Source: Alphaproteobacteria bacterium
Lineage (GTDB): Bacteria; Pseudomonadota; Alphaproteobacteria; MPNO01; UBA2964
Assembly: GCA_012103315.1 (NCBI GenBank)
Contig: WLWZ01000010.1
Span: forward strand, 62,001 to 126,000
Reading direction: 5' to 3'
Length of the DNA: 64,000 nt
Shown here: piece by piece, positions 1 through 64,000 of the stretch
How the letters are laid out: each line of letters opens with the position of its first letter
How positions within the stretch are numbered: position 1 is the first letter of the stretch
Notes under the pieces: model-generated
Seen by the model: only the letters and a program-made list of their open reading frames with translations
What the model was told of the DNA's origin: nothing
Database searches by the model: none
Made by a program: the position numbers and the translations under genes

Positions 1-64
1 TGCCAGTTAAACGGCGTTGATCTTCATTGCGCAGCAGCGGCTTGCCGATTGCTTTCGTATTCAT
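1..64 (-). CDS. Xanthine dehydrogenase-family molybdopterin-binding subunit, N-terminus only (runs off left edge)
   Basis: Reverse complement from 64 reads MNTKAIGKPLLRNEDQRRLTG, the typical N-terminus of CoxL/XdhB-like subunits (compare PIVRNEDLRLITG at 41787..44111 of this window). Confidence 0.7.
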   Translation of the reverse strand, partial: MNTKAIGKPLLRNEDQRRLTG

Positions 65-153
65 AACCTTTGTACCCCGTTTTCGGCCTGTTATTCGACC
101 TTGTTCTGTATCGCTAAAGGCTACGTGTCCAAATCCAATCGATCAAGGTGAGG

Positions 154-831
154 TCACTTCTGGATAAAAGGTGGCGGTGGATCGAGTTTTGTCCGATCAT
201 CATTGCCGGGTCGTAACGTGATTTTTGGCACCTTGTTGTCGCGCCTTAGCATGTTGTGGAGCTTGTCCCACAAGCGTTTGATGCCGCGAAAAATCTTCGG
301 CATTAACCAGATAGACAGCGCGACAAAAATCGCGAGCAGGATCAGGAATACGGTGGGATTTAGTGCTACCAGCGTCACGCCGCCGATCACCAACCCGTCT
401 TCTACAACCGATGCTGTCCAGTTGGAAAAGGGTTCTGGTGATGTGTTGATTAAGATTCGCATTCCGGCCTTGACTGCATGGCTGCCGGCCGCAACGCCGC
501 AGCCTAACAACAATGCGGCAAGCTGAATTTCCGGGCTGACATCGCCAACGGCCCCGGCAGCAAGTGCGGCTCCGGCCGGGATGCGGATAAAAGTATGGAG
601 TGTGTCCCATGTGCTGTCGACGCCGGGAATCTTGTCGGCGACGAATTCGACGCAATACATAAAACCTGCTGCAGCGATGACCACAGGATGTTGCAGCAGC
701 TGTAAATCTGGCGGTAAGTCCAGATTGCCAGTGACGCCCAGGATGCCGAGGGTCGCGACTGCGGCATAAAGATTAAGGCCACTTGCCCAAGCGACGCCAA
801 GCGCTAAGGTAATTGCTGCAGAAAGTTCCAT
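154..831 (-). CDS. DUF4126-like integral membrane protein
   Basis: 225 aa ORF, several hydrophobic segments, N-term ALGVAWASGLNLYAAVATLGILG typical of DUF4126. Confidence 0.7.
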   Translation of the reverse strand: MELSAAITLALGVAWASGLNLYAAVATLGILGVTGNLDLPPDLQLLQHPVVIAAAGFMYCVEFVADKIPGVDSTWDTLHTFIRIPAGAALAAGAVGDVSPEIQLAALLLGCGVAAGSHAVKAGMRILINTSPEPFSNWTASVVEDGLVIGGVTLVALNPTVFLILLAIFVALSIWLMPKIFRGIKRLWDKLHNMLRRDNKVPKITLRPGNDDRTKLDPPPPFIQK

Positions 832-969
832 TACTCACTCTACTCCAGTTCTTACCGTAAAGGTTGGCGTCCAACCCCCAGAATACAAGTCTATTGATGA
901 TCTTGTCATCGATAGTCGCGAAGGCGTAGCCTTGTTTCATATTATAATCCAGTTTCACGGAATGGTGCC

Positions 970-1380
970 ATGGCACACGGAAACAATGGAATGAAAATCC
1001 GACACACGATGATCCGCGTTGCGGATTTGCAGCGATCTGTAGATTTTTACACGCAACATCTTGGCATGGACTTAATGCGGCAACGTGAGAGTGAGGTGCG
1101 GGGAGAGCGTGTCGCCTATGTTGGCTATGGCGATGAAGACAGCAATCATGCGCTAGAAATTGTCGAGATGATGGAGCCGCCGGCGGAGTATGTTCATGGT
1201 AATACGTACGGCCATGTCGCGCTTTTGGTGACAAATGTTCAAGAAAAGAGTGATCGCTTAAAAAACGCCGGTGTTGAATTCGCCCATGAACCGCATCAAA
1301 CCCGACCTGATAATCCCAACATGATCGCCTTTATCAAAGACCCTGATGGCTACGAGATAGAGCTTACAGAGCGACGATAG
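970..1380 (+). CDS. gloA: Lactoylglutathione lyase / glyoxalase I (VOC family)
   Basis: HTMIRVADLQRSVDFYTQHLGMDLMRQRE and FIKDPDGYEIELTER motifs. Confidence 0.85.
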   Translation: MAHGNNGMKIRHTMIRVADLQRSVDFYTQHLGMDLMRQRESEVRGERVAYVGYGDEDSNHALEIVEMMEPPAEYVHGNTYGHVALLVTNVQEKSDRLKNAGVEFAHEPHQTRPDNPNMIAFIKDPDGYEIELTERR

Positions 1381-1398
1381 GGTGGCTGGTTTTTTAGC

Positions 1399-1728
1399 AT
1401 GGGTAAAATTTCCGAAATGCGGAATTTGGGTCCAACCTCGGAAGAAGATTTCAAGGCGGCTGGGATTCACGACGCCGCTAAAATAGTCAAACTTGGTCCC
1501 AAAAAAGCTTTTAATCGGATGCTGGAAGGCAGAATGAAGCGCGGTAAAAGCGTTAAGTGCTGTAATGCGCTTTATTTATATGCAATTTACGGCGCTATTC
1601 ATGATGTCGACTGGCGACAAATTCCAGCAAAGAAACAGGACGAATTTAAGGCCTATACCAAAGCCCTAAGGGACTCTGGGAAAATTGATTTAATCGAAAA
1701 TGGTGTCGTAGACCCGTCTTCTGAATAG
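1399..1728 (+). CDS. TfoX/Sxy C-terminal domain protein
   Basis: MRNLGPTSEEDFKAAGI...CCNALYLYAIYGAIHDVDW pattern of TfoX_C. Confidence 0.7.
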   Translation: MGKISEMRNLGPTSEEDFKAAGIHDAAKIVKLGPKKAFNRMLEGRMKRGKSVKCCNALYLYAIYGAIHDVDWRQIPAKKQDEFKAYTKALRDSGKIDLIENGVVDPSSE

Positions 1729-1733
1729 CTATT

Positions 1734-2129
1734 TTAACTCGTCCATTCGCTGAGTTTGCCATCGTTGAATATGGCGCGCGAGTTGAAGATTTCCTCCAGC
1801 AACGGAAAATTGGTGTCTTCATCGGGCGTGTCGCAGCTATGCGGCCAGCCGCAACCAAAGAACCATTGCTCAGACTGAGCACTATAACGCTGTATGTAAG
1901 CAGGTTTGCCCCAGGCGGCGATGATTTGCTCTTTGGTCATACCCTTATGTAACTCCATTCGTCCAATGGCGCGGGCGATAGGGGGGGAGAGTGAAGGGTT
2001 TGCCGCTAGGTATGACTGTGTACGTTCATGTGCAACCGTGTGATCGCTTTTGAAATTTTCACTGGAACAGCCAACGACAAAGATGCTGGCAACAGCAATG
2101 ATACCGATATTTTGAGCCGAAACCGTCAT
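1734..2129 (-). CDS. Putative lipoprotein, hypothetical
   Basis: N-terminal hydrophobic segment with VVGCSS lipobox-like motif; GMTKEQIIAAWGKP resembles the SmpA/OmlA-type pattern. Confidence 0.55.
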   Translation of the reverse strand: MTVSAQNIGIIAVASIFVVGCSSENFKSDHTVAHERTQSYLAANPSLSPPIARAIGRMELHKGMTKEQIIAAWGKPAYIQRYSAQSEQWFFGCGWPHSCDTPDEDTNFPLLEEIFNSRAIFNDGKLSEWTS

Positions 2130-2224
2130 TTCATTCTTCCACCTTTAATACGGCAATTCACTAAGATATGGGCTGTGAATGATGTAATAATAGCCCAAGC
2201 ACGAAAAATTGAGAGCATGTTTTG

Positions 2225-3043
2225 TTAGACGACGGGTTTCTCGTCGAGGATTGTCATGCGCCTTAGCAACCGTCGTTTCTCGGGGTCATAATGCTGACGG
2301 GCGTGAGCTGTGCATCGATTATCCCATAAGACCAAATCGTTCACCTGCCAGACATGTTCATAGATATTGTGCGGGCTTTCGATGAGATCAAACAGGTAGG
2401 TGAGGATTTCGTCGCTCTCTTCTTTTTTGACGTCGTTGATCCGGATCGTCATCAAACGGTTTACATAGACTGACTTTCGACCAGTTTCGGAATGGGTACG
2501 TATCACGGGGTGAGAATATTGTGGCGCGTCAGGGTCAATTTGGTCTGGCCGCAGGCTTGGATTGGTCGCGTAATTGAAATAGTTGAGCGCAGTTTTACCT
2601 TCGAGGCGGTCTTTCCATTTATCGCTTAACTGGTCATAGACAGCGCAACAGTTTGCAAAGCTGGTATTACCGCCAATGTCAGGAATTTCGATGGAATAGA
2701 GTGTCGAGGCTTTACAGGGATGTTCTGAATAAGCCTGATCATAATGGAACATCATCTCACCAATCTGGACGGCAGTCGCGACGTTGGGATCTTCTTTATT
2801 GGTGACGAATAAGAATTTCGAATCTGTGTTTTGTGATTTGAGACCTGCGATCTCGCCAAAGGTTCGACAAAATCTCTCCTGCTCCTCTTCGGTGAGCTCT
2901 TGCCCGCGGAGGAGCAGAACCATGTGGTCCTGCCATGCTTGTTTCAGAGCTTGCGTGTCGTCCGTCGATAATTCCTGAGTTAAATCGAGTCCCGATATAG
3001 CGGCGCCCGCTGCGTCTGAAAGTTTTTCTACATTTATTGCCAT
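2225..3043 (-). CDS. TauD/TfdA-family Fe(II)/2-oxoglutarate dioxygenase
   Basis: GEMMFHYDQAYSEHPCKASTLYSIEIPDIGGNTSFANCCAVYDQL and WDNRCTAHARQHYDPEKRRLLRRMTI; start chosen at MAINVEKLS (3043). Confidence 0.85.
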   Translation of the reverse strand: MAINVEKLSDAAGAAISGLDLTQELSTDDTQALKQAWQDHMVLLLRGQELTEEEQERFCRTFGEIAGLKSQNTDSKFLFVTNKEDPNVATAVQIGEMMFHYDQAYSEHPCKASTLYSIEIPDIGGNTSFANCCAVYDQLSDKWKDRLEGKTALNYFNYATNPSLRPDQIDPDAPQYSHPVIRTHSETGRKSVYVNRLMTIRINDVKKEESDEILTYLFDLIESPHNIYEHVWQVNDLVLWDNRCTAHARQHYDPEKRRLLRRMTILDEKPVV

Positions 3044-3129
3044 GGTGCCTGTTGCCCTGTTGGGTTTATCATTTGTCTCGAAATTTAATTTTGGGGCCCG
3101 TCCCCGCAAGAAAATACAGGGAGAACCAG

Positions 3130-4188
3130 TTGGCCATTATAATTAGCGACGACGACGTGCGGAAGCACCTAACAATGGCCGAATGTATCGAGGCTATGGA
3201 TGTCTGTTTTGGCGATTTTGCTGAAGGCAAGGCGAAGACTTTGCCCCGATTGCGCTACCGAGTTGATGCACCCAATGATTCAGGGCGCGAATATTTCGCC
3301 AATGTTCATATCGGTGCGGTTCCAACCTATGGCATGGCATGCGTTCGCGCAGGCTCAAACATGTTGGTAAAAGGCGGTGCGCCGGGCCGCAAAACGATGA
3401 GCAGCCCGGATTCCACGAACTGGACGGTGATTATCCTCTATGACCTGAATACGGCAGAACTGGTCGCCTTTATGCATGAATCACATTTGAGCGGTGTGCG
3501 GGTTGGTGCGACCACGGGCGTTGCTGTCGACAAAATTGCCCGTGATGATGTGGCAGAACTCGGGCTTTTCGGCACTGGCCGGCAGGCGCGTGCAAATTGT
3601 GAAGCAATTTGCACGGCGCGGCCTTCGATAAAAAGAGTGAAGGTCTACAGTCCGACACAGGCGAACCGGGAGGCTTTTCCGAGCCAGGTGCAATTGGATG
3701 GCGTTGAGATTATCCCGGTAGATACCTCTGACGAGGTCGTTGCTGGGGTTGATATTGTCTGCTCCATGACGAACTCGACCTCGCCAACCTTCGATGGCAA
3801 TCTTCTGGAAGATGGCCAGATGGTCATTTCAGTTGCCAATTCGGACGTGACCTTGAAACGCCATGAGGTCGACGAAACCACGTTCACCCGGGCATCTGAT
3901 GTCATCATCAATGATTGGGACAGTGTTGTGTCGAACCAACAGACGGAACTTCTTGATCTGATCGAAAGCGGTGCGGTCGATCGCGACCGTATCTACGAGC
4001 TTGGGTCACTTTGTACGGGGGAGGTCACCGTCAAACAAACGCATGACAACATTGTTTATTACAAGAATAACACCGGGCTTGGGATGCAGTTCGCTGCAGC
4101 TGGCGCTGTGGTCTATAACAAGATGAAGAACGCTGATACCAATCGGGTAGTGCCGCCGGAATGGCTGGCCGCAGAGGAATACGCCTGA
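3130..4188 (+). CDS. Ornithine cyclodeaminase / mu-crystallin family protein
   Basis: DLNTAELVAFMHESHLSGVRVGATTGVAVDKIA and LGLFGTGRQARANCEAI; TTG start at 3130 after AGGGAG, in frame with the supplied ORF from 3037. Confidence 0.85.
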   Translation: MAIIISDDDVRKHLTMAECIEAMDVCFGDFAEGKAKTLPRLRYRVDAPNDSGREYFANVHIGAVPTYGMACVRAGSNMLVKGGAPGRKTMSSPDSTNWTVIILYDLNTAELVAFMHESHLSGVRVGATTGVAVDKIARDDVAELGLFGTGRQARANCEAICTARPSIKRVKVYSPTQANREAFPSQVQLDGVEIIPVDTSDEVVAGVDIVCSMTNSTSPTFDGNLLEDGQMVISVANSDVTLKRHEVDETTFTRASDVIINDWDSVVSNQQTELLDLIESGAVDRDRIYELGSLCTGEVTVKQTHDNIVYYKNNTGLGMQFAAAGAVVYNKMKNADTNRVVPPEWLAAEEYA

Positions 4189-4203
4189 TCGACGGAGATA
4201 GGC

Positions 4204-5193
4204 ATGCAGTATCGTGAATTTGGGCATTCTGGAATCAAGCTATCCCGCATCGGGCTTGGCTGTTTCAGTATGTCTGGCGCATACGGTGCGGCGGATGATG
4301 ACGAGTCGATTGCGACAATTCACCAAGCAATGGAACGTGGTGTCAATCTGCTCGATAGCTCTGCGCGCTATGGTGGGGGGCACAATCACCGACTGATCGG
4401 CGAAGCAATTAAGGGACGCAGAGACCAGATCTTTATCCATTCCAAGACCGGGACAATTCGAGATTCTAATGACCGTAGTGTCGCTGAAGGGAGCGGTAGG
4501 CCAGACCGGTTGCGCCAAATTTGCGAAATGAGTCTGAAGAATCTTGGCGTCGATTATCTTGATGCGATGTGTCAGTCGCGTGTCGATCCGTCAATTCCAA
4601 TAGAGGAGTCCGTCGGTGCAGTGGCGCGTTTGGTCGAAGAGGGCAAGGTTCGTTTTATTGGATTGTCAGAGGCGGCGCCGGATACCGTGCGTCGCGCCTC
4701 AAAAGTGCATCCAATTGTTTCTCTGCAGTACGAATATTCCTTATGGACCCGCGATGTTGAAGAGGGACATCGCGATGCGTGTGACGAGCTGGGCATGGCG
4801 CTGATGGCCTATGCACCACTTGGGTATGGTTTTTTGGCTGGCGTAATTGATAAAGCAGGCTCTCAGTCAGAAGACGACATACGGGGAAAATTCCCTAGGT
4901 TCTACGAAGAGAACTTTGACGCCAATCGTCAACGCGTTGCTCGACTGGAGTCTGTGGCCGCTGATAGGGGCACGACGGCGGCGCAAATCGCCATTGCCTG
5001 GGTCCTGGCGCAAGATGATAGTGTATTTCCGATACCAGGCTGTAAAAGCCGCAAGCATCTTGATGAGAATCTCGATGCTGTTGATATCGAACTTACGTCA
5101 GAAGATATCGTGCGATTGGATGAGATATTTCCGAAAGACGCTGCTGCTGGGACGCGGTATCCGCCCGGCGGTATGCAACGGGTAAATTTATAA
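4204..5193 (+). CDS. Aldo/keto reductase
   Basis: SRIGLGCFSMSGAYG, LLDSSARYGGGHNHRLIGEAI, HSKTG and IPGCKSRKHLDENL motifs. Confidence 0.9.
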   Translation: MQYREFGHSGIKLSRIGLGCFSMSGAYGAADDDESIATIHQAMERGVNLLDSSARYGGGHNHRLIGEAIKGRRDQIFIHSKTGTIRDSNDRSVAEGSGRPDRLRQICEMSLKNLGVDYLDAMCQSRVDPSIPIEESVGAVARLVEEGKVRFIGLSEAAPDTVRRASKVHPIVSLQYEYSLWTRDVEEGHRDACDELGMALMAYAPLGYGFLAGVIDKAGSQSEDDIRGKFPRFYEENFDANRQRVARLESVAADRGTTAAQIAIAWVLAQDDSVFPIPGCKSRKHLDENLDAVDIELTSEDIVRLDEIFPKDAAAGTRYPPGGMQRVNL

Positions 5194-5208
5194 ATCCAAA
5201 TATTTGAA

Positions 5209-7239
5209 ATGGTGTCTAACACAAACCTATCTATTTCGCAGGCCATCGCGTTAGGGAAGCAGCATCACAGCGCGGGTGACCTGCAGAAGGCTCATGATAT
5301 TTATCGGCAGGTCTTGCAGGCTGATCCAAAACAAGCCGAAGCGTTGCACTATCTTGGCCTTGTTGCCTATCAGGTTGGTAAACCCGAGGATGCGGTTGGG
5401 TTGATTACAAAGGCATTGGCATTAGACGAAAATGTCGCCGAAGCGCACAACCATCTTGGCCTGTGTTTACATTCCGTAGGTCGGCTTGATCAAGCTGTTG
5501 CAAGTTTTCGAAAAGCGATCGAGGTTGATCCGGAATTTGCCGAGGCCTTTAGCAATCTCGCCAGCGTTTTCAATGATCAGGGTGATGTCGATGAAGCAGT
5601 GGCAAATTATCGTCGCGCTCTACAGCTGAATCCGAAATCGGCTCTGACCTATTATAACTTTGCAGCGGCCCTCAACGATGCGGGCCGATTTGAAGAAGCA
5701 GGCGAGAATTATCGTATCGCGCTTACAATTAATCCCAGCTTTGCAGAAGCCCACAATAATCTCGGCGGCGTTTATATGAATTTGCGACACGTTGATGAAG
5801 CCGAGGCCTGCTACCGCAAGGCAATTGAAATTCAACCAGAATTTTCGGAGGCGCATAACAATTTGGGTAATGCCTGTCGTGAGAAAGGCTGGTTGGATGA
5901 GGCCGTTGAGAACTACCAAAAGTCCATATTACTCGATCCGGAGTTCTCGGAAGCCTATCGAAACCTTGGGTCGGTCTATAAAGACCAAAGCAAAATAAGT
6001 AACGCAGTTGATGCCTATAACACCGCGATAAAGTTAAATCCCGAAGGCGCAGAAGCTTGCACAAATCTTGGCGAACTCTATGAGTTGGTGTCTCAGCTTG
6101 ATGAGGCAGAGGCTTGTTTCGAGAACGCGCTAGCCATTTCGCCGGGCTATCCAAATGCCACTATTGGCTTGTCGGTCATAAAACGTCGTCGCGGTGAAAC
6201 CCAACAAGCAATCGATCTCTTAGAGGGCATTCCCGAAGAAGATTTGTCCGTGACGAATGGCTATCGTGTCCGGTTTGAACTCGGCAAACTCTATGATCTG
6301 CTGGGCAAAACTGATGAGGCGTTTAACCACCTGGTGCAAGGTAACCGGCTTCAGTTCGATAGTCGTGCAACTAATGTTCGACCGGAAGAATATGTTGAGT
6401 TGATTGATTCCATTGCGAAGACGACGACTACCGCACTCGCGGTGGCTATTCAGTCAAAGGATGTTAGCAAAGAATTTGAAACTCCGGTTTTTTTGGTCGG
6501 TTTTCCACGATCTGGTACGACCCTGCTTGATCAGATTCTCGATTCTCATCCACGCCTACAGGTGATGGAAGAACGGCCAGCGCTCGACAGCGCTGTCGCT
6601 GAAATTGGCGGTTACCCGGACGCTATCGCGAATTTGAGTGACGATGATTTATACAGCTTACGCAGTCAGTATTTTGAGGTCGTTGATCAGTATATGGATC
6701 GCAAGGCGGATACGATCCTTGTCGATAAACTCCCTCTGAACATTATTCACACGGCCCTTATTGCAAAGTTGTTTCCAGACGCCAGAATAATTCTGGCGAT
6801 GCGCCATCCTTGTGACGTTGTTCTCAGTAATTTTATGCAGATGTTCCAACTCAACAATGCGATGGGGAATTTCTACAGCGTTGGACAGGCGTCCAAGTTA
6901 TATGACCGGGTTATGGGGTTGTGGCTGCGCAGCGCGGAGTTGTTGCCGCTGAACGTCCATCTGAGTCGGTATGAAGATTTGGTCCTCGATGTTGAAGGGT
7001 CGGCGCACTCATTACTAGAATTCTTGGATGTCGGCTGGGACGATGCGGTGCTAGATCACACGGCACATGCGCGTCAACGAGGGAAGATCAACACACCCAG
7101 CTATTCACAAGTAACCGAACCAATATATCAGCGCGCGCGCTTTCGTTGGCTACGCTATGAGTCCCAGTTGTCAGCCGTTCTAGATGTTTTGGAACCTTAT
7201 GCCATCGCATTCGGCTATCCAAAGTTTTCCGAAATTTAA
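5209..7239 (+). CDS. TPR-repeat protein with C-terminal sulfotransferase domain
   Basis: About nine TPR units, then PVFLVGFPRSGTTLLDQILDSHP (PAPS-binding loop) and RHPCDVVLSNF. Confidence 0.88.
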   Translation: MVSNTNLSISQAIALGKQHHSAGDLQKAHDIYRQVLQADPKQAEALHYLGLVAYQVGKPEDAVGLITKALALDENVAEAHNHLGLCLHSVGRLDQAVASFRKAIEVDPEFAEAFSNLASVFNDQGDVDEAVANYRRALQLNPKSALTYYNFAAALNDAGRFEEAGENYRIALTINPSFAEAHNNLGGVYMNLRHVDEAEACYRKAIEIQPEFSEAHNNLGNACREKGWLDEAVENYQKSILLDPEFSEAYRNLGSVYKDQSKISNAVDAYNTAIKLNPEGAEACTNLGELYELVSQLDEAEACFENALAISPGYPNATIGLSVIKRRRGETQQAIDLLEGIPEEDLSVTNGYRVRFELGKLYDLLGKTDEAFNHLVQGNRLQFDSRATNVRPEEYVELIDSIAKTTTTALAVAIQSKDVSKEFETPVFLVGFPRSGTTLLDQILDSHPRLQVMEERPALDSAVAEIGGYPDAIANLSDDDLYSLRSQYFEVVDQYMDRKADTILVDKLPLNIIHTALIAKLFPDARIILAMRHPCDVVLSNFMQMFQLNNAMGNFYSVGQASKLYDRVMGLWLRSAELLPLNVHLSRYEDLVLDVEGSAHSLLEFLDVGWDDAVLDHTAHARQRGKINTPSYSQVTEPIYQRARFRWLRYESQLSAVLDVLEPYAIAFGYPKFSEI

Positions 7240-7274
7240 GTGACTAGAACCATCTCTGGATGGGCCATTTGTTA

Positions 7275-8837
7275 TTAGGGCTCAACGGAACAATAGCTTG
7301 CCGCAAGTTCGCGGAGTTCTGCCTTGGCCACTTTGCCAGTGCTGTTGCGCGGTAATTGGTCCACGAACCTGATTTCCTTTGGTTTTTTGTAGCTCGCGAT
7401 ACGACTCAGGCAGTGAGCCGTAAGGTCCTCCGCTGATGGACGGTCGTCAGTCGGTTTGCAAACAACAAATGCCAATACAGCTTCTCCGAATTCAGTGTCG
7501 GGAACGCCAACGACAGCGGCTTCGGAAATGGCAGAGTGACTTTCCAGCGCGTCTTCGACCTCACGTGAATAGATATTGAGTCCGCCGCTTATAATCATGT
7601 CCTTCAATCGATCAACGAAATAGAGATAGCCGTCACTATCGCGTTTTCCCAGGTCGCCGGTGCGGAGCCAGCCATCCACAAAGACTTCAGCATTGTCGTC
7701 GGGGCGCTTGAAATATTCGCGCATGACGGTGATGTCGCCCGGCGCGCCAGACCGCACCAGCACCTCGCCAGGTTCGCCTGATGGGACTTCGTCTAAATTC
7801 TGGTCAACTAATCTGACCTCGACGCCACTTGCGGGCTGGCCGACGGAGTAAGGTCGCGTCAATTGTTCATCGGGGCTGAGACAGCTAACCAGTCCTGCTT
7901 CGGTTTGTGAATAAAAACTGAAAAGGCGCAAATGTGGCAGGGCTGCGAATAATTGTTCTTTCAGCGGAACCGGGAATGCTTCACCGGTTGCCAGCATTCC
8001 GATAAGTGTTGCGCAGGCTTTCGGATTTTTCTCAATGTGGGGCAGTAACATTCTGGCGATGGTTGGTACCACTCCGATATGAGTGATCCCCTCTGCTTCA
8101 ATCAATTTGATGGTTTCAGCTGGATCAAATCGTTCCTGCAGGACGAGGGTTGATCCAGTTGAAAAGCTACCAGCCAGACGGGCAATCCCGATACGATGCG
8201 CCATTGGGGTTGCACAAAGCATACGGTCATTGCTGGAGAGTTCCCATTCAAGTGCACCGAGTGAACATTGCCCAATGACAACATTACGATGGGTAGAGAT
8301 TACCCCTTTGGGACGGCCGGTAGTCCCCGAAGTATAGCAGAGCAGCGCGTCATCGGATTTGATTTGAAGAGGCGAAGGAGGCTCGTCGACCGCCTCAGAC
8401 ATCAATTCGTTGATGTCGCTTTCCCCTTCCGCGGCGTTGTTGGAGATCAGCTTAATTGTGCTGGAATTTTTACAAATGTTGGCGATTGTGTCCCGGCAGC
8501 TGGGAGAGTAGAGAACGGCAAATGGGTCAGCATCGTTGATGATATGACGAATTTCTGCACCGACCAGCCGAGTGCTCACAGGCACAATGATACCGCCGGC
8601 TTTTGCTATTGCAGCCATTGCTAAAGCGGCCGTTACGCAGTTCGGCATGTGTAGGACGATACGATCCCCGGGAATTAATCCGAGACTGAGAAGAGCGTTT
8701 GCCATTTTGTTGGCAAATGCTTCGAGTGTCGCGAAATCAAGTCGTTCTGTTCCGCAGACGAGCGCTTCCTTTTTGGGTGACCGTTGTGCCACAACCGTGA
8801 GCAGATTGCCGAAATTGAAAATCGGTATTCTCCGCAT
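7275..8837 (-). CDS. AMP-dependent acyl-CoA synthetase/ligase
   Basis: LLCYTSGTTGRPKGVISTH, WLRTGDLGKRDSDGYLYFVDRLKDMIISGGLNIYSREVE. Confidence 0.92.
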   Translation of the reverse strand: MRRIPIFNFGNLLTVVAQRSPKKEALVCGTERLDFATLEAFANKMANALLSLGLIPGDRIVLHMPNCVTAALAMAAIAKAGGIIVPVSTRLVGAEIRHIINDADPFAVLYSPSCRDTIANICKNSSTIKLISNNAAEGESDINELMSEAVDEPPSPLQIKSDDALLCYTSGTTGRPKGVISTHRNVVIGQCSLGALEWELSSNDRMLCATPMAHRIGIARLAGSFSTGSTLVLQERFDPAETIKLIEAEGITHIGVVPTIARMLLPHIEKNPKACATLIGMLATGEAFPVPLKEQLFAALPHLRLFSFYSQTEAGLVSCLSPDEQLTRPYSVGQPASGVEVRLVDQNLDEVPSGEPGEVLVRSGAPGDITVMREYFKRPDDNAEVFVDGWLRTGDLGKRDSDGYLYFVDRLKDMIISGGLNIYSREVEDALESHSAISEAAVVGVPDTEFGEAVLAFVVCKPTDDRPSAEDLTAHCLSRIASYKKPKEIRFVDQLPRNSTGKVAKAELRELAASYCSVEP

Positions 8838-8958
8838 TAATTTTCAATATTTATCTTGCGGATAAGTATGTCCAAAATTGAATCCATCCGATAGGTCCGT
8901 TGACGCCAGCTCGCGAAAAGCCAACGATTGATACCGATCTGAATTTGGGAGGGGCGCC

Positions 8959-9696
8959 ATGGTGAGTGGACAGATACGCGGGCATCGTGCGCGCATTGGC
9001 TACACGGTGGCCGCCGTAACAACTGAGGTCTATCCAATTGATTGGTATCGCGTTGTTCCGGACGGGGTGTCACTAATGATGATTACCCTGCCACTGGGCG
9101 AACGATCTCCGGAAGACGTCGAGAAGTGCTATCAGATTTCAATTGAGGCGGCGCACACCATGGCGCGCGCTGGCGCAGACCTTGTCCTGTTGGGAGGGCT
9201 GCCGATCAATATTTCAAAGGGGGATGATACGGTTGAGGTGTTGATGCAAGAGCTGGAGGCCGAAATCGGCGTGTCGATGTCGTGCTCTGCCCTTGCGCAG
9301 GTCAACGCCTTTGCAGCGTTGGGATCCCAGAAAGTGAGTATCGTTCATCCGTTTTTAGAGGATCAAAGTCGGCGTCACGCAAATCACATGAGTGGCTTCT
9401 TTGGTTTGGAGCCGACAGGTGTATTTGCGGGTGGTTCCAATCTCGTTGCCCTTGGAACTTTGCCGCCAGATCGTGCACTTGAATGGGGCCGCGCGGCGAT
9501 GGCGGCCAATCCGGACGCTGATACGCTTTATTTTGGCTGCCCGCATTGGACGGTGATTGATGCTATTCAACCGCTAGAAGACGAATTCGGCGTCAACGTG
9601 ATGACGTCATTACAGGCAATTGCCTGGGAATCGATGCGCAAAACCGGTGTCGACGATCGTATCGAGGGCTTCGGTCGATTGCTCAGCGAGTTTTAA
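8959..9696 (+). CDS. Arylmalonate decarboxylase / maleate isomerase-like (Asp/Glu racemase superfamily) protein
   Basis: RARIGYTVAAVTTEVYPIDWYRVVPDGVSLMMITLPLG and TLYFGCPHWTVIDAIQPLEDEFGVNVMTSLQAIAWESMR. Confidence 0.75.
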   Translation: MVSGQIRGHRARIGYTVAAVTTEVYPIDWYRVVPDGVSLMMITLPLGERSPEDVEKCYQISIEAAHTMARAGADLVLLGGLPINISKGDDTVEVLMQELEAEIGVSMSCSALAQVNAFAALGSQKVSIVHPFLEDQSRRHANHMSGFFGLEPTGVFAGGSNLVALGTLPPDRALEWGRAAMAANPDADTLYFGCPHWTVIDAIQPLEDEFGVNVMTSLQAIAWESMRKTGVDDRIEGFGRLLSEF

Positions 9697-10397
9697 GCCC
9701 TGCTGGTTGGGGTTGAAGCGACATTAACCATTGGCTTGTCGTCGGGGAGTAATTCGCCCTTATAACGGCTAATGTTCCAAGCAAGGGTGATCCGTGGACG
9801 ATCGCCTGTATAGGGCGTGACGAAGTGCACAAAGGCCGATGGCCAGATGAGCATTTTTCCGTTTTCCGGACCGATATAGGGACGTGTTGTGACGTATCCC
9901 TGTTCATCGCTACAGCAGATTTTCATGCGTGGATCGGCAAAGGATAAACGACCCGCGAGTTCATCATCAGGGTCTGGGTCGCCAACATCCAGAAAATACA
10001 CCAGACTCGCGACGCTTAAGCGATGAGAATGCGGCACCGCATAATCCCATTTGTAATAGAGGTTCGCCCAACTGAGGTCGATATTGGCGGTTTGTTCGTT
10101 GAGCAACCGTTTGAAGAATTCCTTGGCGCGTTCGCTAATCAGGTCGGCTGCGGGACAGTCCCATTGCTCTAGGTGGTGTACCTTTTTGCCGCCCAATGTC
10201 CGCGAGTCAGGCTTGCTGTTGCCCCATTTTATTTCTTCCAACTCGTGCGCGCGCGCTATCAACGGGTCGTGATAGTCAGCCCAATCTTTAAACACCGCTG
10301 CATGCAAATGTTCGTCGATAACCTCGACACGTTGATCTTCATACCAAACTGGAATGTCTTTATCGCCGACACGAACTGAATTGGGAGAGTCTGTCAC
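9693..10397 (-). CDS. Putative 2OG-Fe(II) oxygenase (TIGR02466-like)
   Basis: SWANLYYKWDYAVPHSHRLSVASLVYFLDVGDPDPDDELAGRLSFADPR ... MLIWPSAFVHFVTPYTGDRPRITLAWNIS; H-x(n)-H-x(n)-R pattern of DSBH oxygenases. Confidence 0.7.
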   Translation of the reverse strand: MTDSPNSVRVGDKDIPVWYEDQRVEVIDEHLHAAVFKDWADYHDPLIARAHELEEIKWGNSKPDSRTLGGKKVHHLEQWDCPAADLISERAKEFFKRLLNEQTANIDLSWANLYYKWDYAVPHSHRLSVASLVYFLDVGDPDPDDELAGRLSFADPRMKICCSDEQGYVTTRPYIGPENGKMLIWPSAFVHFVTPYTGDRPRITLAWNISRYKGELLPDDKPMVNVASTPTSRA

Positions 10398-10574
10398 TGA
10401 GCTATTTACCTAATTTTCTTGCCTGAGGTTGATTTTGCCTCAATAAAATTCGGTTCACAACTCAGCTATTTGTCTACATAGAGTTTGCGGCATTTCTATA
10501 ACATATTGTCGGCGTATAATGATTTCGGTCGGTATCGATTGGCGTTTCGAATAGGCGATTCAATTTTCTAAGAA

Positions 10575-11471
10575 ATGAAACTGGTGAAAACAGTGTCATC
10601 CACAATATCTATTTCTCCGCGTCGCAATGGCATTGGTGCCGAGATATCCGGTGTTGATCTGTCGCAGCCATTGGATGATGACGCGTTCAGTATTATTTCG
10701 AATGGCTTCCAACAACATCGGCTTCTGGTATTTCGGGGCCAGAACCTGTCGGTTAAGCAGCAAGTCGCTTTTAGCGAAAGGTTTGGAAAACTTGAAGATT
10801 TTCCGGACCCTAAGGATCAAGCGGATGGCTATAAGACCGTTCTGAGGGTTTCGAATATTGATCGAGCAACGGGGAAAATCAAACCGGTAAACGATCCCGG
10901 GCACAAATCCTTCACGTTGGGGACGTCTTCCTGGCATATCGATAGCTCCTTCAGAACTGTGCCGTCTCTCGCGTCAATGCTCTACGCTATTGAGATGCCG
11001 GAAGAGGGCGGCGATACAATGTTTGCCGACACCACGGCTGCTTATGATGCTCTGCCCGAGAACCGTCGAGCGGCCCTTCATCAACTGATGGTCGTTCACG
11101 ATTTCGAGGAAACCCGACGACGTCACAAACTGCCACCGCGCCCACCTGAAGTGCAAGCTGCGACACCACCGGCGCGTCATCCGCTGGTGACTGAAAGGGA
11201 AAATGGGCGGCGGGCATTATTCCTGGGATCGCACGCGGCTGGTATTGATGGGATGAACTATGAAGAAGCGCGGGCGTTTCTGGATGATCTCGAGGTAGAG
11301 GCAACGAAGCCGGAATTTACCTACCGACACCAATGGTCGAGCGGGGACTTATTGTTGTTTGATAATATTTGCGTCATGCACCAGGCGATGCCTTACGACC
11401 TTGCCAACTCGCGCCGCTTACTACATCGGACGACTGTCGCCGGCGACAAACCGCTTGCCAGCGTTGAGTGA
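10575..11471 (+). CDS. TauD/TfdA-family Fe(II)/2-oxoglutarate dioxygenase
   Basis: LGTSSWHIDSSFRTVPSLASMLYAIEMPEEGGDTMFADTTAAYDALP; LLLFDNICVMHQAMPYDLANSRRLLHRTTVAG. Confidence 0.88.
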   Translation: MKLVKTVSSTISISPRRNGIGAEISGVDLSQPLDDDAFSIISNGFQQHRLLVFRGQNLSVKQQVAFSERFGKLEDFPDPKDQADGYKTVLRVSNIDRATGKIKPVNDPGHKSFTLGTSSWHIDSSFRTVPSLASMLYAIEMPEEGGDTMFADTTAAYDALPENRRAALHQLMVVHDFEETRRRHKLPPRPPEVQAATPPARHPLVTERENGRRALFLGSHAAGIDGMNYEEARAFLDDLEVEATKPEFTYRHQWSSGDLLLFDNICVMHQAMPYDLANSRRLLHRTTVAGDKPLASVE

Positions 11472-11505
11472 AAAATCACGTAAATATTCTGAAACTGGAA
11501 TTAAC

Positions 11506-11582
11506 TGGTCGGAGTGAGAAGATTTGAACTTCCGGCCCCTGCCTCCCGAAGACAGTGCTCTACCAGGCTGAGCTACACTCCG
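11506..11582 (-). tRNA. tRNA-Pro(CGG), CCA encoded
   Basis: Minus strand CGGAGTGTAGCTCAGCCTGGTAGAGCACTGTCTTCGGGAGGCAGGGGCCGGAAGTTCAAATCTTCTCACTCCGACCA folds as a cloverleaf: CGGAGTG/CACTCCG acceptor, TTCGGGA anticodon loop, GTTCAAAT T-loop. Confidence 0.93.
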
Positions 11583-11663
11583 ACCGCGGCCGGATATATA
11601 GCCCTGCGCGCGAGATACGGCAAGCGTAGACGCTCGTTGGTCTAATTAGAATGTAGTCGTAGA

Positions 11664-12731
11664 TTAGTATGAACGATCGACAGCAAATTTGGCGGCTTCG
11701 GCCAGCGCAGTCTTATGTTCACTGTCGGGGAAGATGGCCAAAGCGTCTAGGGCCTTACGGCTATAATCGCGGGCACGCTCGACGGTCGCGAGCAAGGCCC
11801 CTGATTTCTCGAGATATTGAACAGCGCGTTTGAAATCGCCCTTTTTCTGCTCGAGGTCTTCCAATGTGCGGCGCCAGAAGATGCGTTCTTCCTCATCACC
11901 AGCCCGGAAAGCAAGAACGATTGGCAGGGTAATCTTACCATCTCGGAAATCATCACCGACAGCTTTGCCTAACGTCGTCTGTTGTGCTGAATAATCCAGC
12001 ACATCATCAATTAGCTGGAACGCCATCCCAATGTGATCGCCAAAGGTCTCGAGGGCTTCACGTTCCTCTACTGGGCGATCAGAGACGACTGCGCCGATTT
12101 CAGCAGCGGCGGCAAAAAGCTTGGCAGTCTTGGCCTGAATGACCTCGAGATAATCTTGCTCAGTTGTATCGGTGTCGTTGGCCGTGACCAGCTGGTGCAC
12201 TTCGCCCTCCGCAATAACGGACGAGGCGCGAGACAAAATCTTGAGAACTTCAAGGGAGCCGTCTGCGACCATCAGCTCAAAGGCGCGCGAAAACAGAAAG
12301 TCGCCGACGAGGACAGAGGCTTTGTTGCCCCATACAGCATTGGCGGTAGCCGCTCCCCGTCGCAGGTCGCTTTCATCGACGACATCGTCATGGAGCAATG
12401 TCGCGGTATGTATAAACTCGACACAAGCCGCCAGCCCGACATGGCGGGATTCCGTGTAACCACACAGCCGCGCAGAACTCAATGTCAGCATGGGACGCAA
12501 GCGTTTTCCGCCGGCTGCAATGATATGGCCCGCAAGCTGAGGGATCAGCAGGACAGGACTTTGCATTTGTTCGAGGATAACCTCGTTGACGCCGACTATA
12601 TCGTCAGCGGTTAATGCAATTAAACGGTCAAGCGTCGGCGGCTTTTGCGCGTCACGCTTGTCATTTAGATTGACGACAACTGTCACGATTTTCTCTTCAA
12701 CCTTGATCCCCGGAGCCTTAAAGGCGAGCAT
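11664..12731 (-). CDS. ispB: Polyprenyl (octaprenyl/decaprenyl) diphosphate synthase
   Basis: GGKRLRPMLTLSSARL, LLHDDVVDESDLRRG and FQLIDDVLDYSAQQTTLGKAVGDDFRDGKITLP Asp-rich motifs. Confidence 0.93.
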   Translation of the reverse strand: MLAFKAPGIKVEEKIVTVVVNLNDKRDAQKPPTLDRLIALTADDIVGVNEVILEQMQSPVLLIPQLAGHIIAAGGKRLRPMLTLSSARLCGYTESRHVGLAACVEFIHTATLLHDDVVDESDLRRGAATANAVWGNKASVLVGDFLFSRAFELMVADGSLEVLKILSRASSVIAEGEVHQLVTANDTDTTEQDYLEVIQAKTAKLFAAAAEIGAVVSDRPVEEREALETFGDHIGMAFQLIDDVLDYSAQQTTLGKAVGDDFRDGKITLPIVLAFRAGDEEERIFWRRTLEDLEQKKGDFKRAVQYLEKSGALLATVERARDYSRKALDALAIFPDSEHKTALAEAAKFAVDRSY

Positions 12732-12806
12732 AGAACAACCGGGTTTAGCGTCAAGCGACCTGATGAGTGGTAGTCAAATAGTCGCACCTGAAATGTGGAT
12801 TGAAAT

Positions 12807-13025
12807 ATGAAGGAACTTGTTCGCTCTAATGATCCGGTTCTGCTCGACTGGTTACAAGTCCTGCTCAAGGACTCAGGAATAGAGACCGTCATTTTTGATG
12901 CCCATATGAGTATTCTCGAGGGGAGCGCTGGTGCGATCCAGCGTCGCCTGATGGTTTTGGATGAAGATTATGATCAGGCGCGAAGCCGCGTTACTGACGC
13001 AGGGGAAGGTCATCAACTTGCCTGA
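12807..13025 (+). CDS. DUF2007 (putative signal-transducing protein)
   Basis: MKELVRSNDPVLLDWLQVLLKDSGIETVIFDAHMS...QRRLMVLDEDYDQAR. Confidence 0.8.
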   Translation: MKELVRSNDPVLLDWLQVLLKDSGIETVIFDAHMSILEGSAGAIQRRLMVLDEDYDQARSRVTDAGEGHQLA

Positions 13026-13767
13026 TCGCGTAGAAGCGGTACTGAGCGAGGACACATTGCTGAATGGCAATGTCCGGCTCCGCCAACCAAGAGAAGGATT
13101 CCGGGCGGCAATTGATACGGTGTTGTTGGCGGCCGCTGTTCCGGCGACATCCGGTCAAAAAATTTTGGAACTCGGTACGGGGTCAGGTGCTGCAGCATTA
13201 TGTTTGGCGCAGCGTGTCGAAGGCGTAAAGATTACAGGGATCGACGTAAATCCCAAAGCGATTGCATTGGCCATAGAGAATATCCAACTGAATAAGGCAG
13301 CAGAGAAAATAGACGTTACACGTGGTGATGTTGCGGATCGCTTGCCAAGTCAATTCGACGCAGCATTTGATCAGGTCATGATGAATCCGCCTTATCTTCC
13401 TGATAGCTCATCCCACGTATCTCCTAACCCGGATAGAGCGCTCGCGACAATGGAGGCTGGTGCAGATCTTAAGCGTTGGCTGAAATACGGGCACGACGCG
13501 TTACGACATAAGGGATATCTGACGGTGATCCACCGCGCTGACAGATTAGATGAGGTGATACAATGCTTGTCGCCCAATTTGGGGGGTGTCACGGTTTTCC
13601 CGCTGTGGCCGCGAGGGGGTGAAGAAGCGAAACGGGTTATTATTCAGCTGCGTAAAGGCGTGCGCACTCCTGCCCGTATCTTGTCTGGTTTAGCCATTCA
13701 TAATCAAGATGGCAGCTATACCGGTGCCGCCGCGACAGTGTTGAGGGGTGCCGCCCTGACACTCTGA
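13018..13767 (+). CDS. tRNA1(Val) A37 N6-methyltransferase-like SAM-dependent methyltransferase
   Basis: ILELGTGSGAAALCLAQRV, VMMNPPYLPDSS (NPPY motif); TTG start at 13018 preceded by GGGGAAGG and overlapping the upstream stop. The supplied ORF from 12961 is longer. Confidence 0.82.
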   Translation: MPDRVEAVLSEDTLLNGNVRLRQPREGFRAAIDTVLLAAAVPATSGQKILELGTGSGAAALCLAQRVEGVKITGIDVNPKAIALAIENIQLNKAAEKIDVTRGDVADRLPSQFDAAFDQVMMNPPYLPDSSSHVSPNPDRALATMEAGADLKRWLKYGHDALRHKGYLTVIHRADRLDEVIQCLSPNLGGVTVFPLWPRGGEEAKRVIIQLRKGVRTPARILSGLAIHNQDGSYTGAAATVLRGAALTL

Positions 13768-13807
13768 AGCGCTTGGCAGCGCGGGACTGGATGCTTATGT
13801 TTCGTCT

Positions 13808-14683
13808 ATGGATATCAGTAAGATCAAAGAGTTCATTGCGCTCTGGGTGTCGCGGATACCGCTGCGCTATTTCAGCGATCCGGACCCGGTTGTCTCGGTA
13901 TTGCGGCTGTCTGGCATTATCGGACAGGTTGGTCCGGCGCGTTCAGGGTTGACCTTAGATGGTCTCGAAAAATCAATCGAACGCGCATTTTCCGGCAAGC
14001 GGGTTAAAACAGTGGCGCTTGTCATCAATTCGCCAGGCGGATCGCCTGTGCAATCAGCACAGATAGCGCGCCGGATTCGGGAGCTTGCAGAAGAAAAAGA
14101 AATTCCTGTTGTGGCTTTCACCGAAGATGTCGCGGCCTCTGGTGGCTATTGGCTTGCCTGTGCGGCGGATGAGATTTTTGCAGATGCAAATTCCATTGTT
14201 GGGTCGATTGGCGTGGTGTCGGCTGGGTTTGGTTTTACCGAAGCTATCGAACGCCTCGGCGTAGAACGACGGGTCCATGCCATGGGCAAACGCAAAGGAA
14301 TGCTTGATCCATTCCTGCCGGAAGCCCCTGAAGATATCGCACGGCTAAAAGCAATTCAGATGGATATCCATGAGAGTTTCAAACAGATGGTGCTGGAACG
14401 TCGTGGCGACAAGCTGACCTCACCGGATACGGACGACTTGTTTGAGGGTGATATCTGGACCGGTAGCCAGGCTCAAGCGCTGGGTCTCATCGACGGGCTT
14501 GGTGATTTGCGCCCGACGATGCGGGACGTGCATGGCGAGAATGTGAAGTTTCGGATGATTTCCGCAAAGAGTAATCCGATTAAACGGCTATTAGGCAGTC
14601 GTGAAGATAGGGCTCGGCAACAGGTACTTTCGGCGGTTTCCGTCGTTGAGGAATGGGCGGCCTGGAACCGTTTCGGGATGTAA
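13808..14683 (+). CDS. S49 family signal peptide peptidase (SppA/SohB-like)
   Basis: ALVINSPGGSPVQSAQIARRIR, AFTEDVAASGGYWLACAADEIFADANSIVGSIGVV. Confidence 0.92.
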   Translation: MDISKIKEFIALWVSRIPLRYFSDPDPVVSVLRLSGIIGQVGPARSGLTLDGLEKSIERAFSGKRVKTVALVINSPGGSPVQSAQIARRIRELAEEKEIPVVAFTEDVAASGGYWLACAADEIFADANSIVGSIGVVSAGFGFTEAIERLGVERRVHAMGKRKGMLDPFLPEAPEDIARLKAIQMDIHESFKQMVLERRGDKLTSPDTDDLFEGDIWTGSQAQALGLIDGLGDLRPTMRDVHGENVKFRMISAKSNPIKRLLGSREDRARQQVLSAVSVVEEWAAWNRFGM

Positions 14684-14692
14684 GAGGATAAA

Positions 14693-14947
14693 ATGCTGGG
14701 GTTTAGTTTGGGAAAACTTATCGTCCTGGGGCTGATTATTGCGGCTGTCTGGTATGGGTTCAAATTTGTCGGACGGCGTAATAAGGGCGTTGGCAGAAAA
14801 TCTGTTGACCCTGAGGTTGATCAGGCGGCTGCATCTGACGCGCAGAACATGGAAAAATGTGCTCAATGTGCGACATTTGTGCCGGCGGCTGTCGCACAAA
14901 ACTGCGGTCGTGATGAATGTCCTTATCCTGCTGCTGGTGCGGAGTGA
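14693..14947 (+). CDS. Small membrane-anchored protein with CxxC...CxxxxC motif, hypothetical
   Basis: One TM segment then EKCAQCATFVPAAVAQNCGRDECPYP; RBS and close spacing to the S49 peptidase. Confidence 0.65.
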   Translation: MLGFSLGKLIVLGLIIAAVWYGFKFVGRRNKGVGRKSVDPEVDQAAASDAQNMEKCAQCATFVPAAVAQNCGRDECPYPAAGAE

Positions 14948-14985
14948 AGGAACACGCTTTTCGCACCGCAAAGCGCGAGGAATTC

Positions 14986-15015
14986 TTGACCCGTTTGCTG
15001 TTGCGCGCGTATGTT
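14986..15015 (+). promoter_or_regulatory. Possible sigma70-like promoter of glyQS
   Basis: TTGACC-18 nt-TATGTT upstream of the glyQ start at 15049. Confidence 0.35.
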
Positions 15016-15048
15016 GCGCCATCTTTTCAATCAGGATTGAGTGCTTAG

Positions 15049-15939
15049 ATGGGACAGTCCGGAAATCCGGAAACCGCGTTCCAAAACCTTATCCTGCGGC
15101 TCCATGATTTTTGGAGCAAGCAGGGCTGCGTTATTTTGCAGCCATACGATATGGAAGTTGGGGCGGGGACATTTCATCCGGCGACAACGCTACGCGCGTT
15201 AGGGCCGGAGCCGTGGCGTGCAGCTTATGTACAGCCGTCACGCAGACCTGCAGATGGGCGCTATGGCGATAACCCCAATCGCTTGCAGCACTACTACCAG
15301 TATCAGGTGATCCTGAAGCCGTCGCCCGCCAATAGTCAGGAGCTTTATCTGGAGAGTCTGAAGACTCTCGGTATTGATCCGATGACGCACGATATCCGCT
15401 TTGTTGAGGACGATTGGGAAAGCCCAACACTTGGGGCGGCGGGTCTCGGCTGGGAAGTCTGGTGCGATGGTATGGAAGTTACCCAGTTCACCTATTTCCA
15501 GCAGGTCGGTGGCATCGAATGCAACCCGGTGGCGGTTGAATTGACATACGGGCTCGAACGATTGGCGATGTATATTCAGGGCGTTGAAAACGTCTACGAT
15601 CTCGACTTCAACGGTCACGGTGTCAGCTATCGTGAAGTCTTCCATAAAGCAGAACGCGAGTTCTCAGCCTATAATTTTGAGCATGCCTCGACGGACCTCC
15701 TGCGGACTCAGTTTGAGTTTGCGGAACAAGAATGCGCCACGCTTCTTGAGCAAAAATTGGCTCTACCAGCCTACGATCAGTGTATTAAATCGAGCCACCT
15801 CTTTAATCTGCTCGATGCACGGGGCGCCGTAAGCGTTACGGACCGGGCAAGCTATATCGCGCGGGTGCGGGCGCTAGCGAAAGGCTGTTGTGAAGCCTGG
15901 ATAGAAAGCCGATCACCGGCAACAGAGGAGGGGGCGTAA
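15049..15939 (+). CDS. glyQ: Glycyl-tRNA synthetase alpha subunit
   Basis: [46 protein letters not shown]. Confidence 0.98.
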
Positions 15940-15941
15940 CC

Positions 15942-18008
15942 ATGCAGCTTCTCCTTGAATTGTTCTGCGAAGAAATTCCAGCCCGTATGCAGAAGCGCGC
16001 GGCGGATGACCTTAAGATGCTCATTTCAGATGGGCTTAAGGAGGCCAGCCTGTCCTTTGAAGACGCGCATGGCTATGTGACGCCTCGGCGATTGGCGATT
16101 GTTGTCGATGGCATCCCTGAAGCGCAGCCCGATGTTAGTGAGGAACGTCGCGGTCCCCGTGTCGATGCCCCAGAAAAAGCCATTGAAGGCTTTCTCAAGG
16201 GAAATGGTGTCACGCTTGATCAATGTGAAAAACGCGACACTGGCAAAGGTGACTTCTGGTTTGCGGTCATTGACCGTAAGGGACGGCCATCGACAAAGGT
16301 TCTCCAAACTTTGCTTCCCGAGGCTATTCACAAACTCTCCTGGCAAAAATCGATGCGTTGGGGCGAAAGCAGTTTCCGCTGGGTCCGACCCTTGCAGCGC
16401 GTGATGTGTGTACTCGACGGCGAGTTGCTCCCTCTTGAGATTGCCGATGGCATTCCGTGTGGCAACGTGACGACGGGGCATCGTTTCATGGGGCCGGAGG
16501 AGTTCGAAGTTGGTTTCTTCGATGATTATGAAAAAATGCTCCAGCATAAGAAGGTCATTCTTAAGGTCGCCACTCGTCGTAATTTGATCGAGGAAAACGC
16601 AATAGAGCTCGCCGAAGCTGATGGTTTTTCTCTCAAACATGATCCAGGTTTATTGGCTGAAGTAAGTGGTCTGGTTGAATGGCCGGTGCCGTTGTTGGGG
16701 TCTATCGACGCCGAATTTATGGCGCTGCCAGACGAAGTGCTAACGACATCGATGCGGAGCCATCAGAAATATTTTTCCGTGGTTGCGGAGGACGGCAAGC
16801 TGGCACCGCGTTTTGTGGTCGTGTCGAATATGGAAGCAGCAGACGGTGGCGCAGCAATCGTCGCCGGGAATGAGCGCGTTCTCCGGGCGCGGCTGGCTGA
16901 TGCTAAATTCTTCTGGGATCAGGATCGGAAAGATAAGCTCGAAACCCGGGTGCCGTCATTATCGCAGATGATGTTTCATGAGAAGCTCGGGACGCTTGAG
17001 CAGAAGGTTGCGCGAATTGAAGCGCTTGCAGTTGAGCTTGCGCCTATCGTTGGTGCTGATCCGGAGCAAGCAAGACCCGCTGCCCATCTTTGTAAGGCTG
17101 ATTTGATGTCCGGTATGGTGGGCGAGTTTGCCAGTCTGCAGGGCGTCATGGGGCGTTATTATGCCCTCGACGAAGGCGAAGACCCGGCAATTGCTCAGGC
17201 GATAGCCGAACATTATTCGCCGGCCGGACCGGATGATATGTGCCCGTCTGCGCCGGTGAGCATCGCGGTTTCTTTGGCTGATAAGATGGACACATTAGTT
17301 GGCTTCTTCGGGATAGATGAAAAACCAACTGGTTCCAGAGATCCCTATGGGCTTCGAAGAGCGGCGCTCGGAATTATCCGAATGATTCTCGAGAACGGGA
17401 TTCGACTACCTTTGTTGACAGCATTCAGGAGAGCTTTTGAACAATACGGAACTGCCTTACCCGTGGCATCAAACGTTAATTCAGAATCGCTAATGGAGTT
17501 CTTTGCAGATCGTTTGAAAGTGCATCTGCGCAGCAGTGGTGTTCGACATGACCTGATTGCTGCGGTCTTTGCGCTCGGTGACGAGGACGATCTAGTTAGG
17601 CTGGTTTCTCGTGTTGAAGCGTTGACCCGATTTCTGGAAACAGATGATGGTGCGAACCTTCTGGCGGCGCATAAACGCGCCAGCAATATCGTTTCTATTG
17701 AGGAGAAGAAGGACAACGCTAACTTTAATGGCACTGTCGATCCTGCGCTTCTTACAGATGCCAATGAGTCGGCATTATTCGAAAGTATGACAACGGTTGT
17801 TGCAAAGATTCAACCGTTGCTGGCTGAAGAGCAGTATGATGACGCGATGGCGGTGTTGGCTGGGCTTCGTAATCCCTTAGATAATTTCTTTGACGAAGTG
17901 ACGGTCAACGCTGACGACCCTGAGATCCGCCAAAATCGACTGCTTTTGCTGTCGAAAATTGGCGAGGCGATGGGTGAGATTGCAGAGTTCAGTCAAATAG
18001 AGGGCTAA
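15942..18008 (+). CDS. glyS: Glycyl-tRNA synthetase beta subunit
   Basis: LLLELFCEEIPARMQKRA, MRWG..SFRWVRPLQ, SMRSHQKYF, DPYGLRRAALG motifs; directly follows glyQ. Confidence 0.98.
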   Translation: MQLLLELFCEEIPARMQKRAADDLKMLISDGLKEASLSFEDAHGYVTPRRLAIVVDGIPEAQPDVSEERRGPRVDAPEKAIEGFLKGNGVTLDQCEKRDTGKGDFWFAVIDRKGRPSTKVLQTLLPEAIHKLSWQKSMRWGESSFRWVRPLQRVMCVLDGELLPLEIADGIPCGNVTTGHRFMGPEEFEVGFFDDYEKMLQHKKVILKVATRRNLIEENAIELAEADGFSLKHDPGLLAEVSGLVEWPVPLLGSIDAEFMALPDEVLTTSMRSHQKYFSVVAEDGKLAPRFVVVSNMEAADGGAAIVAGNERVLRARLADAKFFWDQDRKDKLETRVPSLSQMMFHEKLGTLEQKVARIEALAVELAPIVGADPEQARPAAHLCKADLMSGMVGEFASLQGVMGRYYALDEGEDPAIAQAIAEHYSPAGPDDMCPSAPVSIAVSLADKMDTLVGFFGIDEKPTGSRDPYGLRRAALGIIRMILENGIRLPLLTAFRRAFEQYGTALPVASNVNSESLMEFFADRLKVHLRSSGVRHDLIAAVFALGDEDDLVRLVSRVEALTRFLETDDGANLLAAHKRASNIVSIEEKKDNANFNGTVDPALLTDANESALFESMTTVVAKIQPLLAEEQYDDAMAVLAGLRNPLDNFFDEVTVNADDPEIRQNRLLLLSKIGEAMGEIAEFSQIEG

Positions 18009-18009
18009 A

Positions 18010-20700
18010 ATGGCCACCGTCACTAAATCCAACGCTGCTAAATGGGTCTATAGTTTTGGGGATGGTTCCGCTGAGGGCCGAACCGATATGGGCGACTTGC
18101 TTGGTGGTAAGGGCGCTAATCTTGCCGAAATGGCTTCCCTTGGTCTACCCGTCCCCCCAGGTTTTACGATTACGACCGAGCTCTGCACGGCATTTTACGA
18201 AAACGATGAACAGTACCCAGACGACTTGAACCCACAGGTTACGGATGCTCTCGCGGCGATCGAAAAGATCGTTGGGGCAAAGTTCGGCGAACCTGGACAA
18301 CCGCTGTTGGTTTCTGTGCGCTCGGGCGCGCGGGTGTCTATGCCGGGCATGATGGATACGGTCCTCAATCTCGGCCTCAATGACGTCACGGTTGAAGGGC
18401 TTGCCCGTCAGAGCGGTGATGAACGATTTGCCTGGGACAGCTATCGCCGCTTTATCCAGATGTATGGTGACGTTGTGTTGGGCGTTGATCATTACGAGTT
18501 CGAAGAAATACTCGAGAATGTGAAGGCGGACTACAAACACACGCTCGACACTGATCTGTCTGCTGACGAGTGGAAGGTGTTGGTTGGTCAGTACAAAGAC
18601 AAGATTGAGGAAATTCTTGGCAAATCCTTTCCACAAGACCCAGGCGAACAATTGTGGGGCGCTATCGGTGCGGTGTTTGGCAGCTGGATGAATGCCCGGG
18701 CGGTCACCTATCGTAATCTTCACGATATCCCTGCTGATTGGGGTACAGCCGTAAATGTTCAAGCGATGGTCTTTGGTAATATGGGAGATGATTGCGCAAC
18801 AGGCGTTGCCTTTACCCGCAATCCATCGACTGGCGACAATCGGTTTTATGGAGAGTTCCTGATCAACGCTCAGGGCGAAGACGTCGTTGCCGGTATACGC
18901 ACACCGCAACAGCTAACGACTGCCGGTCGTGCGGAACAGGACTCTGACCTTCCATCCATGGAAGAAGTTATGCCCGACGTATTTGCGCAGCTCGATGATG
19001 TGCGGCTGCGGCTCGAAGGGCATTTTCGGGATGTTCAAGATATCGAGTTTACGGTGCAGCAGAGTAAGCTCTGGATGCTTCAGACACGTTCTGGAAAACG
19101 AACCGCAAAGGCGGCGCTCAAAATAGCCTGCGACATGGTCGATGAAGGGGTGATTTCTGAAGCCGAAGCGGTTTCCCGTATTGATCCTGAATCGCTTGAT
19201 CAACTATTGCACCCGACACTAGATCCAGATGCTCAACGCGATGTTGTCGCAAAGGGGTTGCCAGCATCACCAGGGGCGGCTTCGGGTATCATCGTCTTTA
19301 GTGCCGACGTGGCAGAGAAAATCGCAGCAACGGGCATGGGCGTTTTGTTGGTCCGTATTGAAACAAGCCCCGAAGATATCCACGGTATGCATGCTGCAAA
19401 TGGTATTTTGACTAGTCGCGGTGGGATGACCAGTCACGCCGCCGTTGTCGCGCGGGGTATGGGGACCCCCTGTGTCGCTGGTGCGGGTGAATTGCGAATC
19501 GATTACGAGACTCAGAGTTTCACGACGCGTGGTGTTACCCTGAACGCGGGCGATCTGATTACCATTGATGGAACCACTGGCGAAGTAATGCGCGGGGAGC
19601 TGCCGACTTTACCTGCTGCGTTGTCAGATGACTTTTCACGGATTATGGGGTGGGTTGATGACATTCGCGATCTCGGTGTGCGTGCCAATGCGGAAACGCC
19701 AGCTGACGCAGAAACAGCAATCCGGTTTGGTGCTGAGGGAATAGGTCTGTCGCGTACGGAGCATATGTTCTTTGATGCTGAGCGAATTATTGCTGTCCGC
19801 GAAATGATCGTTGCCGATAATGAGGAGGGGCGCCGGACGGCGCTTGCTAAGTTGTTGCCGATGCAGCGCGAGGACTTCATCGATCTGTTCCGCATTATGG
19901 AGGGGCGACCGATTACAATCCGGCTCCTCGATCCACCGCTACACGAATTCTTGCCGCATACAGAGCGCGATATTGATGAAGTCGCTGAAGCGCTGGGAAC
20001 CGATCGAGAAACCGTGCGTATGCGGGCCAACGCGTTGACGGAAGCCAATCCCATGCTGGGTCATCGTGGGTGTCGATTAGCGATTACCTATCCCGAAATC
20101 TCCGATATGCAAGCCCGCGCTATTTTTGAGGCCGCGGCACATGTCATGAAAGAAGACAAGATTGACGTTAGTCCCGAAGTCATGATCCCGCTCATCACGA
20201 CCCGCCGCGAATTTGATATTCTGAAAGATATCGTTGATCAGGCTGCAGTGGCGGTGAAGGAAGAAACGGGGGTTGATTTCCCCTATATGACGGGAACAAT
20301 GATCGAGTTGCCACGGGCTTGCTTGCGAGCGGCTGATATTGCTGGTGCTGCGGAGTTTTTCTCCTTCGGCACCAATGATTTAACGCAGACGGTCTTTGGT
20401 CTGTCGCGCGATGATGCGGGAAGTTTCCTCGGTGATTATGAGGCTGCAGGAATTTTTGAACGCGACCCGTTTGTATCGATCGATGTGGAAGGCGTGGGGG
20501 AAATGGTTTCTCTCGCCTGTGATCGAGGTCGTTCTGTCCGCCCGGACATTAAGCTGGGCATTTGTGGTGAACACGGGGGCGACCCGAAATCGGTCGCGTT
20601 TTGCCACAGTGTGGGGCTCGATTATGTATCTTGTTCGCCTTATCGCGTCCCTATCGCACGTCTTGCAGCTGCTCAGGCCGCACTCGCTTCCACGACTTAA
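18010..20700 (+). CDS. ppdK: Pyruvate, phosphate dikinase
   Basis: GGKGANLAEMASLGLPVPPGFTI, GGMTSHAAVVARGMGTPCVAG (phospho-His), FFSFGTNDLTQTVFGLSRDD, GICGEHGGDP. Confidence 0.98.
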   Translation: MATVTKSNAAKWVYSFGDGSAEGRTDMGDLLGGKGANLAEMASLGLPVPPGFTITTELCTAFYENDEQYPDDLNPQVTDALAAIEKIVGAKFGEPGQPLLVSVRSGARVSMPGMMDTVLNLGLNDVTVEGLARQSGDERFAWDSYRRFIQMYGDVVLGVDHYEFEEILENVKADYKHTLDTDLSADEWKVLVGQYKDKIEEILGKSFPQDPGEQLWGAIGAVFGSWMNARAVTYRNLHDIPADWGTAVNVQAMVFGNMGDDCATGVAFTRNPSTGDNRFYGEFLINAQGEDVVAGIRTPQQLTTAGRAEQDSDLPSMEEVMPDVFAQLDDVRLRLEGHFRDVQDIEFTVQQSKLWMLQTRSGKRTAKAALKIACDMVDEGVISEAEAVSRIDPESLDQLLHPTLDPDAQRDVVAKGLPASPGAASGIIVFSADVAEKIAATGMGVLLVRIETSPEDIHGMHAANGILTSRGGMTSHAAVVARGMGTPCVAGAGELRIDYETQSFTTRGVTLNAGDLITIDGTTGEVMRGELPTLPAALSDDFSRIMGWVDDIRDLGVRANAETPADAETAIRFGAEGIGLSRTEHMFFDAERIIAVREMIVADNEEGRRTALAKLLPMQREDFIDLFRIMEGRPITIRLLDPPLHEFLPHTERDIDEVAEALGTDRETVRMRANALTEANPMLGHRGCRLAITYPEISDMQARAIFEAAAHVMKEDKIDVSPEVMIPLITTRREFDILKDIVDQAAVAVKEETGVDFPYMTGTMIELPRACLRAADIAGAAEFFSFGTNDLTQTVFGLSRDDAGSFLGDYEAAGIFERDPFVSIDVEGVGEMVSLACDRGRSVRPDIKLGICGEHGGDPKSVAFCHSVGLDYVSCSPYRVPIARLAAAQAALASTT

Positions 20701-20715
20701 ACTTTCGCCAGGGAA

Positions 20716-22596
20716 TTAATTCAGCGGGAGTGTCAGGGTTATTGTGGTCCCGTTGTCTAACTCGCTATCTATTGCCAGCGTACCACCATGCATATCGATC
20801 ATTGCTTTGACGAGCGGTAAACCGAGTCCGGTGCCACCATGTTGACGTTCGATTGTTGAATCGATTTGGCGGAATGGCTCGAAAATTATATCCAGGTTTT
20901 CCTGGGCGATGCCAAGCCCGGTATCGGCTACCGAGATTATACAATTCCCTGTTCCGTCGAGTGTCGTCTTAAGAGTCACAGAACCGTTGGCTTCGGTAAA
21001 CTTAATCGAATTCGATAAAAGGTTGAGGATGACCTGCTTTATCATCTTCTCGTCGGCAAAAACTGGCGGAATGTCCTTGGAAAGATCTGATTTAAAATCG
21101 ATTGATTTCTGGCGCGCTTGTTCCGCAGTCATCCTTACACATTCACCGGCGACTTCGGCAAGATCAAACCTTTTGCGTTTTGGACTAAAATGCCCGGCTT
21201 CAATTTTTGACATATCAAGAACATCGTCAATGATGCTCATGAGATGATATCCCGAATGCAAAATGTCGTCGGCATATCCGACATAGCGGCTCTCTTTAAT
21301 GGGTCCAAGCGATTGACCCTTGATGAGTTCTGAGAACCCAACGATGGCGTTCAGCGGTGTACGCAATTCATGGCTCATATTTGCCAAAAATTCGGATTTG
21401 GCCCGGTTGGCTTCTTCTGATTGTGTTTTAGCAATAAGGAGGCTGTTTTGCCGGTCCCGAATTTCATCAAACATCCGGGCAACACTTTTATGGAGGCTCT
21501 CTAATTCTTTGGGGCTATGAGGTGGCAGCGGCGCCAACTCCGCATAGGCATTACCATTTGCAATTCTGGTAGCGGCTTGCTCGACGACGACGAGCGGCCG
21601 CGCTAAGAATTTGGCAAGCCACCACGAAATCATCACGGCAATTAGCAAGCCAAATATGCTTATCGCCAGCGTGAAATATCTAACTTCTGTCGCTTGTGCC
21701 CGTAACTCTTCCATGGGCTGTGGCACCATTACTCCCCATCCGGAGCGCGGGACAATAGTGTATCCAGCGATCATATCGGCTTTCATGGGTGGCGAGTAAA
21801 AGGTCATGACACCTGAGTCGCCTTTCATCATTTGCTGGACGATAGAAATTTTTGAGGCGTCTTTAGCGACCTTTTCCCAAGTCTTATTTGGATGGGCGAC
21901 AACACGGCCTTTTTTATCGACGATCATGGAGTGCCCCAATTTGCCAAATGTAATGGCGCGCTGCACACCACGGATAAATTGAGTGGACAATACGCCAACG
22001 GCGAGCCGCCCATGATCCAGGCGTTTTAACCGGTAAAAATACGACTTCCCCTGATCCTGAATTAGGTCAGATATTAGGATGTCGCCCTCAAAATTCAAGG
22101 CAGCGTCGCGCAGAGTACGGCGTGTGGTCATCGAAATGCCCAGCGGCTTTTCTCCCGCGGGTTGGCGCATCAGCGATTGGGCAATCTGGTTCTCCGCGTT
22201 GAGAATGCAAACGTGATGAAAACTGAGAGACCGTAACAATCGTGTCATTGCCGGGTGAGCACCGTTTTCGTCGGCGCTGGTTACGGCTGCTCTAAACCCT
22301 TCTTCCACATCGGTAATATAGCGATCAAGAACTCCGCTGAGGTTGCGGGCAATAAGGAGATGCTTCTCCCTGACAGTTTGAATTTCCCGTTGATAAGCAG
22401 AATGCTGAATCCACGCTTCGAGCAAAATAACGGGAAGAGCGGAAAGGGTAATCAGGGCGACAAAGAGGATAAACTGCAGCTTATGAACGCGCGGCGGCTT
22501 TTTTTTGGGTGTTTTGGGAGCAATAGTGTCGGCGTCACCGTTCTTGGTGTTATCGCGTTGTGCCGCGGTGCTCGCTTGTGAAGACACCAAATTCAT
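20716..22596 (-). CDS. Membrane sensor histidine kinase with extracytoplasmic Cache-like domain and HAMP-like linker
   Basis: Two hydrophobic segments flank a sensor region; [19 protein letters not shown] (H-box), [46 protein letters not shown]. Confidence 0.92.
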
Positions 22597-22712
22597 ACCT
22601 ATCCCCGATACATCGTCTGCTTGCCCATTATACGCGGCGAGCGGACGTTGGTTTGATTATAGAGGAGTTGTGGGGTTAGTCCCGTTGTTTTTTTTGTAAA
22701 TAGTTGTGTTCG

Positions 22713-23801
22713 TTACAACTTTAGGGACCAGTCTGTGATGATCTCACCGACGTGACGACGGAGAGCGGGTTGGTCGATCAGAAAATGGGTCGCCCCTTCA
22801 ATACGGTAGAATTTTTGCCTTTTGTCCGCTGCCTCTGACCACATCGCAATATCGCTGGGGAGCGCATTAGTATCTGCCGTGAATTCGAGGTTAAGGATGG
22901 GTACGGAGGTTCGGGCGAGACATTCGGGGCCATGGGCACGAGAATCCAGCGACCACTGGCTCATCCAAGATGTTAGCGTTGTAAAACGGGCAATATCGCG
23001 TGGTCCATAATTCAAACGATATGGGTCACCCCAGACCATTCCAGGTTCTCGGTCATTGTGATCAAGGGATAGATCGAAAAACCTGGGATCAGCACAGGTT
23101 CGATGAACGATAAAGGCTTCGTCGCGCGGTCCATCTGTCCCTGCTCGTATCTCCTTGAGACGTTGCTTTGTCCTTTCTGTAATACGTTCGGAACGTCGTT
23201 GCTGTGCATTTCGGACTTTTGATACAAATTCGCGCGTAAATGGCGGTCCATTCTCGGGATTAAATATGTCCAGACTGGTGTCGACGGACATCGCATCTGT
23301 TTCATCGGTCAGGGAGGCATCGATCCACTTTAGGAGGAGGAGTGAACGTCCGGGATGGGCCCCGAATAACGCGATCCCATCTGCTGGTGGTAAGTTTCCT
23401 GCGTCCAAACGTATGGGGTCACCCGCGGGGGTGTCGGAAATTGTTAGTTTTTCCGCCTCGGCTTGGTATAGCGCCACAGTTGAGGCACCCCCGGAATTTC
23501 CTAGAAGAATAATTTTGTCAAAGCCCTGATCGCGCAGGTAGCGGACACCGGCACCGACGTCATCAATGAGATGTTCAAAAATCAGGTGAGGGTCGTTGTT
23601 CAAGTAGCGAGTATTGAGCGCCATTAATGTCACGCCGCGGTTTGGTAATTCGTCCATGAGGTAATGGTCGAAAAAGTTACTCGATGGATGAACGATCAAC
23701 GCGGCGCAATTACTGTTTGGCGCTCGGCGAAGGGCTCCATATATGCGGGGACCGCGTCCAGGAATGACATCCAGCGAAACCAGCTCTGAATTTGCCATCA
23801 A
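22713..23801 (-). CDS. Alpha/beta hydrolase
   Basis: ILLGNSGGAST nucleophile-elbow-like motif, THFLIDQP near C-terminus. Confidence 0.7.
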   Translation of the reverse strand: MMANSELVSLDVIPGRGPRIYGALRRAPNSNCAALIVHPSSNFFDHYLMDELPNRGVTLMALNTRYLNNDPHLIFEHLIDDVGAGVRYLRDQGFDKIILLGNSGGASTVALYQAEAEKLTISDTPAGDPIRLDAGNLPPADGIALFGAHPGRSLLLLKWIDASLTDETDAMSVDTSLDIFNPENGPPFTREFVSKVRNAQQRRSERITERTKQRLKEIRAGTDGPRDEAFIVHRTCADPRFFDLSLDHNDREPGMVWGDPYRLNYGPRDIARFTTLTSWMSQWSLDSRAHGPECLARTSVPILNLEFTADTNALPSDIAMWSEAADKRQKFYRIEGATHFLIDQPALRRHVGEIITDWSLKL

Positions 23802-23826
23802 TTACTCGAAATCCAAATGCAAGTAC

Positions 23827-24378
23827 TTACGGTTTCGGGTGCGCCGCCAGCCATTCTTTCAGGTGATCATGGGCGCGGTCAGCGTACCCCTGAGTCTCTT
23901 CTGGAGTGGCCGTGTTGCAGGTGATTTCTAGTCGTAGATTGTTGGGATCAAAAAAGTAGATCGATTGAATAAAACCGTGATCAGTTGGTCCGATGACTTT
24001 GATGCCTTCTGCCTTCAAACGGTCATGCATAATGTTTACTTCTTCGACAGTGTCGACTTCAAAAGCAAAATGATTGACCCATCGCGGTGTTGCGGGGTCG
24101 GGTGTGTATTTGACGCCATCGGCTAGATCAAAAAAGGCTATACAGGAGCCATTCTTCATTCGAAAAAACAAATGCATATAAGGGTTATAGTCACCGGTAG
24201 AAGGCACATAATCGAGCGCAATTGTGTGAACCAGCGGTAATCCCAGAATGTCTTCGTAGAAATGTCGGGTTTCTTCAGCATCACGGCACCGCCAGGCAAA
24301 ATGATTCAGCCCAGTTATCGCGGGGAGAGACCCGGTGTTCTGATTGGCTGCCGTACGGGGCGTTGTGTCATCTGGCAT
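23827..24378 (-). CDS. VOC-family protein (glyoxalase/extradiol dioxygenase fold)
   Basis: GLNHFAWRCRDAEETRHFYEDILGLPLVHT ... NHFAFEVDTVEEV ... IYFFDPNNLRLEIT; start at MPDDTT after GAGGTGAGG. Confidence 0.8.
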   Translation of the reverse strand: MPDDTTPRTAANQNTGSLPAITGLNHFAWRCRDAEETRHFYEDILGLPLVHTIALDYVPSTGDYNPYMHLFFRMKNGSCIAFFDLADGVKYTPDPATPRWVNHFAFEVDTVEEVNIMHDRLKAEGIKVIGPTDHGFIQSIYFFDPNNLRLEITCNTATPEETQGYADRAHDHLKEWLAAHPKP

Positions 24379-24392
24379 GGCTGACCTCACCT

Positions 24393-25373
24393 CTAGGGTG
24401 TGAATTGCACGATTTTCTGATCTATCGCGCCAAAAATTGACTGTCCGTCATTATCCATCATTTCGATGCGAACGGTATCGCCAAATTTCAAATAGGGCAT
24501 TTTAGGATCGCCCTGCTCAATTGTCTCAATAGTTCTGACTTCAGCGATACAAGTTGAGCCGTGCGCGGGGTCGCGGTTCGAGATTGTGCCCGACCCGATA
24601 ATGGTCCCGGCGCCAAGTGGTCGCGTCTTTGCAGCATGGGCGATGAGCTGACCGAAATCAAAATACATGTCAGTACCGGCATCCGGGTCACCAAGGACGG
24701 CGCCATTCGTTGTTGCAGTGACTCGACCAAGCAGCTTGCGGCCATCCCAATATTCTCCGAGGGCAGTTGGCGTCACCGCAACTGGTGAGAACGCCGTTGG
24801 CGGTTTTGATTGATAAAATCCAAAGCTCTTGCCGAGCTCTCCCGGGATCAGGTTGCGGAGCGAGACATCGTTGGCCAGAAGGACAAGGACGATATGTTTG
24901 GGAGCCTCATCGGCGGAAACGGCCATGGGAACGTCGTTGGTGATCACGGCCACTTCGGCTTCCAGGTCGATGCCCCAATCTTCATCTATAACCGGGATAT
25001 TATCGCAGGGGCCGAACAGGATATCTGAGCCCCCTTGATACATCAGCGGGTCGGTCAGAAAACTTTCGGGCATTGTCGCGCCACGCGATTTTCGGACCAA
25101 CTCCATATGGTTCAAATAGACACTGCCATCGGCCCAATGATAGCTCCGCGGTAACGGCGCGGCGCATGAAGCTGGATCAAACGGGCCGCCGGCGACACTG
25201 TCACCTTCGAGCGCTTCCCAGCGCTTCTGCAGTTTGGGAGAAATTTCTGCCCAATTATCCAAAGCATTCTGCATGGTATTGGCGATGCCTTCGGCAGAGG
25301 CCATGCGTTTGAGGTCGTTGGTGACGATGACCAGTTTGCCATCGCGACCATCTTTTAAGGATGCGAGTTTCAT
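24393..25373 (-). CDS. Fumarylacetoacetate hydrolase family protein
   Basis: DWGIDLEAEVAVITNDVPM, VLLANDVSLRNLIP, GTIIGSGTISNRDP, FGDTVRIEMMDNDGQSIFGAIDQ. Confidence 0.85.
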   Translation of the reverse strand: MKLASLKDGRDGKLVIVTNDLKRMASAEGIANTMQNALDNWAEISPKLQKRWEALEGDSVAGGPFDPASCAAPLPRSYHWADGSVYLNHMELVRKSRGATMPESFLTDPLMYQGGSDILFGPCDNIPVIDEDWGIDLEAEVAVITNDVPMAVSADEAPKHIVLVLLANDVSLRNLIPGELGKSFGFYQSKPPTAFSPVAVTPTALGEYWDGRKLLGRVTATTNGAVLGDPDAGTDMYFDFGQLIAHAAKTRPLGAGTIIGSGTISNRDPAHGSTCIAEVRTIETIEQGDPKMPYLKFGDTVRIEMMDNDGQSIFGAIDQKIVQFTP

Positions 25374-25428
25374 GCGGGCAATTTAGGCGGCAAGACAGAG
25401 GGGGTCAAATGATTGGCTGAAAGCCCTT

Positions 25429-26154
25429 TTACCGCCCGGTGCTTAAAGCCTTTAGGTCTTTCAGAATAGGCATATCTTCGAGGTCTTGCTCCGACAGACG
25501 GTCCCAATGAATGCCCTTTGGTGGCGGGAATGGGGCCTCGACCGCTATTGTTTCATCCGGTGTGATGACAAGGGATAAGGGTAAATCGATCTCGTCTCGC
25601 GGGAAATCATCGACGACGGACAAGTGATGAACAGTTGTCGCAACAGGCACGGCGTTATGGCCTAACTCCCGCAAGATCGCGAATTCGATATCGCTATAGC
25701 CTTCGCCCTTGCCGCATCTCTTGCCGGTTCGCGTGACGGCAACGGAACCAGCAACGATAGCATCAACCTGTGGCATAGCATCCAGCGGAACTTCCTCAGC
25801 CCATTCATCGCAGGTTGAGAGGGCGGTGGCTTTAGCGAAATTTTCAGCGCCGATTTTGGCCGGGTCAAATTTCTTGAATCCTGCCTTTAGCCTCGGTGTC
25901 GGCATGAAATAGGTAATACCGCGTTTCAGGGCTTCTTTTCGCACCGGACGCTGTGGGGAATCGGGATTTATTTTTAGATACTTCGCGTCTTTCCAGGGAG
26001 ATTGTTCAAACAGCCGTGCTGCTGCAGCTTCGGCGCGTTTGAAGTTGGGAATACGCCCATGAATAGGAAAGGGAAACCGCGCCTGGCGCTGTTCTTTCAG
26101 GGCGTCCCAAACATGCTGTCTCGCCGAGTTCTTGGAATTGAAGGAAAGTGTCAC
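25429..26154 (-). CDS. 5-formyltetrahydrofolate cyclo-ligase family protein (long variant)
   Basis: RTGKRCGKGEGYSDIEFAILRELG motif; VPVATTVHHLSVVDDFPRDEIDLPLSLVITPD. Confidence 0.75.
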   Translation of the reverse strand: MTLSFNSKNSARQHVWDALKEQRQARFPFPIHGRIPNFKRAEAAAARLFEQSPWKDAKYLKINPDSPQRPVRKEALKRGITYFMPTPRLKAGFKKFDPAKIGAENFAKATALSTCDEWAEEVPLDAMPQVDAIVAGSVAVTRTGKRCGKGEGYSDIEFAILRELGHNAVPVATTVHHLSVVDDFPRDEIDLPLSLVITPDETIAVEAPFPPPKGIHWDRLSEQDLEDMPILKDLKALSTGR

Positions 26155-28262
26155 GTTTCAACTTTGCCCGTGACCATCAGGGCGAAGCCATAGGAGAGAG
26201 CAACTTCTTTCAAACGGTCAAATCGGCCAGAGGCACCGCCGTGACCGGCTTCCATATTAATCCAGCACAAAATTTGGTTGTCGCTGGTATTATGATGGCG
26301 AAGCTTTGCGGCCCATTTTGCCGGCTCCCAATAGGTCACACGGGGGTCTGTTAGTCCGCCGGTCGCCAGTACATTTGGATAGGGCTGATCGGTGATGTTG
26401 GTGTAGGGGCAATAGGATGCCATGTCGTTAAAAGCATCCTCATCGCGGATCGGATCGCCCCATTCCACCCATTCTGGTGGCGTGAGAGGCAGAGATTTAT
26501 CAGACATGGTGTTGATGACATCGACAAAAGGAACTTCGCCCAAAATACCTTTGAAGAGGTCGGCGCGCATATTGGCGACGGCGCCCATCAGCATGCCGCC
26601 GGCGGATCGACCCTGGGCGACAATGTTGCCCTGGCTTGTATAGTTTTCGGCGATTAAATGCTCCGCGGCAGCGATGAAATCGAGGAACGTATTCTTCTTT
26701 TTCTTGAGTTTGCCATCGAGATACCAACCGTAACCGCCCTCGGTACCACCTCTAATATGGGCGATGGCATAGACCATGCCACGATCGACCAGGCTAAAAA
26801 CGTTTGGTGAGAATGATGCCGGCATCGCATAGCCGTAGGAGCCATATCCATAAAGCAGCATGGGTGCCGAGCTGTCGATTGGCGTGTCTTTGCGGTGCAG
26901 GACGGTAACCGGGATTTCAATTCCATCATGGCTTGGTGCCATGACACGGCGGCAGATATAGTCCTCGGCGTTATGGCCCGAAGGAATTTCCTGTTCTTTG
27001 CGGAGAGCCCGTTCGCGAGTTTCCATGTCGTAATCGTAAATACGTTGCGGCGTTGTTGGTGACGAGTAGGCGAAGCGCAGTGTGTTCGTCGCGTATTCGT
27101 ATCCCGGATGCAGAGACAAATCATATGCTTCTTCATCAAAACTGATCCTGTGTTCTTCATTCGTTGAAAGGTCACGGATCACGATACGGGGCAGAGCGGC
27201 TTCTCGTTCAAGGCGGACCAAATACTTCTCGAACAGAATTGTCGAGCGGATCAGGCGGCCAGGATGGTACGGAACGATGTCGGTCCAATTCTCAGGGGCG
27301 GGATTATCAACCGGCGCTTCGGCGATTTTAAAATCAACCGCATCATCAATATTGGTGTGGATAATCAACCTATCGTCATGATCGCTGACGTCGTAGCTAA
27401 TACCAGTGCTGCGTTTGGCAATCAGTCGGGGCTCCGCCTCTGGCATCGCGGCATCGATCAACCAGACCTCGCTGGTATCGGCATGATCATGAGCATCGAT
27501 CAGGATAAGTCGTCCGCTTTCAGTCTTTCCGACCCCAATAAAGAAACCCGGGTCGGTTTCTTCATAAATCAGCGTATCAACGGCAGAATTCTCTCCAACC
27601 TTGTGGCGGAAGACCTTATTAGGACGGTGATTATCGTCCAGTATGGTATAGAACAGCGTTTTGCCGTCGGCGGAAAACACCATGTCGCCTTGGGCGCTTT
27701 CGATACGATCGGGCAGACAGCCACCATTTTCCAGGTCTCGAATTTCGATAACACAATATTCCGAGCCATTGCGGTCTATTGCGGCGGCAAGCAAAGAATG
27801 GTCAGGACTATGTGTTGCGCCTCCGATCGCGAAAAATTTCTCGCCTTTGGCTTCATCATTGCCATCGATCAAAATTTGTTCGTCGGTGGTGACGTCTGCA
27901 TTACGCGGACGACGGCATAAGATTGGATACTGGCCGCCAATCGCAAACCGGCGGTAATAGGCCCAGTCACCATCTGGCGCGGGCACTGATGCATCGTCTT
28001 CCTTAATCCGTGCTTTGAGCTCTGTTGTTAGATTGTCACGTAAAAGCTCTATCGGTTTTAGATAGTCATCCGTATAAGCGTTTTCGGCCTCTAGGTGGTC
28101 GCGGATGTCTTGCCGCAGCGACTCTGGTTCGCGCATGACGCGCTGCCAGTCGGGATCGCGGAGCCAGGAATAGGGATCATTCAGGGTGCGACCAAACCGT
28201 TCCGTCACATCGTCGCGACGGTCAGTATTTGGGCCTCGCCCTGTCTGATCAGAGGATATCAA
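26151..28262 (-). CDS. S9 family prolyl oligopeptidase / oligopeptidase B-like
   Basis: AHIRGGTEGGYGWYLDGKLKKKKNTFLDFIAAAEHLI and GRSAGGMLMGAVANMRADLF (Ser nucleophile). Confidence 0.93.
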   Translation of the reverse strand: MISSDQTGRGPNTDRRDDVTERFGRTLNDPYSWLRDPDWQRVMREPESLRQDIRDHLEAENAYTDDYLKPIELLRDNLTTELKARIKEDDASVPAPDGDWAYYRRFAIGGQYPILCRRPRNADVTTDEQILIDGNDEAKGEKFFAIGGATHSPDHSLLAAAIDRNGSEYCVIEIRDLENGGCLPDRIESAQGDMVFSADGKTLFYTILDDNHRPNKVFRHKVGENSAVDTLIYEETDPGFFIGVGKTESGRLILIDAHDHADTSEVWLIDAAMPEAEPRLIAKRSTGISYDVSDHDDRLIIHTNIDDAVDFKIAEAPVDNPAPENWTDIVPYHPGRLIRSTILFEKYLVRLEREAALPRIVIRDLSTNEEHRISFDEEAYDLSLHPGYEYATNTLRFAYSSPTTPQRIYDYDMETRERALRKEQEIPSGHNAEDYICRRVMAPSHDGIEIPVTVLHRKDTPIDSSAPMLLYGYGSYGYAMPASFSPNVFSLVDRGMVYAIAHIRGGTEGGYGWYLDGKLKKKKNTFLDFIAAAEHLIAENYTSQGNIVAQGRSAGGMLMGAVANMRADLFKGILGEVPFVDVINTMSDKSLPLTPPEWVEWGDPIRDEDAFNDMASYCPYTNITDQPYPNVLATGGLTDPRVTYWEPAKWAAKLRHHNTSDNQILCWINMEAGHGGASGRFDRLKEVALSYGFALMVTGKVET

Positions 28263-28275
28263 GCACGTTCCCCGA

Positions 28276-28854
28276 TTAGCCTCGGCCCTGCTCGCCTTCG
28301 CCGCCCATCAGGATGAAAGCCATCGTACAATATTCATTAGATTTATTGACCCAGGCATGATTGGTGCCGCGCTGGACCATCACATCGCCAGCTTTCATCA
28401 CGACTTCTGAATCATCCAGATACATGGTCATTTCGCCGGCAAGGCAGATTGCGTAATCGACCGTGTCGGTCTGATGCATGAAGGAATGTTGCTTTTTCTG
28501 CGTATCGCTGTCGCCATGTTGTAGCGCACCATCAGCACCATATTCCTGAAATGCCTTTTTTGCGGTTTCCTCGTCAACCTGTTCGACCTGTGACTCCGGT
28601 GGGAATTCAATTAGGCGGAAGGTGGAGCCGTTTTTTGGCGGCGGCAATGGCAGGTCGACGCTGGTGGCTTCTGTTGGCTCGTCAAAATTCGCGGGTGTCG
28701 ACTGGGTGGTCCACATATTGTGAAAAATGACCCCAGGGCGGTTCGGTGTGGTTTTTACACCTGGGGTCGGGCCATCATCGATGACAACGGCTGTGCCATT
28801 CTCGTCATGACCGGTGACAATCCGGCGAATACCTACTGGTTGTTTGTCGCTCAT
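28276..28854 (-). CDS. Cupin-domain protein
   Basis: HQTDTVDYAICLAGEMTMYLDDSEVVMKAGDVMVQRGTNHAWVNKSNE. Confidence 0.82.
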   Translation of the reverse strand: MSDKQPVGIRRIVTGHDENGTAVVIDDGPTPGVKTTPNRPGVIFHNMWTTQSTPANFDEPTEATSVDLPLPPPKNGSTFRLIEFPPESQVEQVDEETAKKAFQEYGADGALQHGDSDTQKKQHSFMHQTDTVDYAICLAGEMTMYLDDSEVVMKAGDVMVQRGTNHAWVNKSNEYCTMAFILMGGEGEQGRG

Positions 28855-28871
28855 TGTATTGTTCTCTTTCT

Positions 28872-29669
28872 TTATAGGCTGTTCAGAAAGCCGGTGAGAG
28901 CTTCATTGAAGTTCTCAGCGTTTTCCATATTGGCGATATGTCCGGCATCGGGGACGACATGCAGTTTTGTCCCCGGGAGCATATCGATGAGCGGGGCCAT
29001 TTCATGGGGACCGGCGGCAGGATCTTCAGCACCCGAAATAAACAGGGTTGGGACCTTAATCTTTTCAATCCGGCCATGATAATCGATGGTTTGCAAGGCG
29101 CTAGAGCAGCCAAGGAAACCGTCGAGCTTGGTCGTGCTGATCATACCAATTATCTTTTCCATGGTCGCCGCGTTGGCGGGATCGTTGGCGAATGCATCTG
29201 TAAACCAGCGGGTTGCCGTCGGTTGTGCCATACCTTCCATGCCGCCTTGACGCGCCATCTCCTGCCGTTCATTCCAGGCTTGGACAAATCCATCCGGTGA
29301 ATGATGGGGTAGATCGCAGCCAATATAGCCAGCAAGACGTTCATCGTGGTCAATGGCAATGCCAAGTCCTGTGGTGCCGCCCATCGAAAGGCCGCACAAA
29401 ACGCTACGTTTTACGCCAAGCGCGTCCCACAAAGCGATGAGGTCCTGCGCCAACAGATCGAATGTGTAAGGTGGTGTCGTTGCGTCGGTGCCGCCATGAC
29501 CGCGCTGGTCATAACGCAGGACACGCCAGTCATTTGACAGGAGCGCTGCCTGCTCATCCCACATGGTGAGATTGGTTGCCAGTGAATTTGAAAAAGTGAT
29601 CCAGGGCGCACCTTCTGGGCCTTCGATCTCATAATTAAAATTAATTCCGTTAGCCGCTATTGTCGGCAT
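28872..29669 (-). CDS. 3-oxoadipate enol-lactonase-like alpha/beta hydrolase
   Basis: INFNYEIEGPEGAPWITFSNSLATNLTMWDEQ, LCGLSMGGTTGLGIA, DQRGHG; start at MPTIAANG (29669) after GGAGGGAG; the supplied ORF is longer. Confidence 0.8.
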   Translation of the reverse strand: MPTIAANGINFNYEIEGPEGAPWITFSNSLATNLTMWDEQAALLSNDWRVLRYDQRGHGGTDATTPPYTFDLLAQDLIALWDALGVKRSVLCGLSMGGTTGLGIAIDHDERLAGYIGCDLPHHSPDGFVQAWNERQEMARQGGMEGMAQPTATRWFTDAFANDPANAATMEKIIGMISTTKLDGFLGCSSALQTIDYHGRIEKIKVPTLFISGAEDPAAGPHEMAPLIDMLPGTKLHVVPDAGHIANMENAENFNEALTGFLNSL

Positions 29670-29832
29670 GGTTTCTCCCTCCGCATCGGTTTCCCGATCT
29701 TGTTTGCCAGATATTTTGATACGGGTTTTGCCGGTCTGGGTCAATTGGGGTGGAGCATAGAATGTGTTGCGATCTATCCCGTTTTCATTGTGCGTTCTAT
29801 GATCGTTTGAGGAAAAAACTAGAGAGGTTCTG

Positions 29833-30783
29833 ATGCCACGCAAATCGATGAGTAAGGAATTTCGGCGGCTCCTGACGGACAATGAGGTGATCGTGAAACC
29901 AGGTGCCCATAATGCGTTGAGTGCCAAGATCATCGAGGCAGCTGGGTTCCAGTCCTGTGGTGTGTCTGGCTATGCGGTTTCCGCAACATTGCTCGGTAAA
30001 CCAGATGTTGGGCTGATAACCCTTGATGAGATGGTGATGATGTCGCGCTATATCGCTGGGGCGGTGAATATTCCGGCGATTGCCGATGCCGACACCGGCT
30101 ATGGTAATGCGATTAACGTCATTAGGACCGTTGAGGACTTTATCCGGGCGGGTGTGGCCGGCATTCATATTGAGGATCAGGTCGCGCCAAAACGTTGCGG
30201 CCATGTCGCCGGTAAACAGATTATCCCCTTAGAAGAAGCAGCGGGGAAGTACCGCGCCGCTGCGAAAATCCGTGATGAACTTGATCCTGATTTTGTGTTG
30301 ATCGCCCGAACTGATGCCCGCGGTGTGGCGGGCGGGTCCGTCGAAGCGGTTATTGAGCGATCCAAAGCCTACATCGATGCCGGGGTGGATATGATTTTCC
30401 CTGAGGGGCTGACCAGCAAAGAAGAGATTGCTGAAGTTTGTGCCAGGGTAGATGCACCTATTCACTACAACCGCACTGGTGTATCGCCCATGCTGACACT
30501 CGAGGAGCTCGATGAGATGGGCATCGCCATGGTGAGTTTCGCGACCGGCGCGTTGCGGTCTGGCGCGCGAGCGATGTGGGATTTTATGCATGAGTTTAAA
30601 GAGAACGACGTCGCGTGCCAGAAAGCGTTTTTGGCTGAAGTAAAAGATCATCCGGTAGGCGACATTCATGCCTTTATGGGGTTTGATAAGATACGCGAAC
30701 TAGAAGAAGCGTTTTTGCCAAGTGAAGAAGTCCTGGCAAAATACGAAGGGTCGGTTGGTTTTATGCCAACGACAGAGAAATAG
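29833..30783 (+). CDS. Isocitrate lyase/PEP mutase superfamily C-C lyase (2,3-dimethylmalate lyase / methylisocitrate lyase-like)
   Basis: PGAHNALSAKIIEAAGF, ADADTGYGNAINVIRTVEDF, IHIEDQVAPKRCGH (K-R-C-G-H lyase signature), RTDARG. Confidence 0.87.
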   Translation: MPRKSMSKEFRRLLTDNEVIVKPGAHNALSAKIIEAAGFQSCGVSGYAVSATLLGKPDVGLITLDEMVMMSRYIAGAVNIPAIADADTGYGNAINVIRTVEDFIRAGVAGIHIEDQVAPKRCGHVAGKQIIPLEEAAGKYRAAAKIRDELDPDFVLIARTDARGVAGGSVEAVIERSKAYIDAGVDMIFPEGLTSKEEIAEVCARVDAPIHYNRTGVSPMLTLEELDEMGIAMVSFATGALRSGARAMWDFMHEFKENDVACQKAFLAEVKDHPVGDIHAFMGFDKIRELEEAFLPSEEVLAKYEGSVGFMPTTEK

Positions 30784-30795
30784 GGGAATGCCGCG

Positions 30796-32049
30796 ATGGG
30801 CATGACAGCAATTGAAAAAATTCTGGCCAAGAATTCCGGTCAGGACGTGGTGAAGCCGGGAGACCTGGTTGTCGTTCAGGTCGGTACGGCGGTTCTCTAT
30901 GATAATAATTTTGCGCCTTCGATCTGGCGCGACATTCTCAAAATTCATGATCGCGAAAAAGTTGTCGTGGTGTTTGATCACCGGGTTCCCGCCAAGGATA
31001 TCGTCAGTGCAACGGCGCAAAAGATCGGCCGAGATTTTGTCAAAAAATTCAATATCGAGAGATTTCATGATGTTGGTGCCAAACAGGGCATCAGTCATGT
31101 TCTGATCGCCGATCATGGCTATGCGCTGCCGGGGTCTGTTCTGGTGTGTGGCGACTCGCATACCTGTAGTGCCGGGGTGTTCAATTGTGCGGCGAGAGGA
31201 ACCGGCGCACCGGACATGTTTTATGCCGTGACCAAGGGTGAGACATGGTTCCGCGTCGGCGAGACGATCCGCTATGACTTTGAAGGCAAACTAAACGCGC
31301 CGGTCTCAATGAAAGACGTGTTTCTTCATATCGCCGATACTTACGGGTCGCATGCCAATCAGAATGTCGAGTTCGGTGGTGGGGCACTGCCTGGGCTGTC
31401 AATTAATGCGCGGCGAACCATGACAACAATGTGCGCGGAATTGTCAGCAGAGTTTGCAACCTTTGAACCCGATGAGGTGATGCTGGACTATGTTCGCGAA
31501 CGCAATCCAGCACCATTCGAAGCGCAATACCCAGATGAAGATGCGACTTATCTAGATCGCCGCACGATCAATTTGGGTGAGATGGAACCGTTGGTCGCAT
31601 TGCCGGATACCGTTTTGGAGAACTCTCAAAAAATTGGCGAGGTCGCGGGTACGCAAATCAACCAGGCGTTCATCGGTTCCTGTGCCAATGGCACGTTGGA
31701 TGATTTTGCGGCAGCGGCAGCAGTGCTGAAGGGCAATAAGGTTTCTTCGGATGTCCGTTTAATCGTCACGCCGGGGACCCAGAACATCTATCTGGAGGCA
31801 CTCCGTCACGGTTACGTTGAAACATTGATTGAGGCTGGCGCGGTGGTGACCAACGCGACATGTGGCGCTTGTGGTGGTGGGCATCTCGGTATTCTTGCGG
31901 CAGGAGAAAGTTGTATTACCGCAAGCACAAGGAACTTCAAGGGACGCATGGGTGATCCAGATTCCAAGGTTTATATGGGTTCCCCCGCAACCGTGGCGGC
32001 CTCGGCGATTAAGGGAACAATCGCTGATCCTCGCGACTTTCTGAATTGA
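30796..32049 (+). CDS. Aconitase-family hydratase large subunit (LeuC/DmdA-like, short archaeal-type length)
   Basis: GDSHTCSAGVFNCAARGTGAPD, GSCANGTLDDFAAAA, TNATCGACGGGHLGILAAGE Fe-S ligand motifs; 417 aa. Confidence 0.88.
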   Translation: MGMTAIEKILAKNSGQDVVKPGDLVVVQVGTAVLYDNNFAPSIWRDILKIHDREKVVVVFDHRVPAKDIVSATAQKIGRDFVKKFNIERFHDVGAKQGISHVLIADHGYALPGSVLVCGDSHTCSAGVFNCAARGTGAPDMFYAVTKGETWFRVGETIRYDFEGKLNAPVSMKDVFLHIADTYGSHANQNVEFGGGALPGLSINARRTMTTMCAELSAEFATFEPDEVMLDYVRERNPAPFEAQYPDEDATYLDRRTINLGEMEPLVALPDTVLENSQKIGEVAGTQINQAFIGSCANGTLDDFAAAAAVLKGNKVSSDVRLIVTPGTQNIYLEALRHGYVETLIEAGAVVTNATCGACGGGHLGILAAGESCITASTRNFKGRMGDPDSKVYMGSPATVAASAIKGTIADPRDFLN

Positions 32050-32060
32050 GGGACGAGGTT

Positions 32061-32561
32061 ATGGAGTTCACTGGCAAAACCTGGAAATTCGGCGACAACA
32101 TCAATACCGATTTGATCCTGCCCGGGCGCGCACAGCTTTTTACCGAGGAAGAACAATTGCGCTGCGTCTTTGAAGCCAATCGTCCCGGGTGGATTGACGA
32201 GGTTGCCAAGGGTGATGTTCTAATCGGCGGTCATAATTTTGGCATGGGGTCATCGCGACCTGCCGCGCGATCCCTGCGCAATACCGGTCTTGCTTGCATG
32301 GTCGCGGAATCGATTAACGGTCTATTCTATCGCAATTGCGTCAATTGGGGTTTCCTGGCGCTAGAATGTGAAGGCATTTCGACGGCCTTTGAAGAAGGTG
32401 ATGAAGCAAAGGTCTCTTTCGAAGATTTTACTGTCACCAACAACCGTACGGGTGACGTGTTGCAGGGGCGTGTTGTTCCTGAAGTTTTGCTCAATACGAT
32501 GAAAGCGGGCGGTGTGTTACCTTTGCTTGAGGCCGAAGGCTTAATCGCGGCGGCAGAGTGA
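32061..32561 (+). CDS. Aconitase-family hydratase small subunit (LeuD/DmdB-like)
   Basis: WKFGDNINTDLILPGR, GGHNFGMGSSRPAARSLRNTGLACMVAESINGLFYRNCVNWG. Confidence 0.86.
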   Translation: MEFTGKTWKFGDNINTDLILPGRAQLFTEEEQLRCVFEANRPGWIDEVAKGDVLIGGHNFGMGSSRPAARSLRNTGLACMVAESINGLFYRNCVNWGFLALECEGISTAFEEGDEAKVSFEDFTVTNNRTGDVLQGRVVPEVLLNTMKAGGVLPLLEAEGLIAAAE

Positions 32562-32595
32562 CGGCTACAGTATTTTAGAGCTATTGGAGATAGAT

Positions 32596-33381
32596 ATGGC
32601 GACATCAGCAATTTCATTACATGAAGACGAGTCTTTGCGCGGCAAGGTCTCAGAGGCAGAATGGGATGCACGGGTGCAGCTCGCCGCAGCGTTTCGCATT
32701 TGTTATGCCAATGGTTGGAATGGCTCGACTGCTAATCATATGACCGCCCGTGTGCCGGATGAACCAGAGCATTTTCTGATGAATGCGTCAGATTTTGCGT
32801 GGGACGAGATTACCGCCTCGAACCTTCTCAAGCTTGATCATGATGGCAAGGTGCTGAGCGATACAGATCGCAAGCCGCGCCCTGCCGGGCTAAATTTTCA
32901 CAGCGCGATTCAGCGTGAGATGCCGCATATCGATTGCACGATACATCTGCACCCGAAGGCCGGCGTTGTGGTATCCGCGATGAAAGAGGGTCTGATGTTT
33001 TTTGATCAGGGATCGTGTTCGGTCTATGGCCAGGTCACCTATCACGACTTTGAAGGCATTGCCCAGGAAGCGGACGAAGCGCCGCGTATTCTCGCTGACC
33101 TTGGTGATAAATATACCATGATCATGCGCAATCACGGTCTGCTGACAGTTGGTCGAACCATTGCAGAAGCGATGGCTTTTATGGGACGGCTGGTCGGTGC
33201 CTGTGAAACCCAGGAACGTCTGCTGGCAACGAATGCAACGCCTGTGCCGTTGTCCAAGGAAGTCTGCGAATTTACCGTTTCGCAAATTGCTGGCCGGTCA
33301 GGTAATGCCCCAATTGGCGATACCGATTGGCAGGCGCAGTTCCGGCGGCTGGTCCGCCAGGATACGTCTTTTATGGCTTAG
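32596..33381 (+). CDS. Class II aldolase/adducin family protein
   Basis: CTIHLHPKAGVVVSAMKEG, MIMRNHGLLTVGRTIAEAMAFMGRL. Confidence 0.87.
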   Translation: MATSAISLHEDESLRGKVSEAEWDARVQLAAAFRICYANGWNGSTANHMTARVPDEPEHFLMNASDFAWDEITASNLLKLDHDGKVLSDTDRKPRPAGLNFHSAIQREMPHIDCTIHLHPKAGVVVSAMKEGLMFFDQGSCSVYGQVTYHDFEGIAQEADEAPRILADLGDKYTMIMRNHGLLTVGRTIAEAMAFMGRLVGACETQERLLATNATPVPLSKEVCEFTVSQIAGRSGNAPIGDTDWQAQFRRLVRQDTSFMA

Positions 33382-33988
33382 TTGCCTCTATCGATGGGTC
33401 CGGAATGACCTCAACGATGACGTTGAGATCTCCCGGTTCGGCGCCGCCAAATCCTTCGATGCCAAAACCGGGGATTGTGATCACCTTGCCATTGATGTGA
33501 TCCGCCGGGACATCGACCGCAACGGTGAGGCCAGTCATGGTCGTCAATAGTTTACAGATTCCTTCGCGGGCCTCCGTTTCGGTGATCTGCAATTTTGCGG
33601 CGACGTTTTGACCCTTTACCTTCATCGAGGTGGCTGCGGCACCTTTCACCCGTCCCAATCGAGTGCCGGCAACGTCACCGTAAAGATCATTGATTTTCTC
33701 ACCGGAAGTTTCATCGATTTCAAAGTCGTACCAGACACCACCTTTTTCCCAAGGTGCGCCGTAGCCCGGCGCGCCACCTTTGCGTCCGGCGTTATGGTCA
33801 TACTCGGCACGCTTTTTGGTGTCGGCCAACAGGTTATAGGCGGCAGTAATCTGTTTGAAACGTTCTGCGGCTTCTTCATCGCCGGTATTGACGTCTGGGT
33901 GCAGTTCTTTCGCCAAACTGCGATAAGCCTGTTTAATGGCTTCTAGGTCGGCGAGGCGGTCAATGCCAAGAAGCTCATAAGCGTTCAT
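33371..33988 (-). CDS. Minimal DnaJ-domain protein (J-domain plus one C-terminal domain)
   Basis: YELLGIDRLADLEAIKQAYRSLAKELHPDVNTGDEEAAERFKQITAAYNLLADTKKRAEYD; HPD present, no zinc-finger cysteines. Confidence 0.85.
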   Translation of the reverse strand: MNAYELLGIDRLADLEAIKQAYRSLAKELHPDVNTGDEEAAERFKQITAAYNLLADTKKRAEYDHNAGRKGGAPGYGAPWEKGGVWYDFEIDETSGEKINDLYGDVAGTRLGRVKGAAATSMKVKGQNVAAKLQITETEAREGICKLLTTMTGLTVAVDVPADHINGKVITIPGFGIEGFGGAEPGDLNVIVEVIPDPSIEATKP

Positions 33989-33994
33989 CGTTGG

Positions 33995-34666
33995 CTATAG
34001 GGCAGGCGTTTGCAGGGTGGCGCAATCATCCGCGAAGATAAGTTCTGCCCCTGTTATGTCGTTGAGGTCATCATAGGAGATGCCGTCGGCAATTTCGCGG
34101 ACGGTGAAGCTGTTATCCCGGACGTCAATCAGTGCGTGATCTGAATACACACGGGTGACAACGCCGGTGCCAGTGAGCGGGTAACTACACTGTTCGAGCA
34201 GCTTGGCCTGTCCGTCTCGTGTGCAGTGATCGGTAATGACAAATACGTCTTTGGCACCAACCGCGAGATCCATCGCGCCACCAACGCCGGGCGGTCGGGA
34301 GTTGTCCAACGTCGCCCAGTTGGCGAGATCACCGTTCTGTGCAATCTGAAAAGCACCGAGCACGCAAATATCGATATGGCCGCCGCGGATCATTGCGAAG
34401 GAGTCTGTGTGATGCGAAATGCTGCCGCCATTGAGCAGCGTAACCGGTTTTTTGCCAGCATTGATGAGGTCAGGGTTTTCCTCTCCAGGGGGCGGTGTTG
34501 GCCCCATTCCCAGCAAACCGTTTTCGCTATGGATGATCACTTCGCGGTCGTCGGGCAGATAGTTGGCGACCATTTCGGGTGCGCCGATACCGAGATTTAC
34601 ATAGGCGCCTTCGGGGATGTCCTGCGCAACGCGCCAGGCGATTTGTTTGCGGTTCAGTCTGGCCAT
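33995..34666 (-). CDS. CoA-transferase subunit B (3-oxoacid/3-oxoadipate type)
   Basis: YVNLGIGAPEMVANYLPDDREVIIHSENGLLGMGPTPPPGEENPDLINAGKKPVT (ENG active-site motif). Confidence 0.92.
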   Translation of the reverse strand: MARLNRKQIAWRVAQDIPEGAYVNLGIGAPEMVANYLPDDREVIIHSENGLLGMGPTPPPGEENPDLINAGKKPVTLLNGGSISHHTDSFAMIRGGHIDICVLGAFQIAQNGDLANWATLDNSRPPGVGGAMDLAVGAKDVFVITDHCTRDGQAKLLEQCSYPLTGTGVVTRVYSDHALIDVRDNSFTVREIADGISYDDLNDITGAELIFADDCATLQTPAL

Positions 34667-34668
34667 GA

Positions 34669-35337
34669 TCAGCTCGCCTCTACTTCCATAACCCGGTCGA
34701 CATAAATGCCCGGTGTGATGACCTGTTCAGGATCAATTTCACCCAGTTCGACAAACCGGTCGACCTGCACGATGGTGGTATCGGCGGCCATCGCCATGGT
34801 TGGTCCGAAGCCACGGGCGGATAGGTTATAGGTCAGATTGCCCCAACGGTCTGCTTCACGTGCTTTAAGAAAAGCGAATTCCGCGGTCAGCGGATATTCG
34901 AGGACGTAATCTTCGCCGTCGATAGTGCGAACCTCTTTGCCCTCTGATAGCGGCGTGTTGACTGAGGTGCGGGTATAAAACCCGCCAATCCCGGCACCGC
35001 CAGCGCGCATGCGTTCACTCATTGTGCCCTGCGGAACGATCTCAAGTTCCAGAAGCCCCGCAGAATAAAGTTCTTTGGTGATTTCTGAATTGGATGAGGT
35101 TGGAAAGGAACAAATCACCTTGGCGATCCGCCTCTCTTTGAGGAGCAAGATTAGACCACGTTCGCCCTCTCCAGCGTTATTGGAAATGATCACCAGATCA
35201 CGGTAGCCGCGGTCGAGGACGGCCTCCAGCAACTCCTGAGGTGCGCCGGCGGCGCCGAACCCGGCGGACATGATGGTCGCGCCATCTTTCATCCCGTCGA
35301 GGGCGGTATCAAAGTCGTAAACGCGTTTGTCGATCAT
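34669..35337 (-). CDS. CoA-transferase subunit A (3-oxoacid/3-oxoadipate type)
   Basis: ATIMSAGFGAAGAPQELLEAVLDRG, SNNAGEGERGL, GGIGGFYTRTSVNTPLSEGKE-type region. Confidence 0.92.
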   Translation of the reverse strand: MIDKRVYDFDTALDGMKDGATIMSAGFGAAGAPQELLEAVLDRGYRDLVIISNNAGEGERGLILLLKERRIAKVICSFPTSSNSEITKELYSAGLLELEIVPQGTMSERMRAGGAGIGGFYTRTSVNTPLSEGKEVRTIDGEDYVLEYPLTAEFAFLKAREADRWGNLTYNLSARGFGPTMAMAADTTIVQVDRFVELGEIDPEQVITPGIYVDRVMEVEAS

Positions 35338-35393
35338 AGTTGGTTTTGCTTGCGATGAAATTTGTTAGATCAATTTTCTGCTTTTCGAAGACC

Positions 35394-35403
35394 AGTTGCA
35401 ACT
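35394..35403. promoter_or_regulatory. Perfect 10-bp palindrome AGTTGCAACT in divergent intergenic region (possible operator)
   Basis: Sequence self-complementary; lies between divergent CoA-transferase and UbiD operons. Confidence 0.35.
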
Positions 35404-35482
35404 ACCCTCCAAAAAAGCATGTCTGGGCCTGTACCCCGATGCGGCGACGCGGTAGATTTTGGCTAACTGATTTAATGAGGGA

Positions 35483-37138
35483 ATGATGGCCAGTTCGCCC
35501 AAAAAAGCCGGTTATCCGGACTTTCACGAGCATTTGCAAAAGCTCGATGATGCGGGATTGCTCACGACAATTGAAGAGCCCGTTAATAAAGATACGCAGC
35601 TGCACCCGTTGGTCCGCTGGCAGTTTCGCGGTGGTATTCCTGAAGAACAACGCAAAGCATTTAAGTTCACCAACGTTACAGACAGTCTTGGACGTTCTTA
35701 TGACATGCCGGTGGTTGTCGGCGCGCTATCGACTAATGCCGAGATGTACTCGATTGGCATGGGGGTGCCGGTTGAGGAAATCGGTGACAAGTGGAACGCC
35801 GCGATGGCCAATCCCATCGACCCGGTAACAGTTGAAGATGCGGCGTGCCATGAAATTGTTGTTACTGGTGATGATCTGAAGGGGGACGGTAAGGGGCTCG
35901 ATGGCTTGCCGGTACCGATCTCTACACCGGGCTATGATTGTGCGCCTTATTTAACAGCGACCAACGTCACGACCAGCAATCCCGATACTGGGACCCAGAA
36001 TATGGGGACCTATCGCGCTGGGCTTAAAGCGTCAGATCGTTTAGCGGTGCGAATGGTGTCACGACCGGGTGGTGCCGAAGGTCATATGCATTGGGAAATG
36101 TATAAAAAGCGCGGCGAGAAAATGCCATGCGCCATCGTCGTCGGGTGTCCGCCGTCGGTTGCCTATATGGGGCCGCAAAAGCTACCGGTCGGTGTTGAAG
36201 AAATGGCGGTCGCGGGCGGTGTCGTCGGTGAACCGATCCATCAGGTAAAGTGCAAGACCATCGATATTATGGTGCCGGCAGAATCCGAGATCGTCTTCGA
36301 AGGCCTCGTTGATACCGAGTATCTCGAACCCGAAGCGCCGTTTGCTGAAAGTCATGGCCATGTCGCGTTAGAGGATTTCAATACCGCGATGGATGTCACC
36401 GCGATCACGATGCGTAAGAATGCCGTCTTCACCTCGATCATTTCTCAGCTAACACCGTCTGAATCCAGTGTCATCAAGCGCGTGGCTTATGAACCGCTTT
36501 ATATGTCGCATCTGCAGGATGGGCTGGGGATCAAGGGTGTCAAAAAGGTTTATCTGCATGAGAACCTGACCAACCTTCGCCGTATCCTATTCATCCAGTT
36601 TGAACGCGGTGTGCCGACCACCGAAGTTTGGCGGGCGCTCTATGGCGCCTCTGCGTTGGCGGCAGCGATTGGTAAATATGTTGTCGCCGTTAATGAGGAC
36701 ATCGATCCCAGCAATGGCGATGCGGTGTTCTGGGCTTTGGCCTATCGCGCGAACCCTGCGCTCGATGTTCAAATATTAAAACATCGGGTTCCCTATGGTC
36801 CGAAGGATAAGCGGTCGCCCAACGGTGAAGACTCGACGCTTCTAATTGATGCGACACTGAAATCTGACATGCCACCAATCGCATTGCCCAAGAAAGAATA
36901 TATGGAACATGCCGCCAAGCTGTGGGAATCGCTGGACTTGCCGCCATTAGCTCCGGAATCGCCGTGGCATGGCTATTCGCTGGGCGACTGGAGCGATGAG
37001 TGGGATGAGATGGCCAAGCGCGCGGCTGAGGGGAACTACATGGAGAATGGTCGCCGCAGCGCCCAACTCCGCCGCAACGATGTCTTCCCCAATACCTCGA
37101 TCCGTGAGGTGCCGGGCAATCCGTTTGAGGATAAATAG
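35483..37138 (+). CDS. UbiD-family prFMN-dependent decarboxylase
   Basis: GTQNMGTYRAGLKASDRLAVRMVSRPGGAEGHMHWEMYKKRGEKMPCAIVVGCPP and LEPEAPFAESHGH, matching the UbiD R...E...E positions. Confidence 0.92.
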   Translation: MMASSPKKAGYPDFHEHLQKLDDAGLLTTIEEPVNKDTQLHPLVRWQFRGGIPEEQRKAFKFTNVTDSLGRSYDMPVVVGALSTNAEMYSIGMGVPVEEIGDKWNAAMANPIDPVTVEDAACHEIVVTGDDLKGDGKGLDGLPVPISTPGYDCAPYLTATNVTTSNPDTGTQNMGTYRAGLKASDRLAVRMVSRPGGAEGHMHWEMYKKRGEKMPCAIVVGCPPSVAYMGPQKLPVGVEEMAVAGGVVGEPIHQVKCKTIDIMVPAESEIVFEGLVDTEYLEPEAPFAESHGHVALEDFNTAMDVTAITMRKNAVFTSIISQLTPSESSVIKRVAYEPLYMSHLQDGLGIKGVKKVYLHENLTNLRRILFIQFERGVPTTEVWRALYGASALAAAIGKYVVAVNEDIDPSNGDAVFWALAYRANPALDVQILKHRVPYGPKDKRSPNGEDSTLLIDATLKSDMPPIALPKKEYMEHAAKLWESLDLPPLAPESPWHGYSLGDWSDEWDEMAKRAAEGNYMENGRRSAQLRRNDVFPNTSIREVPGNPFEDK

Positions 37139-37140
37139 TA

Positions 37141-39474
37141 GTGTCTGATCTTGCGACAGGTATCGGCGCGGCAGTCCCGCGCGTTGAAGATCGTCGCCTG
37201 CTGACCGGGCAGGGGCAATATAGCGACGATATTAGCCACTCTGATCAGGTCTATGCCGTGATGGTGCGCTCGCCGCATGCCCATGCGGAGTTGTCTGGTA
37301 TTAATGCCGATGTCGCGAAGACAATGCCCGGTGTGCTGGCAGTGCTCAGCGGTGCGGATTGGCGCAGTGACCGACTCAAACCGATGCCAGCCTGGGGCAA
37401 CCCAAAAGATGTAGAGCTCACCAATCGAGACGGTTCTGATATTTTTTACACGCCGCTTTATCCGGTAGCGGTCGAGCGCATCCGTAGGGCCGGTGAAATC
37501 GTTGCTGTCGTGGTTGCAGAATCCGAAGCGCAGGCACGCGATGCCGCCGAGACCATCGAGATCGATTGCAAGGTGCTCGACAGCGTCATCGATGGTGTGT
37601 CGGCGATGGAAGAAGGCGCGCCACAGCTGTGGGATGAAGTGCCAAACAATCTTAGTGTTGATGACATCAAGGGCAGCGAAGAAGCCTGTGATCTTATTTT
37701 TGCGACGGCACCACACATCGTTCGGTTGGAGACGTTTAACCAGCGGGTAACCGGTGTGCCGATGGAACCGCGTGCTGCGCTTGGCGAATATGACGCGGAG
37801 AAAGATAGCTTTTCGCTCGAAGCGGGCGGACAGGGCGTCATCCGGTTTCGCAATGAACTATCGGCAACATTCGGTGTTGATGCGGCGAACATGCGAGTGG
37901 TGTCGCGGGACGTTGGCGGTGGCTACGGCACGCGCAATCACACCTATCCTGAATTCGCTCTCGTGTTGTGGGCAGCCAAGCGCACTGGCAAGCCGGTCAA
38001 ATGGGTTTGCGACCGGTCGGAGGCTTTCCTGAGCGATTATGCCGGGCGCGATCTGTTAACCCGCGCAGCGCTGGCGGTGGATGACAATGGCAAGTTCTTG
38101 GCCCTTAAGACTGAGAACATCGCCAATCTCGGAACGCACACGGTTTCCTATGTGCCGCTTGCGCGGGGACCGACAGTTTATAACGGGGTCTATGATATTC
38201 CTGTCGGCTATGCCGTGTCGCAAGGTGTGCTGACCAATACGACAGCGACGGCGAGTTATCGCGGCGCCGGACGACCGGAATCGATGTTCCTGATTGAGCG
38301 GCTCGTTGATATGGCGGCGCAGGAAACCGGCATCGACCGGATATCACTACGGCGGCGTAATATGATTCCCGAAGTCGCCATTCCCTACACCAACGCGTTC
38401 GACGTCACTTACGATAGCGGGATTTTCTCGGTCAGTATGGAACGCGCGATGGCGTTGGTTGACTGGGACGGGTTCCCGGCGCGCCAAAGGGCGGCAAAGA
38501 AAGAAGGCCGCCTTGTTGGTATTGGACTGGCCAATTATATCGAGACGGCAACCGGCTACCCTCATGAACGCGCTGAGATGGAAATCCTGCCAGGCGGCCG
38601 TGTCGATCTCGTTCTCGGTACCCAATCGTCGGGGCAAGGCCATGAGACGACCTATGCTCAGGTGGTTTCGGAGTGGCTTGGTGTACCGTTCGATAGCGTG
38701 ATGCTGCGAACGGGTAACACTGATTTCGTATCGGCGGGGTCGGGCTCGCATTCATCGCGGTCCATGCGTTTGGCAGGACATCTCTATCGTCAGACAATCG
38801 AAGAGATCGTTGCCAAGGGCAAAGAGATTGCCGCTTTTGCTTTGGAGGCATCTGTACAGGACATTACTTTCTTGGAAGGGCGTTTCAAGATTGAGGGCAC
38901 CGACCGTGCATTGCATCTGTTTGACGCGGCAGCGGCGGCGGTCAGTGGCGATCTACCGGATGATTTGTCGGGTCCGTTGCGGTCCGAAATCGAAATTATG
39001 GATTCCTTGCCCGCCTACCCAAATGGTTGTCATGCCATCGAGATCGAAATCGATCGCGATACTGGCGTTGTCACAATCCTGCGTTACGGCGGTGTTGATG
39101 ATGTTGGTCGTGTGATTAATCCGATGCTGGTAGATGGCCAGACACAGGGCGGCATCGTTCAGGGTGTAGGTCAAGCACTGTGTGAAGAATGTGTCTATGA
39201 TCCTGAGAGTGGCCAACTATTGGCTGGGTCTTTTATGGACTACTGCATGCCGCGTGCGAGTGACGTTCCGTTCTTTGCGCTAGAGAATAATGTCGTTCCG
39301 GCGACCAATACCTTCCTGGGTGTGAAGGGTGGGGGTGAAGGCGGTACGACGGCTGCGCCGCCGGCGCTGATTAATGCTATCGTTGATGCTCTTTCTGACT
39401 TTGGTGTTACGCATATCGATATGCCTGCAACACCTCAGAAAATATGGCGCTTGATCCAAGAAGGCGAAGGCTGA
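37141..39474 (+). CDS. Xanthine dehydrogenase-family molybdopterin-binding (CoxL-like) subunit
   Basis: VEDRRLLTGQGQYSDDI, TGVPMEPRAALGEYD, VGGGYGTRN, SYRGAGRPESMFLIERLVD, GVKGGGEGGTTAAPPALINAIVDAL; GTG start. Confidence 0.94.
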   Translation: MSDLATGIGAAVPRVEDRRLLTGQGQYSDDISHSDQVYAVMVRSPHAHAELSGINADVAKTMPGVLAVLSGADWRSDRLKPMPAWGNPKDVELTNRDGSDIFYTPLYPVAVERIRRAGEIVAVVVAESEAQARDAAETIEIDCKVLDSVIDGVSAMEEGAPQLWDEVPNNLSVDDIKGSEEACDLIFATAPHIVRLETFNQRVTGVPMEPRAALGEYDAEKDSFSLEAGGQGVIRFRNELSATFGVDAANMRVVSRDVGGGYGTRNHTYPEFALVLWAAKRTGKPVKWVCDRSEAFLSDYAGRDLLTRAALAVDDNGKFLALKTENIANLGTHTVSYVPLARGPTVYNGVYDIPVGYAVSQGVLTNTTATASYRGAGRPESMFLIERLVDMAAQETGIDRISLRRRNMIPEVAIPYTNAFDVTYDSGIFSVSMERAMALVDWDGFPARQRAAKKEGRLVGIGLANYIETATGYPHERAEMEILPGGRVDLVLGTQSSGQGHETTYAQVVSEWLGVPFDSVMLRTGNTDFVSAGSGSHSSRSMRLAGHLYRQTIEEIVAKGKEIAAFALEASVQDITFLEGRFKIEGTDRALHLFDAAAAAVSGDLPDDLSGPLRSEIEIMDSLPAYPNGCHAIEIEIDRDTGVVTILRYGGVDDVGRVINPMLVDGQTQGGIVQGVGQALCEECVYDPESGQLLAGSFMDYCMPRASDVPFFALENNVVPATNTFLGVKGGGEGGTTAAPPALINAIVDALSDFGVTHIDMPATPQKIWRLIQEGEG

Positions 39475-39493
39475 AGCAAACGGAGGTAAGACC

Positions 39494-40432
39494 ATGAATA
39501 TTACCGGTATTCACTCACTTGTTTATGGCTGTGAAGACATCGAAACGGCGAGCCGATTTCTGACCGATGTTGGCATGGAGTCTGATGACGGCCAAACATT
39601 CGGTTTGGCCGATGGGACTTCTGTTGTTCTCAAGCGCGCCGATGACAATAGTCTGCCAACAGCGCCGGTTGACGGCGACACCGCACGGGCGATTATCTGG
39701 CGGGTTGATAATCAGGATACGCTGAAAGCAATAAGCGACGAGTTGTCGAGCGATAGAGATGTTACCGAGACATCGGATGGCGTCCTCCATGTCAAAGACG
39801 ATATGGGATATGCGCTGGGGTTTCAGGTGGCAGAAACAAATCCGATTAAATTTACTGCACCCGTGACCAATACAATTGGAGATCGCAAGCGCTTTAACAC
39901 ACGCGCTTCTGGCACAGAGGTTATAACGCCTAAGTTACAGCGCACCGCCCATGTCGGTTGCTGGGCACCAGGGGACGTCGATGAAAACAAGACGTTTTAT
40001 GTCGACCGTCTGGGTTTTCGGGAAACTGATTACATCAAAGATATTGGTGTGTTTTTAAGGGCGCCTGGTTCATCGGAACATCACGACATCTTTTTGTCTC
40101 GTCGCGGTGACCGGGCTGGCTTTCAGCATGTTGCCTACGAAGTGAAAGACTTCGACGAAGTGATGTTCCTTGGCTCACATCTTGAGGCACAGGGTTGGGA
40201 AACTCATTTCGGCCCGGGGCGGCATATCTTTGGCTCGAACATCTTCTGGTATTTCTGGAATCCGGCAGGTGGCTTGCTTGAAATCACCGCTGATCTGGAT
40301 TCTATCGATGATGAGTGGGAAATGCGCTATCACGACACCTTGCCAAAAGGCGCAGGGACCTGGCTGGCGCGGCCTGTAGATCAACAACGCATTCCGTTTC
40401 GCACCCGCGAACAAGACGCAATTATTGAATAA
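39494..40432 (+). CDS. Two-domain VOC protein, extradiol (catechol 2,3-) dioxygenase-like
   Basis: Two VOC modules (ITGIHSLVYGCEDIETASRFLTDVGM and LQRTAHVGCWAPGDVDENKTFYVDRLGFRETDY...FWYFWNPAGGLLEITADLD). Confidence 0.82.
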   Translation: MNITGIHSLVYGCEDIETASRFLTDVGMESDDGQTFGLADGTSVVLKRADDNSLPTAPVDGDTARAIIWRVDNQDTLKAISDELSSDRDVTETSDGVLHVKDDMGYALGFQVAETNPIKFTAPVTNTIGDRKRFNTRASGTEVITPKLQRTAHVGCWAPGDVDENKTFYVDRLGFRETDYIKDIGVFLRAPGSSEHHDIFLSRRGDRAGFQHVAYEVKDFDEVMFLGSHLEAQGWETHFGPGRHIFGSNIFWYFWNPAGGLLEITADLDSIDDEWEMRYHDTLPKGAGTWLARPVDQQRIPFRTREQDAIIE

Positions 40433-40443
40433 GGAAAAACACG

Positions 40444-41178
40444 ATGGCTGATAAAATTCTTTGTGAGAAAAAAGGCGATGCGACCCATATCACGCTCAAC
40501 CGTGCGGATTGTGGTGGGCTGGTAAGCGATCCCATGGCGTCTGAGATGGCAGATATGATCGATGCCGCAAACAATGACTCCAAATACATCGTATTCCGCA
40601 GCGCTGGTGATGATTTCTGTCTTGGTCGCGACCCGGAAGGCCGCGAACCGGGCAAAGCACCGGATGCTTTTGACGCACGCCGCCGTAGCGAAGTGGTGTT
40701 TAATTTTTATGGCTCATTCCGGCGGTCAAAGATTCCTGTTGTCGCGGCAGCGCAAGGACGCTCGCTTGGGTTTGGCTGCGCGATTGCTTCCGTTTGCGAT
40801 ATTACGATTGCGGCGGAAAGTGCGCGGTTTGCACTGCCTGAAATGGGTCACAACATCATGCCGACTATGGCGATGTCCTCACTCGTTGATCGGGTGGGTC
40901 GCAAAGGCGCCTTGTACCTGACCTATTCAACGGAAGAGATTGATGCCGAGACGGCTCTCTCCTACGGTCTGGTTAGCCGAGTGGTTGCTGATGATAAGCT
41001 CGATGCCCAATTGGAGATGGTTTGCGCAGCCATAGATAAAGCTCCCATGCCTGCTGTGCTTTCGGTCAAGGAATACGCGACCAACGCTCTGACGATGTCG
41101 GTCGAACAGGCGTCAGATTTCGCCCGTAACATGCATTCAGCAGTGAACACATCAGCAGGAATGATGGGGAATAAGTAA
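40444..41178 (+). CDS. Enoyl-CoA hydratase/isomerase family protein
   Basis: IVFRSAGDDFCLGRDPEG, VVAAAQGRSLGFGCAIASVCDITIAAESARFALPEMGHNIMPT. Confidence 0.9.
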   Translation: MADKILCEKKGDATHITLNRADCGGLVSDPMASEMADMIDAANNDSKYIVFRSAGDDFCLGRDPEGREPGKAPDAFDARRRSEVVFNFYGSFRRSKIPVVAAAQGRSLGFGCAIASVCDITIAAESARFALPEMGHNIMPTMAMSSLVDRVGRKGALYLTYSTEEIDAETALSYGLVSRVVADDKLDAQLEMVCAAIDKAPMPAVLSVKEYATNALTMSVEQASDFARNMHSAVNTSAGMMGNK

Positions 41179-41184
41179 CACTGG

Positions 41185-41790
41185 ATGCCGATACTCTATG
41201 ACGACCCAATCTCGGGAAACGGATACAAGGTGCGCTTGCTTCTGGCGCAGCTTGATTTTTCCTATGAGCTGGTTGAGCTGGATATCCTGAATCAGGAAAC
41301 CCACACGCCCGACTTTCTGGCGAAGAATGCGAACGGTAAAATTCCAACGATTGAGTTGGATGACGGACGCTGCCTGTCGGAATCCAATGCGATCCTGTTC
41401 TATTTCGCGCAAGGGTCGCGCTATTGGCCGGGTGAGAAATTTGATCAAGCGGATGTCATGCGCTGGATGTGCTTCGAGCAATATAGCCATGAGCCTTACG
41501 TCGCTGTCGCGCGGTTTCTCCATCATTTGCCAGAAGCGCCCGATCCAGAGGTGATTGCCGAAAAACATGCGAAGGGTTACGTCGCGCTAGATGTCATGGA
41601 ACAGCATCTCGGCGAAAACGATTTCTTTGCTGCTGGTCAGTATTCTATCGCGGATATTGCGCTCTACGCCTATACGCATGTCGCAGAGGAAGGAAAGTTT
41701 GATCTCACTTCCTATTCGAATATTTCCAAATGGTTGGACCGGGTAAGTGAGCAGCCGGGCTTCGTGCCGATGGGGTCTAAACCAAACTAG
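41185..41790 (+). CDS. Glutathione S-transferase family protein
   Basis: MPILYDDPISGNGYKVRLLLAQLDFSYELVELD...NGKIPTIELDDGRCLSESNAILFYFA. Confidence 0.92.
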   Translation: MPILYDDPISGNGYKVRLLLAQLDFSYELVELDILNQETHTPDFLAKNANGKIPTIELDDGRCLSESNAILFYFAQGSRYWPGEKFDQADVMRWMCFEQYSHEPYVAVARFLHHLPEAPDPEVIAEKHAKGYVALDVMEQHLGENDFFAAGQYSIADIALYAYTHVAEEGKFDLTSYSNISKWLDRVSEQPGFVPMGSKPN

Positions 41791-44111
41791 ATCTGTGCTT
41801 CTTGTATCGCCTGCCAGACACGATGCGGAGTGGCGGGCATCTCGATATCTCGTACACCGAGATCATAGAGGGCATCGACAACGGCATTGATGATCACCGC
41901 TGGAGCGGGAGTGGTGCCGCTTTCACCACCTGATTTAACGCCGAGGGGATTTTGCGGGCTGATAACCTCGTGATAGGTCACTGAAAAGAACGGCATGTCA
42001 TCGGCGCGCGGCATCGCGTAGTCCATGAATGAACCGGCGTAGGGTTGTGCGGTTTCTTCATCAAAGAAACAACGTTCCATGAGGGCCTGACCAGCGCCCT
42101 GAACAATGCCGCCGTGGATTTGCCCGTCGACGATGAGTGGATTAATGACCCGCCCGACATCATCGACGGCCGTATAGCGTTCTAGCGTTACGGCACCGGT
42201 CTCCGGGTCGACGACAACTTCGCAGATATGACAGCCATTCGGGAAAACGGCTTCATGCATGATGTTTTTAAGTTCAGCATTGAGACCGCCCTGAAGCTCA
42301 TCCGGTAAATCCTCGCGTTCCGCCTCACGTGCCAACGAGAACCAATCGATGGTGCGGTCAGTGCCCTGTATGCGGAATTCACCGTCACCGAATTCAATGT
42401 CTTCAAAGGCTGCTTCCAAAACAAAGGCGGCAAGCGCTTTGCCTTTCTCAATGACTTGATTGGAGGCTAGAACGATGGCTGTTCCCGCCATACGCATCGA
42501 ACGCCCCGCATGGGATCCGTTACCTGCCTTGGCGACGTCGGTGTTGCCCTGCTGGATGAGGACCTTGTCGAACGGAATTCTGAGCCAGTCGGCGGCGACC
42601 TGGGCAAAGCTTGTCTCGTGACCCTGACCACTTGATTGGGTGCCCACAGCGACATGCACGCCGTCTGACAGGATGGAGACACAGGACCATTCCATTGGCG
42701 CGCCGGAGGATGTTTCGATATAGGGCGCGATGCCGATACCACGTTTGAGACCGCGGGTTTCGGACTCTACTCGCCGAGTCTCAAAATTTGCGTAATCAGC
42801 TTTCTCCAACGCGATATCGAGGGTGCGTTTGAACTCTCCACTGTCATACAGCATGCCTTGGGGGTTCTCGTAGGGAAGTTGATCTGGGCGGATCAGGTTC
42901 TTCCGCCGTAACTCGATGCGGTCAATGTCGAGTTCGCGGGCGGCGGTGTCGATCAACCGTTCGAGGGCGAAGACGCATTCTGGACGCCCCGCACTGCGAT
43001 AGGGGTTGGTCGGTGGCGTGTTGCTGACGACAGCACGTAGCCGTAGGGTCGCCGGTTCAATGTCATAGGGGCCGGTCGAGATGCCAGCGCCTTTGGCCAA
43101 TGGGGCAAAGGCGACAGTATACCCGCCTGCATTGCTGGTATTGCGCCCGCGCATCGCGAGAAATTTACCATCCTTATCGAGGGCCAATGACAGCTCGCTA
43201 ATGAGATCGCGGCCTTGCAAATCACTCAGCATGCATTCGCTGCGGTCAGCAGTCCATTTTACAGGGCGGTTGAGTGTTTTGGCCGCGTGGAGCAGGAGTG
43301 GGAATTCAGGATAGACCCGATTTCTGGTGCCGTAATTGCCACCAACGTCGCCACACACCACGCGCATGCGCTCATCCGGGACTCCAGCGAGGAGCGCAAG
43401 CTCTGAACGATGACGGAGAGCGCCGCCGCCACCGGCGTAAAGCGAATAGCTATCGGTGTCCTGATTGTAGTTTGCCAGTGCCGCGCGGGGTTCCATCGGC
43501 ACACCGGTGACCCGTCCAACATTAACCGTGAGGTTGACTATACGATCGGCATTCCGGAAAGCTTCTTCGGTTGCATTTGGATCGCCAAGATCACTATCGA
43601 CGCAGAGGTTATTCTCCAGATTATCCCATAGAAGCTCTGATTGGTCGGCACGTGCGGTATTCGCATTGGCGTCCATAACCTCATAGGTTACGTCGATGGC
43701 TTCAGCGGCATCACGTGCTTGTGCCAAAGTCTCGGCGATCACCATGACAACCGGTTCGCCAGCAAAATGAACCCGTTCTACGGGCAGCGGATATTGATCG
43801 CGCGCATGCGGTAGTCCACCACCCGGTGCGAACAAGGTCGGGTCGGTTCTGGCGCTCGGAATAGGATTGTTTTGTAGTGGTAGGAGGTCGGCATCTTGCC
43901 AGTCTTTGCCCGTTAGAATGAGCAAAACCCCTGGCATTTTCTGTGCCCGTGAGCGATTAATTCCTTTTATTTGAGCGTGGGCATGTGTTGACCGAAGCAC
44001 TGCGGCATAGGCTTGGTCCGGCATATTGCGATCATCGCTAAATTCCCCGGCACCGGTGATCAGGCGGAGGTCTTCATTGCGGACGATAGGCTGGCCAACA
44101 TTCTTGGACAT
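41787..44111 (-). CDS. Xanthine dehydrogenase-family molybdopterin-binding (CoxL-like) subunit, paralogue of 37141..39474
   Basis: PIVRNEDLRLITGAGEFSDDRN, RVTGVPMEPRAALANYN, VGGNYGTRNRVYPEF, PYRSAGRPECVFALERLID, GVKSGGESGTTPAPAVIINAVVDAL. Confidence 0.94.
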   Translation of the reverse strand: MSKNVGQPIVRNEDLRLITGAGEFSDDRNMPDQAYAAVLRSTHAHAQIKGINRSRAQKMPGVLLILTGKDWQDADLLPLQNNPIPSARTDPTLFAPGGGLPHARDQYPLPVERVHFAGEPVVMVIAETLAQARDAAEAIDVTYEVMDANANTARADQSELLWDNLENNLCVDSDLGDPNATEEAFRNADRIVNLTVNVGRVTGVPMEPRAALANYNQDTDSYSLYAGGGGALRHRSELALLAGVPDERMRVVCGDVGGNYGTRNRVYPEFPLLLHAAKTLNRPVKWTADRSECMLSDLQGRDLISELSLALDKDGKFLAMRGRNTSNAGGYTVAFAPLAKGAGISTGPYDIEPATLRLRAVVSNTPPTNPYRSAGRPECVFALERLIDTAARELDIDRIELRRKNLIRPDQLPYENPQGMLYDSGEFKRTLDIALEKADYANFETRRVESETRGLKRGIGIAPYIETSSGAPMEWSCVSILSDGVHVAVGTQSSGQGHETSFAQVAADWLRIPFDKVLIQQGNTDVAKAGNGSHAGRSMRMAGTAIVLASNQVIEKGKALAAFVLEAAFEDIEFGDGEFRIQGTDRTIDWFSLAREAEREDLPDELQGGLNAELKNIMHEAVFPNGCHICEVVVDPETGAVTLERYTAVDDVGRVINPLIVDGQIHGGIVQGAGQALMERCFFDEETAQPYAGSFMDYAMPRADDMPFFSVTYHEVISPQNPLGVKSGGESGTTPAPAVIINAVVDALYDLGVRDIEMPATPHRVWQAIQEAQI

Positions 44112-44201
44112 CGCGGTAAATTAGAGATTGCGAAAGCAGTGAGCAACTGATTGACGAAGACGGCTACATGTAAAAAGGTGCACTCCTCTGCCTTTCGCCC
44201 T

Positions 44202-44230
44202 AAAATCCTCTCTCCAGCAATGAGGATTTT
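44202..44230 (+). promoter_or_regulatory. Inverted repeat AAAATCCTC-N11-GAGGATTTT enclosing the Shine-Dalgarno of the DMSO-reductase-family gene
   Basis: Perfect 9-bp arms 44202-44210 and 44222-44230; GAGG (44222-44225) is 8 nt from ATG 44234. Confidence 0.6.
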
Positions 44231-44233
44231 CTG

Positions 44234-46540
44234 ATGGCGACTAAACTGTTCCGCAATTCATCACATTGGGGCGCTTATCTGGCAGAGGTTGAAGACGGCC
44301 GGGTGACCGGCGTTCAGCCATTCGAAGAAGACCCCAACCCGTCACCGATGCTGGAATCTATACCGCATTCGGTTCATACCGAGACGCGCGTTGCGCGACC
44401 TTTTGTCCGCGAAGGCTGGCTCAAAAACGGTCCGGGCAATGGTGAAGGCCGCGGGCGCGAGCCGTTTGTACCGGTCAGCTGGGAAAAGGCCTACGACCTG
44501 GTTGCCGGTGAGCTAAAGCGCGTCAAAGAGACTTATAGCAATGATGCGATCCTTGGCGGCTCCTATGGTTGGTCGAGTGCCGGAACGTTCCATCACGCGC
44601 GTATGCTGGTGAGGAAGTTTCTGTTCGCGGCCGGAGGCTGTGTCGATCAATCGTCGAATTACAGTTTTGGTGCGGCCATGGCCTTTGTGCCGCATGTCGC
44701 GGGCGATATGCGCTCGGTTACCGGGCCGCTGACCTCGTGGTCGGCGGTGGAACGGCACGCCAAGAACCTCGTCGTCTTTGGTGGGATCAATCCCAAGAAC
44801 ACCCAGGCAGCACGCGGCGGCAATGTTGCGCACGAATTTTTGCCCTCCATGAAGAAGCTGGCAGCAGCAAGGGTAGATGTCATCAATGTCAGCCCGTGCC
44901 GTGACGATGCGCCAGAATTTTTAGATCCAACTTGGATCGCCATCCGGCCAAACACTGATACCGCAATGATGCTGGCGTTGGCTCATACGCTGATTGTTGA
45001 AGATCTGCATGATGCAGATTTCCTGGAGAATTACTGCGAAGGTTTTGATCGCGTAAGCCCTTACTTGATGGGTGAAACAGATGGTCAGCCAAAGGATGCG
45101 GATTGGGCGGCAGCGATAACCGGTATTGATGCTGATGTATTGCGTAAGCTTGCTCGTCAGATGGCTTCCGGCCGCACGATGATGTCGGCAACTTGGTCAT
45201 TGCAGCGCGGTGATCATGGTGAACAACCCTACTGGGCATTGATCTTGCTGGCGAGCGTTCTCGGGCATATTGGGTTGCCCGGTGGTGGATACACGTTTGG
45301 CTATGGCTCGACCGGTGGCATGGGCAATGCCCCGCCCTTGTTCCGTCCGCCATCGATGAGTGCGGGCCGTAACCCGACTAACTATGCCATTCCCGCGGCA
45401 CGGATCACCGATGCCTTGCTTAATCCGGGTGATGTAATCGATTACAACGGCAAGAAAATCACGCTGCCCGATATAAAGATGATCTATTGGTGCGGTGGTA
45501 ACCCGTTCCATCATCATCAGGATCTCAATCGGTTGCGGCAAGGTTGGCAACGACCGGAAACAGTGATCGTGCATGAGCCTTGGTGGACAGCAACAGCCCG
45601 CCATGCCGATATCGTGCTTCCGGCCACCACGTCGCTTGAGCGCAATGATTTTGGTTCAGCGGCGCGGGACCCTTACCTCGTTGTTATGGAAAAAGCGATT
45701 GAGCCGGTCGGGGAATCGAAGAACGATTTCGATATCCTGGTCGAGTTGTCAAAACGCCTCGGCTGTGAAGAAGAGTTTACCGAAGGCCGCGACGAGGATG
45801 CCTGGCTACGATTTTTATATGAAAGCTGCCGTGAAGGTGCCAAGACCAATGAAGCGGCAATGCCCGACTTTGATACATTTTGGGAAAAGGGTTCGTTTAA
45901 AATTCCAGACCGCGAAGATGAGTACACACTTTTCACAGATTTCCGTGAAGACCCTGTGGCAAATCGGCTGAAAACCAAATCTGGAAAGTTTGAGCTCTAT
46001 TCGACCAAGATTGAAAAGTTTGGCTATGACGATTGCCCGCCGCATGTGACGTGGATGGAACCGGCGGAATGGCTTGGCTCAGAAAAGACGGCTGACTATC
46101 CGCTGCATATGATGTCGAGCCAGCCGAAAGACCGACTTCATAGTCAGATGGATGACGGTCCAGTGAGTGGTGCCTCTAAAGTGTCTGGTCGTGAACCGGT
46201 TGAGATTAATCCGGAGGATGCTGCGGCACGTGGGATTGTCGCCGGAGATTTGGTCAGAGTGTTTAATGATCGGGGTGCGTGTCTTGCTGGGGCCGTGATC
46301 AATGATGATATCAGGCCAAGCGTCATCCGGTTGTCGGCGGGGGCCTGGTACGACTCTGATGGTGGTGCGCCTGGTGCACTGGAAATTCATGGTAACCCAA
46401 ACGTGCTGACCCGCGACAAGGCAACTTCAAAGGTTGGACAGGCTCCGACCTCCACCACAGCGCTGGTTGAAATCGAAAAACATGACGAAGCTGCACCCGA
46501 TATTAATGTCTCACGGGCACCAGAAGTGGTCTCTGCCTAA
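44234..46540 (+). CDS. DMSO-reductase-family molybdopterin oxidoreductase (biotin/TMAO sulfoxide reductase-like, cytoplasmic)
   Basis: DQSSNYSFGAAMAFVPHVAGD (candidate Ser Mo-ligand region), NLVVFGGINPKNTQAARGG, GLPGGGYTFGYGSTGGMGN, YWCGGNPFHHHQDLNRL; no Tat signal. Confidence 0.9.
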   Translation: MATKLFRNSSHWGAYLAEVEDGRVTGVQPFEEDPNPSPMLESIPHSVHTETRVARPFVREGWLKNGPGNGEGRGREPFVPVSWEKAYDLVAGELKRVKETYSNDAILGGSYGWSSAGTFHHARMLVRKFLFAAGGCVDQSSNYSFGAAMAFVPHVAGDMRSVTGPLTSWSAVERHAKNLVVFGGINPKNTQAARGGNVAHEFLPSMKKLAAARVDVINVSPCRDDAPEFLDPTWIAIRPNTDTAMMLALAHTLIVEDLHDADFLENYCEGFDRVSPYLMGETDGQPKDADWAAAITGIDADVLRKLARQMASGRTMMSATWSLQRGDHGEQPYWALILLASVLGHIGLPGGGYTFGYGSTGGMGNAPPLFRPPSMSAGRNPTNYAIPAARITDALLNPGDVIDYNGKKITLPDIKMIYWCGGNPFHHHQDLNRLRQGWQRPETVIVHEPWWTATARHADIVLPATTSLERNDFGSAARDPYLVVMEKAIEPVGESKNDFDILVELSKRLGCEEEFTEGRDEDAWLRFLYESCREGAKTNEAAMPDFDTFWEKGSFKIPDREDEYTLFTDFREDPVANRLKTKSGKFELYSTKIEKFGYDDCPPHVTWMEPAEWLGSEKTADYPLHMMSSQPKDRLHSQMDDGPVSGASKVSGREPVEINPEDAAARGIVAGDLVRVFNDRGACLAGAVINDDIRPSVIRLSAGAWYDSDGGAPGALEIHGNPNVLTRDKATSKVGQAPTSTTALVEIEKHDEAAPDINVSRAPEVVSA

Positions 46541-46569
46541 GTGCAAATTTAGTAAATTAAAAGGAGATT

Positions 46570-46611
46570 ATGAGCGGATTTAGCCTCATCTGTTACGGCT
46601 TAATTCGGTAA
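46570..46611 (+). other. Candidate 13-aa leader/upstream ORF MSGFSLICYGLIR
   Basis: AAAAGGAG-ATT-ATG...TAA in the long leader between 46540 and the symporter start. Confidence 0.25.
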
Positions 46612-46912
46612 CAAATTCGTCATATCTCGTCGATTCGACGTGACTTGCTTGTTCCGTGATTGTGGAAAAAACAAATATAACGAAATAAAAACAATACTTT
46701 AACCCATTGTTCATCTCCAATCGAATTTCTTCACTAAAATTGTGGCCATGCTATAGTTAACGGGCCGGAATGCGATCAGGTGGTGGGTGAGGCTGTCTGA
46801 TTGGTTTGCCTTTCGTCAGGTCGGAGGGCGCGTGTTTCGGGGCTAGTGACCGTTTGGCGCTAAGACTGAATACAGATGAGTGCCGATCGGTCCCGGAAGG
46901 GGAGACAGGGCT

Positions 46913-48886
46913 TTGAGTACGAAAGTCATTTGGTTATTTACCTTTGTGGCCCTCTATTGGGCTTATTGTATTTATTGGGGCGTCAGAGGCGCCCAGATGG
47001 CACGCACCGCAGGTGATTACTTTATCGCCGGTCGAAGCATCTCAATGTGGGTGTTTGTGCTTGCCGCAACCGCAACATCATTTTCTGGCTGGACGTTTAT
47101 GGGACATCCTGGCCTCGTCTATCGCGACGGGTTCCAGTACGCCTATGCATCGTTCTACGCCATAACCATTCCCTTTACAGGGGTGATGTTTCTGAAACGC
47201 CAGTGGATGCTGGGCAAACGTTTCGGGTATGTGACGCCAGGGGAAATGTTCTCAGATTACTTCCGGGGCGATTTTATCCGAATTCTAACGGTAATCGTCG
47301 CGCTGCTATTCTCCATTCCTTATCTTGGGTTGCAGCTAAGGGCGTCTGGCTTCCTGTTTAACGTTCTGACCGATAGTTATGTCGCCGTTAACGTTGGTAT
47401 GTGGGTGCTATCCGCCGTTGTGTTCATATATGTGGCTTCAGGTGGATTACGCTCGGTGGCCTATGTGGACACGTTACAATGTGTCCTGCTGGCTATCGGT
47501 ATCATCATAACCGGTATTATTGCGCTTAATCTTGCCGGCGGTTGGGAGTCGTTGAATGCTGGACTGGCCAAGCTTGGCGCGTCGACCATTGGTAAGTGGG
47601 GAACCACGAAGGGGTTAGGAGGTGGTGATTATAACGCCTACTTTGCTGTTCCTGGGGTTATCCAGTTTACCGCGGGTCTCGGAAAGGAAACGCCGGTTGG
47701 TGGTCTTTGGACCGGGATCATGATCCTGACCTACATGTTTGCGCTTATGGGCATTCATTCTGCCCCGGCATTTTCGATGTGGGCGTTCTCCAACAGCAAC
47801 CCTAAACCTTTTGCACCGCAGCAGGTCTGGGCCTCTTCCTTCGGAATTGGTCTTATTTTGTTCCTGTTTACGGCGTTTCAGGGCATGGGAGCCCATCTGT
47901 TGGGCGCAAATGGTGCGGTTACGCAAGCGGAGATCGGTATTGCTAACGTTCTACCGGATCTAACGGACAATAAGCAGGGTGGACTCGTACCGCATTACTT
48001 TAACCAGCTTGGGGACACAGCGCCCTGGTTGGTTGGTTTGCTGGCGGTCTGTGCGTTGGCAGCAATGCAGTCTACGGGGGCAGCCTATATGTCCACTGCT
48101 GGCGGCATGTTGACCCGTGACCTCTATAAGCGATACCTCAACCCGAATGCATCGCATGAAACCCAAAAACTGTTTGGGCGAATTGGTGTTGCTTTCATCG
48201 TGTTGTCCGCGCTTACAGTGGCGACCTACTCAGCCGATGCGCTTGTGTTGTTAGGAGGTCTGGCTGTTGCCTTCGGGTTCCAGATGTGGCCATCGCTAGC
48301 ATCAGTGTGCTGGTTTCCGTGGATTACCCGTCAAGGGGCGACCTGGGGACTACTCGCCGGTATCCTCGGTGTCATCTTTACCGAAAACTTTGGCGCGTCG
48401 ATTGCCCTGTTCTTTGGGATTGAGTTGGGTTGGGGCCGCTGGCCTTGGACCATTCATTCCGCCGGTTGGGGTATGATCTGCAATCTCGCAGTTCTCATCC
48501 CAGTCTCGTTCATGACTCAGGACGAAGGTGAGAGAGAGCATCGCATGAAGTATCATAACTTCCTGCGGGAGCACGCTTCGCTTGGTGCTGACAAGAAGAA
48601 ACTCGTTCCGGTGGCGTGGGGTATCACGCTGGCGTGGCTGTTCTTCGGCGTCGGACCTGGTGCTGTGATCGGTAACGACATCTTTGGAGCACCAAATGCT
48701 GGTGTTGATGGCTGGACCTTTGGCATCCCATCGATCTGGGCATGGCAAATCATTTTCTGGGCACTTGGCGTGTTCATGATGTGGTTCTTGGCCTACAAGA
48801 TGGAAATGTCCACAGTTCCGGAAAAGGATGTTGTGGCCTTAACTGACGATATCGGTGATGCCGCTGAGCCTGCTCAGGGCGAATAA
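46913..48886 (+). CDS. Sodium:solute symporter (SSS) family transporter
   Basis: Multiple TM helices; AGDYFIAGRSISMWVFVLAATATSFSGWTFMGHPGLVYRDGF; VYVASGGLRSVAYVDTLQ; TTG start at 46913 after GGAGACAGGG; the supplied ORF starts 46880. Confidence 0.9.
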   Translation: MSTKVIWLFTFVALYWAYCIYWGVRGAQMARTAGDYFIAGRSISMWVFVLAATATSFSGWTFMGHPGLVYRDGFQYAYASFYAITIPFTGVMFLKRQWMLGKRFGYVTPGEMFSDYFRGDFIRILTVIVALLFSIPYLGLQLRASGFLFNVLTDSYVAVNVGMWVLSAVVFIYVASGGLRSVAYVDTLQCVLLAIGIIITGIIALNLAGGWESLNAGLAKLGASTIGKWGTTKGLGGGDYNAYFAVPGVIQFTAGLGKETPVGGLWTGIMILTYMFALMGIHSAPAFSMWAFSNSNPKPFAPQQVWASSFGIGLILFLFTAFQGMGAHLLGANGAVTQAEIGIANVLPDLTDNKQGGLVPHYFNQLGDTAPWLVGLLAVCALAAMQSTGAAYMSTAGGMLTRDLYKRYLNPNASHETQKLFGRIGVAFIVLSALTVATYSADALVLLGGLAVAFGFQMWPSLASVCWFPWITRQGATWGLLAGILGVIFTENFGASIALFFGIELGWGRWPWTIHSAGWGMICNLAVLIPVSFMTQDEGEREHRMKYHNFLREHASLGADKKKLVPVAWGITLAWLFFGVGPGAVIGNDIFGAPNAGVDGWTFGIPSIWAWQIIFWALGVFMMWFLAYKMEMSTVPEKDVVALTDDIGDAAEPAQGE

Positions 48887-48925
48887 TCGACGATATCAGG
48901 ACCATTACGGTCTTATGAGACCGAG

Positions 48926-48956
48926 CGGGGGAAGGGCAATGCCCTTCCCCCGTTTC
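48926..48956 (+). terminator. Rho-independent-like terminator after SSS symporter
   Basis: CGGGGGAAGGGC-AAT-GCCCTTCCCCCG perfect 12-bp stem then TTTCG. Confidence 0.8.
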
Positions 48957-49008
48957 GTATCTGAGTTATAAAGAACCAAACGAATTACCGCAGAATAGAG
49001 CAGGGACA

Positions 49009-49248
49009 ATGGAGACGCTGGCATCGCCAGAATATTTTTGGGTCTGGGCGCTGTTATTGACAGGCGCGTTATTTTACCCGGTGCGACAGCTCATCTGGGT
49101 TATGCAGGTTCGCCGTGCTGAACGTGACGACAATCAGGATGAGGAACGCCGAACGGCTTTAAAGAAGCGGGCGACAGTAACGTCGATCCTATTGTGCTCT
49201 TTGTTTTCTTTTTTCTATAGCCACCACCTGTTTACGAGTATCCCGTGA
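49009..49248 (+). CDS. Small membrane protein, hypothetical
   Basis: 79 aa, two hydrophobic segments; stop overlaps the next GTG start. Confidence 0.5.
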   Translation: METLASPEYFWVWALLLTGALFYPVRQLIWVMQVRRAERDDNQDEERRTALKKRATVTSILLCSLFSFFYSHHLFTSIP

Positions 49249-49856
49249 ACCCCCGTGTTTTAAGGCGTTTTATTATCTTGATGGCGATTGCGACTGTCGT
49301 TGCCTTCAGCGTTTGGGGGGTGGTTCGCATGATGACCGAGCAGGAACCAGGCGATTATCACACGAGAGCTGGAGACATTCTTCTTTCCGATAAGAAGTTC
49401 GACAAAGCGTTAGCGAGTTTCAATGACGCTTTAAAGGAGATGCCAAACCATCGTGGGGCAATAATGGGTCGTGCGATTGTGTTTATGCAGTCCGGCAAAA
49501 TTCGTGAGGCAAATGCTGAGTTGACCTACCTCATTAAGTTTCTGACCAAATCACTAAAACCAGATGACCCTACCGGACGCGGTGTGTTGGCTGCCGCCTA
49601 CGCTAATCGCGGTATCCTTAAAGACCGGCAAGGTAAATATAAAGAAGCGTTGGCAGATTATATCGAGGCGCTTAAGACGGATGAGGAAGTGGTTGAAGGT
49701 CCGGGGGTAATCGACAAAATTCTCTATAGCTCGGGCCGTACATCGACGGTTCGCAAGCGAGCACAATATATTTACAAGCAATTGCAACGACCGCCCGAAA
49801 AGCGATTGTTAAAAATACCAGAGCTGGACGCACAGCAACGGATGCACAAACCGTAA
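49245..49856 (+). CDS. TPR-containing membrane-anchored protein
   Basis: N-terminal TM, then TPR-like AGDILLSDKKFDKALASFNDALKEMPNHRGAIMGRAIVFMQSG. Confidence 0.7.
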   Translation: MNPRVLRRFIILMAIATVVAFSVWGVVRMMTEQEPGDYHTRAGDILLSDKKFDKALASFNDALKEMPNHRGAIMGRAIVFMQSGKIREANAELTYLIKFLTKSLKPDDPTGRGVLAAAYANRGILKDRQGKYKEALADYIEALKTDEEVVEGPGVIDKILYSSGRTSTVRKRAQYIYKQLQRPPEKRLLKIPELDAQQRMHKP

Positions 49857-49864
49857 CGCTGCGC

Positions 49865-50074
49865 CTAGAACTTAACGACACCGAGGACGTCCTGAAACAG
49901 GACAAGAAAGAAAAACACCGCCGCGATACAGCCAAATAGCAGGTGGCCGAAATCGGTATTTCCATCGGGGTTGCGCGCGCGGACGCCCTTCCAGGCGATA
50001 AAACCGGTCACCGCTAGAAATATGATGTTTACCGGCATTTCGAGCTGCGGCGATAGATCAAGAAATTCAAGCAT
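49865..50074 (-). CDS. Small two-TM membrane protein, hypothetical
   Basis: MLEFLDLSPQLEMPVNIIFLAVTGFIAWKGVRARNPDGNTDFGHLLFGCIAAVFFFLVLFQDVLGVVKF. Confidence 0.55.
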   Translation of the reverse strand: MLEFLDLSPQLEMPVNIIFLAVTGFIAWKGVRARNPDGNTDFGHLLFGCIAAVFFFLVLFQDVLGVVKF

Positions 50075-50112
50075 GGCACCAGTATACGGCTTTGTAGGCT
50101 GGCCATAAAGGC

Positions 50113-50595
50113 TCAGGGTGTCGGGATTGGCCCCTGGTTTATGTTCTTTATCGTTTCATCGGAGAAATATGGCGGCAAAATCTGGCTGGTTTGTGCTGTT
50201 GTTAAATGGCTCAACCAAATTCCACCACCAAGACAAAATACAATCACGGCAGCCGCGCCGCAAAATCGTTTTGCGCCATCAGGGACGACGTTTCGGAATT
50301 CAGGATCATAGCGATGGTAGATAGTGTCAGCGTCATTTAGCATACCTGCTGCGTCCAGCCCGTGGATGTGTCGGGCATAGTGTCGCGCCCAAATCGGTAC
50401 CTGATTATGGAGCATGTAGGTGCCGAAAATCTCATCGCTTTCATCAGTGGGAATGTCCGTGCCGAACCAGTCTCGGTAGGCGAGCTGTAGGAGTTGAAAT
50501 TCCCCGATTTGCAATAAATTGGCGGCGCGCGCGATTTCGGCACGCTCAGGGTGTTCGTCGTGCTCCGGGTTAAGCAGTGTTTTTAACAGGCCCAT
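50113..50595 (-). CDS. Hypothetical protein with one C-terminal-half TM segment
   Basis: 160 aa ORF, CGAAAVIVFCLGGGIWLSHL hydrophobic segment. Confidence 0.55.
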   Translation of the reverse strand: MGLLKTLLNPEHDEHPERAEIARAANLLQIGEFQLLQLAYRDWFGTDIPTDESDEIFGTYMLHNQVPIWARHYARHIHGLDAAGMLNDADTIYHRYDPEFRNVVPDGAKRFCGAAAVIVFCLGGGIWLSHLTTAQTSQILPPYFSDETIKNINQGPIPTP

Positions 50596-50679
50596 CGCGG
50601 GCTTACCTTGGTTATGCCCTTAGGATACCAAACTACAATGGCAGTTGCAGGTTACTGACGCCAACGAAAATGAAGAATG

Positions 50680-51195
50680 TTAGAGCTGTTCAGAGTCTTC
50701 AATAGTTGAGTTTGTTTCGCCCTTGCCGTCATGCTTCTCGGCAAATTTAATGACCCGTTCAAAGAACGTGAAGAACTGATTGAACGCTTCTTTTCGCTCG
50801 GCGCGTCGTTCCTGCCGGCGTTCAACCCGTTTCTTTTCAAGTTGCTCCGGTGTTGCAGAGGGCATTTGTGTCGCGTTGCCACTGCCGGCACACACCATAT
50901 GTTCGTCACGGACCTTGCACATTGTGATGACGCCGGTTTTTCGGTCTAGCGTCCAGCTCGCGCCATTCTCGATCTTGATAATTTCGTAGCGCGGTGCTGA
51001 CACGGATTTCTCCGCGTTGCCTTTTGCGGCCTGAACCGGTTTCACAGCGGCATCAGGCAATACAAGGGCGGCGACCACGATAGCGATCGCGACCAGTCCG
51101 CTACCGGTTAAAATTGCTTTACCTAAATAAGCGTTGTTCGGGGACATCCATAAATCTCCATAAATACCTAGCCACGATGTACCCCCACACATCAT
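50680..51195 (-). CDS. Hypothetical single-TM protein with Arg/Lys/Glu-rich C-terminal region
   Basis: LTGSGLVAIAIVVAALVLPDAAV segment; EKKRVERRQERRAERKEAFNQFFTFFERVIKFAEK; start probably at an internal Met. Confidence 0.55.
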   Translation of the reverse strand: MMCGGTSWLGIYGDLWMSPNNAYLGKAILTGSGLVAIAIVVAALVLPDAAVKPVQAAKGNAEKSVSAPRYEIIKIENGASWTLDRKTGVITMCKVRDEHMVCAGSGNATQMPSATPEQLEKKRVERRQERRAERKEAFNQFFTFFERVIKFAEKHDGKGETNSTIEDSEQL

Positions 51196-51312
51196 TGCTT
51201 GCGTTAAGGCAGATATAGGTCGAAGAAAATCAAATTCAACGGATATTAATCATAGCGATTTTGTGACAGTCTATGACAATCTTGTGAAATTACGGTTCAG
51301 AGAGGAATTTCA

Positions 51313-51627
51313 ATGCTTTATATGTGCTACGGGGTAGACGGTGCGGACGGAGCTGCGCGACGGGAAACGTCTCGTGAGGAGCATTTTGCGTATTTGAAGG
51401 CAAATGAAGGAATTTTGGTCCTTGGCGGCGCGACCTTGGCGGATGACAACGATGATCGGGTAGGAAGTTGCCTAATTATCAACGTTCCTAATCGGGCAGC
51501 CGCTGATGCCTTCGCCGATGGCGAACCCCTACGGAAAGCTGGCGTGTTTGAATCTTACACGGTGGTTCGGATGCGTCGCGGCCAGTGGAACCCGGCCGCT
51601 GCCCCTGCAACCGCTGAAGGTGATTAG
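51313..51627 (+). CDS. YciI-like protein
   Basis: RREEHFAYLKANEGILVLGGATLADD-type region; IINVPNRAAADAFADGEPLRKAGVFESYTV. Confidence 0.8.
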   Translation: MLYMCYGVDGADGAARRETSREEHFAYLKANEGILVLGGATLADDNDDRVGSCLIINVPNRAAADAFADGEPLRKAGVFESYTVVRMRRGQWNPAAAPATAEGD

Positions 51628-52478
51628 CGCCAGCGGTTGCCGACCAGGCAATAAACCTTAGCGACGGTCAGACGCCGCCTAAGTTGTCCACCGACGGTCG
51701 GAAAATCACCACTGTTGACAGTAAATCTCTGGCTGCCGTTACCAACATTGCTTTCGCTAACACCGGCCTGTTTTAGAATGTTCAGGAGACTTTCGGGCGT
51801 TGAGGAATAAGAACGTCCTCGCCGTGGGGCGCCTGCAACATGCACACCAATGATCTGGCCAGTAGCATTGACCCAAGGGCCGCCGCTAATACCGCCGAGA
51901 TTGGTCCCTCTATCCGGGACGCGTCTGATTTGCGTCCAGGCCACCACGGGTTCACGGGTCGAATAGCGCCCATCGATAGCCATGGTGCGCCTGCCAATGA
52001 CACGGGCATGGACATCCCCAGGATCGCCCTTGGGAAAGCCAAAGGAATAGCCGTCCTGTCCGCGGGCAACCCGTTTTTCAATGCCCGGCAATGGCGGTGT
52101 GCCGCCATTGGTTCGCAAGATACTGATGTCCGCGTGCGGGTGATGCCATATCTGGCGAACCCGGACGAATTCGCGCTCACCTTTTTGCAACGCAACCTTG
52201 TCACAGCCATCGGCGACATGCCGTGCGGTTACCCATATTCCGTTTCGATCGACTGAAAAAGCAGTGCCGCTGGATGATTGCTGGCGATCTTCAACCGAAA
52301 TCGAAATCACTGGGTCACGACTCGCTGTCGGAGGGACAGAATTTCTATGGGGCGGCTTGGCTACTTCAATTGGCGGTGTTCGTCCGGACGAGTTGTTTGG
52401 GTCATCTGATGTCCATGACTTACCTAATATGGCAACTAAGGCCATGACGACCAGCGCCAGAATGTCCCATATCCGCAT
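51624..52478 (-). CDS. Exported trypsin-like serine protease
   Basis: N-terminal signal/anchor; VTARHVADGC (His), HADISILR (Asp), GGISGGPWVNATGQIIGVHVAG (Ser). Confidence 0.83.
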   Translation of the reverse strand: MRIWDILALVVMALVAILGKSWTSDDPNNSSGRTPPIEVAKPPHRNSVPPTASRDPVISISVEDRQQSSSGTAFSVDRNGIWVTARHVADGCDKVALQKGEREFVRVRQIWHHPHADISILRTNGGTPPLPGIEKRVARGQDGYSFGFPKGDPGDVHARVIGRRTMAIDGRYSTREPVVAWTQIRRVPDRGTNLGGISGGPWVNATGQIIGVHVAGAPRRGRSYSSTPESLLNILKQAGVSESNVGNGSQRFTVNSGDFPTVGGQLRRRLTVAKVYCLVGNRWR

Positions 52479-52493
52479 GTCCTTTAAACCAGT

Positions 52494-52907
52494 TTAACCC
52501 GCAATCGCTGCTGCATTGATCATCGCGACAGCTAGTTTTACGGCGACAACAAGAATGGCTGCTCCCATCTCCCCATTTTCAATTCTTTTTGGCAGGTCTT
52601 TGAGAAAAATATCAAGCAGTCGAAATGTCATGAGTTGGATGAATAGAGCTACCAAGCCCCAGATGACGATATCCAGCACCCCCACGCTAGTGGCCATGCA
52701 AAAGGCTAGTGGAATAGAGAGCCCCAGGATGGCGCCAGCGAACGACGTGGCCGCTGCGGTGTTGCCAGCACGGATCAGCTCCATTTCTCGCAGGGGGGTT
52801 ATATGCTGATAAATCCAGACACCACCCAAGAGCATCGTAATGGTGACCGAGAAATGTAGGAGGAGCGTTGGGAAGCCGTTCAAAAAGCTTTGCAGAATGG
52901 GATCCAT
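52494..52907 (-). CDS. DUF350 membrane protein
   Basis: Four TM segments; ELIRAGNTAAATSFAGAILGLSIPLA...RLLDIFLKDLPKRIENGEMGAAILVVAVKLAVAMINAAAI. Confidence 0.82.
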   Translation of the reverse strand: MDPILQSFLNGFPTLLLHFSVTITMLLGGVWIYQHITPLREMELIRAGNTAAATSFAGAILGLSIPLAFCMATSVGVLDIVIWGLVALFIQLMTFRLLDIFLKDLPKRIENGEMGAAILVVAVKLAVAMINAAAIAG

Positions 52908-52916
52908 GGTTAGTTC

Positions 52917-53816
52917 TTATCCTTCAATAAAGCGGAATGCGAATTCGTCTCCAGCGGTCACGACGTTGCCTGCTATTGTCCCGGAGAAATGAGCTGGAAT
53001 AAGCAGTGTCTCTGTATCAGCGCAGCTTTCAAGAATTTTGCGGCGGGTGACAATAGCGAGTGCTCGGTCAGAGCACTTAATCGTGCTCCAGTCTGGCTCG
53101 TAGACCTGCAGTGGGTGATGAAAGGCATCACCAGCAAAGATCGCTTTGACACCGTTAGAGTGAAAATTGGCGCAGCACTGTCCCGGCGTATGGCCCGGTG
53201 CGGGCGAAAGATGAATCAAATCATTGAGTTCGAAGTCGTCGTCGACAAGCAAGGCATGTCCGCCTTCGACAATCGGCAAAACGCAATCCTCAAATGCTGT
53301 TCCAGAAGGATGCGGCCCGTGCTCTTTGTTCCAGTCGAGCCAGTACTCATATTCGGTACGTCCGATTATATACTTGGCGTTAGGGAAGGTCGGAACCAGG
53401 CGGCCATCGACAAGGCGAGTATTCCAGCCAACATGATCGACATGCAGGTGGGTACAGAATACATAATCAATATCTTCAAAGGCGATCCCCGCAGCGTGAA
53501 ATTCGGCAAGCCAGCGATCCTTGGGATAGAGAAGTCCCTCGCGACGGTTTTTGTGATCCCCGACGCATGTGTCGATCAGAATATTGTGTTGTGGTGTTTG
53601 CAGCAGAAAGCTCTGAAAGGTCAGACAAATTTTGCCACTCGCGGGGTCGTGTGTATGGCTCGGTAGGTCCGCTAAATGCTTCTCGACACGATCAGGCGTT
53701 GCTTCCGGAAACATGTCATAGGGGTTATGATAAGGGCCTTCCCGTTCGACAATGCTGGTCATTGTCGTATCACCAAGGACAAGGGTGTTCGACGTTGAGA
53801 CGGTATCCATAAGCAA
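52917..53816 (-). CDS. MBL-fold metallo-hydrolase
   Basis: CTHLHVDHVGWNT (HxHxDH), APGHTPGQCC, FAGDAFHHPLQV. Confidence 0.9.
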   Translation of the reverse strand: MLMDTVSTSNTLVLGDTTMTSIVEREGPYHNPYDMFPEATPDRVEKHLADLPSHTHDPASGKICLTFQSFLLQTPQHNILIDTCVGDHKNRREGLLYPKDRWLAEFHAAGIAFEDIDYVFCTHLHVDHVGWNTRLVDGRLVPTFPNAKYIIGRTEYEYWLDWNKEHGPHPSGTAFEDCVLPIVEGGHALLVDDDFELNDLIHLSPAPGHTPGQCCANFHSNGVKAIFAGDAFHHPLQVYEPDWSTIKCSDRALAIVTRRKILESCADTETLLIPAHFSGTIAGNVVTAGDEFAFRFIEG

Positions 53817-53923
53817 AGCCTTTTCGAAGCCACTTCTTTAATACTCAGAATCCTATTGCTCATCTGCCGTGGCGTCCACTGATCAGGCGGGTTAAATTAC
53901 TTGAAAATTCAGGAGAGATAGAT

Positions 53924-54925
53924 ATGGCACTCGAAGGCGTTCGGTTCATTCCCTACAAGGATACGCTTGATCTCTTAAGCGTCGAAGAAGCAATGCAGAT
54001 TTGCGAAGACGTCTATCGCATGCATGCGGCCGGCTCGGTTCAATGGTCTGAGCCATCGTCGTGGAAGCTTGACGCAGACGCGCCGTATCACAATCACTGG
54101 CACGTAAAAGGTGTCCTACTAAAGGATATCCCGACGACCGGTGTGCGGATGTACAATTACTATGATGATGGTGTGAAGAACACGGTCGGACAGTTGGAAT
54201 GCGCGCGCTATATCTTGTTGACCGATCCGATGACGGGTCACTCCAAGGCTATTGTCGAGGAACACTGGTCTTATGCTATCCGCAGTACCGCGGCAGCGAT
54301 CCTACCGTTGAAATGGATGGCGCCGAAGAACCCCAAGGTATTAGGGCTCGTTGGAATTGGCACGATGGGCGTCAATTGCTTGGCTTGCCTAAGAACCATG
54401 TTCAACTTTGAAAAGATTGTTTGTACCTCGCGTCGACCTGAGACACGCCAAGCGTTTGCCGATAAATGGTCGGCAGAACTGGGTATCCCTGTGGAATCCG
54501 TTGAGACCATCGAAGAAGTTGTTCGGGCCGCTGATATCGGGATCGGTGGCACGACATCGACGGATATCATCGCGCATGAGGAATGGGTTAAACCCGGAGC
54601 GACCTATATTTCATTGGCACGACGTGAAATGGACCCGGCGGGATGGGCGGCGTTTGATAAAGTCGTTATCGATGGCTGGGACGTGAACATTGTCACCAAA
54701 GAATTCAGCAACATGATCGATAGTGGCCAGTTTTCGCGCGACCAGTTGCATGGCGAGATTTGTGATGTTGTTACCGGCAAGGTTCCGGGCCGCGAAAGTG
54801 ATGATGAACGTATCTTGATCCATACGACGGGGCTCGTGTCGCAGGATATTGCGGTCTGTCATCACATTTTCGAAAAGGCTAAAGAGCACGACAAAGGTAT
54901 TGTTCTGCCACCGACGGATGCCTGA
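53924..54925 (+). CDS. Ornithine cyclodeaminase-family protein (tyramine oxidase subunit B-like)
   Basis: LLTDPMTGHSKAIVEEHWSYAIRSTAAAILPLKWMAPKNPKVLGLVGIGTMGVNCLACL. Confidence 0.82.
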   Translation: MALEGVRFIPYKDTLDLLSVEEAMQICEDVYRMHAAGSVQWSEPSSWKLDADAPYHNHWHVKGVLLKDIPTTGVRMYNYYDDGVKNTVGQLECARYILLTDPMTGHSKAIVEEHWSYAIRSTAAAILPLKWMAPKNPKVLGLVGIGTMGVNCLACLRTMFNFEKIVCTSRRPETRQAFADKWSAELGIPVESVETIEEVVRAADIGIGGTTSTDIIAHEEWVKPGATYISLARREMDPAGWAAFDKVVIDGWDVNIVTKEFSNMIDSGQFSRDQLHGEICDVVTGKVPGRESDDERILIHTTGLVSQDIAVCHHIFEKAKEHDKGIVLPPTDA

Positions 54926-54940
54926 CCCGATCCCCCTCTC

Positions 54941-54967
54941 TCGCTCTATTGAATCTCAATAGAGCGA
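54941..54967 (+). terminator. Hairpin downstream of OCD-family gene, candidate terminator
   Basis: TCGCTCTATTG-AATCT-CAATAGAGCGA perfect 11-bp stem 16 nt after the stop; no good U-tract. Confidence 0.45.
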
Positions 54968-55058
54968 AATACCCTTTGCTTACTATGGATATTTCGAGTG
55001 AAATCGTTACCAGACCAATTTGAATTGGCAAAAACGGTAAACAGGAGAGGCATTCAAC

Positions 55059-56345
55059 ATGAAGTATAATATTTTGAAATCTGTCGGCAGCGCTGTGGTT
55101 TCGCTTCCTTTAATGTTTGGTGCAGCGAATGCATCGGATGCGGAAGTTGCGGCATTTTATAAGAACAAGACGTTGACCATGTATATCGGTTACTCAGCCG
55201 GCGGTGGTTATGATGCTTATGGGCGTATCGTGATGCGCCATATGGCCAAGCATATTCCGGGTAAGCCCCGTCATGTTGCCAAGCAATATACCGGTGCTGG
55301 CGGTATTCGGGTTCTCAATGCGATCTACAATGTCTTTCCGCAGGATGGGACCGCGCTCGTCATGGCGGGTCGTAGCGTAATCGCCCAGCCGCTGTTCCGG
55401 AATGCGGCCAACGCAAAATATGATGGCTCCAAGCTGAAATGGCTCGGTAGTGCAAACCAGGAATACAGCCTTTGCGTTTTCTGGCATGAGTCAAAATACA
55501 AATCGACCGAGGATCTTCTGCGGTCTAAGCCGAATATGGGTGGTGTTGGGCAGGGCAGCTCGATCGATGTTTTTACCCTTATGACCAACAATTTACTCGG
55601 TGCTAAAGTTAAATTAATCACCGGTTATCCGGGTGGAGCAGACATTAATCTCGCGATGCAGCGTAAAGAGCTGGATGGTCGTTGTGGCTGGTCGTGGTCG
55701 TCGATCAAGTCGACAGCACCAGACTGGATCACTGGAAATAAAATTAACTACACGCTGCAATTTGCATTAAAGAAGCACCCTGATTTGCAGTCAGTGCCGC
55801 TCATTGGTGATTTGGTAAAAGGTAAAAAGAACCAGCAAGCCCTCAAAGTTCATTTGGCACCGCAGGCCTATGGTCGTCCTTTCGCAGTTGGCCCCGGCGT
55901 TCCGCAGGCACGCTATGTCGCTCTCCGAGATGCGTTCTGGAAAACTATGAATGACCCCGTATTCCTGGCAGATACCAAGAAGCGTAAATTACCGATCAAT
56001 GCGCTTTCAGGTCAGGAAGTTCAGAAGCTGGTTAACGAAATCTATGCTCTGCCGAAAGACATCCTCGCCTATGCGGATAAGGTAGGGAACTCCAGAAAGG
56101 GAACGCAGGTCACAAAAGCGGTTATTCCGATCGCCACCTATAAAGGCAAGATTACCAAGATTAAACGAGGTGGGCGCCGGGTTTCCTGGAAAGGGGCAAC
56201 AGCTACCGGCAAACTTCGGGTGTCTGGTCGTAAAACTAAAATCACGGTTGCCGGTAAAAAAGCGAAGCGTAAAGCTCTCAAGGTTGGAATGAGCTGCTCA
56301 TTCCGCGTGAAGGGTGCTCAGTCGGCTCTGAATATCGACTGCTAA
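55059..56345 (+). CDS. Tripartite tricarboxylate transporter (TctC/Bug-like) solute-binding protein with basic C-terminal extension
   Basis: Signal peptide; TMYIGYSAGGGYDAYGRIVMRHMAKHIPGKPRHVAKQYTGAGGIRVLNAIYN. Confidence 0.82.
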   Translation: MKYNILKSVGSAVVSLPLMFGAANASDAEVAAFYKNKTLTMYIGYSAGGGYDAYGRIVMRHMAKHIPGKPRHVAKQYTGAGGIRVLNAIYNVFPQDGTALVMAGRSVIAQPLFRNAANAKYDGSKLKWLGSANQEYSLCVFWHESKYKSTEDLLRSKPNMGGVGQGSSIDVFTLMTNNLLGAKVKLITGYPGGADINLAMQRKELDGRCGWSWSSIKSTAPDWITGNKINYTLQFALKKHPDLQSVPLIGDLVKGKKNQQALKVHLAPQAYGRPFAVGPGVPQARYVALRDAFWKTMNDPVFLADTKKRKLPINALSGQEVQKLVNEIYALPKDILAYADKVGNSRKGTQVTKAVIPIATYKGKITKIKRGGRRVSWKGATATGKLRVSGRKTKITVAGKKAKRKALKVGMSCSFRVKGAQSALNIDC

Positions 56346-56366
56346 TATCAAAAATTAAATACAAAT

Positions 56367-56402
56367 GGGTGGTGGTGCTTTGCGTGCCATCACCCTTTTT
56401 TT
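56367..56402 (+). terminator. Rho-independent-like terminator after TctC-like gene
   Basis: GGGTGGTGG...CCATCACCC hairpin followed by TTTTTTT. Confidence 0.75.
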
Positions 56403-56405
56403 GTC

Positions 56406-57197
56406 TTAACGACCGGCCAGGATACTTTGAATTTTTGGCCAGGCTTCGGGGCCTTTTTCGGCCATAAGCGTGCAAAACGCATCATTGCGCCAGTCGAGAT
56501 AGGCGGTCTTAAAGCTGGGGCGTGATTTGATCCGTTCGTAAAGGTCGGTGATACGCGGGCGCTTATCCATCCATTGCCATAGCATGAGTTCATCCAAGCG
56601 GATGAGGTATGGCGTGTAGCCTATTTCGGCGAGCGAGAAACAGCTACCGGCCATCCAGTCGGTTTCGCATAGCTGTGCTTCCAGATCCGCTAAAAAGGAT
56701 TCAAAAACACCGATAGCGTCGGCAAATTGTGGTGACTCCATGCCATGCTCGAGTTGTTCCCGTTGCCGCGCCCGTCGTTTGGTATCCGGAATACTATTAA
56801 TGTAATTTTCAAGTTCATCGGTTGGCCGCGCTAAATGTTGGTGTCGAAAAGCAATCGAGCCCGATAGCACGCCGGTATAAAAATGAATGATTTCATCCAG
56901 ACGCTTAGTCCATTGGCGCATTCGGGCGCGCTCTATAGCGGCTTCGGGTTTTAGAGACGGCTCTGGGTATGCGTCGTCGAGATATTCGCAGATCACGGTC
57001 GATTCAATAACCACCTGTCCGCCATCGACCAAGGTCGGGACGACCCCATTCGGGTTGAGCTTCAGGTAATCTGGATTGTGCTGATCGCTGGCACGGAGAT
57101 CCAGCACGTGACCGTGCCAGTCAATTTTCTTTTCGGCCAATATCATGCGGACCTTCTGTGCACAGGTCGACATCGTGGCGTGGTAGAGCTCAATCAT
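56406..57197 (-). CDS. Glutathione S-transferase family protein
   Basis: MIELYHATMSTCAQKVRMILAEKKIDWHGHVLDL...NPNGVVPTLVDGGQVVIESTVICEYLDD. Confidence 0.92.
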   Translation of the reverse strand: MIELYHATMSTCAQKVRMILAEKKIDWHGHVLDLRASDQHNPDYLKLNPNGVVPTLVDGGQVVIESTVICEYLDDAYPEPSLKPEAAIERARMRQWTKRLDEIIHFYTGVLSGSIAFRHQHLARPTDELENYINSIPDTKRRARQREQLEHGMESPQFADAIGVFESFLADLEAQLCETDWMAGSCFSLAEIGYTPYLIRLDELMLWQWMDKRPRITDLYERIKSRPSFKTAYLDWRNDAFCTLMAEKGPEAWPKIQSILAGR

Positions 57198-57970
57198 GTT
57201 TCAGGGACCGGCACCCGTTCGGTCGACAGCACGGGATGACCCAGCGCTTCGGCTCGGGATAGCTTGCGGCAATAATATTCCCAGAACACCGGGACATTTC
57301 GTTCCTGTCCTTTGATCTTGCGCGCTTGCTCATCATCGGTTGGGTATGACCAGTCAAAACTCGCGCTGCTGGTTTTGACGAACTCCTCGCAGGCGGCTTC
57401 CTGCGCCGTGGCGATGACAAGGGCGTGTTCAATTGAGGTGCCACAGGCAACGACGCCATGGTTGCGGAGGAACATGCAAAAGCTATCCCCCATGACCGTT
57501 GCAGCTTCGCGTCCGGTTTCGAGCTTTACGATGAGTTCGGAAGAGCCTTCATATCGCGGCGGTGGTACAGGGAAAAATATCTGCTGATAGCCCGCTGGCC
57601 GCATGGGCTCAGTACTGGAAGAAACAACACAGCCATAGAGAGGATGGGTGTGAATAGCCGCGTTAATGTCGGGGCGCATTGCAAAGATAGAAGCATGAAT
57701 GGGCCATTCTCCATGGCAGCGTCCTTCACCCGAAAATACCTTGCCGTCGAGACCGATATGAAAGAAATCTCGGTAGTCGAAGACCTCCCCAAGCGCAATG
57801 TAGGAACGTTTAATCCACATGCCGTTGCCGTGCGGATCGCGGACGCTGGCAAACCCTAATGTCCGGTCGCCATGTCCCTCGATTTCGAGGATACGGCACA
57901 GTTTTATGAGTTTATCGAGTTCAGCTTTTACATCGTCGGTTAACGCTGGGGTATTTGACATGGTGTTCAT
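57194..57970 (-). CDS. Class II aldolase/adducin family protein
   Basis: NAAIHTHPLYGCVVSSSTEPM, CMFLRNHGVVACGTSIEHALVIA. Confidence 0.87.
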   Translation of the reverse strand: MNTMSNTPALTDDVKAELDKLIKLCRILEIEGHGDRTLGFASVRDPHGNGMWIKRSYIALGEVFDYRDFFHIGLDGKVFSGEGRCHGEWPIHASIFAMRPDINAAIHTHPLYGCVVSSSTEPMRPAGYQQIFFPVPPPRYEGSSELIVKLETGREAATVMGDSFCMFLRNHGVVACGTSIEHALVIATAQEAACEEFVKTSSASFDWSYPTDDEQARKIKGQERNVPVFWEYYCRKLSRAEALGHPVLSTERVPVPET

Positions 57971-58044
57971 TCTCTTCCTTCTGCTCGCTGCAGTCTGTGA
58001 AGAGAAGCATACCCTGTCAATCAGAGGTCGCGAAGATAAAGAGG

Positions 58045-59049
58045 CTAGCTCGCGTCTTCCCGCTTGTAGGGGGGAGAACGCAGAATATAACCGAGCCCTT
58101 GGAGTGATGAATTTAGTAAAGTTCGGGCGACGAAGCGGTCGAAGTTGTTCGGGAGCTTTTTGATTTTCCCTAGTCCGCGGCGTTTCATCACGGCATGTCG
58201 GTCGAGAAACAGCTCATTCACAAGACGCCGTGGGATATCAGGTGTGAATTGGTCTTTTATGATACTCCAGACATTACCGGCTTCCTTCGGATCGACGATA
58301 TTGAAATATTTCATAATGACAGGAACCGTCGCATGTTTGTCGCGTTGGATTATCTGTGATGCACGCGCGATGGCGCGCGTAAATTTCCGAACCGCGGCTC
58401 TGTTTTTGGCAAGGTACGACGTTCGAACCCAAATGGTCCCTGAAAGATAAGGACGGGTATCACCGATTCTTGCCAATAGTCGATGACCCTGTTGTAGGGC
58501 TTTGGCTGCGAAGCGTGGTGAAACGAAAATTCCCTGATAGACGTCGTCGGTTAGCCCTTTTACGCGGGTCTTCTCATTGGGTTCCTCGTGAGTTTTCCAG
58601 CGCGTACCAAACCGTAGCTGAATTAAGGGGCGCAATAAGTCGGGACGGAATCCATCGATATCGCCGAGACCGACGTTCTTCTTTTTGAGGTCGTTCAATT
58701 TTCGGATTTCTTTGCGAGCGACAAGCGCAACGTTTGACATGACGGATTGCCCAACAATGAACTTCAAATTACCGCCATTGAGGGCTACTTGAGCTCCCCG
58801 ATCTTCGATTGGAACGAAATCGACTGAGCCTTTCAGCCCGGCGGAAATAAGGGCCCGGCTCGTGAGCGGTACCATCTTTATGGGAAGTCCCTCAGAACGA
58901 AATAGTCCCTTTTCGTGGGCGACGTATGACGGCAGGTGCGCGAGGGTCGGCTCCGCAGTACGGCCCAATGTAGCGGCATTCGCTGCAGTTAGGTTGGCGG
59001 TTGCCAAAAGAATGACACTCGATAAATAGCTTAGCGCTTTTTGGGTCAT
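58045..59049 (-). CDS. NMT1/THI5-like (SsuA/TauA-type) solute-binding protein
   Basis: Signal peptide; AEPTLAHLPSYVAHEKGLFRSEGLPIKMVPL...NLKFIVGQSVMSNVALVARKEI. Confidence 0.75.
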   Translation of the reverse strand: MTQKALSYLSSVILLATANLTAANAATLGRTAEPTLAHLPSYVAHEKGLFRSEGLPIKMVPLTSRALISAGLKGSVDFVPIEDRGAQVALNGGNLKFIVGQSVMSNVALVARKEIRKLNDLKKKNVGLGDIDGFRPDLLRPLIQLRFGTRWKTHEEPNEKTRVKGLTDDVYQGIFVSPRFAAKALQQGHRLLARIGDTRPYLSGTIWVRTSYLAKNRAAVRKFTRAIARASQIIQRDKHATVPVIMKYFNIVDPKEAGNVWSIIKDQFTPDIPRRLVNELFLDRHAVMKRRGLGKIKKLPNNFDRFVARTLLNSSLQGLGYILRSPPYKREDAS

Positions 59050-59218
59050 GATCTGTCGCCAATTTCTCTTCGATAGATCAATGGATTGTATGGCCCGCTG
59101 GTTAACAAAACTTGTCGGGTATTGAATTTTAGTTTGTGCAGGCTGTCTTGCTTCCCGGCCAGCGCGCAGGGATAATGCGCCAAATATTCGTTAACTTTAA
59201 AAGTACAAGGAGCGTGAA

Positions 59219-60208
59219 ATGGGTAAACTGACCGTTAGTCTGGCGTGCTGTAACTACGACCGCACACGGGCATTGTTTGACGGAACGGTAGGGGTTGATG
59301 GCTGCGAAGTTGTCGCGAGTGCGATGTCTCCCGAGGAAGCCTTTCATCGTGCCTTTAAATATCAGGAGTTCGATATCACCGAACTCTCGATGTCGAGCTA
59401 TATGAACGTCCAGTCCCGCGATGGCAGCCCCTATATCGGAATTCCGGCCTTCGTCTCGCGGTTGTTCCGGCATTCCTCAATCTATATCCGGACCGACCGG
59501 GGAATTAACCAGCCGGAGGATCTGGCGGGTAAGACGATCGGTGTTCCCGAATATCAGATGACTGCGGCCTTATGGGTTCGCGGCATTCTCGAAGACGAAT
59601 ATGGTGTTAAAGCGTCTTCCATCCATTGGCGGAATGGTGGTCTCGAAGAGGGTGGTCGTGAAGAGCGAGCGCCACTGCATCTGCCAGATGAGATCGATTT
59701 ACAGAGTATTCCAAAAGACGAAACTCTCGCTGAACATCTTGATGACGGCAAAGTCGATGCAGTGATCTCGGCGCGGGCACCTTCTAGCTATTACACTAAT
59801 GAGAATATTGATCGCCTGTTTCCAGACTATAAGGCCGCAGAACAATCTTATTTCTCGAAAACCGGTATGTTCCCGATCATGCATATGATCGGCATCAAGC
59901 GGTCAATTGTCGAAAAACACCCCTGGTTACCGGTAAATGTTTATGTCGCGTTCCTGAAGGCAAAGCAGCTTTGCTATGAAGAGATGGAACAGGTCGGACA
60001 TCTGGCCCAAACCATGCCGTGGCCGGTCTATGACTTGGAACAGGTCCGCAAACTCATGGGTGAAGATCACTGGAAGTATGGCGCTATCGAAAACGAGAAA
60101 GAGATATCGGCGATGACCCGCTATTCCTTTGACCAAGGGATTTCTGCAAGGAAGTTAGAAGCAGAAGATATCTTTGCTGAATCCACGTTCGAGCTGTTTA
60201 AGCTCTAA
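59219..60208 (+). CDS. 4,5-dihydroxyphthalate decarboxylase-like / PBP-fold protein
   Basis: LTVSLACCNYDRTRALFDGTVGVDGCEV...FDITELSMSSYMNVQSRDGSPYIGIPAFVSRLFRHSSIYIRTDRGINQPEDLAGKTIGVPEYQMTAALWVRGIL; no signal peptide. Confidence 0.82.
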   Translation: MGKLTVSLACCNYDRTRALFDGTVGVDGCEVVASAMSPEEAFHRAFKYQEFDITELSMSSYMNVQSRDGSPYIGIPAFVSRLFRHSSIYIRTDRGINQPEDLAGKTIGVPEYQMTAALWVRGILEDEYGVKASSIHWRNGGLEEGGREERAPLHLPDEIDLQSIPKDETLAEHLDDGKVDAVISARAPSSYYTNENIDRLFPDYKAAEQSYFSKTGMFPIMHMIGIKRSIVEKHPWLPVNVYVAFLKAKQLCYEEMEQVGHLAQTMPWPVYDLEQVRKLMGEDHWKYGAIENEKEISAMTRYSFDQGISARKLEAEDIFAESTFELFKL

Positions 60209-60231
60209 TCGAAACCAAGACGGAGATGACC

Positions 60232-61683
60232 ATGGCTGATACGCAGATTTCGCAACCCTGGATTGGCGGTAAGCCATACGTCGCGACGGGTGGTAAGACT
60301 GAAGACTTGCTGTCTCCGTGGGATGGAAGTCTTGTCTCGACCATTGCGATGGCGGATGAGGCAACGATTGATGTTGCGATTGCCAGCGCGCGTGGGGCGT
60401 TTATTGCTAGTCGACATGTAACGCCAGCGGAACGGGCGGTGTGGTTGCGCAAGGCTGCAGATGAAGTAGATGCGGTTAAAGACCAAATTGCGGACATCAC
60501 CATGCGGGCGCTCGGAAAACCTAAACGGGCTTGTGGTGTAGAAGCAGGGCGTGTGTCACAGCTGATGCGGCTTTGTGCCGAAGAGCTTCTGCGTATGGAA
60601 GGCGAGGTCTTACCACTGGACGCCCTGGCGATGGGCGCTGGCCGATTTGGTTTCACCAAGCATCATCCACACGGTGTGATTGCAGCCTTTACGCCCTTCA
60701 ACGCTCCATCAAACCTACTCATGCAAAAAGTTGCTCCTGCAATTGCGATGGGCAATTCTGTCGTAATCAAGCCTGCCTTTGAAGGTGTTGGAGAGGCCTT
60801 GCTTATAGCGGAGTGTTTCACTCGCGCTGGGGTCCCTGATGGCATGGTCAATGTGGTTGCTTGTCGACGTGATGTGACGGGCCATTTAGTTGCCCACCCT
60901 GGCATCGCCGTCGTTACCCTGACTGGCGGTACTGCGGCTGGTGAGGCGCTTGCCAGTGCAGCAGGGGCGAAGCCGTTTATAGGGGAATTGGGTGGCAATT
61001 CTGCCAACATCGTCTGTGCCGATGCAGACGTTAAGGATGCGGCGTTGCGGATCGTGCCTTCGGCTTTTGAGGCCAGTGGACAGCAATGTATTTCTGCCCA
61101 ACGCATCATCGTTGAAGAGGCTGTTTTGGACGAGTTCCTAGAGCACTTTGTTGCAGCGGCAGAAGCGATGAACGTCGGCGACCCAACCAAAGACGACACC
61201 GATGTAGGCCCCATGGTCAATATCGACGCTGCCGACCGGGTTGAGGCGATGGTCGAAGACGCGATGTCTAAAGGGGCAAAGGCACCGTTGCCGCTCAAAC
61301 GAGACAACGCAATTATCTATCCGACGATTCTGGTCGGCCCTTCACCGGACGCTCGTGTAGTTTGCGAGGAAATCTTTGGTCCGGTGGCGGTGGTTATTCC
61401 AGCAAAGGATATCGACGCCGCCATCGCCATTGCCAATGACTCAGAGTTTGGTCTGCAATCATCGTGCTTCACCTCGAGTCTGGAGACAGCTTTCCGAGTT
61501 TCGGAAGAACTGCATGTTGGGTCGGTCTGGATAAATGAAGGCAGCCGATTCCGCATGGATACGACGCCGTTTGGCGGCGTTGGGTCGTCGGGTTATGGGC
61601 GTGAAGGTGTGAAATATGCGATGGAGGAGCTTTCTTATGTCAAGTTCACTGGCATTCGGTTCCCGGGTCGAGATGGTAAATAG
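60232..61683 (+). CDS. NAD(P)-dependent aldehyde dehydrogenase family protein
   Basis: GVIAAFTPFNAPSNLLMQKVAPAIAMGNSVVIKPA, VTLTGGTAAGEAL, IGELGGNSANIV, SGQQCISAQRI (Cys), EEIFGPVAVV. Confidence 0.94.
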   Translation: MADTQISQPWIGGKPYVATGGKTEDLLSPWDGSLVSTIAMADEATIDVAIASARGAFIASRHVTPAERAVWLRKAADEVDAVKDQIADITMRALGKPKRACGVEAGRVSQLMRLCAEELLRMEGEVLPLDALAMGAGRFGFTKHHPHGVIAAFTPFNAPSNLLMQKVAPAIAMGNSVVIKPAFEGVGEALLIAECFTRAGVPDGMVNVVACRRDVTGHLVAHPGIAVVTLTGGTAAGEALASAAGAKPFIGELGGNSANIVCADADVKDAALRIVPSAFEASGQQCISAQRIIVEEAVLDEFLEHFVAAAEAMNVGDPTKDDTDVGPMVNIDAADRVEAMVEDAMSKGAKAPLPLKRDNAIIYPTILVGPSPDARVVCEEIFGPVAVVIPAKDIDAAIAIANDSEFGLQSSCFTSSLETAFRVSEELHVGSVWINEGSRFRMDTTPFGGVGSSGYGREGVKYAMEELSYVKFTGIRFPGRDGK

Positions 61684-61698
61684 ACAAAGGTAAAAGCG

Positions 61699-62304
61699 AT
61701 GACACGAGTCACGCCCTTAAAACGCGAAGATCACCCGGATCTCGACGAGAAATTTTTTACGCCATATGAAGCAACCCGGGGCTATGTACCAAACTCAAAC
61801 CTGGTCATGGCCCGCCGGCCTAAGCTCCTCGCGGCGTTTCGGGCGTTAAACACGGCCGTTTTTGATTCTGACAATATCGTGCCGGCTGGTTTACTCGCCT
61901 TGGTCGGAAATATCGCCAGTCAGGCGGCGGGCTGTATGTATTGCGTGGCGCATACCTCCAATAATGCAGGGATGCGGGGTGTGGACGCAGATAAGGTCGC
62001 CGCCCTCTGGGAATATGAGACGAGCCCACTATTCAGTGAGGCAGAACGTGCAGCACTAAAATATGCGCAGGCTGCGGGGTCGGTTCCAAATATGGTGACC
62101 GACGAAGATACCGAAGCCGTGAAACAGCATTTTGGTGAGGACGGTGTCGTTGAAATCCTTGCGGTGGTCAGCTGGTATGGATTTCTCAACAGATGGAATG
62201 ATTCCCTTGCCACAGAGCTGGAGGAAATTGCTTTCGATAAAGCTTCCAAGACCTTGGAGACAACGGTTTGGGATGCCGGAAAGCATACACCTAAAGAACG
62301 TTAA
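61699..62304 (+). CDS. Carboxymuconolactone decarboxylase/AhpD-like protein
   Basis: VGNIASQAAGCMYCVAHTSNNAGMRG (CxxCxxH AhpD-type motif). Confidence 0.87.
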   Translation: MTRVTPLKREDHPDLDEKFFTPYEATRGYVPNSNLVMARRPKLLAAFRALNTAVFDSDNIVPAGLLALVGNIASQAAGCMYCVAHTSNNAGMRGVDADKVAALWEYETSPLFSEAERAALKYAQAAGSVPNMVTDEDTEAVKQHFGEDGVVEILAVVSWYGFLNRWNDSLATELEEIAFDKASKTLETTVWDAGKHTPKER

Positions 62305-62374
62305 ATTTTGATCGACTTACTGTTGCAATTTTGGTCAGACCGCGCCAATCTTGGGGCTCTTATACGAAGGATAA

Positions 62375-62560
62375 GTGATGAACGAGCAAACAGTTAAAAC
62401 CCAAGATGTCCTCGCAGCGTCCAGCCGCAAAGTAATGCCTGCTGTTGTTGCCATGTTATTTGGTGCTTTTCTGGTTATTGGTGTTGGGTTTGCCCATTCA
62501 GACACGATCCATAATGCGGCGCATGACAGCCGTCATTCCTTCGCCTTTCCCTGCCACTGA
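62375..62560 (+). CDS. cbtB: CbtB-like putative cobalt transporter subunit
   Basis: 61 aa, one TM then His-rich HSDTIHNAAHDSRHSFAFPCH. Confidence 0.82.
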   Translation: MMNEQTVKTQDVLAASSRKVMPAVVAMLFGAFLVIGVGFAHSDTIHNAAHDSRHSFAFPCH

Positions 62561-62577
62561 GCTTTGACGGCCGATCC

Positions 62578-63306
62578 ATGTTTCGGCGAATCTTCGCGAC
62601 AGCGCTCTTAGCTGGATTTCTCGGCGGGCTTGGTATTTCCGTCGTCCATGAATTCACCACGACGCCGATCATTCTTCATGCTGAGCAGTTTGAAAGTAAA
62701 TCAAGCGCTCCCGATCAAAAACAGGGCAGTGTTCAAAACCCACTGCTTATTCTTGCTCATGGCAAAGCTGGCAAGGCTGATAAAGACGGGCATGAGGCCT
62801 GGGGGCCAGCCAATGGTTGGGAACGTACGCTTTTCACCACACTTGCGAATATCATCACCGGTGTTGGATTTGCCTTGATTTTAGTGGCTTGCTTTTCTCT
62901 GTCTGGCGGTGCGATCAATGGCCGAACAGGCGTTATTTGGGGGATGGCGGGGTTTGGCGTCATGTCGCTTGCGCCTGCGCTGGGGCTGCCACCAGAAGTA
63001 CCCGGAGCAATGACGGCGGAACTTGTTCCCCGGCAAGGCTGGTGGTTCCTTTGTGTTGCGGCGACGGCGGCAGGGCTTTGGATGTTGGTCTTTAAAAAAG
63101 GCGTTGTCTGGGTTGTGGCCGGGATTGCCTTAATTGCGGTGCCGCACATCGTCGGTGCACCGCAACCGGCGCGAATTGGCGGCGCCGTTCCGCCCGAATT
63201 GGCTGGTCATTTTGCCGCCGCTTCTCTGGTTACCGCAGCGATCTTTTGGTCGTTGCTAGGTTGGTTCTCCGGAACCTTCTGGCGGCGCTTCGAAACACGA
63301 AGCTGA
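62578..63306 (+). CDS. cbtA: CbtA-like putative cobalt transporter subunit
   Basis: MFRRIFATALLAGFLGGLGISVVHEFTTTPIILHAEQFE, multiple TM; next to CbtB. Confidence 0.88.
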   Translation: MFRRIFATALLAGFLGGLGISVVHEFTTTPIILHAEQFESKSSAPDQKQGSVQNPLLILAHGKAGKADKDGHEAWGPANGWERTLFTTLANIITGVGFALILVACFSLSGGAINGRTGVIWGMAGFGVMSLAPALGLPPEVPGAMTAELVPRQGWWFLCVAATAAGLWMLVFKKGVVWVVAGIALIAVPHIVGAPQPARIGGAVPPELAGHFAAASLVTAAIFWSLLGWFSGTFWRRFETRS

Positions 63307-63315
63307 ATCCGACCT

Positions 63316-64000
63316 CTAACCGACGTTATATTTCGCCTTCATGGCATCGAAGAACCCTTCATCGCGAAGCTCCTCGTGGACTGATTGGTCCATGTAGGCG
63401 TCGATGTCGTCACTTTTGTTTTCCGCCTCGACAGTCGCCATGATGTTCTTGCCACCCTCAACCGTCGGTTCGGCATTTAACGGCGTGTAGGTTTTAAAGT
63501 TGTCGTAAGTGATGTCGAGGTTTTTTGTGTCTGTAATGTTCAAAACCTTTGCCATGACGGGCTTGGCGCTTTCCGCATCGCTCGCGGCAAAATAATTGCC
63601 TTCGATTGTCGCCCTCATGAACCGTAGGACGGCATCACGGTTGTCTGCCAAATAGGCTTTATCAACGACCAGCCCGCTATAGAGCCAAGGCATCCGGTCA
63701 GCGAGCAGGTCACAAATTGCAGTCAGGCCGTCAGCAAAGGCTACACTACGAAGAGGTTCGCCAAGCATTGTTGCTTTGACGGTGCCGTTCTTGAGATGAG
63801 AAAGTCGTTCGACACCGATCTCCTGAAATTTGATGTCATCACGAGTCAGGCCAAGCTTTTGCAGGGCGACGACGGTTGATAGTTCGCTCTCTGAACCAGC
63901 GCTACTGATTCCGACCGAATTCCCTTTTATGTCCTCAATGCCCTCTACACCGGGGCCCGCGAACAATGTACTGCGGATAACGTTACTGAGGGAGCCAATG
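63316..64000 (-). CDS. ABC-type solute-binding protein (NMT1/THI5-like), 5' end truncated by window edge
   Basis: Frame stays open to 64000 (..IGSLSNVIRSTLFAGPGVEGIEDIKGNSVGISSAGSESE); LVVDKAYLADNRDAVLRFMRATIEG. Confidence 0.82.
   Translation of the reverse strand, partial: IGSLSNVIRSTLFAGPGVEGIEDIKGNSVGISSAGSESELSTVVALQKLGLTRDDIKFQEIGVERLSHLKNGTVKATMLGEPLRSVAFADGLTAICDLLADRMPWLYSGLVVDKAYLADNRDAVLRFMRATIEGNYFAASDAESAKPVMAKVLNITDTKNLDITYDNFKTYTPLNAEPTVEGGKNIMATVEAENKSDDIDAYMDQSVHEELRDEGFFDAMKAKYNVG

Follow-up and report, generated by a model that had tools for sequence, protein, structure and literature searches.

Gene organization of the cluster

The window, i.e., the whole stretch of 64,000 nucleotides that was analysed, has five + strand open reading frames between positions 35483 and 41790, separated by gaps of 2, 19, 11 and 6 nt. 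Coordinates, order and gaps were exactly those claimed in an earlier reading of the letters alone (the sequence-only reading), and its family calls (UbiD, Mo hydroxylase subunit, VOC, crotonase (ECH_1) and GST) were matched by profiles. The cluster is wider than this interval. On one side, the genes for a CoA transferase of class I (PcaIJ/ScoAB family; both subunits scored above the curated cut-offs) run divergently from UbiD; on the other lies the - strand gene for a second molybdenum large subunit (Mo2), which overlaps the GST stop codon by 4 nt. Both of these conserved neighbours, which point to CoA-thioester chemistry, had been missed before. The genes are as follows:

33995-34666 (-): CoA transferase subunit B (PcaJ/ScoB family); TIGR02428, 292 bits (cut-off, 244)
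34669-35337 (-): CoA transferase subunit A (PcaI/ScoA family); TIGR02429, 310 bits (cut-off, 128); position conserved
35483-37138 (+): putative UbiD-family prFMN decarboxylase of a subfamily without characterised member; PF01977; R178/E284/E289; separate clade, 100/100
37141-39474 (+): Mo1, molybdenum large subunit of the XDH/CO-dehydrogenase family; PF02738/PF20256; SYRGAGR; catalytic Glu and Gln loop
39494-40432 (+): two-domain VOC, probable type I extradiol-type dioxygenase, accessory; PF00903; ligands; fold
40444-41178 (+): crotonase-family member with only one catalytic Glu; PF00378 (ECH_1); E164-equivalent kept, E144-equivalent Ala
41185-41790 (+): generic GST, lineage-specific insertion; GST_N/GST_C; close to 3m3m, E 1e-59
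41787-44111 (-): Mo2, second molybdenum large subunit, convergent; PF02738/PF20256; 49% identity to Mo1

The GTG start codon of Mo1 is located 2 nt after the TAG stop codon of UbiD, with GAGG about 10 nt before the GTG. From the gap of 2-3 nt and this motif, the translational coupling of the two genes that had been suggested is plausible; what was borne out is the tight spacing itself, which is also 2-3 nt in the congeneric loci L055, L056 and L058. Neither a [2Fe-2S] nor an FAD subunit is encoded adjacent to Mo1 or Mo2, no cluster-specific regulator or transporter was found, and the sites found in a promoter and terminator scan were no more numerous than in shuffled sequence. Farther out, a BisC-type reductase and a sodium:solute symporter are encoded.

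Upstream, at positions 29833-33381 (+), genes for an ICL/PEP-mutase-like protein, the large and small subunits of aconitase and a class II aldolase are arranged in tandem. The set is reminiscent of a substituted-malate hydratase and lyase pair; it is kept in the congeners and, as a set, was not seen in the more distant locus L060 (see below).

Phylogenetic position of the UbiD homolog

The window UbiD matched PF01977 with an E value of 4e-47, and R178, E284 and E289 align with the R/E/E of the solved UbiDs, in agreement with the catalytic positions named earlier; by domain and by these residues, it is a putative prFMN (de)carboxylase. Placement in a subfamily, which had been proposed as a check, led as far as a deep separate clade (100/100, long stem) that has no solved member. 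The clade consists of 17 rows (seven UbiDs of the window genome together with homologs from Rhizobiaceae and Burkholderiales), and excluded from it are the other 30 paralogs of the window genome and HmfF, whose row in the tree is the aligned part only. Being without a characterised member, the clade would extend the known prenylated-flavin chemistry.

Among the solved UbiDs, the nearest by profile were HmfF/UbiD (6h6v/6h6x, which we take to be HmfF), followed by Fdc1. Phthaloyl-CoA decarboxylase gave the weakest of these matches, and this identity was rejected. The positions of HmfF H296 and R304, presumably the pair that binds the second carboxylate in the enzyme of P. thermopropionicum, are Ser and Tyr in the window UbiD; an HmfF identity was ruled out by this replacement of His/Arg and by the tree clade, and, since the two residues are changed, furandicarboxylate is not predicted as the substrate.

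Residues of the other gene products

Both Mo1 and Mo2 keep the catalytic Glu and the cofactor-loop Gln of the XDH family. The active-site motif is SYRGAGR in Mo1 and NPYRSA in Mo2, neither of which is the AYxCSFR of form I CoxL, and form I CO dehydrogenase was ruled out by the motif (model TIGR02416, 468 bits; cut-off, 991).

The VOC protein, for which a lack of metal ligands had been named as a point that would tell against the proposed route, keeps the ligands H153, H212 and E263; these and the second-sphere residues H196/H197, H244 and Y253 were invariant in 16 of 16 homologs. Its AlphaFold model (pLDDT 82) matched 3b59 and then many extradiol dioxygenases (BphC, HPCD and catechol 2,3-dioxygenase), and the best named model was HpaD (61 bits; cut-off, 321). 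From the predicted two-domain fold and the ligands, VOC is probably a type I extradiol-type dioxygenase.

The call of an enoyl-CoA hydratase did not hold in its catalytic residues, as one of the two hydratase glutamates is missing. The residue aligned with hydratase E144 is Ala in the window protein and either Ala or Gly throughout the eight homologs, and the equivalent of E164 is kept (numbering of rat ECH). A canonical enoyl-CoA hydratase was ruled out on these grounds, and the loss of the one Glu with retention of the other suggests an isomerase- or hydrolase-type member of the crotonase family.

GST had been considered as an isomerase of maleyl-type products. With the maiA equivalog it scored 50.7 bits, far under the cut-off of 171, and its N-terminus, DDPISGNGYKVR, does not have the zeta SSC motif; a zeta GST (maleylacetoacetate or maleylpyruvate isomerase) was ruled out by these two results. 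The nearest solved structure, 3m3m, is a generic bacterial GST.

Conservation in the congeners

The genomes closest to that of the window come from uncultured marine Alphaproteobacteria and include the complete chromosome OX638326.1. All five congeneric loci keep the arrangement CoTB-CoTA / UbiD-Mo1-crotonase / Mo2 / BisC. The CoA transferase is divergent from UbiD in all of the congeners and also in L060, which has 72-81% identity and keeps CoTAB-UbiD-Mo1 up to the contig end. VOC is present in three of the six congeneric loci, with the window included (the two others, 88% and 83%), and is missing from L056, L057 and L059. Elsewhere in these three VOC-less genomes no close VOC was found, the best match (45-48%) being a paralog that the VOC-bearing genomes have as well. 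GST is missing from all five congeneric loci and is confined to the window genome; no relative above 32% was found in the six other genomes checked (next best, 31-32%).

Because the CoA transferase, UbiD, Mo1, the crotonase and Mo2 are kept in the congeners while VOC is absent from three of six loci and GST from all five others, the former constitute the core of the cluster and VOC and GST are accessory. A search for the same five-gene order in other genomes had been proposed as a check; in the congeners the order was recovered for UbiD-Mo1-crotonase, in some loci for VOC, and not for GST.

A VOC paralog with 47% identity at G000:C2:829069-829965 has an in-frame TAG stop codon, which probably marks a pseudogene or else an error in the assembly.

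Recurrence of UbiD with Mo subunits and crotonases

Three other loci of the window genome (L051, L052 and L090) likewise combine a UbiD with Mo subunits and/or crotonases, although the sequences are divergent. In L052, UbiD is divergent from FAD-FeS-MoL-crotonase-amidohydrolases; in L090, a crotonase gene follows 17 nt after UbiD, and FeS and Mo genes are found within 10 kb. The order UbiD-OB/ChsH2-thiolase-MoL-CoA transferase III-crotonase was found in L051 (3703-11330) and, in another genome, in L069 (4438-11999). The crotonase was of the single-Glu type at every such locus tested. The L051/L069 operon is kept between genera and resembles a complete unit for the breakdown of an acyl-CoA.

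These loci bear on a non-aromatic route, in which unsaturated acids of the acrylic or alicyclic type would be the substrates of UbiD (Fdc1-like chemistry) and Mo and crotonase would oxidise an alicyclic or side-chain acyl-CoA. Such oxidation has reportedly been proposed for carboxyl-rich alicyclic matter, and the OB (ChsH2) and thiolase-like pair is known from steroid side-chain cleavage. The presence of this pair in L051 and L069, the CoA transferases and the crotonase are in its favour, as is the fact that UbiD enzymes take both substrate classes (PMC7976604). However, the substrates of XDH-family Mo hydroxylases are mostly (hetero)aromatics, aldehydes or CO, some of the loci have a VOC with extradiol residues, and the UbiD profile is nearer to HmfF/UbiD (aromatic acids) than to Fdc1, so that we consider this route unlikely.

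A same-strand run of UbiD-GST-luciferase-like monooxygenase-CobW-VOC-FAD-FeS-MoL-FAD oxidoreductase was found in L048 (4474-15763) and L050 (5714-17314), both of which belong to another family of the order (gene functions were annotated on L048); the Mo hydroxylase in it is complete. The identity to the window is 39-40% for UbiD and 38% for VOC, and the VOC and FAD genes overlap by 4 nt. Both runs were found through VOC and, being from the same genus, count as one independent case; even so, they are the best support for the grouping of UbiD, Mo, VOC and GST in the sequence-only reading, which they partly rescue.

That reading had envisaged a linear degradation of a (hetero)aromatic acid by UbiD decarboxylation, Mo hydroxylation, extradiol cleavage by VOC and, finally, isomerisation and hydration by GST and crotonase. 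Besides the runs in L048 and L050, the complete set of extradiol residues and the fold of VOC agree with it. On the other hand, the core remains intact in the three congeneric loci that have lost VOC without a close substitute, GST occurs in the window genome only and is not of the zeta/maiA class, and the crotonase has no hydratase E144; we therefore regard the linear route as improbable. The cluster is a real, conserved catabolic cluster, with its tight UbiD-Mo-crotonase unit and the VOC ligands and fold upheld, and the five-step ring-cleavage route, with an obligatory VOC and GST, a GST isomerase and a hydratase, was over-read.

On plasmids of Rhizobiaceae (Neorhizobium petrolearium OS53, Sinorhizobium meliloti LMB1 and S. 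fredii NGR234, the last placed by tblastn), UbiD lies between two Mo large subunits. This UbiD is 56% identical to the window UbiD in N. petrolearium and S. meliloti, and Mo2 has 50% identity to the N. petrolearium Mo subunit whose gene diverges from UbiD. In N. galegae, a Mo subunit is 50% identical to Mo1, and a crotonase gene is located 10 nt downstream. The Rhizobiaceae cluster (L106:6290-17441 of the N. petrolearium plasmid, L105 and L107; CoxM-FeS-CoxG-SBP-Mo / UbiD-Mo-GntR-UbiX) differs from the window in having its own CoxM, [2Fe-2S], CoxG, UbiX, GntR and transporter genes, and no CoA transferase or crotonase was seen beside its UbiD. No description of its function was found in the open-access literature searched. 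Sinorhizobium and Neorhizobium are culturable, and the substrate of a UbiD-Mo cassette could be found there by ordinary genetics.

A tandem of four UbiD genes from the window clade lies beside a divergent FAD-FeS-Mo set in L064 and L065 (about 4890-11635).

Proposed function

With slightly less than even confidence, we propose that the cluster encodes some steps of a CoA-linked route by which a carboxylic acid, either (hetero)aromatic or unsaturated in some other way, is catabolised. The CoA transferase would make (or recycle) the acyl-CoA; the Mo enzyme, with [2Fe-2S] and FAD subunits supplied from elsewhere in the genome, would hydroxylate a ring or unsaturated carbon with water; the crotonase would isomerise, open or hydrolyse the hydroxylated product; and UbiD, with prFMN from the single UbiX, would remove a surplus carboxylate. 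VOC and GST, as accessory enzymes, may let some strains use a wider range of substrates. The core order, the UbiD-Mo spacing and the catalytic residues of UbiD and the Mo subunits, all of which are kept, argue for the CoA-linked route, as does the recurrence in paralogous loci and Rhizobiaceae; the lack of an adjacent Fe-S/FAD subunit and the location of the CoA transferase on the opposite strand argue against it.

UbiD might instead carboxylate, and thereby activate, the substrate for the Mo and CoA enzymes, as UbiD reactions are reversible (PMC7976604). The oxic marine habitat and the hydroxylating partner would favour decarboxylation, and no anaerobic carboxylase subunits were found nearby; we regard carboxylation as very improbable.

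Comparison with known pathways

In the Hmf pathway for furfural and HMF (HmfABCDE and HmfFG; Cupriavidus basilensis and Pseudomonas), UbiD, CoA activation, the Mo hydroxylase HmfABC and a 2-oxoglutaryl-CoA hydrolase follow one another (PMC12064950, PMC6678421). The CoA-linked route resembles it in combining UbiD, CoA activation, a Mo hydroxylase and a hydrolase in one scheme, and HmfF is the nearest solved UbiD. The window differs in having a CoA transferase rather than the HmfD ligase, Mo without adjacent small and medium subunits, and the additional VOC and GST; no HmfD-type CoA ligase was found among the annotated neighbour genes. Membership in the Hmf pathway was ruled out by the UbiD clade, the residues and the missing ligase. 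Anaerobic phthalate degradation, with phthaloyl-CoA decarboxylase, likewise combines a UbiD with a CoA transferase, but the CoA transferase of the window is of class I, not class III, and a Mo hydroxylase is present in the window.

Expansion of UbiD and Mo large subunits in the marine order

The UbiD and Mo-hydroxylase complement of the lineage is exceptional and is more interesting than the single cluster. The window genome (G000; 4.1 Mb, 98% completeness) and genome G017 have 37 PF01977 matches each, and 25 of the 27 genomes of the order have 22-37; the two exceptions (9 and 1 UbiD) are small and estimated to be 71% and 67% complete. Among 299 sampled genomes of the phylum, none outside the order had more than three UbiDs, and among 386 genomes of the class the next most were 11-16 first-look UbiD candidates (best 7 scored). 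R-E-E/D is kept in 32 of the 37 UbiDs of the window genome. Most of them are only 20-30% identical to the window UbiD and are therefore old and diverse, not recent copies. Both G000 and G017 have a single UbiX-like gene; of the two PF02441 matches in G000, one is a 201-aa frame of UbiX size, and the other, of 420 aa, is CoaBC-like by size.

Mo large subunits number 22-63 per genome across nearly the whole order, most of them without partner subunits. G000 has 41 Mo large-subunit matches versus 13 Fer2_2 matches, the number of [2Fe-2S] subunits is 13-14 per genome, G017 included, and 27 of the 41 Mo large subunits in G017 lie more than 5 kb from any Fe-S gene. The orphan large subunits may share electron-transfer partners.

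In a genome so rich in both UbiD and Mo genes, the neighbourhood alone is weak evidence, and the window genes might be neighbours by chance or regulatory convenience and not form one pathway. The density of the two families in G000 is consistent with this, as is the genome-wide proximity of the two, hardly above expectation: 6 of the 37 UbiDs are within 3.5 kb of a Mo gene (2.4 expected; p about 0.05), and at 5 kb the difference is not significant. A general, genome-wide coupling of UbiD and Mo is not claimed in view of this weak enrichment, and the association is thus confined to certain subfamilies. However, the order and the spacing of 2-3 nt are kept over the congeners, and UbiD-Mo is found again in paralogous loci as well as in Rhizobiaceae, where UbiDs are few; a chance neighbourhood thus seems rather improbable.

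Carboxyl-rich, ring-containing molecules dominate the long-lived dissolved organic matter (DOM) of the sea, and to our knowledge the enzymes that attack such matter are largely not known. It is possible, though we hold this with some doubt, that the order has an arsenal of prFMN decarboxylases and orphan Mo subunits in modular UbiD-Mo-crotonase cassettes, of which the window is one, and removes carboxyls from diverse carboxyl-rich or heteroaromatic DOM. Its wealth of CO2-removing UbiDs and of Mo hydroxylases that use water makes the lineage a direct and testable candidate for the attack on such matter.

From a relative named UBA2964, we guess that the host order is GTDB UBA2966 or one close to it. 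Genomes of UBA2966 have been reported both from ocean waters low in oxygen and among aromatic degraders of the Arctic (PMC8879329, PMC9789639); the word UbiD is absent from both papers. Neither the UbiD expansion nor the UbiD-Mo-crotonase cluster was found described in the open-access literature. In SAR202, ancient paralog expansions (monooxygenases, enolases and dioxygenases) are proposed to widen the use of resistant DOM (PMC6946804). The likeness is the expansion of catabolic families in uncultured marine bacteria, whereas the phylum and the enzyme families are different, and UbiD was not found in the SAR202 literature retrieved. Sponge symbionts also have many Mo large subunits per genome, as coxL (COG1529) expansions with an average of 29 in Tectomicrobia (PMC8941161), a paper in which UbiD does not appear.

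One UbiD of the window genome appears to be split between G000:C9:69406-69780 and G000:C8:4-1281 (query residues 2-123 and 126-550). As the two parts lie at the end of C9 and the start of C8, these contigs probably adjoin.
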